From Lasiosphaeris hirsuta (lineage: Eukaryota > Ascomycota > Sordariomycetes > Sordariales > Lasiosphaeriaceae), in NCBI GenBank assembly GCA_030549175.1, contig JAUKUA010000008.1, positions 1 through 64,000 of the forward strand: a stretch of DNA of 64,000 nt, read 5' to 3'. Below are positions 1-64,000 of this stretch, in pieces. Position 1 is the first letter of the stretch, and each line of letters opens with the position of its first letter. The notes below the pieces were generated by a model. The model did not search any database. It was not told the origin of the DNA and worked only from the letters and a program-made list of their open reading frames with translations. A program made the translations under genes and the position numbers.

Positions 1-414
1 TTGAATCTATGATAGCACCTACGGCAGCCGAATATCAGCCACAGTGTTCGGTTTTCGATCATATAACCGTCAGTCCTCTTGACTACGGTGCGCAGGTTTC
101 CTCAGTTGTAATAGGGCGTTATAAGGGTCAAGTGCCTTACCTATTGGGGCTGTGCTATGTTGGCCAGAATGCTAACTCTGGGGCTATGTGTTCGGCACCG
201 CCGAATGTCTACATGGATCGACAAGACTGGTTAGTACAGATGCAATTTTCCGACTCGCAGCGTACCTACATTCATTATTTATGTCTTTCTCTTGCTGTAG
301 TGCGGCCTGTATTTGGGAGTTATTTGTAGCCCCATACGACATCTTCGCAATGCAAAACTCGGTCCTCCCCCCCGGGAGTTTGTATTCGAAAAGGACGGCA
401 ACTCCATTCCCTCC

Positions 415-707
415 TCACCCCTGCATTCGGCGGTACTTGAGGTTTACGTAGCAACTCAGAACTCTCGCCAGGTCTAATGCTTCCCCTTTCGCAGCGCCGA
501 TGTTTTGGACCAAGGTATCCGTCAAGCTATCAGAGTAAGACCGATAACCTCCATCGCTGTCAGGCGCCTTGCGATACGGAATCCAGTAAGAGTAGTCCTG
601 CAGAGGATTAAGCGTGTAAGCTCGTATGCCGTCTAGGTGAGGTCGATGTCTTCGCCATATCGTTCTCCTTTGCGGGTTAGTTAGCGCCCTCCAGTCGTCT
701 ACCCTCG
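415..707 (-). other. Unrecognised open frame, possible exon remnant
   Basis: Read on the minus strand, one frame stays open for about 97 codons and ends in TGA at 415-417. It has no methionine near its upstream end; a CAG just upstream (near 708) could be a splice acceptor, so this may be the last exon of a gene. The composition looks protein-like, with aromatic and acidic residues, motifs such as LQDYSYWIPYRKAPD, and an amphipathic end EALDLARVLSCYV. I do not recognise a family. A protein search of this frame would decide whether it is real. Confidence 0.25.
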
Positions 708-1040
708 AACTGATGAAACGGCTGGATGCACAGAGAGGTTAAGGAGTTCTCTCGCATATTTTTTGTAGCGTGTGGGCTCATTGTGTACGGAATCATCACG
801 GCCTTCTTTATCCACACCTTTTGTTGTGCCGTATGCGGTCATTTCACCAGCCAAACCCCTGGATACCGACATGTCAAGGTCAATAAAAAGACGCATGGAA
901 TTTTCTACTTTCAGTAACAATGTTGTTGGAATCTTCAATCACCAAAAACGAATTTGAGGCCCAGCTAAATTCTTCCAGCCCAACACCGCCAACTTCCCCC
1001 CCCCCCGCCCCCAACGACTCAACCTCGAGCACAGCAACAA

Positions 1041-1256
1041 CCGCCAGCAATAGCATCGACCTCGCTACGCGCCGCCCAGAGCCGCTCACTCCTCCAGCTC
1101 GACTACTACCAACGGGGCAAATGGGACAAATACCAAGAAAAGCCCTACGGCGACAAGCCGCCGCATGACGAGGTCGAGCGGATGAAGTTGTTACAGGGTC
1201 CGAAACATGTCCTCCAAAGCTACGATATCAAAGTGAGCCAAAGGGCCAAGAAATGA
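1041..1256 (+). other. Unrecognised coding-like fragment ending in TGA
   Basis: A plus-strand frame is open from the proline/serine-coding C-rich tract near 1000 to TGA at 1254-1256. The last 55 residues are charged and look like protein (LLQLDYYQRGKWDKYQEKPY, then PHDEVERMKLLQGP). There is no clear start and no family I recognise. It could be a 3' exon left beside the degraded DNA that follows. Confidence 0.25.
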
Positions 1257-1259
1257 TGG

Positions 1260-2465
1260 TGTTTCCCGAATACTACCCCATGGCTCGCTAGATAGGGTAC
1301 TATGGAGGATTACGAGAAGGTGGAATGGTATCCTTGACACGAGATGGAAAGGTGAGGAAAAGATAGAAGGAAAGACCTATTAGGGAGGCCCATCAGAGAC
1401 CGTACCCTCTGGCTCATGTTTGATTACCGTACCTATGTACCAAATGTTCATCTCAGGGGTAACGAGGTTTAAGTTTTTAACATGACCAGCTCGCCGACTT
1501 TAGCCGTTATACCGATATCAACATGATACCTAGTAACCCGTATGTTTCCCCAACTGATATTCTTTCTACCAAACTCTAACTCTGGGCGGCATAATATCGG
1601 GACGGTAATATAGTGTCTGATGACACATTCTGTACCGCCAGAAGGTCTATACCCTGGGGATTATGGGGTGCCGGGCGTACCTACGTGGAGCTACGGCACA
1701 TTTCCCCTTCGCAACGACAAAGCATAGTTTCAGAGGGTCGACCTAAATCTACGTAACCTAGTTATGAACTGTTTAATAGACCGGCCTGTTGGTAGACTTG
1801 AGATGAAATGAAATAGAAAAAACCATAGCGGAAAAGCCTAACCCTTGCCGGTAGCCGGAAGATGGTATTGACGAGAACTCCGACTTTAACATATAAAGAG
1901 ATACCTAGTCAAGGTACGTTTTGTGAACCCACCTTTGACCAACTACCTAGATAATCATCTAGTACAGGTATATATTCTTATCTTACGCCATATCATTTTA
2001 CCAGCTTCTAACTCGCTAGTAGTATCTTACAGGGACCCTAGATAAGGTACTATTGGAGACTAAGGTTGACTTAATAATCTGGGAACGCTTCTCACCCGGG
2101 CTACTTCTCTCTACCTTAAGCTTCGATAGTACTACAATTTCTTTAGTAAAGAAAGCGATCTTAAGTTAGATTGAAGAAAAAGTATTATTACTAGTAGTCT
2201 CCGTTAACATCATAACTTAGACACTAGACACTAGATCAATCTCCGTAGTGAACAAAAGGGATCTACCTAACGAAATCCTTTTTTACTAGCCTATTCCGTG
2301 ATAACTTGACTATATGGTAAAAGGTTACGGATAACGTTAGGCCTAGTAGCTACCTTGCCGGATCCGCCTCGGCCCGGTACTAATATCTTCAAGAGACTAT
2401 AGCTAACCATCTCACAGATCATATATAGCTTCTTTTCCTTCCCGCCCGAAGTAGTCTATCCTACC
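1260..2465. other. AT-rich, RIP-like degraded DNA without a gene
   Basis: This stretch is rich in TpA and has frequent stops in all frames. I see no domain, repeat array or RNA gene in it. It borders the CHAT pseudogene and may hold that gene's lost C-terminus, mutated beyond reading. Confidence 0.5.
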
Positions 2466-2469
2466 GTGA

Positions 2470-3837
2470 GAGATCGGTAGAATGCCGTTGAGACCCTCCC
2501 GCAAAATATGTCATTAACTTTCCATATGTTCCTAATAACATTCTTAAAGCCTACCAACTAAAAGCTACTTATAACGTACATCCCTTCGTCGGCCAGTTAG
2601 GTAGCCGCCGTGTTAGCTGTGTAACATACCCCGAGATAGGCAAGGTACGCCCCTTGGATTTCTATGGTGGAAATTTCCCGGAAAGACAGCTTCACAGCCG
2701 TATGTTAGTCCCCGAATAAGAGGGCGTGGCTCTCTAGCGGGTTGACCAGATCGGATATGCCGTGGTAGGCGAAGTGGGAAAATCCGTATGACGTCTTGTA
2801 TACAGCTTTGGGATAGACTCTTGACTTCTTGCTCTTTGGTCGCCTTCTAAAGTACTTTAGGCTGTACGTAGATGTTGGTAAATATGTCTTATATCTTAGA
2901 AAGTTTCCTGTTAGCTGTCTCCAAGGACTTTTCGTACCTGGGTGTTTCAGGCATACAAACAAGCTCAAGGGGTGTTTTTATTACATCCTATCTATCAAAC
3001 TGGTACTGTTACTGAGTGTATGTTAAAGCTTTTATCGCCGGAGTGTTACGATGAGATGGTTAGGTTGATAATATTATCTGTCTCAGAATCGTGATTTCCA
3101 GCGGCATAGAAAGGAGCTCTGCTCAATGGGCCTATATCAACCCACCAGATCCTCAATAACCTCCTCTCCCTTTCGCTTTCTTTACTGTTCTTAGTCAGAC
3201 CTAATATCTCGCACACTAGCTTTACAGCCGTTTTCCAGAGCTAGAGTAGTAAGACAGACAATTCCTGATTTGTCACACGGCGGGACTAGGAAGAACATAT
3301 AGCGAATAATTCCTCCATTCTACGTACATTTTCCACGAAGGACCGGTGATCGAGGGTAGGTAACGGTTGTAGTTGTACAGTAGAAGATGTCACGATGATG
3401 GCATCGCTTCGCTGGGGCGTCGAGCTGAATACCACGATTATACCGCATTTGGCGACTCTCTTCACCTCCTTATCCTCCATCGGGAGCAAGAATTTAGAAT
3501 GTCTTTTTGTCTACTTGATCTCGGAAATGAGCTCTTGGAGTCCCTTGTATAAGTCCTAAAGACTTCGGTTTTAGGTGGCAAGATGACGGGTAGACTCGAT
3601 TGATAGAACTGAGTCGACACCACTGCTCTCCTCTAGGCTCGAGGAGACGGAGCTGACTTGGCGGCGAAGGGTATAAAAATTTTCAAACAGGCTGGGATTT
3701 TTCTCTTTCAGGACCAAGACGTCGCTCCTAAGGTCGATCGTGAAGCTAATCATGACCCCGCGGCCCATCTCAAGTAGGCGAAGGGCATTGCCGGCGGCCG
3801 TTCCTAAAAGTTGACTTTGCCCAAGCTTCGCAGCCAT
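2470..3837 (-). pseudogene. RIP-broken CHAT (caspase-like) protease-domain gene, TPR/CHAT type
   Basis: In order on the minus strand: the end of the helical repeat region (LLEMGRGVMISFTIDLRSDV near 3770), the linker ending in FLLPMED, the block GIIVVFSS...SDAIIVTSS (about 3440-3370), then IWWVDIGPLSRAPFYAAGNH (3150-3091), MPETPRYEKSLETANRKLSK, the histidine motif FSHFAYHGISD (about 2770) and the cysteine region AYLAYLGVC followed by LADEG and a FKNVIRNIWKVND-like block. This order is that of fungal CHAT proteases, caspase-like cysteine peptidases fused to TPRs. The catalytic His and Cys positions are still visible. One frame runs from 3837 to about 3048 and a second from about 3040 to 2470, joined by a frameshift. 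Each holds several stops at expected Gln codons (for example 3571-3573 and 2705-2707). The usual N-terminal TPRs above 3837 are missing, so this is a truncated relic. Confidence 0.85.
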
Positions 3838-4480
3838 CCCTCAACTCCCTGGGGATTCTGGGACCATTTCCCCGTGATCTGCTTGTTCCAGCCCTGGCCT
3901 GGAATCACCACGCCGTTGCCAACTACCCACTTACGCGCGAAATGTCTACACATGCGGTCGAATGCACAATGGACGATGTGGTTAAAGTCGCCACCACCAT
4001 GTTGCAGCGCAAACGTGTGGTTGGGGTGAATGTACGAAGAAATGATTCCTTGTTGTCGCCCTCTGCTGCCTCTGGAAGAATATTTTGGCTGAACAGCTAG
4101 AAGAGCAGCGTTGCCCGGACTGCCAAACACCGCCGAAAGCAGGCTTTGGGATTGCCTCAGTACCAATCGAGAGGTGTCCCACAAACAAGCTGGACGTTGC
4201 AGAGAATGTCGGCAAATTGGGAAGAGCCTGGCCTCAGAGGTCGTGGGAACGTATGAATTGCAAGGTTGAAGAACGTGGGTGTGACTCGCCCGCGGGGAGG
4301 TGTGCAAAGTTGAAGGGCGCTCCAAAGGAAACCAAGAGACTTACAACAGAGGAATTATTTTGGCACATCTTGCAGACGCGATGTTTTCTTTGCCGCACAA
4401 GGACGGGTTTTTCAGCGGAGGGGAAGAGTCTTGTTGCAGAGAAAAGAGTCTTGTAGCAGGGAAAAGAGTCTAGCTGACGA
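3838..4480. other. GC-normal segment with overlapping ORFs, no assignment
   Basis: Both strands are open for long stretches here: a 173-codon minus ORF at 3804-4325 and plus ORFs at 3811-4029 and 4085-4456. I recognise no family on either strand, so I cannot say which, if any, is a gene. The segment abuts the truncated 5' end of the CHAT pseudogene and is unlike it, so 3838 is probably a rearrangement breakpoint. Confidence 0.35.
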
Positions 4481-4503
4481 ATGGCTGTGCCGTGTGAAAG
4501 AGG

Positions 4504-4840
4504 GAATATACGCGTTGCAGAGTCGAGTTCGATACGTAGGCAATAATGCAACCACTTCTTCACTGTTGTGTTTCAGTACAGCGACTTTGCCTCTGACGAG
4601 CAAATGTGTCCTGATCTTCCACACAGATAGGTACTGTGAGTGACCGCAAGGATGACAACATATGAACAAGAGGTACAAAGTCGCGGAATGTCTGCAAAGG
4701 CCAATCTAGACACCAATAACGCAGTCAATTCTTCCCTATCGTGGTTCAGCACAGCGACTTCGCCTCTGATGAGCAGATGTGCCGCTGATCTTCCGCACTG
4801 GTAGGTACTGTGAGTGTCTGCAATGATGAATATGTGGGAG
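4504..4840. repeat. Imperfect tandem duplication, unit about 170 bp
   Basis: Two diverged copies lie head to tail, about 4504-4670 and 4680-4840. The best-kept part is CAGTACAGCGACTTTGCCTC (from 4575) against CAGCACAGCGACTTCGCCTC (from 4747). Both continue with a GAGCA(A/G)ATGTG and TAGGTACTGTGAGTG block. The differences are mostly transitions, as expected of a duplication hit by RIP. Confidence 0.7.
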
Positions 4841-5398
4841 AGCGAGTGCAGAGACGAAGATGAATGGTCGAGCAACCGAGAAGAGAGGCGGGCATTCGGC
4901 TCCAACATAGGCGACGTGGATGCCTCTCCGTGGCTGGTTTGAGTTAGTCAGGTGCTCCTGCGTCGCGCACGGTTTCACGTTGAACAAAGAAGATATATTT
5001 TCAACCTGTCACAAAATGCTGCTGCGCGTCACTCAGTAAAAAAATGATGCACTTTACATAAATGACCAATGCTAAACAGTGTGAACCATTTTCTGGGGCC
5101 GGAATGGATCGGGGGCTCGGAGTTTGTTAGAAGTCCCAGTAAAAACAACGACCGTGTTTTAGAAGGCTGAATGAATGAAAATATAAATGGCGCACCAAAC
5201 GCGGTTGTCAGTATAATATGTTATCTATTAAATACGCTCAGTCCTTATCACCTCACACGTAGTCGTCCTAGACTTATATTGATAAGTATCAGGAAGTTCC
5301 ATCCACAACAAGTTATCTCAACAACAACTTACATCATACCCGTCAAAACGAGAACTCAAACCACGTACGTAATAGCATCCCAGTATCAAACTCTCATC

Positions 5399-5860
5399 AT
5401 GTTCAGCAACCACCAACTTCTTCTCGCGGCAGGTATCGCCATTTCTAGCTTGTTAGGCTACGTAATCAACACTTTCTGGTCTTTACTATTCATACCCACC
5501 CAACGCGAACCCGTCCAAGGTACAAGCACTTTTTTAGACAAGCAGTACGAAATCTGCCAGTTACATCTAGACTGGCTTATGTTTACGCATGATAACGAAA
5601 TGCCAACACTTTACAGTACTGTTGGGCTCCCTGACAATCTCTTTCCTACCAATATTCAGCCTGGGAAAACGCACAAGGCGCTGAAGCGTAATATTTAGAC
5701 AGCCGTGATCGGGGCTCTGGTCTCGATCGGTGGTGGCGTCAGGCTCTCAGACGACGGTTATATCCAAATTGATCACGAGCCGGATCTAGATAGCGATGAG
5801 GGTAGGCGGCGAGATCTGCTTGCTCGTGTTAGTAATATTCTGATCAGTGATGGACTGTAA
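5399..5860 (+). pseudogene. Small single-TM protein gene interrupted by one TAG
   Basis: The ATG at 5399 follows a normal fungal leader and opens 99 codons up to TAG (5696-5698). The same frame then runs on for 53 more codons to TAA at 5858-5860. Residues about 8-31 form one hydrophobic segment (LLLAAGIAISSLLGYVINTF), a membrane anchor or signal anchor. The tail after the TAG is soluble and acidic (DHEPDLDSDEGRRRD). A CAG to TAG change would explain the stop and give an intact protein of about 153 residues. I do not know the family. An in-frame ATG at 5171 would add a Thr/Arg-rich stretch that looks like leader sequence. Confidence 0.5.
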
Positions 5861-8800
5861 GGCGTCTATAATACACACTTCCTACCGCTGGTTTTCCACC
5901 GGAATCCTGATGGCCTACGGGAATTATGTGATTGGGTGGATCAAGCTGAGATAGAAGAGATTTTGGCAGACACACAAAGATAAATGAGTTTTCAGGCTGG
6001 TTAGTGTGTGAGGCGGGGAGGTGGGTGCTCTTCTGAGACAAGGGGGATAATGGCTGGTTTGGGTCACGACATGGTTATTTACGATGGCGTCACACTTTAT
6101 ACTCGGATTATATTTTACCCTAGCTGCCACCTGTAAGACTTTGCTCCATTCTACCGACGGATATATGTTGCCAGTGCTTGTTTGACTCCTGCGTTGACAT
6201 GTATACATACTACCTACCTCACTGCCTCTAACGTCTCCTCGAGTAACGGCTTTGCCCAACTCGAATCGATTGTCTATGTGTCATATTACGCAGATTCTAT
6301 ACTAAAATCTCCCCTATTAAACAGTAGACTATCTCCATGGCAGCTGACAAGAGTGTTGCTCCAGCGTAGGGGTTATGTCGTCTCCGCACTGGAAGAAGTG
6401 ACCAACCGAGGCATCCAACACAAAGAAGAAGCAGGCTGCGCTTAAGGAAGCTTAATCTCATGGCAAAGGCACTCAACCTCTTCATAGTACCATATCCCGG
6501 CTATCCCTCAATAACAGCAAGCGCTCTCTGAGGCTCACGACCGACAATACGGACACACACATTGCCCGACCCACGTCTCCGACCCTTCCTATGCCCTCCG
6601 TGTCACGGCAGGGCAGGATGAAGAGAGACGAGGCTATAATTACCTATCCTTGATTGTGTAAAAACAAGCTAAGGAAACAGGAGAAGAAGAGCAAGTAGTT
6701 GCCAGATCCAGGGCCTTTCTAAGAGTCCTGGGCAGCTCAGACCACTTACTCACTTCCAGTAAATGGCTCGGTAGCCTACACTGCCAGCGAATGGCTACCT
6801 TCGGGGTAGAGTGTGTTTACGTGAAGGTGTGTGGCCTGTGGGTGTCACGGCCGTCACACTCTGCCTCTCCTCCTGCCTCCCCGGGTTACACGGCTGCTGT
6901 CTCAGGGCTTACAAAAGGACTTCCATTTATGCACAGTCTCACTCGCGATAATACATACCGTCGGCCAACAGTCGAAGATGTCCCAGACTTGCAGGCTTGG
7001 GGGAGCATTCAGAATTTCTAAAGCCATTGCCCATGCCGCAACACCGCCAAACCGGTTCTCACGCGAAGGGTGAGGGCTCTTCCCATATCTCCTCTACAAG
7101 ACAATTTGAGGGATGCCAAGGCCGGACGGACGGGGTAGCCCTGCGGGAGCCCTTTTGAGGGGAATGCGCGCCAAAGTTACTAATGCCCTCGCAGTAATCA
7201 CTGCTGAGGAAAGCCCGGCGTCATTTCATTAACCATTGCCGGGTAGTAGGGGAGAGAGGAAGAGTAATAACCGAGCTTCAGTGTTAGTCAGGAAGATTAT
7301 GGCAAGTTTAGCAAATTTGTCAAGGATGGCGGCTTTTCGAGAGGAAGACAGCGGGGCTTTTTGAGCTAGTAGGAAAGTTTTGCATGGGGGAGGAACCACA
7401 AAACGTCACAATTGCTCGGTGTTACATATTTTGAGGGTCTTGGGTTGATGGTGATTTGTCTGGCTAGCATTTTAAGTGTTTCTGTTTGGTTGATGGCCGC
7501 GGTAGATGGTGATGGTTGGTTCTTCCCCTTTGTATTTGGGCTCACTGGCAAGCTATTATCTATGTAGGGTCTGTCAGTCAAGAACAAAGTCAGCGCGGCA
7601 GCAATCGGAGGGAGTTGACGGGGCCGTTCTACTTGTCCTAAGGTAGAACCTCTTAATTGAGAGAACTTCAAGAGAAATAGGTACGGACTACTGACGTACT
7701 CAGAATCACCCAATCAGAAGATTTATGCCGCCAAGTCTCTTTATATGATGTTTAACCTCCCATGTAAAAACATCAACCAGGATCATTGGACATGAATTTT
7801 GCCTCCAAGACTTTATACATTTTACCCAAAGCAAAACCCTGTACTCTCAAAAGTACCGACTTGTCCCTTTGTTAAGAGAATCAGCCATCCACCATCTTCA
7901 CTCATTTCTGATCTCGTTAACCAAGCTCATGCCGCGCTTGAAACCTGCCCCCAGAACCTGGTCAACACCCCTCTGGACCTTCTTGGCAAGGGATTCAGGA
8001 ACCTCCTCATCCCAAAAGTAGTTTGTCCAGATGCTGCCAAACGCGGGCCGAAAGGATGCCAGTCTCGGAGCGGTGGACAAGAGGGTCGAGTCTAACTTTC
8101 TGCAAAGAAATATGGGGCCTTCCGGCCATAAAGATGAGCAAAGTCTATGCAGGCCACGGCAAACAACCAGAAGACGCAGTAAACGAGAACAACGAGCTAA
8201 GTTCAAAGCCAGAAGGTCCGCGAGGAATAAGGAAACACCCTGAGATCAGGGCAGGTTGATGACGTAAGAGAATGAATAAAGATGAAAGAAGTGTTTCGAA
8301 CCAGGCGGCCTTTATGAAAGTGGTTGTTTCGGGCTGAATCCAGCATGTGAAAGAAGAAAGCGTCGCATACCTGTGGTGTGTGGCATACCTAGCTCTCTGG
8401 CGCAGCCACAGCTGTGGCTGGTAGCCCCGGCTTTTGCAGAGAAGCTCACGCTCCCTGCAAGGAGTTGCAAGGAGTTGAACGCATGTAACTGTCCAGGGCA
8501 CCCCCCGGAGGGGGCTTGCCTTTTTTACCCTGACCGCAGGTGTCACTTACGTGGCGCTCTGCGGGCACGGTCCGATCCAGCCCATCAAATTCGACACAAG
8601 GAGCTAGGCTCCTTGTCAGAGCTCTCTCCTCTTTTTGTCTGGTTAGAGAAAGTGACGTAGAGTCTCACATTACATTTTGACAAGTCGGTATAATTTCTGA
8701 TATCTCGACACAAATTTCGATATATCGCGCTGCAAGACTTCTTAGCTCTGATTGAAAGAGCAGTCAAGTTGCTCAAATTCTGAGACACCATGTGGACACC

Positions 8801-8980
8801 ACGTTTCAGCTTGCCTTGCATCCGAAAGGCAGGGCTTTTGAATCTCAGGTTTCAAGGTTGCTTATGCGGTCCCATCCATCCCTCTCTGCCCCCCGTCAAA
8901 CAGTTTCGCAACGTCGTCTCCCTTTCCTCCTCAATTCCTCCAACTTGACTCACCACTCGGCAACGACATCCCACCATCCA
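5861..8980. other. No recognisable gene
   Basis: Many short ORFs exist on both strands (for example 7366-7713 and 7898-8206 on minus, 7799-8095 and 8373-8660 on plus), but none shows a motif I know and they overlap each other. The part from 8800 to 8980 is CT-rich and reads like the leader of the small gene that follows. Confidence 0.45.
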
Positions 8981-8982
8981 TC

Positions 8983-9306
8983 ATGTCGCAGTAATCAGAG
9001 GACGGCTCGGTGCGGACCTACACCGAGGAAGAATACCATGGGGTCATCGAACAGTTTGGGGAAAAGCCTTCCGACCCTATGGCACGGGACTGGTTGAATT
9101 TCTTTTGCTCTCCCGAGAACCAAGCTCGCCTGAAAGCCAAAGTCAAGGCCACAATGGCCCCAAGTCCGAGTCCGTCAACCCACAGCATGAGCTCTTCTTT
9201 CCGTGACCTTGTCATGAACACTAAGTATTTAGAGGGTCTGAGTCCTGAGGCGCGAGCAAAGATTGCCCGTGTAGCAATTGAGCTTCTTTCCAACACGTAC
9301 TCATAG
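8983..9306 (+). pseudogene. Small conserved-looking gene with TAA at codon 4
   Basis: An ATG at 8983 in good fungal context (CCATCATG after a CT-rich leader) is followed by TCG CAG TAA. The frame then continues for 103 codons to TAG at 9304-9306. The product is acidic at the N-terminus (RTYTEEEYHGVIEQFG), has a middle DWLNFFCSPENQARLKAKVK and ends in a helix-like SPEARAKIARVAIELL. A CAA to TAA change would account for the stop. No other ATG lies near the N-terminus, so translation would otherwise need a non-AUG start such as GTG 9010. The family is unknown to me. Confidence 0.45.
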
Positions 9307-9309
9307 CGT

Positions 9310-11650
9310 CAAAGGGCGCTCTTGGATGGGCATAACCTCACGATCCTACGATATATGCATTAGCTATGGACGAATTACTCAAAAAGCCTTGACACTTAGG
9401 GAGGCTGAGCACTTTGTGTACGAGAATACTAGAGTTAAGTACCTGTCAAGCACACCACCAATACACCAGGCGGTATCACTATGAAATCATGCTATATCAA
9501 TGCTTCATCGAACACAGAGACCAGACCTGACCTCTATGACTTGATTCTCCGCAAAGCTTTTAAAGTAGTGGGCGACTTATCGAGGTGGCGGACAACGACG
9601 GTTTGCAGGGGGTTCTCTGCAGCCGACGCGTATAATCAAATCAGGCCCATGACTAAGGTGTCTTGGATGGTCGATTTTTGACACTGAATTCCTTAGTCTT
9701 ATCACCACACAGGCTTTTAATAAGCTAGGGCAATTTGCTCAATATGGCTAATCTAGCGGGTAATATGGCCAGCAATATCTTCGATGATGTCGGGCTCGAC
9801 TGGAGTAGGCGATTTCGGAGCCACCATCTCCTACGAATTCGTCCGCGAGCCTTTAGGAAACACGTACACTTAGACCAATATGGCGATGGTGGGATCTTCC
9901 GTAATCAAGGTCCTATCCTGTGACCTTGTTTGACTACTCTCTAGACGGGTCTGTCTGCTTAGTTACGTAACGGCCACGTGCAAAAATTCGACCGCGACAC
10001 GGCCAGTCGAGTCAAAGCGGGAAGCGATATGTTTACCACGTGTAGGTAGACAGGTTACGACCAGCTCAGCCGTGTAGCAACCATTACCTTCCTACCACGG
10101 CCATATGCTAGAGAATCTCCCGATAAGGCAAGCTTAACTAATATATCTTGCCTACCTCAATACAAAACAAAGGATAACAAAAAGTAAAAAAGCGGTAAAA
10201 AAGAAGCTAGTTATACATACTATTTTTATTATTTTTTTGTTATTAGATAAATTATTTACATCAAGCCCACCCGCCGAGAAAAAGTTTAGCTTAGATTTAG
10301 CCTGCAAAAACGATTTGGTTTGCTAAAGCGTCGATTTGGATAGGGTTAAATCAGTCCAAGCCCACCGATAAGCCTAGGATAATATAACCTTCCCGCTGAA
10401 CCCCCGTACCCGGTTAAGACGGTGGAACGTGCGGGAAAATGGTTATGTCCCGGCCCGGAAACTAACCCTGAAAGGCTTGTTACGGGGATATATACCTTAC
10501 CTATCTAAGCTAAGCCAGGCCGAATCTATCCAGTCTTAGATTTGGCTTGTCTTGAGGTTTTTTTGCGGCATGGCTTGAGGCTTGATTTGGTGAGGTTTAC
10601 TTAGCTAAGGTTAGCTTGGCTTGAGTTTAGGCTCTGATCGGCTGGCCACTGCCCAGTGGCCAAATTGTCAAAATACGCTAAATACGTTTCAGTTATCTGT
10701 TAGTTTGAGTCACAATCCCCTTTGGCTTTAAATAAGCGACAACAATCCCATTCTCAAGTATGTAGTAGCTAAGTGCGAGTACTATTAGCGCTTTACATAT
10801 ACGAGTAGTCTGTGTTTTCCCCATAGTATGTACCGTGGTCCGTACTGTCCTTTCTATGGGGGTGTCTTTGGGCTATGTTTGCCCAGATGACGGCTTGCGG
10901 GGTCATTATAATGTCCCAGTTCTGAGCCTCTGCTCATATGGGGATCGTTTGTGGGCTCTTCGATTGAAACGGCCCTTCTCGTTAGGCTATGCTGTTTAAT
11001 GCGTAGATATTAGCCGAAGCTACGCTGGGGCTGATCTAGACTGATCTGAGGTGACCAAAAGTCACGTGACTATAAGCATGGGTGGTCGTCGGTTTAGGGT
11101 GGTGAAAGAGGAATACCCGCAACCCGGCCCGGTTGAATGGGTTTGAGCAAGATAGGGGAGGCGTGGGGGCCGAAACACCTCACCTTCGATTTGTATTGGA
11201 GCTTGTTGTTTTCCCGGGCTGCTGGCGTACGTTATTGTCGTGATTATATTGAGCACGCCCAGGTAAAATACCCGAAGGGTGTGTGTACTAATCAATTGAA
11301 GCTGACTGCATTACAGCGGAGCAGGTTGTATAAGTGGAGTGGTATTGGCATCAAGCCACACAAGTGTAAACATGCTCTTACTTGCTCAGTTATAAACGAC
11401 TTCTGATCGAACCGGGTTTCGTTTGTCCGCAATAAAGACTCCCATCACCAATTTACCACTAGGCTATTCTCGACGAATCCTTCGCAACGCTGAAGTCGCC
11501 CCAATGTGGTAGGAAGTCTTAGATGCTCAGAATACTTATACCCGATAACAAGCAGGCGCCAGCTAGGTGTAGAAATCAAAGATGATGAACTCGCCAGACT
11601 TGCACGCATCATACAAAGCATTGCCAGTCCATCGTCGTTAAGCTTCCCCC
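9310..11650. other. Transposon-like and AT-rich DNA, no recognised gene
   Basis: Short ORFs at 9481-9681 and 9735-9923 look like decayed coding DNA but match nothing I know. From about 10130 to 10330 the sequence is strongly AT-rich, and 10500-10640 is low-complexity with repeated GGCTTGA-like words. An open 89-codon frame at 11137-11406 is not recognisable. Confidence 0.4.
10643..10662. repeat. Perfect 9-bp inverted repeat (hairpin)
   Basis: TGGCCACTG and CAGTGGCCA are separated by two bases, giving a tight GC-rich hairpin in otherwise AT-rich DNA. It may be the end of a decayed DNA transposon, but no partner terminus was found. Confidence 0.5.
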
Positions 11651-11656
11651 TTTATC

Positions 11657-12716
11657 ATGAAGATTCACACTCGTGCTCTGGCTTCATCTTTGGCCATCCT
11701 GGCCCAACGGTCGCAACTCTCGCTCGCTCAAGACTACCCCTTGACAGCAGAACAACAGCGGAATGTCAACCGCACTCTGTCCATTGGCTATGTAAGCATT
11801 GTTTGATAGTCAATGCAAAGTATCAAATACTAATTATGCTTGGGTTTTAGGTGGTCTTCTCCGGATTTACGATACTAGATGTGTTTGGTCCTTTGCAGTT
11901 CATGTCTGATGTATGTCCCTGCTCAGCATAAACACAACAAAAGTAAATGCCTGCCACACTGTGGTTGACTCAAATCTTGACAGCTTTCCTGGCCATTCAG
12001 GATAACCCTCTCCGTGATTGCAAAGGACGCCGGTGCTGTCCACAGCCGTCCGCCTGTGCATCACGGCCCCGACGGGTCGGTAATGGACATGTCAGGCATG
12101 ATCGATGTGCAGATCGTCGCCACGCACACATTCAAGACGGCTCCACCTCTGGATATCCTCGTGGTCCCTGGTGGAATCGGCGACTTGACTCTTCTCGAGC
12201 AGAAGGACCGCTCGATCGAGGACTTCATCATTTCGCGGTTCAACACTACTGAGTACGTGCTCTCCGTCTGTTCCGGGGCTGGCTTTCTCGCTCGTGCTGG
12301 CGTTCTAGAAGGCCGGCGGGCTACGGCCACAAAAGGGACCTGGGATAATGTCACTCAATACGGCAAAAACGTCACCTGGATTCCCAGCGCCCGCTGGGTG
12401 CAGGACGGCAAGATCTGGAGCAGCTCGGGTGTTTCTGCTGGTATGGACATGATGGTTGCCTTCTTGAGGCATATTTACGGAGATCCAGTGGTCAACAATT
12501 CTGTCAACAATATTGAGTATACGCCTCACGTTGATCCTAACTGGGACCCCTTCTCTATTGTTCATAAGGTGAGTCCCTCAAGCATTCTTCTCACTCTGCT
12601 TGGTTTGCTAGGAGCAAGCGGAGCCATTTTTAATACAGTTTCTGTTACAGGTTCCCGGTGCCAACACGAGCATGCCACTAGAAGAAATGTTAGGTCCATT
12701 GAGGTCATATCCTTGA
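11657..12716 (+). CDS. DJ-1/PfpI (class I glutamine amidotransferase-like) family protein, intact, four exons
   Basis: Exons are 11657-11791, 11851-11910, 11984-12568 and 12651-12716 (TGA). The introns of 59, 73 and 82 bp have GTAAGC, GTATGT and GTGAGT donors. They join in frame to give 281 residues. Residues 1-25 are a signal-peptide-like stretch (ASSLAILAQRSQLSLAQ). VVFSGFTILDVFGP (46-59) is the first strand-loop of the DJ-1/PfpI fold, DILVVPGGIGD (122-132) the glycine loop, and VLSVCSGAGFLARAG (157-171) the nucleophile elbow with Cys161. C-terminal NIEYTPHVDPNWDPF is usual in the fungal branch annotated as DJ-1/PfpI or isonitrile hydratase-like. The exact substrate cannot be told. Asn-X-Ser/Thr sites after the leader fit secretion. 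It has no frameshift or stop, unlike nearly everything around it. The third acceptor (12650) is the least certain junction. Confidence 0.9.
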
Positions 12717-13190
12717 GGAGTCATAATGCTAGGGGTAAAACTTAAAATCAAGACACATGTACTTAGCTAGAGAGACGGTCAGAAGAAACGTTACTCACAC
12801 AGGGAGCAATGTAAGAGGGCCTACTAAGTATTTAGCCAACCTCTAGTACTTCCGCATATATGCGCCAGTTATGATCAACACCAGCTGTTTGATAAGTCTA
12901 GCTATTATTCCTCATTCAACTATACGTAAATTAGAGTTGATTGAAATCTATACTAAAAATGAATGCCCCACACCTAAAAAACGGTATTGTTGATCGAATT
13001 GTACCCAAGTACAGTTAATTAAAATTGCTTTGGGCTACCGCAATGAGAAGTAGATGTATCGATGGAGAAAGATTCAGGCTAACACTATAAATATAACTCC
13101 TACCATAATTACTATGAATATTTTTATAAAGAAGTTAGCGGGAATTAAATAACGATAAAGGTATAATAATGTGTCTCTAGGAGGAATTAA
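12717..13190. other. AT-rich intergenic DNA
   Basis: No reading frame or motif is visible. The stretch from 12840 to 13190 is AT-rich and RIP-like, and it marks the point where the neighbouring HeLo pseudogene is cut off. Confidence 0.5.
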
Positions 13191-13196
13191 TGCCGC

Positions 13197-14291
13197 TCAG
13201 GTTCCCAAATACGAGCACGTAAGAAGGTTCAGCATATGTCCATTAGTGGTCCAGACACAATACCCGGGGCATTTGACAGCATTGAACTGGCGAGTGCAGA
13301 GGTCCTCATGAAGCAGCGAAACAAGCGCCCGAAAACGTTCCAGTACGCGTGGTTCCGCGCCGGCTTGGAGGTTGTGGAGCTGATTTGGTTTCTCTGCCAT
13401 TCAATCCATACCCTTTTAAGATCCCCATCACTATCTTCTGTGGGCATGAACCAGGCAACTGTTTTCTGCACGTCATCAGAATCTGCCAAAATCGGCTACA
13501 GACCATCTAGCGAAATTTCCACCGGTAGCGATGCCTCCTGGGAGATTCCAATTTCTCAGCGAAGCTTCTCTGTCAAGGAGCCACTGTCAATCGCCGACAT
13601 TAAGGCCTTACACTGGGCCAGGCTAGTGAGTTCGGCTGAGTATCCAGTTTTCGTGTCGACTGACTTTAGGTCCAATTTTAGCGTAGTATTGCGTTGTTTA
13701 GCCGTTGAGAATCCGGCGCCTTCAACTCGTCGAGCTTGTTGTTGAGCTGGAGAATTTGGTACTGTGTTCGAACGTTCTGCAGAGCTAGCGCCCCCCTCTC
13801 ATGTTTGCCGAGGAGATGATGAAGACTCTTGTTGAGACCGGCGAGCTGTAACAAAACTCGCTCGATTTCACTCTTGTCCGAGAGAACCCATCGAAGTCAT
13901 GCCGGATACCTCAATGTTTTATGGATGAACGAAAGCGAGCGATCGAGAAGTGCGTTTGTCTTTGGGAACCTCCCTTGGAGCAGGTAACCATTCGCGAGCT
14001 TCCCATGCTCCGATGCCCCATCCAACTCCTCGCAGATGAGAGGTCGACTTAGAGGTTTGAGGCGCTCGTCTAACTAAAGTGTTGGATCAGACGCCGCTAC
14101 TGATCAAGAATATTAATCAGCATTGGGCCGGCCTGCATTGGGGATGATGAGAGTCTTGTCATTCTAGGTTAGTCTTGAGATCGCGGCAAAGTCAAGAAGC
14201 CTATATTACTCAGCCTTGAACCGAATTCGAAGGTACTGATAGTGGTCCTCAAGCCCTCGCGCTTCGGATAAGAGCTGGTACCCTATTCGCG
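13197..14291 (-). pseudogene. RIP-broken HeLo-domain (prion-inhibition/propagation type) gene with start of a kinase-like region
   Basis: Minus strand, in order: GYQLLSEARGLEDHYQYLRI and RFKAE (about 14275-14205), LDERLKPLSRPLICEELDG, then LRWVLSDKSEIERVLLQLAG followed by LNKSLHHLLG (about 13890-13800). This is the helical pattern of HeLo domains such as the HET-S N-terminus, where a W-x-L-x-DK helix is typical. Next come SLAQCKALMSAIDSG and DLKRVWIEWQ, then in another frame RFRALVSLLHED and VKCPGYC, a pattern I associate with fungal HeLo-kinase-like proteins. Stops in the first block stand for Gln or Arg (TAA, TAG, TGA at former CAA, CAG, CGA). At least two frameshifts follow, near 13680 and 13380. 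The gene is cut off at about 13195. HeLo domains are membrane-targeting death effectors in fungal incompatibility. Confidence 0.75.
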
Positions 14292-15056
14292 TTATTTAGA
14301 TTCACTAAATACTACCTACCAAGCCACTGGGGCAACCGGATTGATCTGTAAGTTGCCCTTAAACAAATTGCTGTGAACGTCGTCATCGGGAGACTTAGAG
14401 AGGTAGGGTAAAAATACCGAGAGATGGCCCTCGTCTTTGTTGGGTCTCTTGTCAAATGGCAAAACCGCGCGCTAAATCCGGCTTAGCAGACTACCATCAG
14501 ACTACCTGCATCGCCACTGAGGCTCTAGAGGGTTTATTGAAGAGTGGCATCATCATAAGAGACTCACCTCATGCCACACGGTCAGTGGCGCAGAGCAGCC
14601 ACACTCGACCAACCTGAGACGGCGAGCATGCCTCCCAGCTAAGACTGCCTTTGGGCAAGCTCGCCACCCTGGCTTGCTTGATACGAATTCATCTGTAAGT
14701 CTGATGTAAGTTTAGTCGCGAGGACAGTTATATCATACGATTAGTCTACGACTCGGCAACGACCGACTGCCTATAATAGACATCGAATCGCGTGCGATAT
14801 TCCAGGAATCGAGTCATCACTGACATGCATACACCACAAAACCCGTATTCATCGGGAAAGGCCAACGAAAGGCAGGTTGGATGATAGGTGGCAATGGTGG
14901 GTCTGGTTTAGTTAGTACTGACGCTGGGGAGTGACACTGAAGGAGAACCATGGAAAGCAAATACATTGCCCAGACCCTTCGTATCATGATTACATCTTCA
15001 CACATTGCAACGTCAAGCGGTGTGTTCTTTTCTATATCTCATTATTCTATGACTAC
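14292..15056. other. No recognisable gene
   Basis: The first part may hold the mutated N-terminus of the HeLo gene. The rest shows only short, overlapping ORFs and no motif. Confidence 0.4.
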
Positions 15057-15330
15057 TGTGACGGCTGGCACGCATGCCACACACCGTCACGTAAACTCCT
15101 CCCACCATGAAGATAGCCATTCACTGTCAGTATGGAACCAAACCATTCACTGTCAATATGGAGACCATTCACTGGAAGAACAAGTGGCCCGAGCTGCCCA
15201 GGACTCCTACATAAGTCCAGAGTCCGGCCACCACTTGTTCTTCCTCCTCTCTCTCTCCTTAGCTTGTTTTTGCACAATCAAGGATAGGTTATTGCAGCAT
15301 AGTCTCTCTTCATCCTAACCTGCCGTGACA
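15057..15330 (+). mobile_element. LTR-like sequence, copy 1
   Basis: The segment begins TGTGACGGC and ends GCCGTGACA, so it starts TG and ends CA. It shares long blocks with 51829-52059: CCACACACCGTCACG, GCCATTCACT, CCACTTGTTCTTC and TTAGCTTGTTTTTGC. It resembles a promoter-bearing LTR with a CT-rich tract. This copy has three spaced CCATTCACTG words (15118-15177) where the other has one, so it holds a small internal duplication. A coding-like frame starts 17 bp downstream. Confidence 0.6.
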
Positions 15331-15346
15331 ACTACAGGTACTCGAC

Positions 15347-15896
15347 ATGGCAAATTACCAGCAGCCCTATTACGAGTCTCTTCGTGGGGATGACATCGAG
15401 CAACATCACCACGACGATCCCGGCGCCGACGCCATGACCTAATCCAATCAGGGGGGGCCAAATGACCCAACCGGAGGTGGCAGCAACCAAATGGAATGAT
15501 TTTCTCGAAGGAGAGGTTTTCAAGAAAGGAACCGAGAAATATCTTCCAGCCCCAAACGACCCTCTCGCCGGCAAATGGATTCTCACTAGCGCCGTATTTC
15601 CCCAGATATCACAGCTTCTCGATGACTATCGCAAAGGCGAGTGGAGTGTTCGGCTCAAGATATTTGTAATACTCTGGATCATGGACATCACAAACCTGAT
15701 GGACAAATTCATTGCCATGCGTCAAACAGACCGGTCACTACCTTACAGCCAGTGTAGTCTGCGGGCTTTATCGAGAGTGTAGCGCGGAGGTCGAGATTTC
15801 TGAAGCTACAAGAAATGGTACGATGCCGAATGGAGGATCTCGGTGAGCTTGAGAATGGCGGAACACACATCCATATACTGGGAACAGCAGACACCT
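15347..15896 (+). pseudogene. Decayed ORF behind the LTR, gag-like or unknown
   Basis: ATG at 15347 starts MANYQQPYYESLRGDDIEQ, and TAA follows after 31 codons. The frame shifts near 15465 and continues NDFLEGEVFKKGTEKYLPAP ... KWILTSAVFPQISQLLDDYR, with a possible further block RSRFLKLQEMVRCRMEDLGE in a third frame near 15800. Placement just inside an LTR suggests a retrotransposon gag relic, but I see no zinc knuckle or protease. A captured host gene is equally possible. Confidence 0.4.
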
Positions 15897-16052
15897 ATTT
15901 TCGTACCTCGGCTACGTGACGTTGCACACCCTGGCTCAAGCCTGGCTTAGGTCTTACTCAGTCTCTGCTCATGCTTGCTCACCTCTCTGCTCACCCTTAT
16001 TGTCGTTTTCGGCAAGGCTGCGGTACAGCATGTTGGTAATTGCTTCAAGTCT
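15897..16052. repeat. Dispersed repeat family A, copy 1
   Basis: This stretch shares ordered words with 24173-24306: TTCGTACCTC, a CACCCTGGCTCA-type block, TTTTCGGCA and GTAGCATA/GTACAGCAT followed by ATTGCTTCAA. Both copies end shortly upstream of a coding-like region. A third partial copy lies at 40858-40918. Confidence 0.6.
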
Positions 16053-16677
16053 AAACGGTAGGCCCAGAACCAGTCCCCCTATATAAAGATTGCCGAAATG
16101 GGTCCCTCTTTGGAAATAAGCAATTTTACCCACCTTTGTATTTGTGTTGCTATTCTATCACGATCTAGGCAGAACCCTACCCTCCACGCACGTATCCACC
16201 AGTTACAGGGTCCAACAAGTGTAATGACATGCTCACAAGCCGGGAGCAACAAGTGAACCGATCAGAAAGGACTACTGCCAAGATTAGCTTCCTGCACGGC
16301 CACATTCAGAGCCGAAAAGGAGCTATCGTAGTTCTACCGGACGGATCAGTTTGTTCAACGTTTCGATTCCACTGTTGTGACTTACCACTGTGTATTATAG
16401 CGACAGCTGCACACAGTGATTTGTTGTCCCCACCTGCGAGTGCTGCTCTTTGTTTAGTCCTTGCTTATGCGCGATACCCACACTCCCGCATTATCACGTG
16501 CATCCACCCAGCAAAGCCACCCCGCGCGCAGCTGCTTTCTTACCGTCCAGATGCGACCGAATAGGGAGGGCGCGAAGCAAGGACCTATCACCCAGAATCG
16601 GGGGTGGGGTGCCCCGCGCTTCATTATTCCCCCTCTTCCCATTTTGACCTGCCTGTCTTTCCCAAACAGCGCCAAAA
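16053..16677. other. Upstream region of the HET-ankyrin pseudogene
   Basis: No gene is recognised. The part from 16600 to 16677 is CT-rich with TTCCC runs, like a fungal core promoter and leader. Overlapping ORFs on both strands at 16450-16800 are shadows of GC-rich DNA. Confidence 0.4.
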
Positions 16678-18830
16678 ATGCGGCTCCTCCGCACAGATCT
16701 CTCGGCAGCAGGCCACCTCCAGCTCTGCAACTTCGTCGGCGACCAAACGCCCAGATATGCCATCCTCTCACACACGTGGGGTGAAGGCGAAATCACGCTC
16801 CAAGATGTCGAGGCCGGTCGCGGACTGGGCTCGCCAGGCTACGAAAAGGTCAAGAACTGCTGCCCCCGCGCAAAGGCCGATGGCTTCGACTACGTGTGGG
16901 TTGACACGTGTTGCATCGACAAAACGAGCAGCGCTGAGCTTTCGGAGTCTATCAAATCATGTACTGGTGGTACTAGGATGCTGAGATTTGCTATACATTC
17001 CTAGCGGATATTCTCTCGTCAGGGTACGGCACGTCTCCGTTGGCAAGCAACACGCCCTCGTCAGCTGTCGGCATGGGCGGTCGGGCCCAAATCCCATTCT
17101 CAGAGAGCCGGTGGTTCACGAGAGGATGGACGTTGCAAGAATTAATCGCTCCCTCAGAGATCATCTTCGTCGACTAGCAGTGGAATAATTTAGGCACCAA
17201 GACAACCCTTCAGAGGCCCATCTCAGCCCGAACAGGCATCCCTACTTCCATTCTCGCCGGGGGCGGAGATGGACTAGGCACGGCGAGCGTGGCGCAGAAA
17301 ATGTCTTGGGCTGCCAAGCGGCAGACCACCAGGGGCGAGGACACAGCCTACTGTCTTCTCGGTATCTTTGGCGTCAATATGCCTCTTCCTTACGGAGAGG
17401 GCCAGCGGGCCCTTATCAGACTGTAGGAAGAGATCACCAAGATACGGACGATCAGAGCCTGTTCGCCTGGCGATCCGACGACTGCCGCGGCGGCCTCCTA
17501 GCAACCAGCGCCGCTACATTCCACCGCTCGGGGGACATTGTACCGTGTGATCTCGCTGATTTAAGCAACGAACCTGTGACCATCAGTAACAGGGGGGTTT
17601 GCATAACTCTTCCTATCATCGGGCTGGGCGACAGTGGTCTCGTATTGGGCGTGCTGAGTTGTGGTTACTCCTCGGAATCCAACGCCGGCGTAGTCGGCGT
17701 TTATCTCCGTGATACGCTCCTCACCATGGAAGGCTTTAAGCGTGTTCACCCGCGGTAGCTTGTGTACATTGACGTGGCAAGTTGCAGCCCCTCCTAACGC
17801 CAGGCTAGGAGGATACACGCCAAGTTGGAACGCCTGCAGAGCGGCCGGAAGATGCCACAAGAACCTGAACCGGAGGCACGTATAGAGACTAGCATCCAAG
17901 ACGTCGCGATGGAGAGGCGGATAAGACTAGCCCTAAGAAGAGAGAGGTCGGTACGGAACAGCTCCCAAACTAGAGAGTATCTGTTTAAGGCTGCGATAGA
18001 GGGGGACGACGATGGAGGCAAGACGGCGCTGATTCATACAGCACAGTCTGGACAGACTAGCACAGTATGGCTTTTGTTCACCCGGAGCGATGTCGAAGTT
18101 GACTCGGCCAGAGTGGACGTCTATGAGAGGGCGAATGGGCAGGACCTTCTTAGCTGGGCCATCGAAGGTCAAGGTTGGGACCTCGTGAGGAGTTTGTTGA
18201 GCACAGCGGATCTTGTTGAAGTTGAACGGGAGCACGGCCTGTCCGGGAGAACCCCCCTTACGCAGGCTGTGTCGATGGAACAAGAATGGTTAATAGACTG
18301 GCTCCTTAATAAGTCCATCGACGTTAACATAAGAGACAGAGACGACATGACGCCATTAGCTACGGCGGTTACAGTCGGCAACTTACAGATCGCCAACAAG
18401 TTACTCCAACGCGGCACCAAAGTCTATTCAGAAGGCCGTGAAGGTGGCCGCACAGCACCACTCATCCTAACAGTGAAGAAACAAGACGCGAGAATACTTA
18501 AGCTTCTACTTGAACATGTTTATGTCTAGAAACAAAGCCGAGGGATCTTAAGATGCCTCTCTCTAGCTATCGAAAATGGCCATGAGTTAATTGCCCGCGT
18601 TTTACTGGGTAAGGGGGCAAATATCAATAGAGACGGCAAAGACCTTTCACCTCTCTCTGTGGTAGTTTAACATTACTAAGAGTCTATGGTACGACTTCTG
18701 TTAGACATGGGTACAAGGGTCGACAAAGTAAGTTCCTCTACCTAGGCACCGATAGTCTAAGCAATCTACCGCCGTAACGAGCCCATATTTCGGCTGCTAC
18801 TGGCTAGTAGTACCCAAATCAAGCCCCCTA
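16678..18830 (+). pseudogene. Broken HET-domain protein with C-terminal ankyrin repeats
   Basis: ATG 16678 opens MRLLRTDLSAAG. The HET signatures follow: YAILSHTWGEGEITLQDVE, YVWVDTCCIDKTSSAELSES, then in a shifted frame (from about 16958) SRWFTRGWTLQELIAPSEII, SVAQKMSWAAKRQTTRGEDT and AYCLLGIFGVNMPLPYGEGQ. Near 17430 the frame shifts again and continues DDQSLFAWRSDDCRGGLLAT. Then come ankyrin-type repeats: GRTPLTQAVSMEQEWLIDWL, MTPLATAVTVGNLQIANKLL, CLSLAIENGHELIARVLLGK and ESMVRLLLDMGT. Stops lie at the W-Y-stop-DAE site (about 16975), at about 17175, at 18527-18529 and, increasingly often, after 18660. HET proteins trigger incompatibility cell death, and ankyrin repeats are a common sensing part. 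The 3' end fades into AT-rich DNA near 18830. Confidence 0.85.
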
Positions 18831-20649
18831 CATACCCAAGGAATTGTGTCCGTCGGTTTAGGGTATTTCGGCTTCCTTAGGAATTTAGCAGTAATGAGGA
18901 GAATCCTAACTAGGAACGGGATTTGAAAGAAGGGAGTACTCCAACTAAATCTAGGAACGTCTAAAGAATGAAACCAAGGGTACATAGTACGGTAAGGCAG
19001 AATATTTCAATACTACTTTGGCGAGAAGGCGTAGACTAGAGCTTCAAACTTTAGAAAGTCTTAAGTCATAATACGAGAGGTTTTATATTCACACTGCTAA
19101 AATATATTCACAGCGGCTAAGCTATATTCAGCTTGGTTGGCTACACTTTAGCTCGAATGATCACACCTTGGCTCGCATAATGTTTTGACACTACGTGGTC
19201 ATAGCCCCCTTCGTTCTGAAACAATCGCAGAGGTACTTAACAGTACTAAGGTAGGTAGTTTAAATAAGGTTGACTCGCTGATATAATGATTAGAGTGTAG
19301 GCAGATAACGTCCTACTGGCTGAAATCTTCAGGATTACAACATCGCCGCTAGAAATAAATACCTATAGGAGGATACTGCTCGAATCCAAGACTATCGGAG
19401 ACGCTCTTTGTGACACATGGCCGCCATTAGTCACAGTACAAATTTGAGAGATGACTCTCCTCGCGTTAGAGACAAGTCATTTGGTAGTCAGCACACCACG
19501 TCAGATTCGTTTCGGAACAATTATTTGTTGGTGGGCAACACAATGAAGGTGATGATATTCAGTGGTGGTGGTTATGGCCCAGAGAAATCTCTGGCCCTCT
19601 TTTATGGGTGGCCACACCAGAACCACGATTTCTCTAGGCCCTCTTTTATGGGTGGCCACACCAGAACCACGCTAGGCTATCTACTTACCAGAGGCGGCTA
19701 CACCTTCTGGAAGGCCATTCACTAGAGCCACCATTCACTGGAGGCCACCATTCATTCTTTCAACATTATTCAAGTCGGATTCATCTCATAAATTAAGACG
19801 AGGTTACTGATACTGAACCAACTTGATAGGAAGTTACCGACGAATGGAATACGACATAATTGAGTAAACCTGAGGACAGTATATTTCTACCAATGAAGGA
19901 GCACAAGAAACGTTGAATAACTTCTAGCTGAGTTCTTACTAGTCAACTGATTGAGGAGATGAAGTTGTATCTGAGGAAGCGTCCATCTGCTGATTTATGC
20001 CGCGCCGAGTGGCTTGGCAAGTCTGCCTGCAGTCCCTCTCGCCCGGCCGGCAGCAGGTGCGGTGCATTGCACAACTCCCATCTTCGCACGCGGGGAAACC
20101 CGTTGGCTGCAGCTACCTCGTTCATCATCGCCATTTCCCAGGTCAACTTCATCCCTCATCGACTCTTGACATAAGCTCATGGCAGCCGCTCGCCCTCTCA
20201 TCAATACCGATAAACATGGGAAAATCGTAGCCGGCCATCAAGTTTGCTAGGGATCACTAGGACGAGTTCTCCCTATCTTTGTTGATTGCTCAAGCTGCGA
20301 ATCAATGACTAAAGGATTTGCCATCTGGTGATTTCCTAGGAGTCATTGGTTCGCAGCTGTTCTCCGCGAGGTGTAACTGATTTTACTCCCGCTGTTGCTG
20401 CACTGTAGATATACAGATAGTGTGTCGGGTGCGACTATCAGCTGTCTCGGGTTTCATATCGTCTCCGTTGCACGTCAAATGCTTTACCTTTGAATCAGAA
20501 CCCATATCAAGCCTAATGGGGGAATCAGGGGTTTTCCCCTGCCCTACCTGTGCAATCCTTTTGACACAGGGCTTGCTTGCGGGTATCCACGTCCTACCAG
20601 AAAGCAACTATAATTTGGGGGACTGAAAACGGACCTCTAGAGCTGTACA
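18831..20649. other. Gene-free stretch with RIP-like and short-repeat DNA
   Basis: From 18831 to 19400 the sequence is degraded and AT-rich. From 19410 to 19770 there is GC-normal DNA with CCATTCACT words like those of the LTR family, and from 19940 to 20640 only overlapping short ORFs. No protein family is recognised. Confidence 0.4.
19593..19671. repeat. Tandem duplication, 35-bp core repeated at 44-bp spacing
   Basis: The 35-bp word starting GGCCCTCTTTTATGGGTGGC occurs at 19593 and again, identical, at 19637. The units are separated by ATTTCTCTA, itself close to AAATCTCT just before the first unit. Identical copies suggest a recent slip or excision-repair event. Confidence 0.75.
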
Positions 20650-21095
20650 GCTAGTCGATCACCAAGTCCCGTCAAAACGGCCAGTGATCTTGAAAGTCTG
20701 ACCAAGCCCGTCATCGTCCGCGCGCTCCCAATTAGGCCCCGCGAAGTCCTCCCGAATGTTGTGTACCCGCTGTACAAACGAATGACCGACCTGGGTGAGA
20801 GAGAAGGCATTATGCCGGGGGAGATACGAAAGGTAGTAGAGGAAGTGATAGTCAGCGATGATTTTAAGGACCGCTAGTTCTATGCAGAGACCCAGCTTGA
20901 TCCTGACCGTCTCGAAAACGCCTATCGGGAGCTACGCCACGTCCAAAGTATTGTTGAACAGACTGTTTTGTCTCTTGACTCATATGAGGATGCCCACGGT
21001 CTCTCTAGGCTCATTTCCCCATGCTCCGGCTAGCCTTTGGGGATCAGGTCGATGCGGCAACGCAGGTTAATGATCATTCAATTGCGCGCGTTTGA
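20650..21095 (+). pseudogene. Broken PD-(D/E)XK nuclease-like fungal protein
   Basis: The frame opens with SRSPSPVKTASDLESLTKPV and continues VLPNVVYPLYKRMTDLGERE and GIMPGEIRKVVEE. After TAG at 20875 it resumes YAETQLDPDRLENAYRELRH, VQSIVEQTV. A frameshift near 21005 gives AHFPMLRLAFGDQ. This order (RSPSPVK-type linker, Pro-start helix, a long helix after PDRL, then a PML-x-LA-type helix) is that of the large fungal family annotated as PD-(D/E)XK nuclease-like. The catalytic core would lie downstream and is not visible, so this is the N-terminal half only. The upstream start is not identified. Confidence 0.55.
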
Positions 21096-22679
21096 TAGAG
21101 CGAATCCTGCCAGAGATTCATGTGGCCGGCCAGCGGCTAAGCAGCGGAATAGCTACGCACTCTAGCTGTACTATGTAAGATGGAACAGGGTGGAAGCTGC
21201 TAGAATTGAGGGCGTTAGCATTGCCACGATAGTGGCAACAACAGTCAACCTTGAGCAAAGCAAATAGAGTGGCTGCGTGGCCAGCTAAGCCACTATAAGG
21301 CTTATTCTACGTCAACAAGGAGCTCTATTAAAAACCAAGGTCTGCTCCGCTGCTGGGACATGCGACAAATGTATCTCTCCACTTTTTAGTGAGACTTGAC
21401 GCCACTGCCCCTGAAGCAGCAGTGTGCATTGGTAATATTGGAAGAAGCCGAAGCCACATTCACTTGCTCCATGACCTTCGCGTATTCTCAGTGTGGCAAG
21501 GAGAGTGCTGCTTCGCAGCGCTGTCCTACCACCTCACAACCGTGAGAGCCGGGCTCTCGCCCACGAAGATGGAATGAATCAAGCAACTTTGCATTTCTCC
21601 CCCTCACTCACTCTCTCACTCCTACATCGTGACCAGCCTTTGTAAGAGCGAGTGACCCAGCTCCCGGTTTGCGACAAAAGGGCACAGACTCTGCTTTCGA
21701 GGAGAAAAGTGAATTGGATCCACAGGTGCACGGGTTATTGGGTGTGGATCTGGGGGCTGGCTCGTAGCGTCACCGTGAGCGAAGGAACCCAGGCTGTGAG
21801 TTGAGACAATTTCCACCGGGCTGCTTGTGGTACCACCATTAGAATCTGGACAAAATTTGCATCTAGGTAGCTGCGAAATTTATCTATAGATTCTTACGCG
21901 AGGGCAAGCGTGTTGCTTCAGAGGGCCCTACTCTCGTTTTGTCCCAAGCCCGAATGGTCAGTACTACTTACAATGTCAATCTCAATTTGCTAATAGTCCA
22001 GCGCCACGGGGCTCTGGTTGTCGCTTGACTGATACACATTTCGAATGCGAATGCGCCACTTCCCAACACCTCAGCCTGCCATGTATTTTTCAGCTCGCGT
22101 TTAAAGTACCAGAAGCCGCGGGGAAAAAATCCGCAGCGCCTGCTGCCCTCGGTGGGGAAAAAGAGCCTGCTTCTACCGTTACACACCCCATAATGGTAGA
22201 TGCTGTGAATTGACATCTTGTGATGTTGGTACCAGAGACTTTACTTCTCTGCTACTTAAACTTGTAGGGCCAAACCCCGTTACCAATTGTTTGATACGTC
22301 GGCCTGTCTGCCAGGTTCTTTTTGTTAACGATACTACGGCGTGGCGCTTAGGCGTTCGATGGTACCAAACTCGTATGCTTCAGTCGCTTGCCCGCGTTTA
22401 ATATTAATTGGCGATGGAATTGGATGTGTACACGTTGTGAGTACCACTCTCGTCACAGCCTTACTTGGCATTCTGCAAGTCATCGGACAATTGACTTCGT
22501 CTCTGGACTTGAAATTGAAGTGGGCGGTTACTCCCCACGTCTTATTGTCTCGTTTCTTTGAGCCCTGTTATCAATATGCTACCTTTAACCTTATCCTCCG
22601 CCAGCTATTCTAATATTCTCTAAATATTCATGAGCTTTGAAAATGGACCCCAATTCGACTTGGACAAACCTAACCACTA
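21096..22679. other. No clear gene; possible remains of the membrane-protein gene downstream
   Basis: A 7-bp hairpin, TTGCCAC-gata-GTGGCAA, lies at 21221-21238. The frame at 22341-22613 is hydrophobic (TTLVTALLGILQVIGQL) and could be an N-terminal piece of the membrane protein that follows. Otherwise nothing is recognised. Confidence 0.35.
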
Positions 22680-23450
22680 GCCTGACCTACGGACATTCTG
22701 TTTCTTTGTGCCGGAGCCAAGCGTCCGGGGCACGGGGGGAATTTTGTGGTCGATCTTCATACCTATGGTGTCTGTAGCATTCGGGACTATATATATGAGG
22801 GCTGCTCAGATATGGTGGCGCCGCATTTTCGACATCCTCTTACGAGTCTTCTTCCCTGAGATTAGTCTTTTTAATATTACCAAGGAGGAGATTCTCCGCT
22901 GGAGCATCCTAAGAGAGTTACACGGAGCCGGTCTTAAGCGCGTCACAAATTAGCAACTCATGTTGATCCAACAAGGGAAACTATTTATGCCTCGGTCACT
23001 TTCTTTGTCTAACATGACCGCTGACGATTTGGGCTGCCTTTCTCGTAATATTTAGATTGAGTGGCTCTCAGAAGATCCCAGGGAGTCTGAAGCTAGGAGA
23101 GTGGATATTGGCGATATGAAGGCTTATAAGCACCTCCTAGATTACCTTTCTACTAGCCATAGAATATGGCGAGGAATGGAATATCCGGACCTTGGAACGA
23201 TACTACTCACTCTGTAGCTCATTTGGCTAATGGCCATGATCATTTTACAAATCACGAGCGGCATCTTAGTGTCAATGCTCGAGTTATACAGCCTTTTCTC
23301 CTTGACCACATTTATCGCCGAGCGTTGCATCACAAAGATGAACAGACCAGCATGGAGTCAGCCCGTCCTTATCTCTGGGCCGCATATAATATTCGGATCA
23401 TAAACGGGCATCGCCGCCTTATACACGGTCATAGCCGGGAAGTAAGTATT
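22680..23450 (+). pseudogene. RIP-broken multi-pass membrane protein, fungal hypothetical family
   Basis: One frame carries EPSVRGTGGILWSIFIPMVS, then WWRRIFDILLRVFFPEIS, then RSLSLSNMTADDLGCLSRNI and several hydrophobic helices (LIWLMAMIILQITSGIL, MLELYSLFSLTTFIAERCI, ISGPHIIFG). The RGT-x-x-ILWS segment followed by WRR...PE is typical of a widespread uncharacterised fungal multi-pass membrane family often found near HET genes. At least four stops interrupt the frame (from 22951 onward), mostly at Gln or Trp-type sites. No function is known. Confidence 0.55.
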
Positions 23451-24172
23451 ACTATTACTTCCTTACCTCTAGTCATTCGGGTGGCCAATCTTTATGGTAG
23501 TCTATGGTGCTAAAGGCTCTCTTGACAATACAGCTATGACATTTACCGCAACGGTTTGCTTGGCAGCCGGAAGCGGCTATTTGTCGGCTGGTGTTAGTTT
23601 TTCTTCGGACTGCTATTCCGCGAAGCGAAATGGTTTAGATAGTGTAAACATGTCTGTTAGTTCATCGCCGGGGGGAGGTTTACTTGAGTAAGCTCGTAGC
23701 TTTCTCTTTAGGTATCTTGTAAGATACCATGGGAGAGCCTAGGATTTTTTTGACGCCGCCGACTCGTTGGACGTACTCTCACATTGGTAGATAAATTAAA
23801 CAGAAATTTGTAGTATATTAGAATTTAAAGTCATTTAGCAAATATCGATGCCAGTCACGAGTTCGGTTCTATAATAATAGTCCATGTCCTACGACTGATG
23901 GATCCGAGTACACGTTACATAGACCAGACCTTGAAGACAACATACGGATAGATAGTTCTAGATGAGAATAGCTTTCATGCCATATCAACGGTACTCGAGT
24001 AGATAAATTTGCCATAGTTAAACAAATAGTGCCAAGATATAACGTAGATGGTGATAAGGCTCCAGAGCGGAGCTGTCAAGTGGCTAGTTTCTCTCTTGGC
24101 AACCGCGCGCAAGTCACTGCGCTCTACGTTCTGGCTCTCTAAGTTCTGATGTTCTGTGAGACGAAGCTGGGC
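23451..24172. other. No recognisable gene
   Basis: The frame of the preceding membrane-protein relic may continue to about 23690 (YGAKGSLDNTAMTFTATVCL). The rest is AT-rich and structureless. Confidence 0.4.
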
Positions 24173-24306
24173 CTACGAAATTTCCATTTTCGTACCTCAC
24201 CCACGTCGCATTGCTCACCCTGGCTCAGGCTTGCTTACCTTTGCTCACCCTAACTAATTACCATTTTCGGCAGGCTACGCCGTAGCATACTGAATTGCTT
24301 CAACGA
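24173..24306. repeat. Dispersed repeat family A, copy 2
   Basis: Matches 15897-16052 in order (TTCGTACCTC, TGCTCACCCTGGCTCA, TTTTCGGCA, GTAGCATACTGAATTGCTTCAA) and 40858-40918 over its left half (AATTTCCATTTTCGT). It sits just upstream of the lectin pseudogene and may have been part of its promoter. Confidence 0.6.
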
Positions 24307-24323
24307 TCAACCTCATTGCAACC

Positions 24324-25091
24324 ATGGCGTCGCTAAGCACCAACATCCCCTACGCGCTCACAAACGCGTACACAGGCTCCGGCAAGTTTCTCGCTATCCC
24401 CTCGGGCTCCAGCGCCCCCCAGATGATCACCGCCTCCAGCGTCCGGCTGCACCTCGTCGACACGGGCCGCTTTACCGGCCAGTACTGGCGGTTTGACCTA
24501 TGGCCGGCAGACACCAGCGGCGGGTACAGGCTCAGCTTCACTCAGACACACTGGACCCGCATCTCGCGAGTGGTGACTACTCGGGGTAGCACCTGACGCT
24601 AAGCGCTGTGGGGCGCGGTGCCAGCGGAGCTGGGAGTAGTGGGAGCGGGACCATCATTCCAGCGGGCGGGACGAGCAGTGCCGGGCTGGCGGCGACCGGC
24701 GTGGCGGTGACGACGATAGCCACGGTGGACCCGTCGACGGGTCTGGGGACCAGGGTGGCTCTGGCCTCTCGGGAGGCGCGATCGCGGGGATAGCGATTGG
24801 CGGCGTGGCAGCCTCGGCGTTGCTCGCGGTTTTATCGCGTTCGTCGTGCTGGGCGCTGCCAGGAGGAAGTAAGGTCAGGCGGAAAGCGGAGGGACGTAGC
24901 CGACAGTGGACCACAAAGCAGCCATCGCCATCGGCGAGCCGGTATCTCCGCCTCACATCTACCATCATGGTGCGCACGGAGGCATGTAATTGCAGTGGCA
25001 GATGGGCTTTGCGGATCAGGCGCCACTATCAGAACTTCCGTCGACTGCGCTCCATAGAGGCGAGCTTCCGGATCGGTCGAACTAAGGTGAA
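24324..25091 (+). pseudogene. Broken ricin-B-like lectin protein with a transmembrane segment
   Basis: ATG 24324 follows a GCAACC leader. The first 75 residues carry a beta-trefoil lectin pattern (YALTNAYTGSGKFLAI ... LVDTGRFTGQYWRFDLWP ... GGYRLSF), in which TGQYWRF is the QxW-type motif of ricin-B folds. A frameshift near 24540 and a stop at 24594-24596 follow. The other frames then give a Gly/Ser-rich linker (RGASGAGSSGSGTIIPAGGT), a hydrophobic membrane stretch beginning GGAIAGIAIGGVAASALLAV, basic RRK residues, and a cytoplasmic-like tail (HKAAIAIGEPVSPPHIYHHG). The layout is lectin outside, linker, one helix, short tail, as in fungal surface receptors of unknown ligand. The lectin fold is a binding module, not by itself a toxin. 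Confidence 0.6.
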
Positions 25092-25489
25092 GTGAAGTCG
25101 AGGTCACTAGTAATTGACACGGTAAGGAACAATCTAATGCAGATGAGGATAACTTTTTGCGCAGTGCTGGGAACGAGGTGACGATATGGCGCCTTTGGAA
25201 GCCCAACCTGCTTGGGGGAGCTGAGGGAGACTACGGAGCGAGAAGGCTCAATTGGGTCAGTGTTTGGTATCATACTAGAAGGATTTTTTTCAGGCACAAG
25301 ATGGCCATGGATGCCATGACTCCGGGATATTATGTCGCGGCAGAGTATACCTACACCAGGAGTCTGAATTAGTGAAGCGAGGGTAGGCTTCCCATTGCAT
25401 CTATTCGCAGACTCTAATGAAAGTTTGGTTCTGCAGATTACTCTACGGCAAATCCAATATGCCAGAAGAGGACGGAGCGAAAAGGCGAC
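25092..25489. other. No recognisable gene
   Basis: A 71-codon plus ORF (25157-25372) lies here, but I see no family signature. The boundary to strongly AT-rich DNA is near 25500. Confidence 0.35.
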
Positions 25490-26141
25490 AGAAGGCTAAT
25501 GAATAGGGGGCTGCCAAAAAAAATCTAAGAAAGGGTGAGGGTTAACAAAAATATCCTAGATCAAGGGGGGGAGCGGGGATATGCTAAACAACAAAGACCC
25601 TATAACCCCTTAACTTCACATAGTAATAAGGTAGGGCTACCTATTAACGTACGAATACTTTACACAGTATAGAAAACCACAACGTACTAAGTAGTTATTT
25701 GGACTAGTTATAATATATCATTCTCATATACCGGAGCTCCTAGTTACATAAAGTAACTATAGTCCCATATGAACAGTATTAACTTTCTAGAGTTGTGAAA
25801 GTAAGCCTATAAAAATCTTTTACAACTTGTGTACTAGGTACATAAGTAGCTAGTGTTGAATAATAGATTGTTAAGTAGAACGCCTAGTTTGGTTATGGTA
25901 TAAGGAACGATTGGTTATAGGAAGGTAAGTCTTTCAGATAAGAAATCATACTCTATTAAATAGATTACTATAACCAGAGTTGGTAGTACTTTGGGATATA
26001 ACAGAATGTAATTACTTACGTAAGGATCAGAAATTCTCACGCTCTATACTATCTAACACGTTAGCTACTTATACCTAATAACTGGGGAAGTATCTATGTA
26101 TCTCTTTCTTAATGAGTGTTGTCTGGTATTGTCTGATCTGT

Positions 26142-26285
26142 GTAATCTGTGATAGAGCGGATAGATTACTCTTGGTGACCTATATAATCTGTAACAAAGC
26201 AAATAGATTACTCTTAATACTTTGTATAATTTATGACAGGGTAGATAGATTACCAGTGTTATGTAACAAGCTATGTAATCTATTA
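26142..26285. repeat. Three to four diverged tandem repeats, period about 42-44 bp
   Basis: Successive units carry TGTAATCTGT...GATAGATTACTCTT, TATAATCTGT...AATAGATTACTCTT and TATAATTTAT...GATAGATTACCAG, then TGTAATCTAT. The differences are mostly transitions. Confidence 0.65.
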
Positions 26286-26673
26286 ACCTAAGTTGTTATA
26301 CATGGTCTCCTCTCCTAAGATCTTAGTTCTAAAGATCTATTAGCCCTTATCTTCTTTTCATAGTAGAACATATCTCGTGTTCCTACGAGTGTGCAGTAGC
26401 CACGTATATTTGGTATGAGTGTAAGATCTGTAGGCCTTGTGGGCCGTGGAATTTCTCAGTAGTTACTCTGTGGTACTGATAGTTAGAATCTATCAATCTA
26501 TTACTCATGTTGACTTAGACTACTAGATCTGTAAGCCCTGTGGGTGCTACGGTCCAGCATGGACCACTTTGGTTCGTATCATTTGGGGTGACCCTTCACT
26601 GAACACCGACATAACATTTTCTATAGCAGTGTAAATGATTTGTAAAGGATGGCCCGTTGGTAATCAGTCTGGT

Positions 26674-26704
26674 GGGTGCACTGCCGTTATATAGCAGTGC
26701 ACCC
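26674..26704. repeat. Perfect 11-bp inverted repeat with 9-base loop
   Basis: GGGTGCACTGC and GCAGTGCACCC flank CGTTATATA. A perfect GC-rich stem in a RIP-degraded AT-rich tract is notable. It may be a short transposon terminus or a remnant hairpin. Confidence 0.65.
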
Positions 26705-27540
26705 CCTGTGCTCAATTGAGCGCAGTGACTGCGTACAATGGACTAACCTATCTAAGCTATTTACATTTTTCCACGTAACAGTGAGCTTGGCAGTGGCAGT
26801 GGCTGGTGAGTGGTACGGGAAGTTCCTGTTCTGTACCAGAGCCTCAGTGCTCTGTTGTTTCTACTGTCGGCCTTCGGCCTCCAGTACCCCAATATGTTGT
26901 TATAGAGTTAAGGTTATGTGTATGCTTACTTATGAGCCCACTTATACCCAATAGAACTTCAGTGAAGATGAGGGGTAATAACCTTATGAACCTTTCTGTT
27001 TCTCCTAACTTATATTACAAAGTATCGTGTTTATTATTATTGTATCATCCCATCTTTCTATACCATCTTCTCTTTAGATTACAATCTATACGGTCGAGTT
27101 GTAATTATTTATAGCTTTATAGTCTGAGTCTTTACCTAATTACTTACCTTGTAATTGCCACAACTTAACCTAGCTGTAACTAGCCTATGTTACAATAACT
27201 CTCTGAATTTATCTTGTCTTAGTCTTTTCTTTACCTACTTAAGCTCTTTCCTCATGGGAATTCCTATAACTACTTAGGTCGTAATAATTATCCACTCCTT
27301 AGAGGAACGTTCCACTCCTAGCCTTACTACTTATATTATATCTCCTTTTCTAAAGTTAAGGTCTACTATTAAACTTATACTTGAGATTGCCATATATTAT
27401 TAAATCTGTATAACTTTATAAAAATTAAATACTCCAATATCCGTATTAAGTAGATTATTAACAAAATCAAGATTGATATGATAAAGATATAATATATCGC
27501 TAATATAGATTTCCGTATCCCAGCTGACGCTTAATAATGG

Positions 27541-29919
27541 CGGGACCCGCGGGACGATGTCTGGGCTACATCTGGGAAGTTCTTGAAGTGCAATCTCTAG
27601 CGGATGCAACACCCTACAACGCTGTGCCTACAACCTCATTTCCGAGTAATTCAACGGTACCTCCTTTGTCTGTCCGTGGGCATCTTCTCCGGGCATGGCT
27701 CTACCGTATTTGCCTCTCTATGGCTTATGGACCTCTTGGAAACCTTCCAGTCAGCCTTGGCCTAGAAAAGAACGCCCATCTGAAATATGGATAAAGTCCA
27801 ATTTTGGGCTTATGCAGCTGCAGGGTGGTTTTTTTTCTTTTTTCGGGTCACACTTTCACGGGTACCATCCTCGGAGCTCTCTGAGCAGACGAGAACGTAC
27901 CCCCAGCGTGAGCGAAAGCCGGTAGAGCGGCAAGGCTATACCAATTCTATAATAGAGATTAATAGTTCCTCACCTATCTTATACCCTTCCTCTGAGTTTG
28001 AAGTGAATATGAACGATCTTGACGAGGACGAGTATACATAGCGACAAGGGGAGTCCGAAGAAGTAACGGTTCATCTCGTTACTTTTTTCCTGCAATAAAC
28101 ACTGAACTTATGCCTCTTGCAGCCCTCTGCCACTTTAGCAGGGGGAGTGGAGGTACAGCCATGGGTGGAGCGTAGGGCTTCAAAAGCTTGTATTGCCGGA
28201 GACATTATTGTCACGGCTGAGAATAATGGGGGGGGATTATCACATGTTTGTCACATACGTCGACAAGGGTTTGGGTGGGAGATACACCACCCATACATAG
28301 CTTTAGTCGACACGGTGGTGGCCGTCACCGATGCATAGTAACAAACTGGGGACAGGGATTGGGGAAACTGAACGCACACCGATCTCCTTCGCAATAGCTG
28401 AGCTCACCAGAGCCTTGATCGAATACCAAAATCTATGCCAGCATCACTATGCAGCGTACCAAGCTACTACCAAGTTCCCCCATATCGTCGAGTGAAAGCT
28501 GCCCAGCCGAGGAAGAGGTGGCAAAAACAGGCTTGGGTGGTCTCGACGAAGCCGTGGTCACCTGTGTGGCCGGCAGCGCATGGCCATCAGATGACATGGA
28601 GTGACTCTTTGACCAAAACTTGGCTGGCCAAAGGGAAGCTTAGTGACCCTCGGCGGCGCAGGAAGCGTCCGTCCCCCAACCTGTCGTCTTCGCGTCCCTA
28701 GAGGCGAACGCCCGCGCTGTGCACGATGCCACATGGATGCCTTCACGAACTAAGAGACGATGTTGGTAGTTAGTCTATGTAGTTGAGAAGAGGGTTAGTC
28801 CCAACCATGATGACAAATCTCGAGTATCACCCGCGTCTTTGGCAGGTTTGACGGCGAGTATCTGCCTTGGCAGCGTGGGGCGGAAGGCGGTTGTTTTCGC
28901 AAGAATGGTGCAGAGGGTGGAGGGCGATTGAACAGTGTCGAGCGGTTACCTGAATGACAAGATTGAGCCCTTACGTCGGCCCAAGAGCTTTTACTGCTCG
29001 TTTGCCCCACTGTTTGAGGAGCGCGAGAGGAGGATCATGGGTAGAATAAGTCCGGATCCCTCCTACACGCCTCAGGAATGGTCGCCACCCACCGGACGAT
29101 GCCTGTCCCGGCCGCTCTCTATACCTCCGACGGCGTCGCTACCGACCCCTCTGGGCCAGTAGGTGGTAGCGGGGGTTACTTCCGACTGAGGGGTTCGCCC
29201 TCGGTCGCTCCCTGCCGTGAGGGCCGCGCTGTCTCCCCTACTCCTCCATAACTCTCTCGTACTCGGCCATTTCCAATTTGTTTCACCGTTCCTGGTGTGT
29301 TTCTTCGAGAAGGGAGGGGGAACCTTTGTCGGGCCCTCTGAAGTGTCTCCGCACCCCACATACTCTTAAACAACACGTCGGGGCGCGAGGGTCTGACCTT
29401 GCTGAGAAAACGCCAGCCTAAGTGGCAACCGACATGGACGTTACATTCGGGAATCCCCTTGGTGGGTCCGCTCGCTCATCGCAATCAGGGTCATGATAGA
29501 TGCCAATAATATCCAAGGAGAAGGAAAAGGGCTGGCGACAAATACGTGCATTTCCGCGAAGGGCCTTGGCATCAAGCCACTTGTCCGTGCCCAAGGTGTC
29601 AATAACACGTCTAAAGGAGCCAGCAACACGCCCAATCGGGGCCAACGACATGCCCAACGAAGCTAATAGCACGCCTAATGGAGTCAACAAATCACGCCTT
29701 GGGCATCAAGCTAGGCGGTTGTGGCGGGTCGTCCCCTCAGCCCACGAACGGAGCGAGGATCGCGAAGCACGGTGTTTGGTCCGGAAAGAGGGACACGAGC
29801 CCAAAGATATAAGAGGTGTCCAGAGGTCCTTCGTACCTTGAAGCCAAAGATAGTGATCAAATTGATCTTGAGTGTTGCAAACCTCTAGGACTCTCTCTCC
29901 CTGTCCCTCTACTCTGCCG
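27541..29919. other. No recognisable gene
   Basis: GC content returns to normal at 27537. Several 60-113-codon ORFs exist (27537-27794, 28117-28338, 28435-28701, 29500-29841) but none shows a known motif and both strands are open. A 21-bp repeat block lies at 29599-29703. The end (29860-29919) is a CT-rich leader of the HET gene. Confidence 0.4.
29599..29703. repeat. Five diverged 21-bp repeats, heptad-like when translated
   Basis: On the plus strand, in the frame of an ORF at 29500-29841, the units read SITRLKE, PATRPIG, ANDMPNE, ANSTPNG and VNKSRLG. At DNA level the shared word is close to AACACGCCCAA. On the minus strand they give repeated LLTPLGV/LLASLGM-like heptads. Whether either strand is translated is unknown. 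Confidence 0.5.
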
Positions 29920-32095
29920 ATGAACACTGCTCCAAACCCCAACCGTATGATGAGTGATCTCGCATCGCAACCCGAGCCCCCGCAACGGGGCCTCTCTAGT
30001 AGCTCTGACGGAGGCAGCAGGTTAGTTCTTTCAAGTTTAGAGTAGCGGTAAAGCCTATTTATGCTGACATCAAAACCTTATTTTGCCCAGAGCCACGCTA
30101 CCTCGCCCGGATCCCCCAGAGGACTGTAAGGGCTGCCGGAATCTGCACCCGAGTCAGTTTGACAGCGGAGAGGTGCGGACGAGCCTCAGAAACGTCGTCC
30201 ATGAAACTCAGCATAACATATAGTTTTGGCAAATCGTTGAGAGCGCAAAGCACGGTTGCGCCGCTTGTTCCGTCATACACAAGGCCATTCAAGGAGTATC
30301 CACGGTTGCGCCGCTTGTTCCGTCATACACAAGGCCATTCAAGGAGTATCAGGTGGCGTCTCGAACAAGACCGAGATTAAACTCCTCTGCCGGGGTCAAG
30401 ACAATAAAGGTTTGGATATTGAATTTGCGGGCCCCGACGACCGGAAGACACGACTCGAAGTCTACACAACAGCTGGTAAGCTCAGACTCAGACTCCAACA
30501 CCAACTAGGGAGCGCTCTTCAAATACTAACAAGTAAACTCGATAGAATCCCGACCTCGCTGGCCTATGATTACGTCTGGGCGGTACAGGAACGTTTCACC
30601 CGATTCTTCCTCGCCCGCCTGCATGGATTTGGCGCGATTGTGGCTTGACGACTGCGCCAGAAACCACAAATCCTGCCGAATAGGCTCCTCGCCCTTGCCA
30701 AAGAGAGTGCTTCATGTTGGGTCCGATGAAGCCGAGCCCAGGCTGCATATTTCCTGTGGGGAGCAGGGGAAATACATCGCATTGAGTCACTGTTGGGGGG
30801 ACAGGTCCCTATTGATGACGACCGAAAATGCAACGCTGGAGCAGAGAGAACAAGCGATTCCCTTTGTCCATCTGCCCAAGACGTTCCAAGACGCCATCAC
30901 TGTTGCCCGTGCTCTCGGCATCGAATACCTCTGGATCGATTCCCTCTGTATCGTCCAAGACGATGAGGCCGACTGGGACGAGGAGTCCATGAAGATGGCC
31001 GACATCTATTCTCACGCCACTCTCACTATATCCGCTGACGACGCAAGCAATGCGACCGAGGGGTTCTTGGGCCTCCGAAATGATCCTCGAGCGAAGATGT
31101 CCATCCCGATAGCATACTCAGCGGAGCTAGGACACGAGGACGGTACTATTTACGCCCGGCGAGGAGCAGAGACAAGAAAACGAGAGAAATACGACAATGG
31201 GTTTTATGCGCTAGCAGACACCCACGTTGGGGCGATGACGGTACACCACCTCGATACGCGAGGCTGGACATTCCAAGAACGGTTGCTTGCCCCGAGGACG
31301 CTTCATTACACTGCGGCAGAGATGGTATTTGAGTGTAAAGAGGACGTCAACTGCGAATGCACCATTTCATGGGAAAACGACATCTGGTTGGACCCCAGCC
31401 TCTACAGCTCTCTTGTTCCTCCTACAGTCTCGTTATTCAAGCAGCTCGACTTGGAACCCCCCAACAGCCCCATACATGACTACAGCAGGTATTCTCCTGT
31501 ACGGTCATCTCCTATATGGTCAACGATCGTTCAGAACTTTACATCTAGAAATCTCACTTTACCCAAAGACCGACTTCCTGCCGTCGCCGGAGTCGCAATG
31601 TCATTCCAGCCTTATACTGACGAAGACTACTTGTATGGCCTATAGTTCCAAAAGCTGAGCGACAATCTTTGCTGGAACGTTCCTCATTAGACAAAATCTC
31701 GACGCCAGCTATGGGAATACGCGCCAACGTGGTCCTGGGCCTCGGTGACTTCCCGAGTATCCTACCCAATATCGGAATGGGTTGGGGGCACAAGTTCCAT
31801 GCATGAAATCATTCGTGTGGACACGAAGCTTAGATCTAGTCGCTACGGACCTGGAGAAGGTTCTATTGATCTCCGTGGCTGGATTGGGCCTGCTGTTGTT
31901 CAGCCCTCATTGTCTATCGCATTCGTGGCGTGTCGGGGTGGGAGAACGGTCAAGACATATATTTTTCCACCTACCGAAGTGCTAAAAGGTGGTGAGTTTG
32001 AGGTTACGTTCTTCCCCAATGTTACGGACTCAGCCGAAGTAGCTGACGGGGAAACCGTGACATTGCTTTTACTATCCTTATTAGGTAATTCATGA
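29920..32095 (+). pseudogene. Broken HET-domain gene with intact HET core
   Basis: Exon 1 is 29920-30020, an intron ends at 30090, and exon 2 begins 30091. A second intron probably ends before the frame that is open from 30566. Exon 2 has cysteine pairs (CKGCRNLHPSQF, HGCAACSVIHKA). Exon 3 gives ARLWLDDCARNHKSC, YIALSHCWGDRSLLMTTENA, IEYLWIDSLCIVQDDEADW, MADIYSHATLTISADDA and RGWTFQERLLAPRTLHYTAA, which is a full HET domain. After TAG at 31643-31645 the frame continues through a second TAG (31688-31690) to LWEYAPTWSWASV and the usual C-terminal region, ending TGA 32093-32095. Lesions are TAG at 30221-30223, a 50-bp duplication at 30251-30350 that shifts the frame, and the two late stops. Expected role when intact: trigger of incompatibility cell death. 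Confidence 0.85.
30251..30350 (+). repeat. Exact 50-bp tandem duplication inside the HET gene
   Basis: The 50-bp unit beginning CACGGTTGCGCCGCTTGTTC and ending AAGGAGTATC is present twice in a row without a mismatch (30251-30300 and 30301-30350). Fifty is not a multiple of three, so the second copy throws exon 2 out of frame. Confidence 0.97.
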
Positions 32096-33880
32096 TTGTA
32101 TTTAAAGTACCATGATGAGGGAAGAAAGTGGGCGAAGCCAACGTGGTGGGCTGGGAGGCATGCTCCGCGTTGCGGCGCCACCTTGCTTTAGCTAATCTAT
32201 CTTTATACGTGACTTCACGTTTGGGCGAAGCCAGTCGCCAGTGTCATCACGATTGCCGCCATTCCTCCCAGTGCCGGGCTGAGAGACGGCGTAGAATATC
32301 ACAACGAGGGTGGTCGGCTTTGACCAAGCGGAGGGAGCGAGGCGGACGATGTGTAACGTCGGCACAGTGTCGGTGAGCTGAGACAAACTTGAGGCTTCAT
32401 TGGGCAAAGTGCCCGCCTTTTGCGATCTATGATGGATGTTGGAAGGGGGGGCCCGCATTTACCAGTCGGGAAATAACTGACGAATGTGGATCGCAGACGG
32501 GGAGACAGGAGACGCAAACCGCAGGGGATTTGCCCGAAAGAGCTCTGAGAAACGAAGCCGGGATATTGACTCTTCATCAATCCTCTAAGGGCTATTCATA
32601 TACAGATCGCCCAGGAGGTATCCGTGAAGTGGGCAGTCCGCATCCCGCTCCCGCAGTGCAGTGCACCTACGAGCTTGTCGGCCAAGACAACATTGCTGGC
32701 GCTTGAAAGCTGGCCTGCGAAAAGGCGCTCTCAATCTCCCTTGGCACCGACGTCCGCTTGGCCAAATACGATCCAACTACAGTATTAGTAGCTATGAGGC
32801 TCGTACGTGTGGTTGTACCTAACCCAGTTTCCGGGCTTTGAATTGCAGCTCCTGCGCCCAGTCCGCGCGCAGCGATCTGGATCTAATTGATCCCCTGTTC
32901 AGCGAGACGCTTGGGCTTCGGCCTAGAAAGGCTGGTTGTCCCGAGTATGTCATGTCATTCTTCGGCACCGGCCATCGGGAGTGGCAAAACGAGGCATGCG
33001 AGACCGGAGGTACCTACCTGGTGTTCTGGCACCCTTGGGCGGGCGGGACTTGAAGGCGTTTAATCATGGTAGAAACTAGGACCGAAGGCTATTAGTATCC
33101 GTGATAAGGTGCCTTATTGAGAAGGCATACCTTGAGAAATTTGATAATCAAGGGGTTTAGGTGACGGGCGTAAAATTGATTGCCGCGTAAGTCTCTCTGT
33201 TTTGACGCCAGTGTGGTTACACGATGGCAATCTTCTCCCAGCACCAGCCATGTCACAAGGCTCTGGTCGACTGAAGCTCAGCGGTATCTTCCGTCTTCGT
33301 GATGGTCACGAATGTCGGTAATCGGGTGAGTGGTTGGCAAAAGGGCTACTAGGTCAGCCAATCCGCCTGCCAAGCCATCGGCAATTTGGTAAAACTGGAC
33401 TGCGGTTTGTGAGCGGCTTTGACCCCTCTTGTGCGACCAACTTGAAGTCGTCTGCAGTCTTGCTGGGCTGTGTTGCTGGCGGCTGAAGCCTTGGCGGCAC
33501 TCTTGAGCCCCGTGGCTGCTGACGTGCAAGCAAAAGCGTCTCTCTGATTCGCCAAACTCAGTTCCGGCCCGATGTTCACCGTGTTCATGATGAGGCCTAT
33601 CATTCGTGCGACGACAACGCGCATGCATGCAGATATTCCATCGATCAATTTTACGAAGCAGGAATGATTGGCTGACGGCAAAAGGCCGATGGCTGTGGCC
33701 AGCTGAAAAAAGAGCACTCGATATGCTGACCGAAGCCTTCTCTCTGTCTCATCGGTCCGCGTATATGAAGTCGGAAGATGATACGTAGGGGACTGAAAGA
33801 GCCACATGACCGGAACACGGTCGGGGAACCCGGCGAGAGGCTCTAGATAATACGCCCAATAGACGTAATCTCACTCTCTT
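32096..33880. other. No recognised gene; several unassigned ORFs
   Basis: A plus frame at 32389-32706 may continue past its TGA (ACEKALSISLGTDVRLAK). A second at 32838-33053 ends EYVMSFFGTGHREWQNEACE. On the minus strand 33349-33807 encodes 152 residues with ARMIGLIMNTVNIGPELSLA. I recognise none of these. The part 33230-33790 is GC-normal with both strands partly open. Confidence 0.35.
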
Positions 33881-33888
33881 TATAAAAG
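33855..33888 (+). promoter_or_regulatory. Candidate core promoter of the copper-oxidase gene (CCAAT plus TATAAAAG)
   Basis: CCCAAT lies at 33855-33860 and TATAAAAG at 33881-33888, about 195 bp before the chosen start codon. Transcription from about 30 bp beyond the TATA box would leave a leader of roughly 170 bases. The motif match is by eye only. Confidence 0.45.
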
Positions 33889-34080
33889 GTCCTACACTTT
33901 TTCTGGTGAGGCATTTTTACTGATTCACTGCACCACATTGAGCTAGCACTTGCCCCGAGAAACTCTGTTTGACGCTTCGTTTCTGTGAATCCTTGTATGC
34001 CAACTACTCTCCACTGCCACCTCCTTCAAGTGACCGAAAAGCTCAGTCCACCCACACCTATACCCGCGGACAACAAGAAC

Positions 34081-36375
34081 ATGGCACCAGAGTCTGTGGG
34101 ACAATGGTTACAGCCGTTTGAGCTCAGCAACGTCGCCGTGCACGCTAGCCTGCTGCCCAATGGCAAGGTGCTCTACTGGGGCCGGCGTGAGAACCCCAAG
34201 AGCACCGACCTGTCAACACTCGATGAGCACGCCACCAAGGCGTTCGTCTGGGATCCCGTCGCCAAGACAAGCACTCCTACGGCCAATGAGCCCCGCGACA
34301 CAAACGGCAACCCCGTGAATCTCTTCTGCTCCGGCCACAGCTTTCTTCCAGACGGCACCCTCCTCATTGCCGGCGGCCATATCAGGGATGGCCGAGGGCC
34401 CAACCAGGCGTGCGTCTACGACCCAGAGACCAACACCTTCACCCCTAAGGCCCCGATGAACAAGGGCCGCTGGTACCCCTCCGTTCTGACCCTGCCTGAT
34501 GGTCGTGCGCTGGTTATATCGGGCAGCTATGATGAAGCTTTCACCGTCAACAATATCCCGCAAATCTGGCCCTCGGACACGGGGACGGCGAATCCCGCAG
34601 CCTGGATCGAGGTGACGGATCCGCTCAACCAGTTTGGGGGGCACGGCCCGATTTTCCCCCTCTACCCACGGCTGCATCTCTCTCCCGAGGGGCGCATCAT
34701 CATCGTCGGGCCGCTGGCCGAGTCGTGGTGGTTGGACGTCAAGGACCCCGCGACAGGTGCCGACATTGAGACGCCTGTCAACGTGGACGGCGTCGGGAGA
34801 CAATCCGTGGTCGGGAGGTGGACCGATGCCGGAACGTCGCGCCAGGCCATGTTCCGCGACTATTGCCCTTCGGTCGTGTACGACACGGGCAAGATCATGT
34901 ACATGGGTGGCGGACTGACGGTGGACAATGACCCGGCGCCTACCAACAAGGTCGAGTTCCTCGATCTGCACGGCGCCCACGGTCCGCCAGAGTGGACCTC
35001 GTCGCCGCTGACCAACATGAGAGTCGAGCGCAGACAGTTCAACGCCACAGTGCTGCCCGACGGCACCGTCCTGGTCACCGGAGGCACCAAGGGGTCCGGC
35101 TTCAACGACCTGTCGCGGCCGGTCCACGATTCCGAGCTGTGGGACCCCGTCGCCAAGAAATGGACCGACATGGCCCCCGAGAGCGTCAATCGCTGTTACC
35201 ACTCGACCGCGCTGCTGCTGCCCGACGGGACCGTCCTCTCGGCCGGTGGCGGCGAATACGGCGGTGCCGGGCCGGACCAGTGTTTGACTAACGCGCAGCT
35301 GTTCGAGCCACCGTACCTGCACAAGGGCGGGGGCCGGCCCACCATCGTGAGCGCGCCTTCGGAAATCGCCTACGGCCAAGACTTTGCCGTCACCATTGGT
35401 CCCAGCGTGCCCGGCGGCTCCATCGACACCATCGACACCATCAGCTGGGTGCGGCTAGGCTCCGTCACCCACACGCGCAACATGAGCCAGTCGCTGATGT
35501 TCCTGACGGGCTTCAGGCAGGCTGGGGCAAGCCTCACTGTGCCCGCTCCTGCCAACGCCAATCTCGCGCCGCCGGGGCATTACATGCTCTTCGTGCTGGA
35601 CAGGCGGGGCGTACCTTCGGTGGCCCGCATCATCCGAATCGCGGCAACTCCGCATGCGGCTGCCACGCCTGCGCCTGCCGGTGAGCCCCCTCACGGCCTG
35701 TTGTCTGATGCCGTCACGGCCGAAGCGGGACCGCCCGCGCCTCCTCCTCCATCACTCCAGCCCACCCTCGGAGAGCACAGCGAGAGGATCGTGGCCGAGC
35801 AGAGCCAGCCGCCCGTCGTCGTAGGCCTCACGCCAATTTGCCCATACGGCCTCGGTCCCTGTTGGGGCGGGGCGTACGATGCGCTGCGTCGGATCCCTGA
35901 CATCGAAGTCGTCAACCCGGTTCCGAACCAGGCGGATTCGGTTGCCTTTGTCTACCCGACAGAGGGCGACATGCTCCCCGACATTGATGTGTGGCGCAGA
36001 GAGCTTGCGCGGACGGTCAATAGCTCGTACGAGATGCGCGGTATTGAGATGACGCTCTCCGGTGTCGTGACCAACACCAATGGGCAGGTGACGCTCGCCG
36101 CGACACCGGCGCGGCCACAATCTTTGCTCCTCGCTCCGTTCAAGCAGGCCAACCAGCTGAAATGGGACATTGAGGCCAGGGCTGCGAGGCCGATATCCGA
36201 CATTGAGGCAGGCGCATACCAACGGCTTCATGACGCGTTGGCACACTGTCCGACGGGAGCGGCCGTAGATGCGCAGGTGACCGGGACGCTACAGAAGAAT
36301 GGCCCCGCTAAGTTTTCTCTCCATGTCCGACAGTTCGAGTTGTTAGATGCCGTCGCACCTGCCTCTGATCTGTGA
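34081..36375 (+). CDS. Radical copper oxidase, galactose/glyoxal-oxidase-like, with extra C-terminal domain; intact
   Basis: A single open frame without introns gives 764 residues from ATG 34081 (AACATGG context); an earlier in-frame ATG at 33997 has a poor context. Kelch-type beta-propeller repeats run to about residue 400 (LPDGTLLIAGG, LPDGRALVISG, LPDGTVLVTGG, LPDGTVLSAGG), and the E-set domain (DUF1929 type) spans about 415-520. All copper and radical ligands of the family appear present: Cys83 (LFCSGHS) and Tyr132 (GRWYPS) for the thioether pair, Tyr373-His374 (NRCYHST) and His464 (VTHTRN). A Pro/Ala linker (521-575) leads to an unassigned C-terminal domain with CPYGLGPCWGGAYDAL (587-602). 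The family oxidises alcohols or aldehydes with release of hydrogen peroxide. No signal peptide is seen, which is odd for a normally secreted enzyme. The gene is visibly GC-rich and uninterrupted amid mutated DNA, so late arrival or transfer is possible. Confidence 0.92.
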   Translation: MAPESVGQWLQPFELSNVAVHASLLPNGKVLYWGRRENPKSTDLSTLDEHATKAFVWDPVAKTSTPTANEPRDTNGNPVNLFCSGHSFLPDGTLLIAGGHIRDGRGPNQACVYDPETNTFTPKAPMNKGRWYPSVLTLPDGRALVISGSYDEAFTVNNIPQIWPSDTGTANPAAWIEVTDPLNQFGGHGPIFPLYPRLHLSPEGRIIIVGPLAESWWLDVKDPATGADIETPVNVDGVGRQSVVGRWTDAGTSRQAMFRDYCPSVVYDTGKIMYMGGGLTVDNDPAPTNKVEFLDLHGAHGPPEWTSSPLTNMRVERRQFNATVLPDGTVLVTGGTKGSGFNDLSRPVHDSELWDPVAKKWTDMAPESVNRCYHSTALLLPDGTVLSAGGGEYGGAGPDQCLTNAQLFEPPYLHKGGGRPTIVSAPSEIAYGQDFAVTIGPSVPGGSIDTIDTISWVRLGSVTHTRNMSQSLMFLTGFRQAGASLTVPAPANANLAPPGHYMLFVLDRRGVPSVARIIRIAATPHAAATPAPAGEPPHGLLSDAVTAEAGPPAPPPPSLQPTLGEHSERIVAEQSQPPVVVGLTPICPYGLGPCWGGAYDALRRIPDIEVVNPVPNQADSVAFVYPTEGDMLPDIDVWRRELARTVNSSYEMRGIEMTLSGVVTNTNGQVTLAATPARPQSLLLAPFKQANQLKWDIEARAARPISDIEAGAYQRLHDALAHCPTGAAVDAQVTGTLQKNGPAKFSLHVRQFELLDAVAPASDL

Positions 36376-37321
36376 TGAGGACGGCCACATCACGACGTAG
36401 CAGCCTCTCGCTTGCTTGTGCTTGGCTTTCTTCCAACTTACCGTCAGCTGCATTCTGTATTGGTCTCGACTTGTTATGTTCTCGTATCTATGTGTAACTA
36501 TCGGCGTTTACCTAAGTAACCGTAACGGGTACTTTTATCTCCAAAATCCTATACTATAGCTTAAATATTTTTAAGTTTATAAAGTGTTTTTCAAACGTTA
36601 ATAGCTGCGAGAGTATATTAGAAACGATGCTATGAATGTCTGAGATATAGAAAATATCGATCTCAGACTATAAATGCTAGTTAGCCCCGTTTATAAGTTT
36701 TAGATTAGCCTTATGTAAGTCTATTGTTGCTAAAGATATATATTTAACAATATCTTTAGTAGGAGTATAATTTGTTAAAACGTTCAAGTGAAACTTATTC
36801 AACTAAACTACCTTCCTCAGCTTTCTGACTACCTATACAATTACCGTAACCTCAGTTTCTATAAATTTATGTTTCTAATTAATTCAGGTGGTTACTCTAA
36901 ATATGAATATAACAGGTAATATCCTATTTACTATATTGTTACGCCATGGGATTACTTCCTAGTTATCCTTAAGTTAGAAAACAAAGAGGCTAAAGACTCC
37001 TTTCTAGGTATCAACTTTAAAGAATAATGGCTTTATCTTAATGTAATAGTAGGCTATGGGACCTGCGACGCATCTACGCGATGGAAAGATGGAGCCGAGA
37101 TGTTGAATTGAGACTGACGCATTTTTCTGTCATGGTGTTATGGGGCTGTGGGGATTCATCTACTTAGATATATCGCGTTGCTGATACTCCGAACGGCTAT
37201 CAATACGGGAGAGGAGGGCTATTTAGGGAGAAGTAAGGTAACCTGGAGGTATTTCCGCCAAAGCTGTTCATTGTGCCTAACCAGATCAACACAAAAGAAA
37301 CTTCCGAAATTAGAATCCTTG
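36376..37321. other. 3' flank and AT-rich RIP-like tract
   Basis: The first 120 bp are the likely 3' untranslated region. From 36490 to 37060 the DNA is AT-rich with no readable coding remains. Confidence 0.5.
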
Positions 37322-39501
37322 CTACTCCTCAGGCTTTGACGCCTCAACTACCAACTTCTTCAACTCCCGCGCCTGTTCGCGCTGTCCAGAGAAATGCACG
37401 ACCCAGCCAAACAGCTTGTCGTCCCACTCCTGTACGTGCTGCCCCGTCCCATCCCCAAAATCCGAGTCTTGCAGTTTATCGATGAGGTCCGTCCGTCCCA
37501 TCGACTGGAACCATGTGCACAAGGTCGTATAGGCGCTGTCAAACGCGCCACAGATCCAGGCATGATGGGCACTGAGCGCCTCGCCCGCCAGGGCAAAGTG
37601 GTAGCCAGCGGGGTCGGAGTTGTCTTGACAGAAGAGAGCTTGGCAGGGGGAGTAGATGTTCTGGAACTGACCGGGACCAAAAAGGGCAAAGGCGCCGCCA
37701 GTCCAGGGGTCGTGCGACCAAGCCTAGGCGTGGTAGGGACCGAAGTGGTCATTGGGGTCGGTGACGACGAGGTCGTACAGGTCCGAGAATTGCAAGGGTG
37801 GCGTGCTTGACTTGAACAGCTGGACGAGGTCGTTGAGGCAAAGCGTGACAAGGGGGTCATCGCGCGTCCGCGTCACGCCGGGGACGTTGTAATCGGCCAC
37901 CATCGAGCCCATGCGAGTTGCGTCCTGTGCCCACGAGTAAGACACCATCAACACCGCGGGACCATCGCCGTCGTTCCATGATGGATAGACCACGTTGCTG
38001 ATGGGAAGGTCGCTCGACGACACGCCACCGATGATGTTGTACTTGGTCGTCCACCACGCTTCGGTGAACTTGATCGCAACTTTCGTCGCCCGGTCATAGC
38101 TTAGGCTACGGATACCATCGAGGACGTTGTTCGGTAGATTGAGACCCGAGATATCCATGCGCTGCAACGGGCCCATGGCGGTCGTGTTGAAGACCATGTC
38201 GTATGTTGCCGTGCTAGCGGAAGATGCAACCGACACAGTCTGCGAAGTTGGGTTAAAGGAGTAACCCGTCACCGGCGTATTGAGCGTGACATTCCACGCT
38301 GCTGGCTGAGAGACGGTCGGTGGCCAGCTCGTGGATGCGAGCATCTGTGCCATGGTCTCCGGCACCAACTGCATACCTTCCTCGATGCGGTACCAATCCT
38401 TGTCCTTGATAGAGGCATTCTTGAAATCGGCGTAGTCAATCACCGTTTCAGTCAGCGCTTGGTCGAAGAGTCCCGTCGAGCTATATCGGTATTAGCTCCA
38501 AATGCTTGGTACAGGCGCGGCGCGGCATGCGGATTAGCACTTACGTATCGTTCAGCTCTGCCATGGCTGTGTCGGAGTAGGACCAACTTCAAGACCGTCA
38601 TCAGCGAGGAATTCAAGCATCACAATTCGGTTCCTGGGCTGGCATAGAAATTAACTTACACGGTTGGAGTGGCTTTGTTCATGAGCCACGTTCTGGTCGA
38701 GTAGTTGTTCTGTAGATCAAGGGTGCTGTTGTTGGGTCCGGGTAGGTAGGATCGGGAGTCGGCTGGAGCCAGTCGGCAAAGGCCTGATCAAAGTCGGCAT
38801 CCTCTGAGAGGAACTCACTTGCCAGAACCGACATGAGATTCTCAAAGGGTTGATCGCTGACCCAGTTAGCACTCATAGCGCCAATACGAGGCAAAGGAGG
38901 TGAAAATTCCCGTAGCAACTAACAACCAGCGGAAGTAAGTACTTACGAGATCGGATCGTTCTTGTACCAGTACGAAACTGGAACCGCATTGTTGCTGTAA
39001 ATATACGGCGGAGTCTGGAGATTGAGGGTTTTTCGAATGAAATTCAGCGTTCTGTAATTGGGTATGAGTTAGCCAAAGGAAGTCAATACTATAAGCAGTC
39101 ATGAGAAGGGGGGCTTGCCCAGTCATCCAAGGCAGGGGCGGAATGCGCATGGCGCCAATGTCATAGTAGAAGTGGTCATCGATCTGGCCGTTCTGAGGAG
39201 GAGGCTCCGTCTTCTGCCACGTAAAGCAACGACCCCCAACACTGCCAGTGGCTTCGACAATGTTGACGTTGGTAAATCCCAGGTACTTCAGGGCCATGGC
39301 CATGTACAAGCCGCAGGTGCCCGCACCAACAATGCAGATGTGGTCAGAGAGCACGTCGCGGTTCACCGAAGGGACTTTCGGAAGTGCCGGGAGACCTTTG
39401 CTTGGGTGGTGGTCTGGGTGCTTCAACAAGAACTGAGAGAGAATATCCCGATGCAAGACTTGCTTTGCGTGGGCCGCGCGAATGGATGTTGCTGGCGCCA
39501 T
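37322..39501 (-). pseudogene. L-amino-acid-oxidase-like flavin amine oxidase, nearly intact but with one stop and one frameshift
   Basis: Minus-strand exons are 39501-39119, 39051-38947, 38856-38660, 38586-38545 and 38480-37322, about 628 codons. Introns 2-4 have GTAAGT donors. Intron 1 (67 bp) begins GC (GCAAGC) and has a CTAAC branch-like site. The FAD-binding GAGTCG is at residues 59-64 and EATGSVGGRCFTW at 83-95. Later blocks are YWYKNDPIS, STGLFDQALTETVIDYADF, WYRIEEGMQLVPE, then WTGGAFALFGPGQFQNIY and YHFALAGEALSAHHAW, the last of these the C-terminal FAD region. Exon 3 lacks one base (around 38730, in the PDPTT/PNNSTLDLQ stretch). TAG at 37724-37726 interrupts an otherwise conserved region. 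The family oxidises amino acids or amines with FAD, giving a keto acid, ammonia and hydrogen peroxide. The light damage suggests recent loss or sequence error. Confidence 0.85.
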
Positions 39502-41676
39502 GTTAAATCCCCGTATCAGATTCTTGTAGTGTTTGATTAAGGAAGGGCTATTGTGGTGAGACCTGCTCTTGATATAACAAAGGAGGGTGTTCAATGTGAA
39601 AAAGCATGCATCTTATAGCTCTTTGCTCCTACAGCAATAGATGGGCTCTCGTGAATATTGTGAAGCTGCCGGTGCCGCCTAATGCGACCCTTCGGGAGGT
39701 AAGGTTGGTGGCTAGCTGAGACGGCGTTTTGGCATGCCGGCGTTCCGCGGGGTCATGTTCTCGGCCCCCGTGTGAGACCGCGGCTTACATTCCCCAACCA
39801 ACAGCACGTCAGGCCTCAAGCCACTCATGCACCTCCAAGTTTCAAGACCGAAACCTGCCCGCACCAGTTCAGTTCAAGTGCGAAACTAGAAACGGCCAGG
39901 AACGGAAACCTGCAGTTGCCCAGGGCGAGCTGAAAGACAGTCCTCGGCTGTGGGACAAGAGCCGGAGAGGACCCTCCGACAGAGCGGTTATGCAATCCGT
40001 TGAAAGCAACTGGGAATGTCTACCTCTTCGGCATACCTGGTGAAGTGTTTTGAATATACTGCTTACATCATCTCCTGGCAATCCTGGGTGTGGTTGGCGG
40101 AGTCCTGAATGACGAACAACTTATCACCGGAAAAGAGTCCTAGTCAACCAATACGCAGTAGACTACTGATCTTCTGCATATGTATTGTACACATAATGAA
40201 AGGCTTAATATTTGAGGCTGAGTTTAGAAAGGCACTTCCGATCCAAGAGAGTCAACAAATCACATGTGATGTGAGCGTCCAGAAGAGCCTCCGTTTTGAT
40301 TGACCATCAACCGAAACCATCGGGGTAATAAACCCGTATTTATAGTATCTTGACTTATCTATCTCCGGCGGGTTTATAAATAGGATAGAGTGGATTATCA
40401 TTCAGGGGAACTGTAATTAATATAACCCGGCCTAATTTTAAATAAGGCCCAGGACCGCAAATATTCCTTTGGTAACCCGGTTTCGCTTATTGGGTTCCAG
40501 AGACCTATAATATATGCCTCAATAGATAATAACCTAGTTAATAATATATATCAAGACAGATAAGCCTTTTTGTAAGTACTTAAAGTAAGGATCCTTCGTG
40601 TAAGGCTTTTAGAGTTAAGGCGAGCTAGAAGGATAGGCTAGATTTTAAGTTGGTTAGAAGGACCGATCGTGGTTGTCAATCTTGCTAGCCCGTAGCATAA
40701 GCTATTCTCGTTCCCTATACATTGCAGGTCGCCGGATCTCTTATCATGTCATCTTACCTGAGCTGATCATGCCGCCGCCACCGCCTCTGCCGCCTCTGCC
40801 GACAAAAATGTACTAAACTTACCCCGCTCTTTACGAGAGTTAGTGTGCGTCTTATGCGACGAGGAAATAGCTTGGTTGTATGAGACGAATCTAGGTACCC
40901 AAAATTTCCATTTTCGTTCGTAGCTCTAAGCTGGGTTAAGCTGTGACTGATCTGTCCTCCCCTGATTCGTCCCTGAGCTAGGATGATCCTATACGCGGCC
41001 GCTACATAGCCACAGTAGCTCGTTTTCAGTCCCCCCGACTATAGTTTCGTTGTGATAGAAAGTGGATAACGCGCCATCTATAGGAATGGCTCCCAGGCAA
41101 CAGTTCCAATTACGATGTAGGCGTGTGCTGAGTGTTATGTATGTTGAGCGGGAATTACACCGGCATTTCCAAGCTCTCGGCTTTGGGTGTTGAACCCCAT
41201 TTGAAGCGGTTGGTGGGGGTGGCCTATGAAGGAAACGGTCACATATCATGAGGTTTGAAATGCAGTGGCAGTTTCCAGGTGATTTATTGCAGGGTTAGTG
41301 CATGGACGAATCGGTCGATAATTGGCTCACTCCCTCTGCGAGTGCGGGATGTGTCATTTCGGGCGCTTCACGCGTGGGTTGGATAGGATGAGGCTGCGGG
41401 CATTGCCATGCGCCATTGGCACAAGGGGGGTGGGGAGAGAAGTCAAGCGGTGGTGTGTGTTTATTTGGCTTTTGACAAAGGGAAAGAACGTAAACAGAGC
41501 TCTCTTGACACCTTCCTGGGGAGCCCCGTCACTTTGCAGCTGTTCAGGCACTTACACCCCAACATTGCACCCTACCTCCAAGATGATTTAGACTCAGGCA
41601 AGTTGATAACCAGCATTTCCATATATCATCTTTCCCCTGCAGTCAAAACCAAACAAAGTTGTGTACGCAGCGTGCA
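39502..41676. other. Intergenic, partly RIP-like, no recognised gene
   Basis: 39502-39700 is the likely promoter of the amine-oxidase gene. 40200-40700 is AT-rich. A short GCC-rich run (CCGCCGCCACCGCCTCTGCC, near 40770) is a simple repeat. 41280-41676 is the upstream region of the permease. No ORF here has a known motif. Confidence 0.45.
40858..40918. repeat. Dispersed repeat family A, partial copy 3
   Basis: AAATTTCCATTTTCGT, preceded by a GAGACGAA(G/T)CT block, matches the left half of 24173-24306. The rest of the element is not present here. Confidence 0.5.
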
Positions 41677-43153
41677 ATGGCCTCCCAAACAGAAACGGCC
41701 ATTGGGCCTATTGATACAGCTGAGCATGGGCGTATTGTACGCACAACCGAGGTCCGAAACGCTCCTGATAGAAGGAAGAGAGTAGAGCTTGAAGAGCTTT
41801 GTGCAGCGGATCGAGCGCTCGTTGAGCAGTTTGGATATATGCCAGTAGGTAGGAGGGCGTCGAAGAACAGAACCAAGTTGACAGTTCTAATAGGTCTTCA
41901 AGCGAGAGTTCGGCTACCTCTCTACCTCTTCTTTCGCATTGAGTATCACCGGGCTCTTTGCCAGCACGACGATAACTTTTACATACCCTCTTGCAGCGGG
42001 TGGAGCGGCTTCTGTCGTATGGTGCTGGCTCATCGCAGGCGCCGGATATAGATGCATCGCTTTCTCGGTCGCTGAATTGGCATCTGCATACCCGACTTGT
42101 GGTGGTCTATACTACACCGTTTCTCGCCTGACACCAAAGGAGTGGGCATCCTTAGTTAGCTGGGTCGTCGGGTGGATCAACCTGCTCGGACAGGTTGCCG
42201 GTGTCGCCTCCTCCGAGTATGGATCTGCCTAGATCCTGTTAGCCGCCGTGTCCATTGGCCGAGATTTCACGTGGTACCCGTCCACCAACCAGACAGTTGG
42301 GGCTATGGCTGCGCTGACTGTCCTCAACGGTTTTGTCAACTCCTTATCGACTTACTGGATGTCAAACATGACCAAAGTCTACGTAATCTTCCATTTCGCT
42401 GTTCTACTCTCTTGCGCGATTGCTCTTTTGGCCAAAACCAAGAATAAGCACGATGCCAAATACGTCTTTACGCACGTTGAGGGAAGCGTTGGCTGGTTCC
42501 CTGTTGGATGGTCCTTCTTGTTCGGCTTCCTATCGGCTGCCTGGACTGTGACGGATTATGATGCGACCGTTCACATCGCTGAAGAGTATGTTGCAGATTT
42601 GTGAGATTTAACGAATACCCACTTACCCATTGACGTGGTTGGCACGGACCGTTTTTGCCTACTCCCGCGATTGTTTACTTCCCTTCTCCAAGGTTTGGAT
42701 ACGCATCAACCGTTTTACGGGCACGCCGTTATATGCGGTCTGGATCAGCATCTTCTGGTGATCGCCATCGGCTTGGTCGCCCTCGGCTCCTCCATTGCAG
42801 TCGCCAGCATATTCAGCATCTGCGCCATTGCCCTCGACTGGTCCTATGCCATTCCCATTTTCTGCAAGTTGGTATTTGGCAAGTTCGAGCCCGGGCCATG
42901 GAATATGGGCCGACTCTCTCCGTTCGTCGATATAGTGACCTGCGCCTGGACCTTCTTCGTGTCTATCATCTTTGTCCTTCCAACCACCCGGCCGGTTTCG
43001 GCTAATAATATGAACTACGCGATTGCCTTTTTGGGCTTCATCCTCCTCTGCGCGGCCGTTTCTTGGTACCTCGGTGGCAAGAAGTTCTATACTGGCCCAA
43101 GAATCGAGGTTGAGATCAACCAAGAGGCTAAAAGTTCATCCAAGGAAATGTGA
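41677..43153 (+). pseudogene. APC-family amino-acid/choline-type permease with internal deletion
   Basis: Exon 1 (41677-41844) encodes a hydrophilic N-terminus and joins across a 49-bp intron to VFKREFGYLS...ALSITGLFASTTITFTYPLA, the first helices of fungal APC permeases. ELASAYPTCGGLYYTVSRL follows, then WVVGWINLLGQVAG. TAG at 42230-42232 sits where Gln is expected. Further on are HVEGSVGWFPVGWSFLFGFL and WTVTDYDATVHIAEEYV. About 70 residues normally present after this helix are missing near 42600-42645. VFAYSRDCLLPFSKVW and PLYAVWISIFW follow, then a frameshift near 42758 and the last helices (ALDWSYAIPIFCKLVFGKFE, IVTCAWTFFVSIIFVLPTTR), ending TGA 43151-43153. Relatives carry amino acids, GABA or choline. 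The neighbouring kinase makes choline or ethanolamine a tempting but unproven substrate. Confidence 0.8.
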
Positions 43154-43369
43154 TGTGGGAAGAATAGGCTGAATAGCAGCACCAGGATGGGCGAAGAAGC
43201 TACTGTATCGCGTGATGTGGAGGTCACCCTCTACTACGGTAGCAGTTGTTGGCATGTTCCTGTTTCCGCTTAACCAGATTGACCTAACATCTCAAAAAGA
43301 GGTATTACTTATCTTGAATCGAAGAAAAGTTCCAAGTCATGTCCTATCTCTGCAAAAAGCCCTGCAAAT

Positions 43370-44673
43370 TCAAGCTTGTGAGAAGAATTGACACTCTGCC
43401 CACCTCCGCTCGCGAAAAGGCATATCCTTGCCTCCTCTGGCCCTGCTGCCGTCCTCCTCCGCCCTCCACGCATAGTATTCACCCAAGCGGCCCTCAGCCA
43501 ACGTAGTATAATCGAAATTGATTTGCGAGACGGCCGCTTGGAGAAGAGCCCATAATCCACCATAAAGACCAGGCATGCCACGGTATCGGTCAACCTCCTC
43601 AAACAGCGCGTCGAGCATGAGCCCCGGGGAGGGTGCTTCGCCGCAGTGCGCCTTGAAAGACTCGAGGTAATACTGGAGGAATCGACGGCGCACAGACTTG
43701 GTTGGGAGCGCGCTGTAGTCGCAATCATAACCGGCCCATTCGGCGAAATGGTTGGCGATGTCGAAGGCTGCTGGGCACGGTACGGCGTACTCGTAGTCGA
43801 TAAACGAGACCCTGACTTCGTCATGAGCAGGGTCCTTGGGGAGCAGGATGATATTGGCGCTGCCAAGATCGCAGTGGCCCAAGACAAGTCTGTCAGACTC
43901 GGAACCGCACTGGCTCGCTTTGACAAGATGGCGAAATGACCGATCCAGTTCGATCTGAAGAAGTTGTTTCTGGGTCTTTTGCGCAGGGGAGGCGCAAGGT
44001 AGGGCGTTGGTCCACCTTTGCATCACAGCCCAAATGTCCAGGACCGGTGATTTGGATGAGAGATCAGAACGAGATTTATTAGACTGGGGGTCAGCACACT
44101 TTGCCTCAGCGGCCATATTGGTAGGCAACCGCGCATGCCATTCACCAAGATGTTTGGCAACAGCCCGCCAGACAGGCTCTGTGATGAGGTCTTGAGGGGT
44201 ACAGGTCTGGCCAATAATGTACCTATACAAGACTCCATTCTTGCATCTCGCGAGCAGAGGCGGAGCGAATCCGTACTCAGCGCAAACGATATGTGTCGCC
44301 ACATCCCGGTCGCGGTCGATAAAGTTATCTGACCCGTTGCCATATGCACGGATAAGCACAGAATCTCGATCATTGTCGGTCTGTGACCGTCCAGGGACGC
44401 GTTTGGTGACTTTTAGTAGCTTAGGACAAAGTTAAGAGTGTGAGTAAGAGGTAGGTCCCGATGGATAGATAACTTAGCTAAGGGACTCACTGTGTTGGTG
44501 ATACCGCCCATGAGCTGAACTACATCAATTTCTCCAGTCTTTTCACACCATTCTGGGTGTATTGAGTAGGCTAAATTGGAGGCTGACTGGTAAAAGTTGT
44601 GGGGATCAAAGGTGAGTTCAATGCACCGCAATCGAGTAGCGTGCCCATGGGTGGGACCAAATGAAGCCATCAC
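43370..44673 (-). CDS. Ethanolamine/choline kinase family protein, intact, two exons
   Basis: Exon 1 is 44673-44491 and exon 2 is 44419-43370. The intron of 71 bp has a GTGAGT donor and a CTTAAC branch-like site. Joined, they give 410 residues. QLMGGITNT at the exon junction, then LLKVTKRVPGRSQ and RAYGNG, are the nucleotide-binding N-lobe of ethanolamine kinases. PVWRAVAKHLGEWHARLP follows. The catalytic loop is LVLGHCDLGSANIILLP (Asp235) and the metal-binding loop FIDYEYAVPCPAAFDIANHF (Asp259). The enzyme phosphorylates ethanolamine (or choline), the first step of the CDP-ethanolamine branch of phospholipid synthesis, in the cytosol. FIDYEYA...FDIANHFAEW favours the ethanolamine-kinase branch, but substrate choice is inferred. 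Either of two adjacent ATGs (44673 or 44670) may start it. It ends TGA, 217 bp from the convergent permease relic. Confidence 0.92.
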
Positions 44674-45023
44674 CGAGTGCCCACTAAAGATTTAGGAGAG
44701 GATGGGACGGCAATGAAACTAGCAGGAGTTTGGAAAATATAGCGTGGACGATGGGGAAGATGAGAATTACCGGGACGTAGAAAGATGGCGGTGAGATACA
44801 GGACCATGACAGTGCCTGAAGGGCTAATCGTACCCCTTTAGATTACCTCTCCTACGCCCCTTCATCTATATTTAGCAGGATGCCCAAGCTTGCAATATCT
44901 TAACCAACAGAGAGCGCCTCAGGACACCGTAGGCCCACTTGTTTTAGCTAGTCAAATTGCGCACATCCCCCAGGGTTAGGGTTGTCAAAATTCTACTACA
45001 CTCGTGCCACCACGCCACCACAA
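44674..45023. other. Upstream region of the kinase, up to the LINE 5' end
   Basis: This stretch should hold the kinase promoter on the minus strand. A TTAGGGTT word and CCACCACGCCACCACAA lie directly before the LINE start. No gene is seen. Confidence 0.4.
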
Positions 45024-45192
45024 GGACAGTAGCAGCTCTCTCCCTTCTTTTATTTTTTTCGAAAGAATTGGACCAATCACAACGCCGGGACTAGCTATCC
45101 CAAAACACCACAACCTGATCACGACCTTTTTTCGCCTTCGGGCACCCCTCTCCACCCTGACAACTCGCGCGCAGCACGCGTAAGCTCTCAAC

Positions 45193-46740
45193 ATGGCGCC
45201 TGAGCAACGCCCATTACACGCCAACCTGGCCGACTACGCCAGGAAGCTACAAGCCGAACACGACGCCGAGTACCTGGCGAAGTGGGAGGTCATTAAGACC
45301 CTCTCCGAAGCCCTAGATCAGGGCTTCGCGAAAATCCCCAGCGGGGAACACCACGTTTACTAGGGAAGGGAGACCCTCCTTAGGATCAAGGAAGTGATCT
45401 ACCGGACCGTAGGAAGGGCAAAGACCCCGACAATGTCGGGTTCCACGACCTCGCCCATACCCTCGCCCTACGTAGGCATTGACAACGGCTCGATCCAGAC
45501 GCCACCCCCGGGAGCCTACGTGGCACCAACACTAAGGAACGACAGGGCCACCTATTTAACTAACCTAACCCCCCTGACGGGGACAGTACTACCACTAACC
45601 CCGTTAACCGACAAGACGGCCTAACTAAGGGTCGCCATACCACAGGCCCAATCAGGGGCCGCCACGACAAAGGCCGCTAACCTAGCTAACGAATGGAAGA
45701 CGGCCCCGGTAGGAAAGACCTCAAGCTAGGTCTCTAAGGCAACGACCCTAGGAGGGCTAACCACTATCGACCTAGGTAGGAAACCTAAAGTAAACGCTAA
45801 GCCCGGTACTAGACAGAGGGATAGGTCTAGCTTATCGGTACCTAACAAATTGATACTCACAGTACCGGCCGAGTACCTATAGGCTTAAGCGATAGCCGGA
45901 GAGATCAGCCTAGGACTTCCTAACATGATAGAAATAAAGCCGGTAGTAATAAAAGTTACTATCAAGGGAAATAGATAGTCAGTCTTCCTACATAAGAGAT
46001 ACTAGGACAAGAGGACCGAGGCTATGACAAAGGCTAAGGTAGTAAGGATACTCCTCTAGGAAAACGTAGAGTAGATTACCTATACCCTAGAGAAAGTACC
46101 GAAGATAACCATGACCTTAGAGGGACCTCGTAAGATCACGGAGGTCATGATAAAACAAGAGGCATAAGTCTCGATAAGGATCTTACCTATGTAAGTGACC
46201 TAGACTAAGAACGGGATATAGCTAATATCGTTCGACGATACTTATATCTTTATAAAGACCTTTAGGCTATTTAGATCTATAATTACGAGGAGACTTCTAC
46301 CGAAAAGGAAAGTCTTACTGTATAAGACGTACTATAGGTTCTATTAGATAAGGGACTATATAGTAAAGGTAGTATGTGGTAGGTATAACCATAAGGAACA
46401 TATAAATAAGTACCTCGACCTACTATAATATCTTAACTACTTAGGACTACATAGGCTCGATAATATAGGTACGTATATCTTAAGGCTAAGGGTTATAAAC
46501 GAGAGACGGCTTCTATTCTCTAGTAAGATAGACATCGAGGAAGGAAGGAAGGTAGGGACTAAGGCCTATAAGGACAAGGTAACTACCTAGGAGAAAAAGA
46601 AAGCTAAGGAGACGAAGAAAGTAAAGACTATAACTAGGATAGCCGTAGAAAAAGAGGTCTCTAGAAGTAGAAAGGGAAAAACCTTTCTAAAGGCCGAGGC
46701 TAGGGCCGAAGCTAAGGCTAAGGAGGCTATAGTAGTATAG
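45193..46740 (+). pseudogene. LINE ORF1 (gag-like) remnant
   Basis: ATG 45193 starts MAPEQRPLHANLADYARKLQ. One TAG (45361-45363) precedes an open stretch to 45624 that is Pro/Thr-rich (IQTPPPGAYVAPTLRNDRA). Farther on, near 46370-46460, VVCGRYNHKEHINKYLDLL looks like CCHC zinc knuckles in which Cys codons have become Tyr (TGT or TGC to TAT or TAC), a RIP-type change. The product would bind the LINE RNA. The 3' limit is a guess because stops are dense. Confidence 0.7.
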
Positions 46741-47549
46741 ATCGCCTTACCCTTATAAGATTAAAAAACTCCGGTAAAAACGAAGTCAACAGATATCTAC
46801 GGAACGACCCCTATCCTAGCTCCTACTATATAACTAGAAGATATCTCTCTACCGACCATCGAAGATAAGGAAATGACAAAAGCCCCCGAACCCACGGGTA
46901 ATATCAGAACCTTGGCAAATGATATAACATTTAATACCTTAAAGGTCTTGATTACATATAGTATCAACATGATTATAATAAAGAAATAACTCAAAGAGGC
47001 CCTGGAATAAGTAACCTAGGAAACCGTGAAGGTAATAAGCGAGAGGGCCGAAACCTACGACGAGGAAAAGCTAAGAGTACTAAAGACCTACGGAAAAAAG
47101 CTTTAAGTAACGGCCGAGAGATACGGCCTTAGAGTCGACTAGATGTTAATGGCTAGAGCCATAATAATAGCGGCTTAAGACTAGGGAAACTAAAAGCCGG
47201 CCGTTAAGACTAACCTTAAATCATATTTCTAAATAATATATAAGACCATGGAAATCGACAAAGACATGGACTAAGAAGATATCCGAGGTACCTATTAGGC
47301 AGCCCAGTAATAGAGAGAAAAACTATTTCAGAGTATATAAATATATCCTAAGGAATAGGTAGTAAAGAAGGATACCTAGGTAAAACTGATTAGAGAGGTA
47401 ATCGGACTAGGAAGACCTTCGGTAAAATTATCTAGTAATAATATCCCGTCTAGGAAGCTACTATCGATACTGACTCTACGAAAGATAATAGTAATCTCGA
47501 TTATAAGGGATATCTTCTTTAGAAATATATTATCTAACCCTTAGAAAAG

Positions 47550-50500
47550 GAGGTACGTCCGAATCCTATAGCAGAACTTACTTTTGATCGTACATAGACA
47601 TTAGAAAGCTAGTTTCTTTCCTAGGTCCATACGATTACTATCTCCCTTCCTACTAAGTATCTAATAAGAGGAGATAGAATTAAAGACTCTTACCTACAAA
47701 TAATCAAAGTCTTAGTAAGAAACGTTACTAAGACCTTTACGTATTACGACTTCCTACTTAACTAAGGAGCCTAAGGTAAGTACGACCTAGTTCTCGTCTA
47801 GGAACCGTAATATTTAGTAAAGAGTGAGGAGACGAGATTATACCTAGCCTATATAGCTATGGTAAGAAACAGAACGTACGGTAGGCTAGGGGTAACTATT
47901 TATTATATTAAGGACTAGGCCTAAGAACTAATAAGTAACTTCTGATTAGGGGATATAGTAAAGGTTAAAAACGATAGGCTTCGAGTCTTCTTAGTTTATA
48001 AGAACATAAGAACCTAACCCTCTTATATTTAAGAAGTCTTAAGGATAAAAGGGAGAGATAAGAAGTTCTTAATCATAAGAGACTTTAACACGGGATATTT
48101 ACTCTGGTAGGCCGGGAGGTATATAAGGTTAGTAACGGAAGCTATAATTACATAGGTAAACAGAGAGGGACTATACCCTCTAATCTAGGATATACTAACC
48201 TGGGGAAGGAACGTCTTAGACCTAGTATTTTACTCAGATCCGTAGGCTTATAGTAATGTCGAGAAGGATAAGACTATAGAATCGGACTACTTACCTATCG
48301 AAGTGACGATACCGGGAAGGACGAAGTAAAAGAACCTTTTATAGAGACTTGGCCTATATACATTAGAGGACTGGGTGACTAAGACGAAGGAGAAGGTTCG
48401 AGACCTTTCTACGAAAATAAACGGAAGGTAAGAAATAAAAAAGGTTACTTAAAAAGTTTAGGAAGCTATAGAACGGCTGTTATATAAGTATAGAAGGAGA
48501 GGATAGTTTGACGGAAAGAGGTAACTATAGTAAAATAAAGAACTTAAAGAAGTAAGAAAATACCTTTAGGTAGCTAAAGACTAAGGAGACGGAAGAACAT
48601 AAGCTTTAGTATAGGCGGTATATAAAAAAAAGGTTAAGACTATCTGTACGAGATATTAACACGGGAAGGTCTAAAAGGTATCTAAACTAAGGAACCTATA
48701 AAAGGTGATAAGATAATAGGAACGCTAGGTACTAGTAGACACCCTCCCGAGCCTCTTTCTAAGGGGAGGGGACTTAGTAAGCTATATGGTAGCATATATA
48801 GTAACTATTATCTACGATAAGTTAGTAATACTACGGTATAGATCTGACCTTATAGACGCTAAATACTTTAGTATCTTATAACTTAGACTATTATAATATA
48901 TCTTATAAAGTATCGAAGTTACCGAAGAAGAAGCTTACTAGGTATACTATGGGATACGGACGACGGCGTTAAGACTAGACAAAGTAACAACGGCTATATT
49001 AAGAACAGCTTAGTATAATGAGATAATAAGCTTAAGAGAAAAAGTAACTAAGACTTTCTTAACTCTTATAGTTATGTTTATTATCTTATATAAAGCTTAC
49101 CTATAGGTAAGATAGTACCCTAAGGTATAGAAATATATAAAAGTAGTACCTATTTCTAAGGTAAGATACTCTAAAGTGACTACGAAAGGCCTTAGACCGA
49201 TCTCACTCTTACTATATATCGGTAAGGGCTTAGAGAGATTAGTAGTAAGAAAGATAGGTATCTTAGCTATGTAAAAGAGCCTTATCTACCTATAATATAT
49301 AAGTAAGGTATTATAATAGTTAGCTACGGACTTACTAACGGTAGTAATCTATGACGTAGAAGATATATAAGTAAGAGGCCTTATCATAGGGGTAGTCACG
49401 GCTAATGTAAAAGATATCTTTAATATAGTATAAAAGTAAAGACTAAAGTAGAAGCTTATAGAGACGAGGTAGGACCATACCATAGCCTACTTCTATATTA
49501 CCTTTCTAACAGACCGGGTAGCTATAATTAGAAAAGACTTAACAGAGACCTAACAGCTAATATTAAATAAACTATCATAAGACTCTCTCCTCTTACTTAT
49601 CCTCTTTACTTTATATCTTACGATAATAGTAAAGGACGACTAAATCTACTATTATACAGATGATGTCACGGTAGTTATAACGGATAAGATAGAGAAATCG
49701 GTCTAGGCTAAACTTATAACGAGGCTTAGGAAGCTTCTAACCTAAGGAAAAGATAACGGAATCTCTTTCGATAATATAAAAAAAGTAAGTATATCCTCTT
49801 TATGCCGAAGAAGGGCCTAAGACTAAATATCCTTGTCTAAGGAGTCGTTATATTATATAAGAAGATACTCTAGTAGTTAAAAGTATAATTCGATCTAATA
49901 TTCTACTTCAGAGTATATACGAAGATAGTAGTAGCTAAGGATAAGCTAACGACTATACTTCTAGACTATATCTCTAGTAAAGTCAAAGGGTTAGTCCTAA
50001 GGCTCGTAGTCTAGGTAGTTAAGACGATCTTTCTACTAACGTTACTATATACGGTAGAGGCATGGTATAGTTAACGTAGAAAATGTTTCGTTAACGACAC
50101 GTTAGACGTAGTAGTTAATAACGGCCTTTAAGTAGCATTACCGGCATAGAAGACTATAAGAACCGTGGTATTACATCTAGAATCTAAAGTCTCTATGACC
50201 TAGTACCTCGTCAAGGCCCGGAAGGACACCTTTACGAGAAGGCTCATCCGGCTAGGCTGGACGTATCCGGTAGTCCGAAAACTACATAAGCTATGTACCC
50301 TTAGTAAGAAGAACGACACGTTCCTCGAGAAGATCATCTACCACGTCGGCGGGACACCCCCCCTACACGATAACTTCTTCTAGATAAGAGACATCGGAAG
50401 AGAGGCCCCGATAGAAGCTATAGCCGTAACTACCGCCTTAGATAGAGAATGGAGGACACGTTACGCGGAAGAAAGGAAACGCCGGCTATAGTGGTACTAG

Positions 50501-50850
50501 TGGGACGGAGCCTCCGAGGACTATCGGTACTGGAAGATCTATTGGAAGGACAGGCTACCGGAACTGGCCCTGTCTTATAAGGCCTACATAGCCTTATTGG
50601 CGGAAAGGACCGGCCACGGGAACTTCAAGGAGTACCACGAACGGTTTAACCACAACCCGGAAACCTAGGGACCTTACAAATATAAAACTCACAAGAACAG
50701 AAGACACATATTCACGTGCTCACTGAACGTAAGAACGCTTCCCAGCTACAACGGCAACCCGCTACAGATGGTATGGAGGAAGTCTAAGAAATGGCTCGAC
50801 CTGTTCGGGGGCTTCGCGGATAAATTACCAGAAAGAAAATACTAGTAACA
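47550..50850 (+). pseudogene. LINE ORF2 (endonuclease and reverse transcriptase) remnant
   Basis: The apurinic-type endonuclease is visible near 48060-48310: FLIIRDFNTGYLLW (family GDFN, with Gly to Arg), RNVLDLVFYSDP and ESDYLPIEV (family SDH, with His to Tyr). Reverse transcriptase blocks are near 49180 (GLRPISLLLYIGKGLERLV) and near 49650 (YYTDDVTVVI, family F/YADD, with Ala to Thr). The C-terminal part is more open: FTRRLIRLGWTYPVVRKLHK, then ERTGHGNFKEYHERFNHNPE (about 50610-50670) and a later region where the family has a Cys/His finger. All these replacements are transitions expected of RIP. The start of ORF2 could not be set. Confidence 0.8.
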
Positions 50851-51215
50851 ACGAAAGCGGGAAGAAAATACTACGTAGACTGACGCTAAAGAAGAGGCCC
50901 TGGCCGGGGCCCCAGCAAATTAAGAAAGGATGGCTTTTCCCCACGGGGGTTTTTATATATCTTAGACTGATGGGTGAGCGAGCCGGGCGGGTAAGGCCCG
51001 GAAGCGGCATTTAAAGGGGTGCTAAAGGGGTACGAAACGCGGGGGAGCGTGGTACTGTCGGCCCGGGGACCCTGGGCCAGGACTCTCCTATCGGTGGACT
51101 CAGGGCGGAGGATCTCCTTATTGTAGAAGGCCGTGTGCCTCAGGCGTTTGCGGGGACTTTGAGAGCCTCGCTGTGCGATTGCCCCTGCGGGGCAAAACCC
51201 TGCACAATAAAATTT

Positions 51216-51230
51216 CAATCAATCAATCAA
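51216..51230 (+). repeat. (CAAT)n 3' tail of the LINE
   Basis: CAATCAATCAATCAA follows AATAAAATTT and ends exactly where GGACAGTAGC of the next LINE copy begins. Simple-sequence tails of this sort are usual at 3' ends of I/Tad-type LINEs. Confidence 0.85.
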
Positions 51231-51828
51231 GGACAGTAGCTCTCTCTCCTCTTTTTATTTTTTCGAAAGAATTGGACCCATCACAACCTTGGGATTTACT
51301 ACACCAAAACACCACACCTTGATCACGACTTCCCTTCACCTTTAGACATCTCTTTATACCTTGACAACCCGTACGTAACCCACGCTAGCTTCTACCGTGG
51401 TACCTAAGCAATGCCCACTATACACCAACCTCTCTAAGTTCCTCTTAGAACTAAAGGCCGAATACGACGCCGAGTACTTAACTAAGTAAGAGGTCGTCAC
51501 GATACTCTCCGAAGCTCTCGACCAAGATTTCAGTAAGATCCCCAAGGGCGTATACCATGTACGTTAGGGAAGAGAGACCTTCCTTAGGCTTAAGGAAGTG
51601 ATCTACTAGACCGTGGGGACTACGGAGACCTTAACCAGCTCGGGCTCCTTACTAGGCCCTAGCCTAAAGTCCAATGTAGGTATCGACCACGGCTCGATTT
51701 AAACGCCGCCACTGGGAGCCTACGTAATACCTATACTAAAGAATGATAAGATCTCTTCCTCTACGAAGCCCCCCTTACCTACTAGCTCACTAGGAGTAGT
51801 CCTACCATTAGCCCTCTTAAGATAAGCT
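51231..51828 (+). mobile_element. 5' end of a second LINE copy, cut off
   Basis: Starts GGACAGTAGCTCTCTCTCCT and follows 45024-45640 base by base with scattered transitions and small indels (TTCGAAAGAATTGGACC, CACCTTGATCACGACTT, and the ORF1 start region with ATGGCGCC changed to GTGGTACC). It stops near 51828, where an LTR-like sequence begins. It is more RIP-mutated over ORF1 than the first copy. Confidence 0.85.
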
Positions 51829-52059
51829 AACACACAACCCCCTGGCACCCAGGCCACACACCGTCACGCAAACTCCCTCTATCTCGAAGTAGCCATTCAC
51901 TAGAAAAGCAAGTGGTCCGAGCAGCCCCAGGACTCCTATAAAGGACTTGGATCTGACAACCACTTGTTCTTCTTCACCCTCTCTTTCCTTAGCTTGTTTT
52001 TGCGCAATCTAGGCTAGGACATTGTAGCATTGTCTCTCTCTTCCTTCCCTGCCGTGACA
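51829..52059 (+). mobile_element. LTR-like sequence, copy 2 (solo)
   Basis: Matches 15057-15330 in order and ends TGCCGTGACA like it. No second LTR or internal retrotransposon region is nearby, so it is a solo LTR or a fragment. It interrupts or abuts the second LINE copy. Confidence 0.6.
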
Positions 52060-52073
52060 GATGCCCCCCGATT

Positions 52074-52876
52074 TCATGACCAGCTGATACTGAGCGTGGT
52101 AAGCTCGCCCGTCTCAGTTCCTAGGTCTAAGGTTGATACTAAAACAAATTCGCTAGCTAACCCTAAAGGATAGCTAGGGTAATGGGGCGTTCGACTTTTT
52201 GAAACAACTTGGCCATAGCACTCGATGGGGGAACGTTGGTGTCGACCTATACGTTGTCCGGCTATTGCAGAATGGGACTTTTGAAGCTGCCGCTGAGAGT
52301 AGAATACAAGGTTCTGGTAGGTTTGCCGCGTGAATGGCCATATACCAGCCTTGCTGAAACTGCTGCGTATATTGGGGACGCTACAGCCTTTTTGAGGGGC
52401 ATCAGAGACCCAAGTGGTATTGTCTGGCCCCGTAACTACCGCGCGGTCTGTAAGAGAGTCACCCACAACAGTGCCTGCGCGTGTTTCAGTCCCCTACATG
52501 CCGTACTCGTCAATATTGACGATTTTGCATGGGGCGATGTTTTTGGTCTGCAACTGATGGCGTAAACGATTGAAGAAATCCTCGTATCGCTCCTTTGTAG
52601 AACCTCGAATTCGAGCTCTTTCCAACAATACGCTTTGCTTTGTCTTAAATCTATTGTGGCGTGAAAGAAAGCGATCTACCCAACGGTGGCCAATGGGGGT
52701 AAAACCTCCGCCCTGAGCGAGGATTTCTTACGCCATTCTAGTGATCTCCGCTTTGCAGGGGGCGCGGCCAGCAGCCTCCTGGCCTCTATTTTGCTAGCTA
52801 GCTTGTTAGTACTGCCGCGGAGGCGTCGGGTGAGTGTAGACTGGTGGATGTCGTAGTTCTTCGCACAAACCAACAA
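52074..52876 (-). pseudogene. Pogo-type DDE transposase relic with internal deletion
   Basis: Minus strand from 52876: CAKNYDIHQSTLTRRLRGST is the psq/HTH DNA-binding motif. After a gap, HRWVDRFLSRHNRFKTKQSV is the CENP-B-type domain, and YEDFFNRLRHQLQTKNIAP with IVNIDEYGM is the first catalytic Asp block (followed by a TAG). VVTGPDNTTWVSDAPQKG then leads straight to VPNIRSSFSKAGIWPF, the usual C-terminal end. The second and third acidic residues of the DDE triad are therefore deleted, as is part of the CENP-B domain. The frame is lost near 52690. Terminal repeats were not found. Confidence 0.75.
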
Positions 52877-52930
52877 ACAACGTTTCCGAGACCTCTCGCT
52901 AAAACTGGCGCTATTGAGTCGCTACACCAT

Positions 52931-54045
52931 TTACCGTATTCGTTTCGCTACTGTCTCTGTGTCCCCATCACCCTCCAGCCTCGTTTTTCCCAGTGGGCCT
53001 TCCCCAGTAACATCTTCAGCCATCTCAGGTAAATCCCCAAACAAACGCTGCACTTGCGCCGCCGGAAAGTTTGCGGTAGCGGCTTCTGTCAGTTTTAGGG
53101 CCAGACTGTTACCACCGGGACTTGTTGAAGATAACAGCAAACGCACATAATCTGGGTTTGCAAACTCCTTTTCGTACTGCCAATAAAGCTCGGCTCGAGA
53201 TGGCTCATCGGCATGGATGGCGAACTGTAGAAATCCGGCCATCTTTTAGTGGTAGACAGGATCAACCGTGTCAAGGATATTCTTGAATAGCCTTTCCAGA
53301 TCGCTTGGTAGGATTCTTAATCTCTTCTGCAATTCCTCAATCGTATCGCCACTCGCGAGGCCGGACCTCGGCGATTGTGTTGCGAGAAAGACCCAGAGAA
53401 ACACACCCTCGGCCTTTTTGACCATTCCCTCAATGAGATTTTCTCTCGCTTGATCTCTTGAGCTGCTGGTTTCGTCTTGGAGATCCGGCCATTTGGTATG
53501 GCTCTGCATCAACTAAGAAGCAGAACTTGACAGGCAAGTTAGTGAGTGCTTTCTGTAATGGCCTGACGCGCTTTGGGAATCTCTGCCGGCCTCCAAGGAT
53601 CCGTTATTGGCGATACAAGCTGCCTTCCTAGTTGAGTCCAGCGGTCAGGGCATGATTTCGGGATTAGACAAGTGACTCTGCTAAGAATCCCATACAGCAG
53701 GGACCGCATCAATCCTAGCCAGGATTTTTGAATAGAGTTCCCAGGGCTCCAGAAGTAGTGTTCCACAATTGCCGCCCTCCTTGGACTTGACCAGCGTTAC
53801 AGTAGCTCGGCTGTTGTTTTTGCGTCGCCAATGCGTACAGAGCTAACAGCTCCAAAACTCGGTTGTGCAGAAAGGTCGCCAGATAAAGTATCATGTTCGA
53901 TGCAAAGAGTCGATAGTTGTTGACATATCTCTTCGGCTTTGAGATTTTCAATGGACACACCGGAACTGGATTGAAGAAGCTTCACGGCGAACTCGATGAA
54001 AGCTACGATGCTACTTGCAGCACCCAGCGCCGATAATGGCTCCAT
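52931..54045 (-). pseudogene. Broken NACHT/STAND (NLR-type) gene lacking the P-loop
   Basis: ATG 54045 (minus) starts MEPLSALGAASSIVAFIEFA, VKLLQSS, the helical N-terminal domain common to fungal STAND proteins. Downstream are HYFWSPGNSIQKSWLGLMRS, LLYGILSRVTCLIPKSCPDR, then VKKAEGVFLWVFLATQS, ELQKRLRILPSDLERLFKNI and DTVDPVYH, a TAA (53246-53248, probably CAA), and KMAGFLQFAIHA. These blocks flank and follow the NACHT Walker B region in relatives. The Walker A P-loop, expected between 53797 and 53766, is absent, so a piece has been deleted, and no C-terminal repeats follow. Intact members are signal-sensing NTPases in fungal incompatibility. Confidence 0.8.
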
Positions 54046-54268
54046 GCCTGCTTCGAGAGAATCGAGTTGATCGATTTGTTGACTTTTTCTAGGTGTGGCC
54101 CAAAGGCACTATCTAGGCGAAGTGGCGTGTGCACCCTGCACCCTCGAGGTGGGGCACCACCTCCAACATATTGTCCCATTGTCCCATTCCACCATCGCAC
54201 AAGTTCTTTCCCCTCGTTAATTCGATTTTTCCTCCATCACTTGGTTACGCCGCCCCCAGAGTTTCCAA
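54046..54268. promoter_or_regulatory. Divergent intergenic region between two broken genes
   Basis: The 220 bp separate the NACHT gene (minus) from the PD-(D/E)XK-like gene (plus), so it should hold both promoters. The inverted CCCATTGTCCCATT word at about 54175-54188 is the only notable motif; I see no TATA box. Confidence 0.35.
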
Positions 54269-55503
54269 ATGGCGATGACGAATCCTTCAGCCCTCTGTGG
54301 GCAGGAGGACAAGCACAGCGCTGACCCGACATCTCGGAGCTTTTTAGGCAGTCCCTTGTTCGATGAGGTTGTCAAATCTATCACCGACGTGATCGCTCGT
54401 GGACTAGGAGACGGATTCCGTCTTTGTTTTCGCTGGGCGGCCGACGACCTCGAAAATTTCCATTCCGAATTGTCACAACTTCCCGAGTACGACGCCATCT
54501 CGCGATTCGAATACGACTACCGATCCGGCATCGTATCTCTCACCGTAGGCGAATCGAAGGGCCATTCCTTATCAGCCCTGTACCTCTGCTTGTTAACCCT
54601 ACAGAAGGCCTAGACCATCGCCCTTACCACAAACGACGAGGTAGTCCGTGAGACAGTAAACAAGATCATAGCCATTTGTACGGCCGATATGAAGGTCGAG
54701 GAAGAGTTATGAAACCAACCTAATACTTCTTTTACGTTATTAGGCGATACTGAGGCGACTGTTATCTATGAGGTAGCGTGGAGCCAGTCTCAACAAGACG
54801 TCGAGTACAAGGCCGAGAACTACATCAGAGGTACCCATGGGAAGGTCCAGGCTGTTGTTGTCTTAAATGTCTTATATCCAAATCTCGAAGAGGTAGTGGT
54901 AAGCCTTTTAGTAGCCACCCACGACGATGGCTCCCGCTAGGAGTAGCGCAGAAAAGTCATCCACAGCGATCATCTCGAGCAGCCCGACGGGGTAGTAGGA
55001 TTATACCTCTCGGACTTTTACGGCCCTGCTGGCCTACCGGCAGTGTATTGCCGCCCTCCAGCTAGAGTCTCCCGGTTCGTTTTCATTCATCTTTTTCTTT
55101 TTCTCCTAGTTTTAACCATGGAATCCCGTCATGACCGTCTCTTACCGAGTGCTAGGAGCGATTTTCCGTGCAGCCTGGCATGCCCAGTATCCTAAGAAAT
55201 ATCAGCTAGAACAAGAGGATCACGGTATCTTATCGTCGCTATTGCCGCAGGATTCTGAGGAACTACGTCACCACCTCCAGGTAGGTAACTCGATAAAGCT
55301 GAGCGGGAGAACCAGGAAGCTAATCGTCAAGGTAAGGAAGCTGAGCGCCAAAGTCGGGAAGATAAACGTTAACGTGAGGAAGCTGAATGCCAAAGTCGGA
55401 AAGATAAATGTCAACGTGAGGAAGCTGAGTGCCAAAGTCGGAAAGATAAACGTCAACGTGAGGAAGCTGAGTGCCGAAGTCGGAAACTTGAGCAGCGACT
55501 AGC
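54269..55503 (+). pseudogene. PD-(D/E)XK-like protein with coiled-coil repeats, one frame with many stops
   Basis: ATG 54269 opens 114 codons (SFLGSPLFDEVVKSITDVIA ... LSQLPEYDAISRFEYDYRSG). TAG, TGA and further stops follow, but the same frame continues with ETVNKIIAICTADMK, the nuclease-fold-like block TVIYEVAWSQSQQDVEYKAE, NYIRGTHGKVQAVVVLNVLY, and then, past a CT-rich TTTTCTCCTAG (possible acceptor) and an in-frame ATG at 55118, a charged region with four 14-residue repeats (for example RQREEAECQSRKDK). The EVAWSQ...AENYI...KVQAVVVLN pattern is that of a large fungal family with a restriction-endonuclease-like fold. Stops mostly fit Gln or Arg codons. It may be one gene with an intron or two adjacent genes. 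Confidence 0.6.
55325..55489 (+). repeat. Four 42-bp tandem repeats encoding a charged coiled coil
   Basis: Units start at 55325, 55367, 55409 and 55451. The core is GAGGAAGCTGAGTGCCAAAG followed by TCGGAAAGATAAA. Each gives 14 residues of the form RQREEAECQSRKDK. The first unit and the last are the most diverged. The frame is the same as that of the upstream block. Confidence 0.9.
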
Positions 55504-56196
55504 CGAGTTGTAGTAGTAGCTAGCTAACCGTACATAGCTGTTAGTTGGCTGCGAGAAATAAGACTTGTGAGACGGAGAGGGATAAACTTCAGGGCTACAA
55601 GATGTATAAGCGGGCGAGCCGACGTAAATGCCCTTTTTATGCTATAGATCTGACAAATTTAATATTAACCGTCATAAACATGGTCCTCATATCCCACGTA
55701 GCTATCATCATCATCAGCGCTGAATAACATCTATGATGAGATTCTCTCTGAGCGCCGTCCGGACATCCTCGACTATAAGCTTATAAGTTACCTTATGTCA
55801 AAAAGGGGAAAGAAAGAAATGTTTATATAAACTAGAGAGAGGGAGAAAAAGAAAGAGAGAATGGTAGTGACGTGTATGAGGTGAGAAAAAAAAGATGAAG
55901 AGACGAGCTGATACTCTAGATCCCTAAGCAGAGCATTACGCGTAGTCACACGACCCGTCGTTAACATAAAGCCAAGTGGGAGCGTAGCTTGCTTACTTCA
56001 GCCACCAAAACCAGCCGGCTCGTTTCTTAACCGTAGGAACCATAGCAATAGCTAACATAACATACCAAGGCTAACTGTATCTCTATAAATAGGAGGCATG
56101 TTTAGTAAGTGAAAATGAGGCGAGAGACAATGGTAGGACAACAATCCAACGCTGGGAGAGGACGGCATCGGGCGTAAAGGATTCCATTTTAGAATA
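55504..56196. other. No recognisable gene
   Basis: A short plus ORF (55545-55727) has a hydrophobic C-terminal half (TNLILTVINMVLISHVAIII). 55800-55870 is A/G-rich simple sequence (GAGAGAGGGAGAAAAAGAAA). Nothing else is seen. Confidence 0.4.
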
Positions 56197-57690
56197 CTAA
56201 GCAACGGCGAAAACCGTCGACGTTAAACCCCTATCATCATTTACAAAGAAATCCGCTCCTATGCCCTCTAGAAGAGGCCACAAGTCGTCCCGCCTTAAAT
56301 AGGCCCTCGTCTTCTTCCCGTAGTCCAGGAGGATAATCCCTTGAAATACCCTAAAGAGTGGTGGTGTCTCACCTTTGACATTCTGCACGTTAATATCGGG
56401 CCCCAACGACAGGAATTTTCGAAACAAGGCCTGACATATTCGGTTCTTATTAAGCGCGCGGACAAGGTAGTGCAGCACGCCGTCGCGTCATCTACGTGTG
56501 TAAGGAGACAGCCACTGGTGATTAGATGGTACTACTGTTCCTCGAGCATGAAAGATTCAACCACTGCACTACTGGCACAGGCGTAGTAGAATACCATCAT
56601 CTTATTACCGTCACGATACTCGAGGTCCAAGCCTAGAAGCTCTAGGAAGAGCCCGACGACATGATTATTTATCGGCAAAGACAAGATGGAAGAGCGTCAC
56701 CTCTATATCTCGCAGCTCTTCCTTCCATCGCTCAGCCGGATTGCCTTGGACAAACTCTCATTCAGAATGCTTTCGGGTGGAAATTGGAACACCAGTAACT
56801 TGGCAAAGAGGTCGGCCCCGTACGCCAGTAAGCTCTTCATCACATCGGTTTTTTTCCGCATAAACCCAATCGCTTACTGGCCGGGCGGGTGCTGGTAGGT
56901 TCCTTACCGATCTTCCCAAGTTGCTACGTAATAAACGGAGTACTTTTATTCCTCTGGAGCACAGAGGGAACGATAAACCCATCGATTCCAGGCCTTGGAC
57001 TTCCTTACCCCGGCTCTAGACACACATTAGCTCCAGCGCTAGAGAACAAAAGAAAGTCCAGAACTGCAGGCTGCTAGCTATCAATCGCCAAGTACAATAC
57101 GGCTAAAGTGACCTTTACGCCGTGATTGATCAAGAGTTTGACGACTTTGATGTCGTCGATGGCTGGGGCGAGGTAGGTCATGCCACTAAGAGGCGCGGCG
57201 TTGACGTCTGCTCCGGCCTTAACCAGGAGTCCGGCCACTTGCTTGCAGAAAATGCTAAGCTCCCAGTCCTTGGTATCCAGCGATGCAGTAAGTGCCGCTC
57301 TCATTGCCACGGCGGTCCTCCAAGTCAGGGTTTCGAGAAAGAATAATAAGGGAGGGCCTCGTGAACCTGCCACCAATGTCTACCGCGTGCGAGGAGATGA
57401 AGAGGCACATCTCCCACCGAGTAGTTGCAGCTGTACGTGGTCATTGGGTAGCAACCGAACCGTCCAACTCCTCAACCTCTATTTTAACGACCTTGCGCTT
57501 GCACGCCGCGGGAATAATAGGCACAATAGTGCCCTGATTGACACGATTTTTTTCCTGTCTCTTGCGCCACTCAATATCGTCGAGCTTCTAGATGTGGTCC
57601 CCGGTTGCAATGTTGTCCAAAAGGGAAGCATGGGTGTTAGATGGAACGGGCTTGTAATGATGAACCGACATTGAGATGGACAAGGATTGA
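56197..57690 (-). pseudogene. Broken ankyrin-repeat gene
   Basis: Minus strand: a polar N-terminal block KLDDIEWRKRQEKNRVNQG and VPIIPAACKRKVVKIEVEEL (about 57590-57480) resembles the basic leader of some fungal ankyrin proteins. Then, with frameshifts, VAGLLVKAGADVNAAPLSGM and DDIKVVKLLINHGVKV (57180-57090), TDVMKSLLAYGADLFAKL (about 56850-56800), LLGLDLEYRDGNKMMVFYYA, and LHYLVRALNKNRICQALF, LSLGPDINVQNVKGETPLF-like (56478-56350). A stop at 56197-56199 ends it. At least four frames are used and several stops are present. Ankyrin repeats only show a binding role. Confidence 0.6.
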
Positions 57691-57699
57691 GATACGGGG

Positions 57700-58049
57700 C
57701 GTTGCTTTGACTTGTACTAGTTAGGGTAAAGTCTATACACATACTAGGCTATTGTTTATATATATATTTCTATCTGTATAGTATGTTACGTTTGTTAAAT
57801 GTTGTTCTTCCAGCGACGTCCTCTGTACGCTTACATCTTAGAAGCCCACACCAAGTATCAATCCTAGTAGAAGGTTAAGTCAAGTTTGCCAAACAGTAGT
57901 GACCGACGTTAGGAGGCAGAGTCTTACCAAAGGTAGAGAACAAAAACTAGTTGAGAACGGTCAGCCATAATTTTGGTAGGCAGTACCTAAGCGCTCTAAT
58001 GTCAGTAGGACATATTCAAGGAGTAGATTCGTCCAGAAATATTCATGGA
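57700..58049. other. Intergenic, no gene seen
   Basis: AT-rich DNA with a short TATATATAT run at about 57758-57767. Confidence 0.4.
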
Positions 58050-59480
58050 GCAGGTAAGTAAAAGCAGGGGAAACGGACGTATCACTCATCATCCTCACGA
58101 AGCCAACCTAAAATAGCCACTGGGCGATCTAACAGACGACTAACACTAGTGTAGTCAGGTAGTTGATACTTAGGCAGGCCTTGCGGAAACGTACCATTTC
58201 GTCGAGGGCTCCTTAGTTCTTACGCTGGCACTCCCAGCCGTCAGCGAGCTTAAGGATAAGGAGTTTCGTGTCTCTGTTTTGCCAACTCGACCACGGCTTC
58301 GCCTCAGATAAGGATTTGAGCTCGACGAGAGTTTTACCCCCGGTCCAGAGCTCGTCGGTAAGTACCCAAGCTTCTTACTCCCGGGCGACGGCGCCTTTAT
58401 AGTATCTCCGGATCAGAGGTCCGCAATCGTAGATACCCTCCGGGTCCAGAGCCATCAGTTTTACTACGGAATCGAATAGCTCGTGGTAATACGACTCTAG
58501 CGACTCCACAAAGGCCGCCCATTGCGGCGGGAGATCTCGTACCGTGCCACCCTTGTCGTGGTAACGTCGTACGCCTAGATACCCGTCGAAATGCACAGAC
58601 ATGTCGTAGTTTTTGTCGAAGCCGTGGAATGGTTATCGGCTGAGGATAGTTTTTTCGTCGTACGTGAGGCGATTTTCCACCCAGGCCGGGTACTTGTTTT
58701 TAGCTTCAAGTTGCCACGATATCCCGTTCTTTGAATCATGGTTAGCGACGTAGCCCATGGCGTAGACCGAGCTGACTTGTAGCACGAGTTTGGTAAGTAT
58801 GATGCCTGCCGTTGACGCTGCGTGTTCGTCCTACTGCCACCTCGACGCCACCAGTGCGAGCTCCACGAGCCATGATAGGCGTGGCTATATGGTCTATAGG
58901 AAGACGAGCTGAGCCATCTCGCCCGTGCCGAGGTGTGCCGTATGGTTAACAAGCGCCGTGTTAGCCACGTTAGACACGATATATAGTAGGGTAACTAGCG
59001 TGCTGAGGATTACCTATGTACTACTCTCCGGCCGACCGAGTACGCTAAGCGTTATCTTATTAACGACGGATCGGCGTCTAAGTAGTAGGATCGTGAGACT
59101 GACGAGGATGTTGACTACGGCAAAGGCGCCTAGCTTCTCGGCTACCGTCGACGCGTATTGTTCCTAGTTTTAGGGTTCAATGATCCAGTCCTACGGCCTC
59201 AGATCCGACGGTAGCACGCCGAGATAGTCTGTCTAGAGAAAGCCGCCCCATGAGGTAGAGGTAAGGACATACTGCTCATCCATCGTACTCAGGGAGACGT
59301 ACTTGTCTACGTAGCCAGGTGCTTGGTCCTTCCACTTATAGTTTGATGGGATATCGGAGAGAATTGTGTCGTTGGAAAAGGTTCCATTGGAAGGGCTAGT
59401 AGCTAAGTCGTCTCGACACCAGATACTAACGTAGATACCGGCCTAATAATAAACAGGAATGGCCTAACTACTACAGTCCA
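58050..59480 (-). pseudogene. RIP-broken multi-pass membrane protein, single frame with stops
   Basis: One minus-strand frame can be followed for some 470 codons without a clear frameshift. It reads YVDKYVSLSTMDEQYVLTST, then TVAEKLGAFAVVNILVSLTI, a loop RRRSVVNKITLSVLGRPESS, the helix VILSTLVTLLYIVSNVANTA, PRLSWLVELALVASRW, IILTKLVLQVSSVYAMGYVA and a hydrophilic tail with MSVHFDGYLGVRRYHDKGGT. The stops (for example 59097-59160 region, about 58865, 58637) stand where Gln or Trp would fit. I link it to an uncharacterised fungal membrane-protein family with a PESST-W type loop and a RPRLSW segment. Its role is unknown. Confidence 0.6.
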
Positions 59481-59739
59481 CCTACCCTACCCCTCCTTCC
59501 TTACCCGTTTTTTTTTTCTCCTTTCCCCTTCTCCCCCCTACCTACGTAAACCCAGTTCCTATCTACGTCCTCGACTCCGGCTATATTACTTAAGATCGAT
59601 ATATAGTGAGATGGGGACCTCGTAGTTAGTACTTAAATCTCTCTATGTTCTTAAGAAGCCCGGCGTTACTTTCTTCCTAAGGATGCTGTTGCTTAAGCTA
59701 CCTGATCAGCTCGGCGTACTTTTTACTCCGTGGTTTGAT

Positions 59740-61250
59740 TTAGAAGTTAAACTTGGTTGGGTAGGCGAGTATACCCAGCTTTACCTTTACTAATACCTCT
59801 ACTTCTTTTCTATCCTTTCCTAAGGCCTTAGTAAACTTGAAGGCTGCTAGTAACTTTACTATGTTAAGGTAGAGGCTCGAGTCCATAAAGAAACGCCTAG
59901 GGTATCTTCTGTAGCCGTAGCCGAAAGCCTCCTTTGTAAGATCTAGCTCGTTACGTGAGGGAAGGAAGTGATCTAGATCGAAGTATTCCAGACTAGTATG
60001 TACCTTTAGGTCGTAAAGAAACTACCAAACCGTAGGTAAGATGTATACACCCTTTGGGATACGGAGGTTGTTAAACTCGATTTCTTTAGTAATTACATAC
60101 GGGAAACCTATAGGCGTGATAGGCTACTACCTTAGGGCTTCCTTAACCAAGGTATTAACATATGGTAGCTTCTCACGGTCCTTAAGCATAGGTAGGTGAT
60201 TTGTATTAATGACGTAATTTCCTCCTAGGCTTTACGCTACATATGGCCGAATTTAATTATAGCTAAGGTAAATATAGTGAGGGTTATAGTAGTCGTGTCT
60301 ATGGTAACTCCGTGGAGACTTGCCGTTGTCTAAATAACAACTTTTTCGTTGTTTTCGTTTAGCTTGTCATCTCCTTCCTACTAAAGTTGTTAGACGAGCT
60401 TTGAGACATATGAAGGTTAGTAAGCTAAGGTTACTATCTAACGCCGAACAAAGTGGCATAATATATATTAACGTCTAGATAGACTTACGCTACCTATGTG
60501 CCGTCTTTTTAAATTCCGTACTGGGAAATCTCTTAGAGATATATTAGAAAGCTGGAAAAATGTTAATAGCTTAAGCTATCGAAGCTATAATAAGTGAAAA
60601 CTTAGTTATTATCTCAATTAAATCAACTAACTTATTTAATCTATAGGACTCAATAGTATAGTCGTAAGCTATTTTTAAGATGGTAGTAACGGTATTACTT
60701 AATATTCTTATTAGTTAACTTCTAGTGCTTTCTCTAAAAGCCCGAGATCTAAGATTGGATATTACGTCTTGTAATGCTCTAGCCATCTTTCTAGCTCTTT
60801 CAATGCTTGAACAAGCTACCGTTCTACTTCAATCTTTTAGATGTTATAGAACTAGGCCGTAGATATTGTAATACCAAGCTCTCGATATAGGTATTTATGA
60901 TAGTGGCGAAATGGAGGATTATAATCTTAGTAGACGACGATAGATTTGTAGTTACATAACTTATTTGCTATAACTATAGTAGGCCGTCCCGAAGACTTAT
61001 TTACTATCTTCTTAAGTAACTCGCACACGATCTACCTGTCGTATACGATTACGAGAGTCATATCTATAACTATCACAGAACTGATACCGCCGTAAATATC
61101 TTTGTGTGTTATCTAATGTTAGTACTCTGGCGTGCCACTAGTAGGAAAGTCCCATATGTTTCTAAGTAGCGGGAGCGGTTTGGGCCCTGTGGGTAATTTA
61201 CGCCGACACTTTTAACTCGACCGTTAGTATAGGAAATAGCCAAGTAGAGT
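59740..61250 (-). pseudogene. RIP-broken cytochrome P450, heme cysteine lost
   Basis: One frame on the minus strand gives the whole P450 layout: the proline hinge LPTGPKPLPLLRNIWDFP (about 61200-61145), YGGISSVIVIDMTLVIVYDR, ERWLEHYKT, the I-helix region ASLHGVTIDTTTITLTIFTL (family A-G-x-D-T-T), the K-helix LPYVNTLVKEALR, IPKGVYILPTVW, and the heme loop FGYGYRRYPRRFF (59925-59887). In the family this loop is FGFGRRICPGR. Here the iron-binding Cys is Tyr (TAC at 59904-59902) and the following Gly is Arg, both G-to-A changes. Stop TAA is at 59740-59742. Many TAG/TAA stops sit at Gln or Trp positions. The part 60550-60700 is too decayed to read. P450s oxidise varied substrates; none can be named. 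Confidence 0.85.
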
Positions 61251-61854
61251 AAGAATGTCCCATAGCGACGGATGTATAATTACCATACTGGTCGATACCT
61301 TTCAAATGGACTACTGTTAAGCATCTGGCTAGAGGATAATGGGGGCAAATGGGGAAACAATAAAAGGCAAGTTATAAAAGATTCTGGTATACGGGTTGCG
61401 TCATATTTAAGCGGTATCAGTATACGCGGTGATCCCAACTTGCTGATCCTAACTTACTGCCGATCAGTGATGCTGTAGTTCTGTGACACTAGAGTCTAAT
61501 TCGTTGGTCTACGTTATCGAGATTCGTATTCGCCGCTCCCGGGGCTACCCATCAATCACTGTACCGGCTACGGCGAATAAAGCTACTGGATTCCCAATCC
61601 TTCATGCAATGAAGCCTTAGCTACAGGAAATCTGTCAACATGCTCAAGTGGTGCATGGTTCTAAGGTAGTATTATGAGACCTACCCAGGCATGACTTGTT
61701 AGATCCCGGGATACATGGCTCCCGTTAACAATAACTATCCCTCACGCACCCTTCTTAGATTTGCGTTAGGATGTTATATACTATCCTGTAGTTACCATGT
61801 ACTGGTCGCGTGTGGCTTTCCACCACTCCACCAAAACCATCCTCAATTACACAA
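61251..61854. other. No recognisable gene
   Basis: The N-terminal anchor of the P450 would lie just above 61215 but is not readable. The rest is gene-free, with normal GC from about 61500. Confidence 0.4.
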
Positions 61855-62184
61855 CTATAATACTAGCAAATAACTATAACTAACTGAATCAGAAACAGAT
61901 GAATCAGATGGCTCTGTAACCACCTTGCGTGTGTGTACATTATGGCCAGGCTTTCCGCACGTGCCACTACACCTTCGAAGGGTGCAGTGCTCCGTGCGCG
62001 TTTTCTGTGTTGTGTACCTGGATATTATTACCACTGATACTGAGAGTAGTCGTTTCGTCTGTAGTAGTTTGACTAACTTTAGCTGTCTAGAATGTATTGA
62101 GGAGTGCATACTAATCGTAGTTCCAGGCAATTGGGGTGAACTGAAAGACAACGCAAACATTAGCATAACCTCACAGCCCCACAC
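61855..62184 (-). pseudogene. C-terminal fragment of a DNA-transposon transposase (zinc-knuckle type)
   Basis: The minus frame ends ...TLRRCSGTCGKPGHNVHTRKV then an acidic Ser-rich tail (EPSDSSVSDSVSYS) and TAA. The Cys-Gly-x-x-GH knuckle followed by an acidic tail is typical of the C-terminus of fungal pogo/Fot-type transposases. No catalytic part was found upstream, so it is a remnant. Confidence 0.5.
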
Positions 62185-62562
62185 AATCGCACGCGTAGGT
62201 AATCATATCTGTACGTTCAGGCCAGAAGTGACCCTAGAGCTGTCGAGATGTTTGCTTAAGCGACGGCGGAGTGGTAGATGCTAGAGAGCGCGCGACGAGA
62301 TAAGTGTGAGGCTATGGGTTGCGAGCGTTGTAGGCTTTTGGAAAATTTGTGCCTGACTGCAGTGATAAGAACCATAATCTGTTGGGAGTGGGGCACTCCC
62401 AGGCGTAGGACCGCAGCTGGCACAGGCCACTTGGGCTAGTGCTCCAGCCCACCACCTGTTCCCACTTGGAGATGCAGATCCATCACCAAGATCTTGCATC
62501 TACGCTCAATAGCAGATAGTAGCAATACAGCACATTGCCACTCCAACATAATCGCTGGGAAC

Positions 62563-62713
62563 CCGTGGGTTATCCGGGCCAAGCCAATTAACTACACACC
62601 TTATAACACACTAATAACATAGGGAAAAAAAAGCCTTATAAGCGATTTTCGACTATGTTACCAGTGTGTTGCAAGGTCTGCAGTCAACTGGCTTGGCCCA
62701 AAAAAACCCACGG
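62563..62713. mobile_element. Short inverted-repeat element (MITE-like), about 151 bp
   Basis: The left arm CCGTGGGTTATCCGGGCCAA plus GCCAATTAACT (62563-62593) matches the reverse complement of 62682-62713 at about 26 of 31 positions. The middle is AT-rich and non-coding. Subterminal CCGTGGGTT and GGGCCAA words recall hAT-type ends, but no clear target-site duplication was found. Confidence 0.6.
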
Positions 62714-63724
62714 CATTTGCGGGCCACTCACAGGCACCCACGAGTGGGTTTTTCTCATCACTACCTGACTGTGAGCAGCAAGCGCCGCTAGCCAAAGCGG
62801 CTTTCACCCGGTGAGGGGGTTGCCGCTTGAGGACGGCTCTCGCTTCGGGAGCAGGGGGTCTCAAAAGGTGGCAGAGCCCACAGGAGGCCAACATGACCCG
62901 CACTGCCCCGTTTATTTACCGACGGAGGAATGCCCTCCTCGGCCACATCCTCCGGGATGCGTGTTTATTCTCCTGTCAGTCCTTGGGGCTTGATTGCAAA
63001 CATGGCCACACGGCCCGTTTTCACGACCATCCCAGTTGGTACGGGGGATGTCCACGACGCTGGGTCGCCCAAGTCGTCTGTGGTATTTGCTAGATTCAGG
63101 CACCCGCATGGGATGGCGGGAGATGTTGACCGCAGATTGACCGTAGGCTCCAAATGAAGACGACTGAAAGAGGACGCGGGATCGCCAACAGACTCTGCTT
63201 TTAGTGCATATTTCTTTTTCTCATCCACTGGGCGAACTTTTCGTCCCTTCCTCGAGGGTTTGGTTTAGGGGCACGGTCCTGGTATCCAACAAGAAGTGGC
63301 AGGATATCTTTGAAATTATCCTTTCCCCCTGCACGGAGCATTAGGGTTCGATTGAAACGCCATTTCCGGTAGGCCATTGTCAGAGACAGGGAGAGTACGT
63401 AGGTTAGAAAGGGGGATATAGGGCTAAGCTAGTATTTCTCGGGCTCGTTAATCATGTCGAAAATTCAATCAGAGGAGTGAGACCGTCAGGCATTAAGAAT
63501 ACTGGGCGACAGATGGGCTATCAGTGGCACTAACCTATGCCCTACGCGACCGGTTATCGCATATACATCCTCAGAAATAGTTTTTACACTGTATCTGTTG
63601 TTCACCACAGCCTGGAGAATCCAAAATATCTCAGTCTCAAGGGTCACGACAGTATCCGGTAAAGCCTCTTAGACTACGTCCCTTGTTAACCATTAGCTCC
63701 ACATTGGTGGGCTTGAAAGCCAAC
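62714..63724. other. No recognised gene
   Basis: A minus ORF at 62965-63228 (87 codons, with LHLEPTVNLRSTSPAIPCGC) and overlapping plus ORFs at 62811-63157 have no known motif. 63240-63724 holds only the decayed 3' flank of the HET fragment. Confidence 0.35.
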
Positions 63725-64000
63725 TTAAGACAGTACAACCGAGCAGGTTGGATGATCGGGCCAATCCATAGCCTCGCCATGCATAACACTGTGAATGTAA
63801 TAATCTCCAATAAGCGTGTATCTGGGATCTTCTGAAGCAGACTCGACCACCTCGCGTCCAGAGGTGGAGCATGTCCCCCGAACAACAAATGGGACGCTAC
63901 CACCCAAAAGAAGCATTTATTCTGAGCAAGAAAGTAAACCTAACTTGCCCCCAAGAAGAAAATTGGTGAGGACCGGTATTGATTAAGATGGATAAACGGT
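63725..64000 (-). pseudogene. HET-domain protein, C-terminal fragment, partial at window edge
   Basis: The minus frame 63916-63725 reads LLLGGSVPFVVRG ... YTLIGDYYIHSVMHGEAM. Fungal HET proteins end with this pattern (a GGR-x-PFVLR strand, then LVGECYVHGMMDGEA). The HET domain itself would lie beyond 64000. A stop at 63725-63727 and a likely stop just before LLLGG suggest it too is broken, but the upstream part is outside the window. Confidence 0.65.

Follow-up and report, generated by a model that had tools for sequence, protein, structure and literature searches.

A fungal copper radical oxidase with an attached two-part C-terminal domain that may serve in metal loading

The window, which covers the opening 64 kb of contig C13 (957,171 bases) in the 44.4-Mb, 14-contig genome of Lasiosphaeris hirsuta, contains an intact gene for what we propose to be an AA5-type copper radical oxidase, apparently non-secreted, with a covalently attached metal-loading module (Table 1). 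We hold this description as an evenly balanced proposition. The fusion, the intact ligands, an invariant cysteine pair in the C-terminal module (the tail) and the co-occurrence of tail and oxidase across fungi and bacteria, including as unfused adjacent genes, are seen in the sequences themselves. The fold of the tail is predicted, and its presumed ability to bind and transfer copper is inferred from genomic linkage together with this fold.

Table 1. Features of the oxidase gene, in window coordinates. Fractions give conservation among the aligned sequences; equivalents are galactose oxidase residues.
Feature	Position	Strand	Basis
Whole coding sequence, 764 aa	34081..36375	+	Single open frame
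Copper radical oxidase core, residues 5-520: kelch propeller and GO-like E-set (Pfam 419-520)	34093..35640	+	Pfam, PDB sequence matches, AF2, Foldseek
C83, equivalent of Cys228, thioether cross-link	34327..34329	+	Alignment; 124/124
Y132, equivalent of Tyr272, cross-linked radical tyrosine	34474..34476	+	Alignment; 124/124
Y373-H374, equivalents of Tyr495-His496	35197..35202	+	Alignment; each 123/124 (1 gap)
H464, equivalent of His581	35470..35472	+	Alignment; 122/124 (1 gap, 1 Gly)
Linker, residues 521-559, Pro/Ala-rich	35641..35757	+	pLDDT < 50 at 526-530 and 532-547
HMA-like (copper-chaperone-like fold) half of tail, residues 575-656	35803..36048	+	Predicted fold
Cysteine pair C587 (35839-35841) and C594 (35860-35862), motif CPYGLGPCW	35839..35862	+	124/124 aligned
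OB-like beta-barrel half of tail, residues 656-760	36046..36360	+	Predicted fold

As the first-pass annotation of this DNA had stated, the gene is intact and runs without an intron across 2.3 kb. An in-frame ATG also lies upstream, at 33997, and is used by one database gene model (P0002, 792 aa); the best named protein match, from Lasiosphaeria hispida (87% identical over the full length), begins MAPESVGQW, the equivalent of the start in Table 1. Matches to other Sordariales follow. Within its own genome, the gene's DNA matches itself and two short stretches. The protein gives eight matches, which comprise the gene, several weak oxidase matches and one diverged, broken oxidase-tail copy on contig 11 (L002, C11:1787034-1788051, minus strand). 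Its matches fall in three frames, interrupted by stops, and cover part of the tail as well. Among the proteins compared it is closest to a Cercophora newfieldiana homologue, and a strong RIP signature is absent across its 3.2-kb locus.

Pfam matches to the core extend up to residue 520 and comprise kelch repeats, Glyoxal_oxid_N and GO-like_E_set. PF13964 (75.5 bits; cut-off 25.3) and PF09118 (85.3 bits; cut-off 25) give the kelch-then-E-set layout of AA5 enzymes. The AF2 model of the core has a mean pLDDT of 93.2, and Foldseek matches it to galactose oxidases and GlxA, with 9g43 at E 2.7e-41. All five metal and radical ligands noticed on first inspection (C83, Y132, Y373, H374 and H464) indeed align with those of galactose oxidase and GlxA. 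The conservation set consists of 124 aligned sequences, the window protein included, chosen out of 147 proteins, and all five residues are also kept in 17 of 17 bacterial sequences (L004-L018, L020 and L021). The residue directly before the radical tyrosine, W131, is Trp in every one of the 124 sequences and likewise in GlxA. A stacking Trp at position 290 is a mark of galactose oxidase. The window protein has Y150 aligned there, outside the strict definition of galactose oxidase (AA5_2), and the 124 sequences include 19 with Tyr, 38 with Phe, 20 with Ser and none with Trp. Because this position varies, whereas W131 is invariant, the substrate is not readable from sequence.

The tail is an apparently undescribed domain, predicted to have two parts and absent from Pfam and NCBIfam: neither collection gave it a match. 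In structure comparison of the predicted fold, the first half is matched by HMA metal-binding domains, and the OB half resembles binding barrels. The elements of the first half are predicted to follow the order beta-alpha-beta-beta-alpha-beta, with a Cys placed before the first helix. The cysteine pair is also kept in all 17 bacterial sequences. Among 253 proteins with the motif pattern, the two cysteines are separated by six residues in 242 and by nine in 11; the family thus has CX6C or CX9C where HMA domains have CXXC. Searches for known relatives gave little. PF00403 (HMA) had no match among 18 tails at a limit of E 5, in a search whose HMMER filters drop most matches above 0.1, and a PDB sequence search with the tail profile returned only chance-level matches (E 1.2 or worse). 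Foldseek with the tail found nothing under E 0.001, with the copper chaperone CCS (6fp6) at rank 11 (E 0.012). Global hhalign of the tail against three HMA domains found nothing; the local comparison scored 18.0, against 14.5 for a reversed control and at most 13.1 for eight shuffles, at a probability of 4%. The region had been called novel from the sequence alone. That holds insofar as it has no Pfam match, although it is not unique and is shared by other fungal and bacterial oxidases. Neither the domain nor the fusion was found described in the titles and abstract openings covered by exact-term literature searches, a body of text that leaves out most subscription papers. One of the references in PMC11267884 names a CE3 domain joined to an AA5 oxidase.

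A search with residues 525-764, which reached only proteins 0.55 to 1.75 times the query length, scored 7,995 candidates and identified 92 tail proteins, counting that of the window; 91 of the 92 carry oxidase domains by Pfam columns. A scan of GTDB with the tail alignment confirmed 17 bacterial loci out of 48 pattern matches, in seven phyla and in many cases in metagenome bins; a scan with the window protein alone confirmed none of 10 pattern matches. The hosts include Chitinophagia, Nostoc, Pseudonocardiales, Pseudonocardia, Mycobacterium, Geodermatophilus, an Actinomycetota MAG, Acidobacteria, Verrucomicrobiota, Acetobacteraceae and Planctomycetia. The tail is in frame with the oxidase at 16 of the 17 loci, and at five a GH13 amylase domain precedes the oxidase, as detected by tblastn with the amylase part of P0084, which is named by NCBIfam. 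A Sinorhizobium meliloti plasmid also carries the fusion, in a relative that aligns with 98% of the window protein at 41.7% identity. At the level of genome sequence, the association of tail with oxidase is strong. Because the same pairing exists in other fungi and in bacteria, the fusion is neither a recent arrival nor unique.

The one tail protein without oxidase domains is P0131 of Elasticomyces elasticus (915 aa), a subtilase (S8) that ends in the tail domain. On visual comparison, this tail is like that of the Elasticomyces oxidase P0110, which suggests that domains were swapped recently or that the gene model is a chimera. Other N-terminal extensions precede the oxidase in P0072, P0081, P0136, P0139, L010 and L014, of which the last two are alike; Pfam matched nothing outside the oxidase part in these six. 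A phage origin was considered and rejected: no relative occurs among 50,697 phage records, and in viral contigs scanned with the tail, all 18 pattern matches failed confirmation.

The domain also occurs unfused. In a member of Planctomycetia (L019), 88 bases separate the oxidase gene (6143-7813) from a downstream gene for a 211-aa tail protein (7902-8537), and both products have a signal-peptide-like start. Three of 297 sampled Planctomycetia genomes, that of L019 included, have the tail. In all three the tail gene lies directly downstream of the oxidase on the same strand, and the adjoining oxidase is the sole GO-like E-set match found in the genome; for the second of these genomes, the stretch read ends inside the oxidase. 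Profile searching for short tail proteins gave 130 matches. Among the 120 of them listed, 21 of the 28 that passed a length and start filter have a hydrophobic signal-like start, judged by eye from the N-termini rather than by a signal-peptide predictor. Planctomycete oxidases fall inside the bacterial group of our tree, and therefore the fused/unfused split is probably secondary. Even so, the tail persists in planctomycetes as an independent partner.

Among 100 fused members that start with Met and have the core within 60 residues, one (P0006) has a hydrophobic N-terminal stretch over threshold, and a second likely start lies behind that stretch; this screen is one of simple hydropathy, not a signal-peptide predictor, and counts fewer than 12 residues before the core as none. 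The window oxidase is apparently non-secreted. We infer a cytosolic location for the fused oxidases generally, unless they leave the cell by unconventional secretion. Known galactose oxidases are secreted.

In the mechanism that we propose, Y132, Y373, H374 and H464 would hold Cu(II) in the core, with C83 and Y132 cross-linked, and the core would oxidize a primary alcohol, probably one carried by a sugar, to an aldehyde while converting O2 to H2O2. Residues 575-656, with their predicted likeness to a heavy-metal-associated domain, would use C587 and C594 to bind Cu(I) from the cell's copper pool and hand it to the oxidase site, whereupon the cross-linked cofactor would form. The OB-like barrel might hold the module against the oxidase, an arrangement judged from pTM. 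The tail would play, in cis, the part of CCS toward SOD1 or of Sco toward GlxA. According to PMC4736821, GlxA depends for its maturation on two other proteins, the copper chaperone Sco and the peroxidase DtpA; formation of its Tyr-Cys link needs copper, and the enzyme stays immature without Sco at low copper. On a Burkholderia ambifaria plasmid (NZ_CP086300, L050), a galactose-oxidase-like gene and an SCO-family gene overlap by 4 bases. This oxidase ends before a tail, and the SCO-family gene, which overlaps its 3' end, occupies the place of the planctomycete tail gene. The tail may thus be a second, enzyme-built-in answer to the need that Sco serves for GlxA.

To characterize the bacterial setting, 20 stretches (L004-L021, L046 and L047; 3-17 kb) were compared by tblastn; they are short and the queries were picked from these very loci, and absences and rates are therefore no evidence. 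Genes for animal-type haem peroxidases occur in four of the stretches (L006, L013, L016 and L019; Pfam). In six whole genomes, those four included, there are 0 to 3 peroxidase matches per genome, and none in 14 control genomes; in a fifth genome (G003), the peroxidase lies about 16 kb from the oxidase. GH31 genes adjoin the oxidase in three stretches (L010, L019 and L047), and L006 has a GH13 gene after it. These arrangements suggest that in some bacteria an alpha-glucan hydrolase, the oxidase and a peroxidase form a chain, and a substrate related to alpha-glucan seems plausible; the context is bacterial only, and the substrate of the fungal enzyme may differ.

Other genes were observed in the same stretches. 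A protein of ~330-345 aa recurs beside oxidase-tail genes in five of the 20 (L020:2265-3257, L004:10721-11752, L009, L014 and L016). The two copies that were read contain W[RK]G.GFN.IWRP, the two that were scanned have no Pfam match, and one relative lies in the host genome (C12:38419-39204; 41%, E 1.8e-24). In Verrucomicrobiota (L021:8718-15009), a GH13-oxidase-tail fusion lies beside a LodA-like protein (below Pfam cut-offs), an FAD-dependent halogenase-like flavoprotein and a ferritin-like protein. The Nostoc locus, which has both haem peroxidase and oxidase, also encodes a PAP2 protein that matches vanadium chloroperoxidase weakly (L006:12752-14113).

The tail could instead serve structure or docking, with a haem peroxidase, an alpha-glucan hydrolase or some polymeric substrate as the partner, and its cysteines could form a disulfide or a structural site unrelated to copper transfer. 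The peroxidase genes in some stretches, the GH13 and GH31 enzymes fused or near in others, the resemblance of the OB half to binding barrels, the single fusion to a subtilase and the departure of CX6C from CXXC are all consistent with such a role. However, HMA metal-binding domains match the first half of the tail, and the fused proteins seem to be non-secreted, a class in which a disulfide is less likely. Such a role is, in our view, a possible but rather doubtful explanation. Metal loading might, in turn, be generalized: the two-part domain (HMA-like with CX6C or CX9C, plus OB-like barrel) would be a dedicated metallochaperone of copper radical oxidases, working in cis within intracellular enzymes of fungi and bacteria and in trans, as a secreted partner, in planctomycetes, and it would mark a cytosolic, H2O2-producing AA5 branch that in bacteria is tied to alpha-glucan hydrolases and haem peroxidases. 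We advance this wider proposal tentatively, as somewhat short of an even chance.

The gene's GC content, which the first-pass annotation correctly described as elevated, is 0.640 compared with 0.488 for the window, and its GC3 is 0.774. Background GC3 averages 0.65 (sd 0.08) over 40 stop-to-stop ORFs of at least 250 aa from 14 ten-kilobase stretches of the genome, which are unverified genes and perhaps in part antisense; the gene's GC3 is reached by five of the 40 and its GC by three. Its codon preference correlates at 0.93 with the pooled host ORFs, whose own 5-95% range is 0.36-0.88. The kinase frame at 43373-44431, proposed as a codon-use comparison, correlates at 0.48. With GC3 on the high side and this correlation, the gene is GC-rich yet host-like.

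The gene carries no RIP signature (CRI -0.73), again in agreement with the initial reading. The accompanying view that both flanks are broken holds only in part. At 36-37 kb there is mild AT enrichment (CRI +0.32), and the amine oxidase that spans two ORFs (37727-39612) is broken or intron-bearing. However, 28-34 kb (CRI -0.25 to -0.57) and 37-40 kb are not RIPed, and a HET-domain frame at 30530-31642 is open. Among six ORFs scanned, these two are the nearest Pfam-matching frames to the gene. The 25-28 kb interval is intermediate (CRI +0.37 to +0.44), and RIP exceeds the analysis threshold at 2-3, 45-52 and 58-61 kb. In single kilobases of the blocks at 45001-52000 and 58001-61000, TpA/ApT reaches 2.04 and GC falls to 0.32. 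Elsewhere, window frames match DJ-1/PfpI (11981-12742), ankyrin repeats (17798-18526) and choline kinase (43373-44431) by Pfam.

A tree of 82 oxidase rows and 500 columns was computed with LG+C20+F+G4 by PMSF; 18 unnamed rows that fall on both sides were left uncounted, and a fifth outgroup oxidase, from Cupriavidus, was dropped because the frame taken for it yielded no BLAST hit. The window protein and that of Lasiosphaeria hispida are sisters (100/99). All 40 named fungal rows form one group (87/63, below the mark for firm support), as do 20 named bacterial rows (100/100), and the outgroup roots the tree between the two. The four outgroup oxidases fall outside (99/94), with two or more on flagged long branches, and four rows of the tree have unusual composition.

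Transfer from bacteria or recent arrival had been offered to explain the gene. The bacterial kinship is real, as the Sinorhizobium plasmid relative and the 17 loci in seven phyla attest. Recency is contradicted by the tree, in which the window protein lies well inside Pezizomycotina, a placement that is part of what had been named beforehand as evidence against the idea. High GC, the missing intron and the bacterial relative could all be taken for signs that a bacterium passed the gene horizontally to this fungus in recent times, but this position and the Lasiosphaeria orthologue led us to reject such a transfer, and the host-like codon preference and the broken, diverged oxidase-tail copy on contig 11 also count against it. 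We give that scenario almost no credence. It is scarcely more probable that RIP has damaged the region and left the gene decaying or silent: the window is the start of its contig and has RIPed blocks inside, but the frame is open, every ligand is intact, the RIP index is negative and identity to the orthologue extends over the full length. We think it fairly probable instead that one old transfer between bacteria and Pezizomycotina, in either direction, founded the fungal family, followed by vertical, patchy inheritance. The separate groupings of named fungi and named bacteria among the 82 rows favor this history, as do long single-frame relatives from JGI/ENA records, and the intronless state may be a family trait. 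Gene calls in such records usually ignore introns. Fungal support is modest, however, the root depends on long-branch outgroup rows and four rows are compositionally unusual. An old transfer concerns origin and is compatible with metal loading by the tail. For Streptomyces GlxA, an origin from fungi is proposed in PMC3543389.

Copper acquisition and the building of the Tyr-Cys cofactor have been studied in secreted galactose oxidase and in GlxA. With the module attached in Pezizomycotina and seven bacterial phyla and separate in planctomycetes, copper loading would become testable with and without it. If our proposal is correct, the view of AA5 enzymes as extracellular would be challenged, and there might be help in making AA5 oxidases as biocatalysts.

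The closest known systems share parts of this arrangement. Galactose oxidase and alcohol oxidase (AA5_2; 1gof, 9g43 and 5c86) have the same kelch and E-set domains, Cys-Tyr pair and four copper ligands. They are 25-30% identical to the window protein, differ from it at the Trp290 position, which is variable in the family, and lack the HMA/OB tail. GlxA of Streptomyces (4unm) shares the Trp before the radical tyrosine, but the window protein scores 204.2 bits against the GlxA equivalog model NF052501 (cut-off 800), and the match stops at residue 520, which corresponds to model position 644 of 645; the model ends with the oxidase part. The secreted alcohol oxidase-peroxidase pair of Colletotrichum, as described in PMC9770985, likewise joins a copper radical oxidase with a peroxidase. 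That pair is co-secreted, whereas here the peroxidase is only a neighbor in some bacterial loci and the oxidase bears the tail. Domains of the HMA family (PF00403; CopA, PacS, Atx1, MerP, CopZ and RAN1) would share with the first half of the tail its predicted order of elements and a Cys before the first helix; the tail differs in having no Pfam match, a longer inter-cysteine loop and an OB-like barrel after it. CCS, a separate protein carrying CXXC, joins an HMA domain to a second domain and inserts copper into one enzyme. In contrast to CCS (6fp6), the tail module resides within the enzyme itself, or in planctomycetes is encoded by the adjacent gene, and carries CX6C or CX9C.
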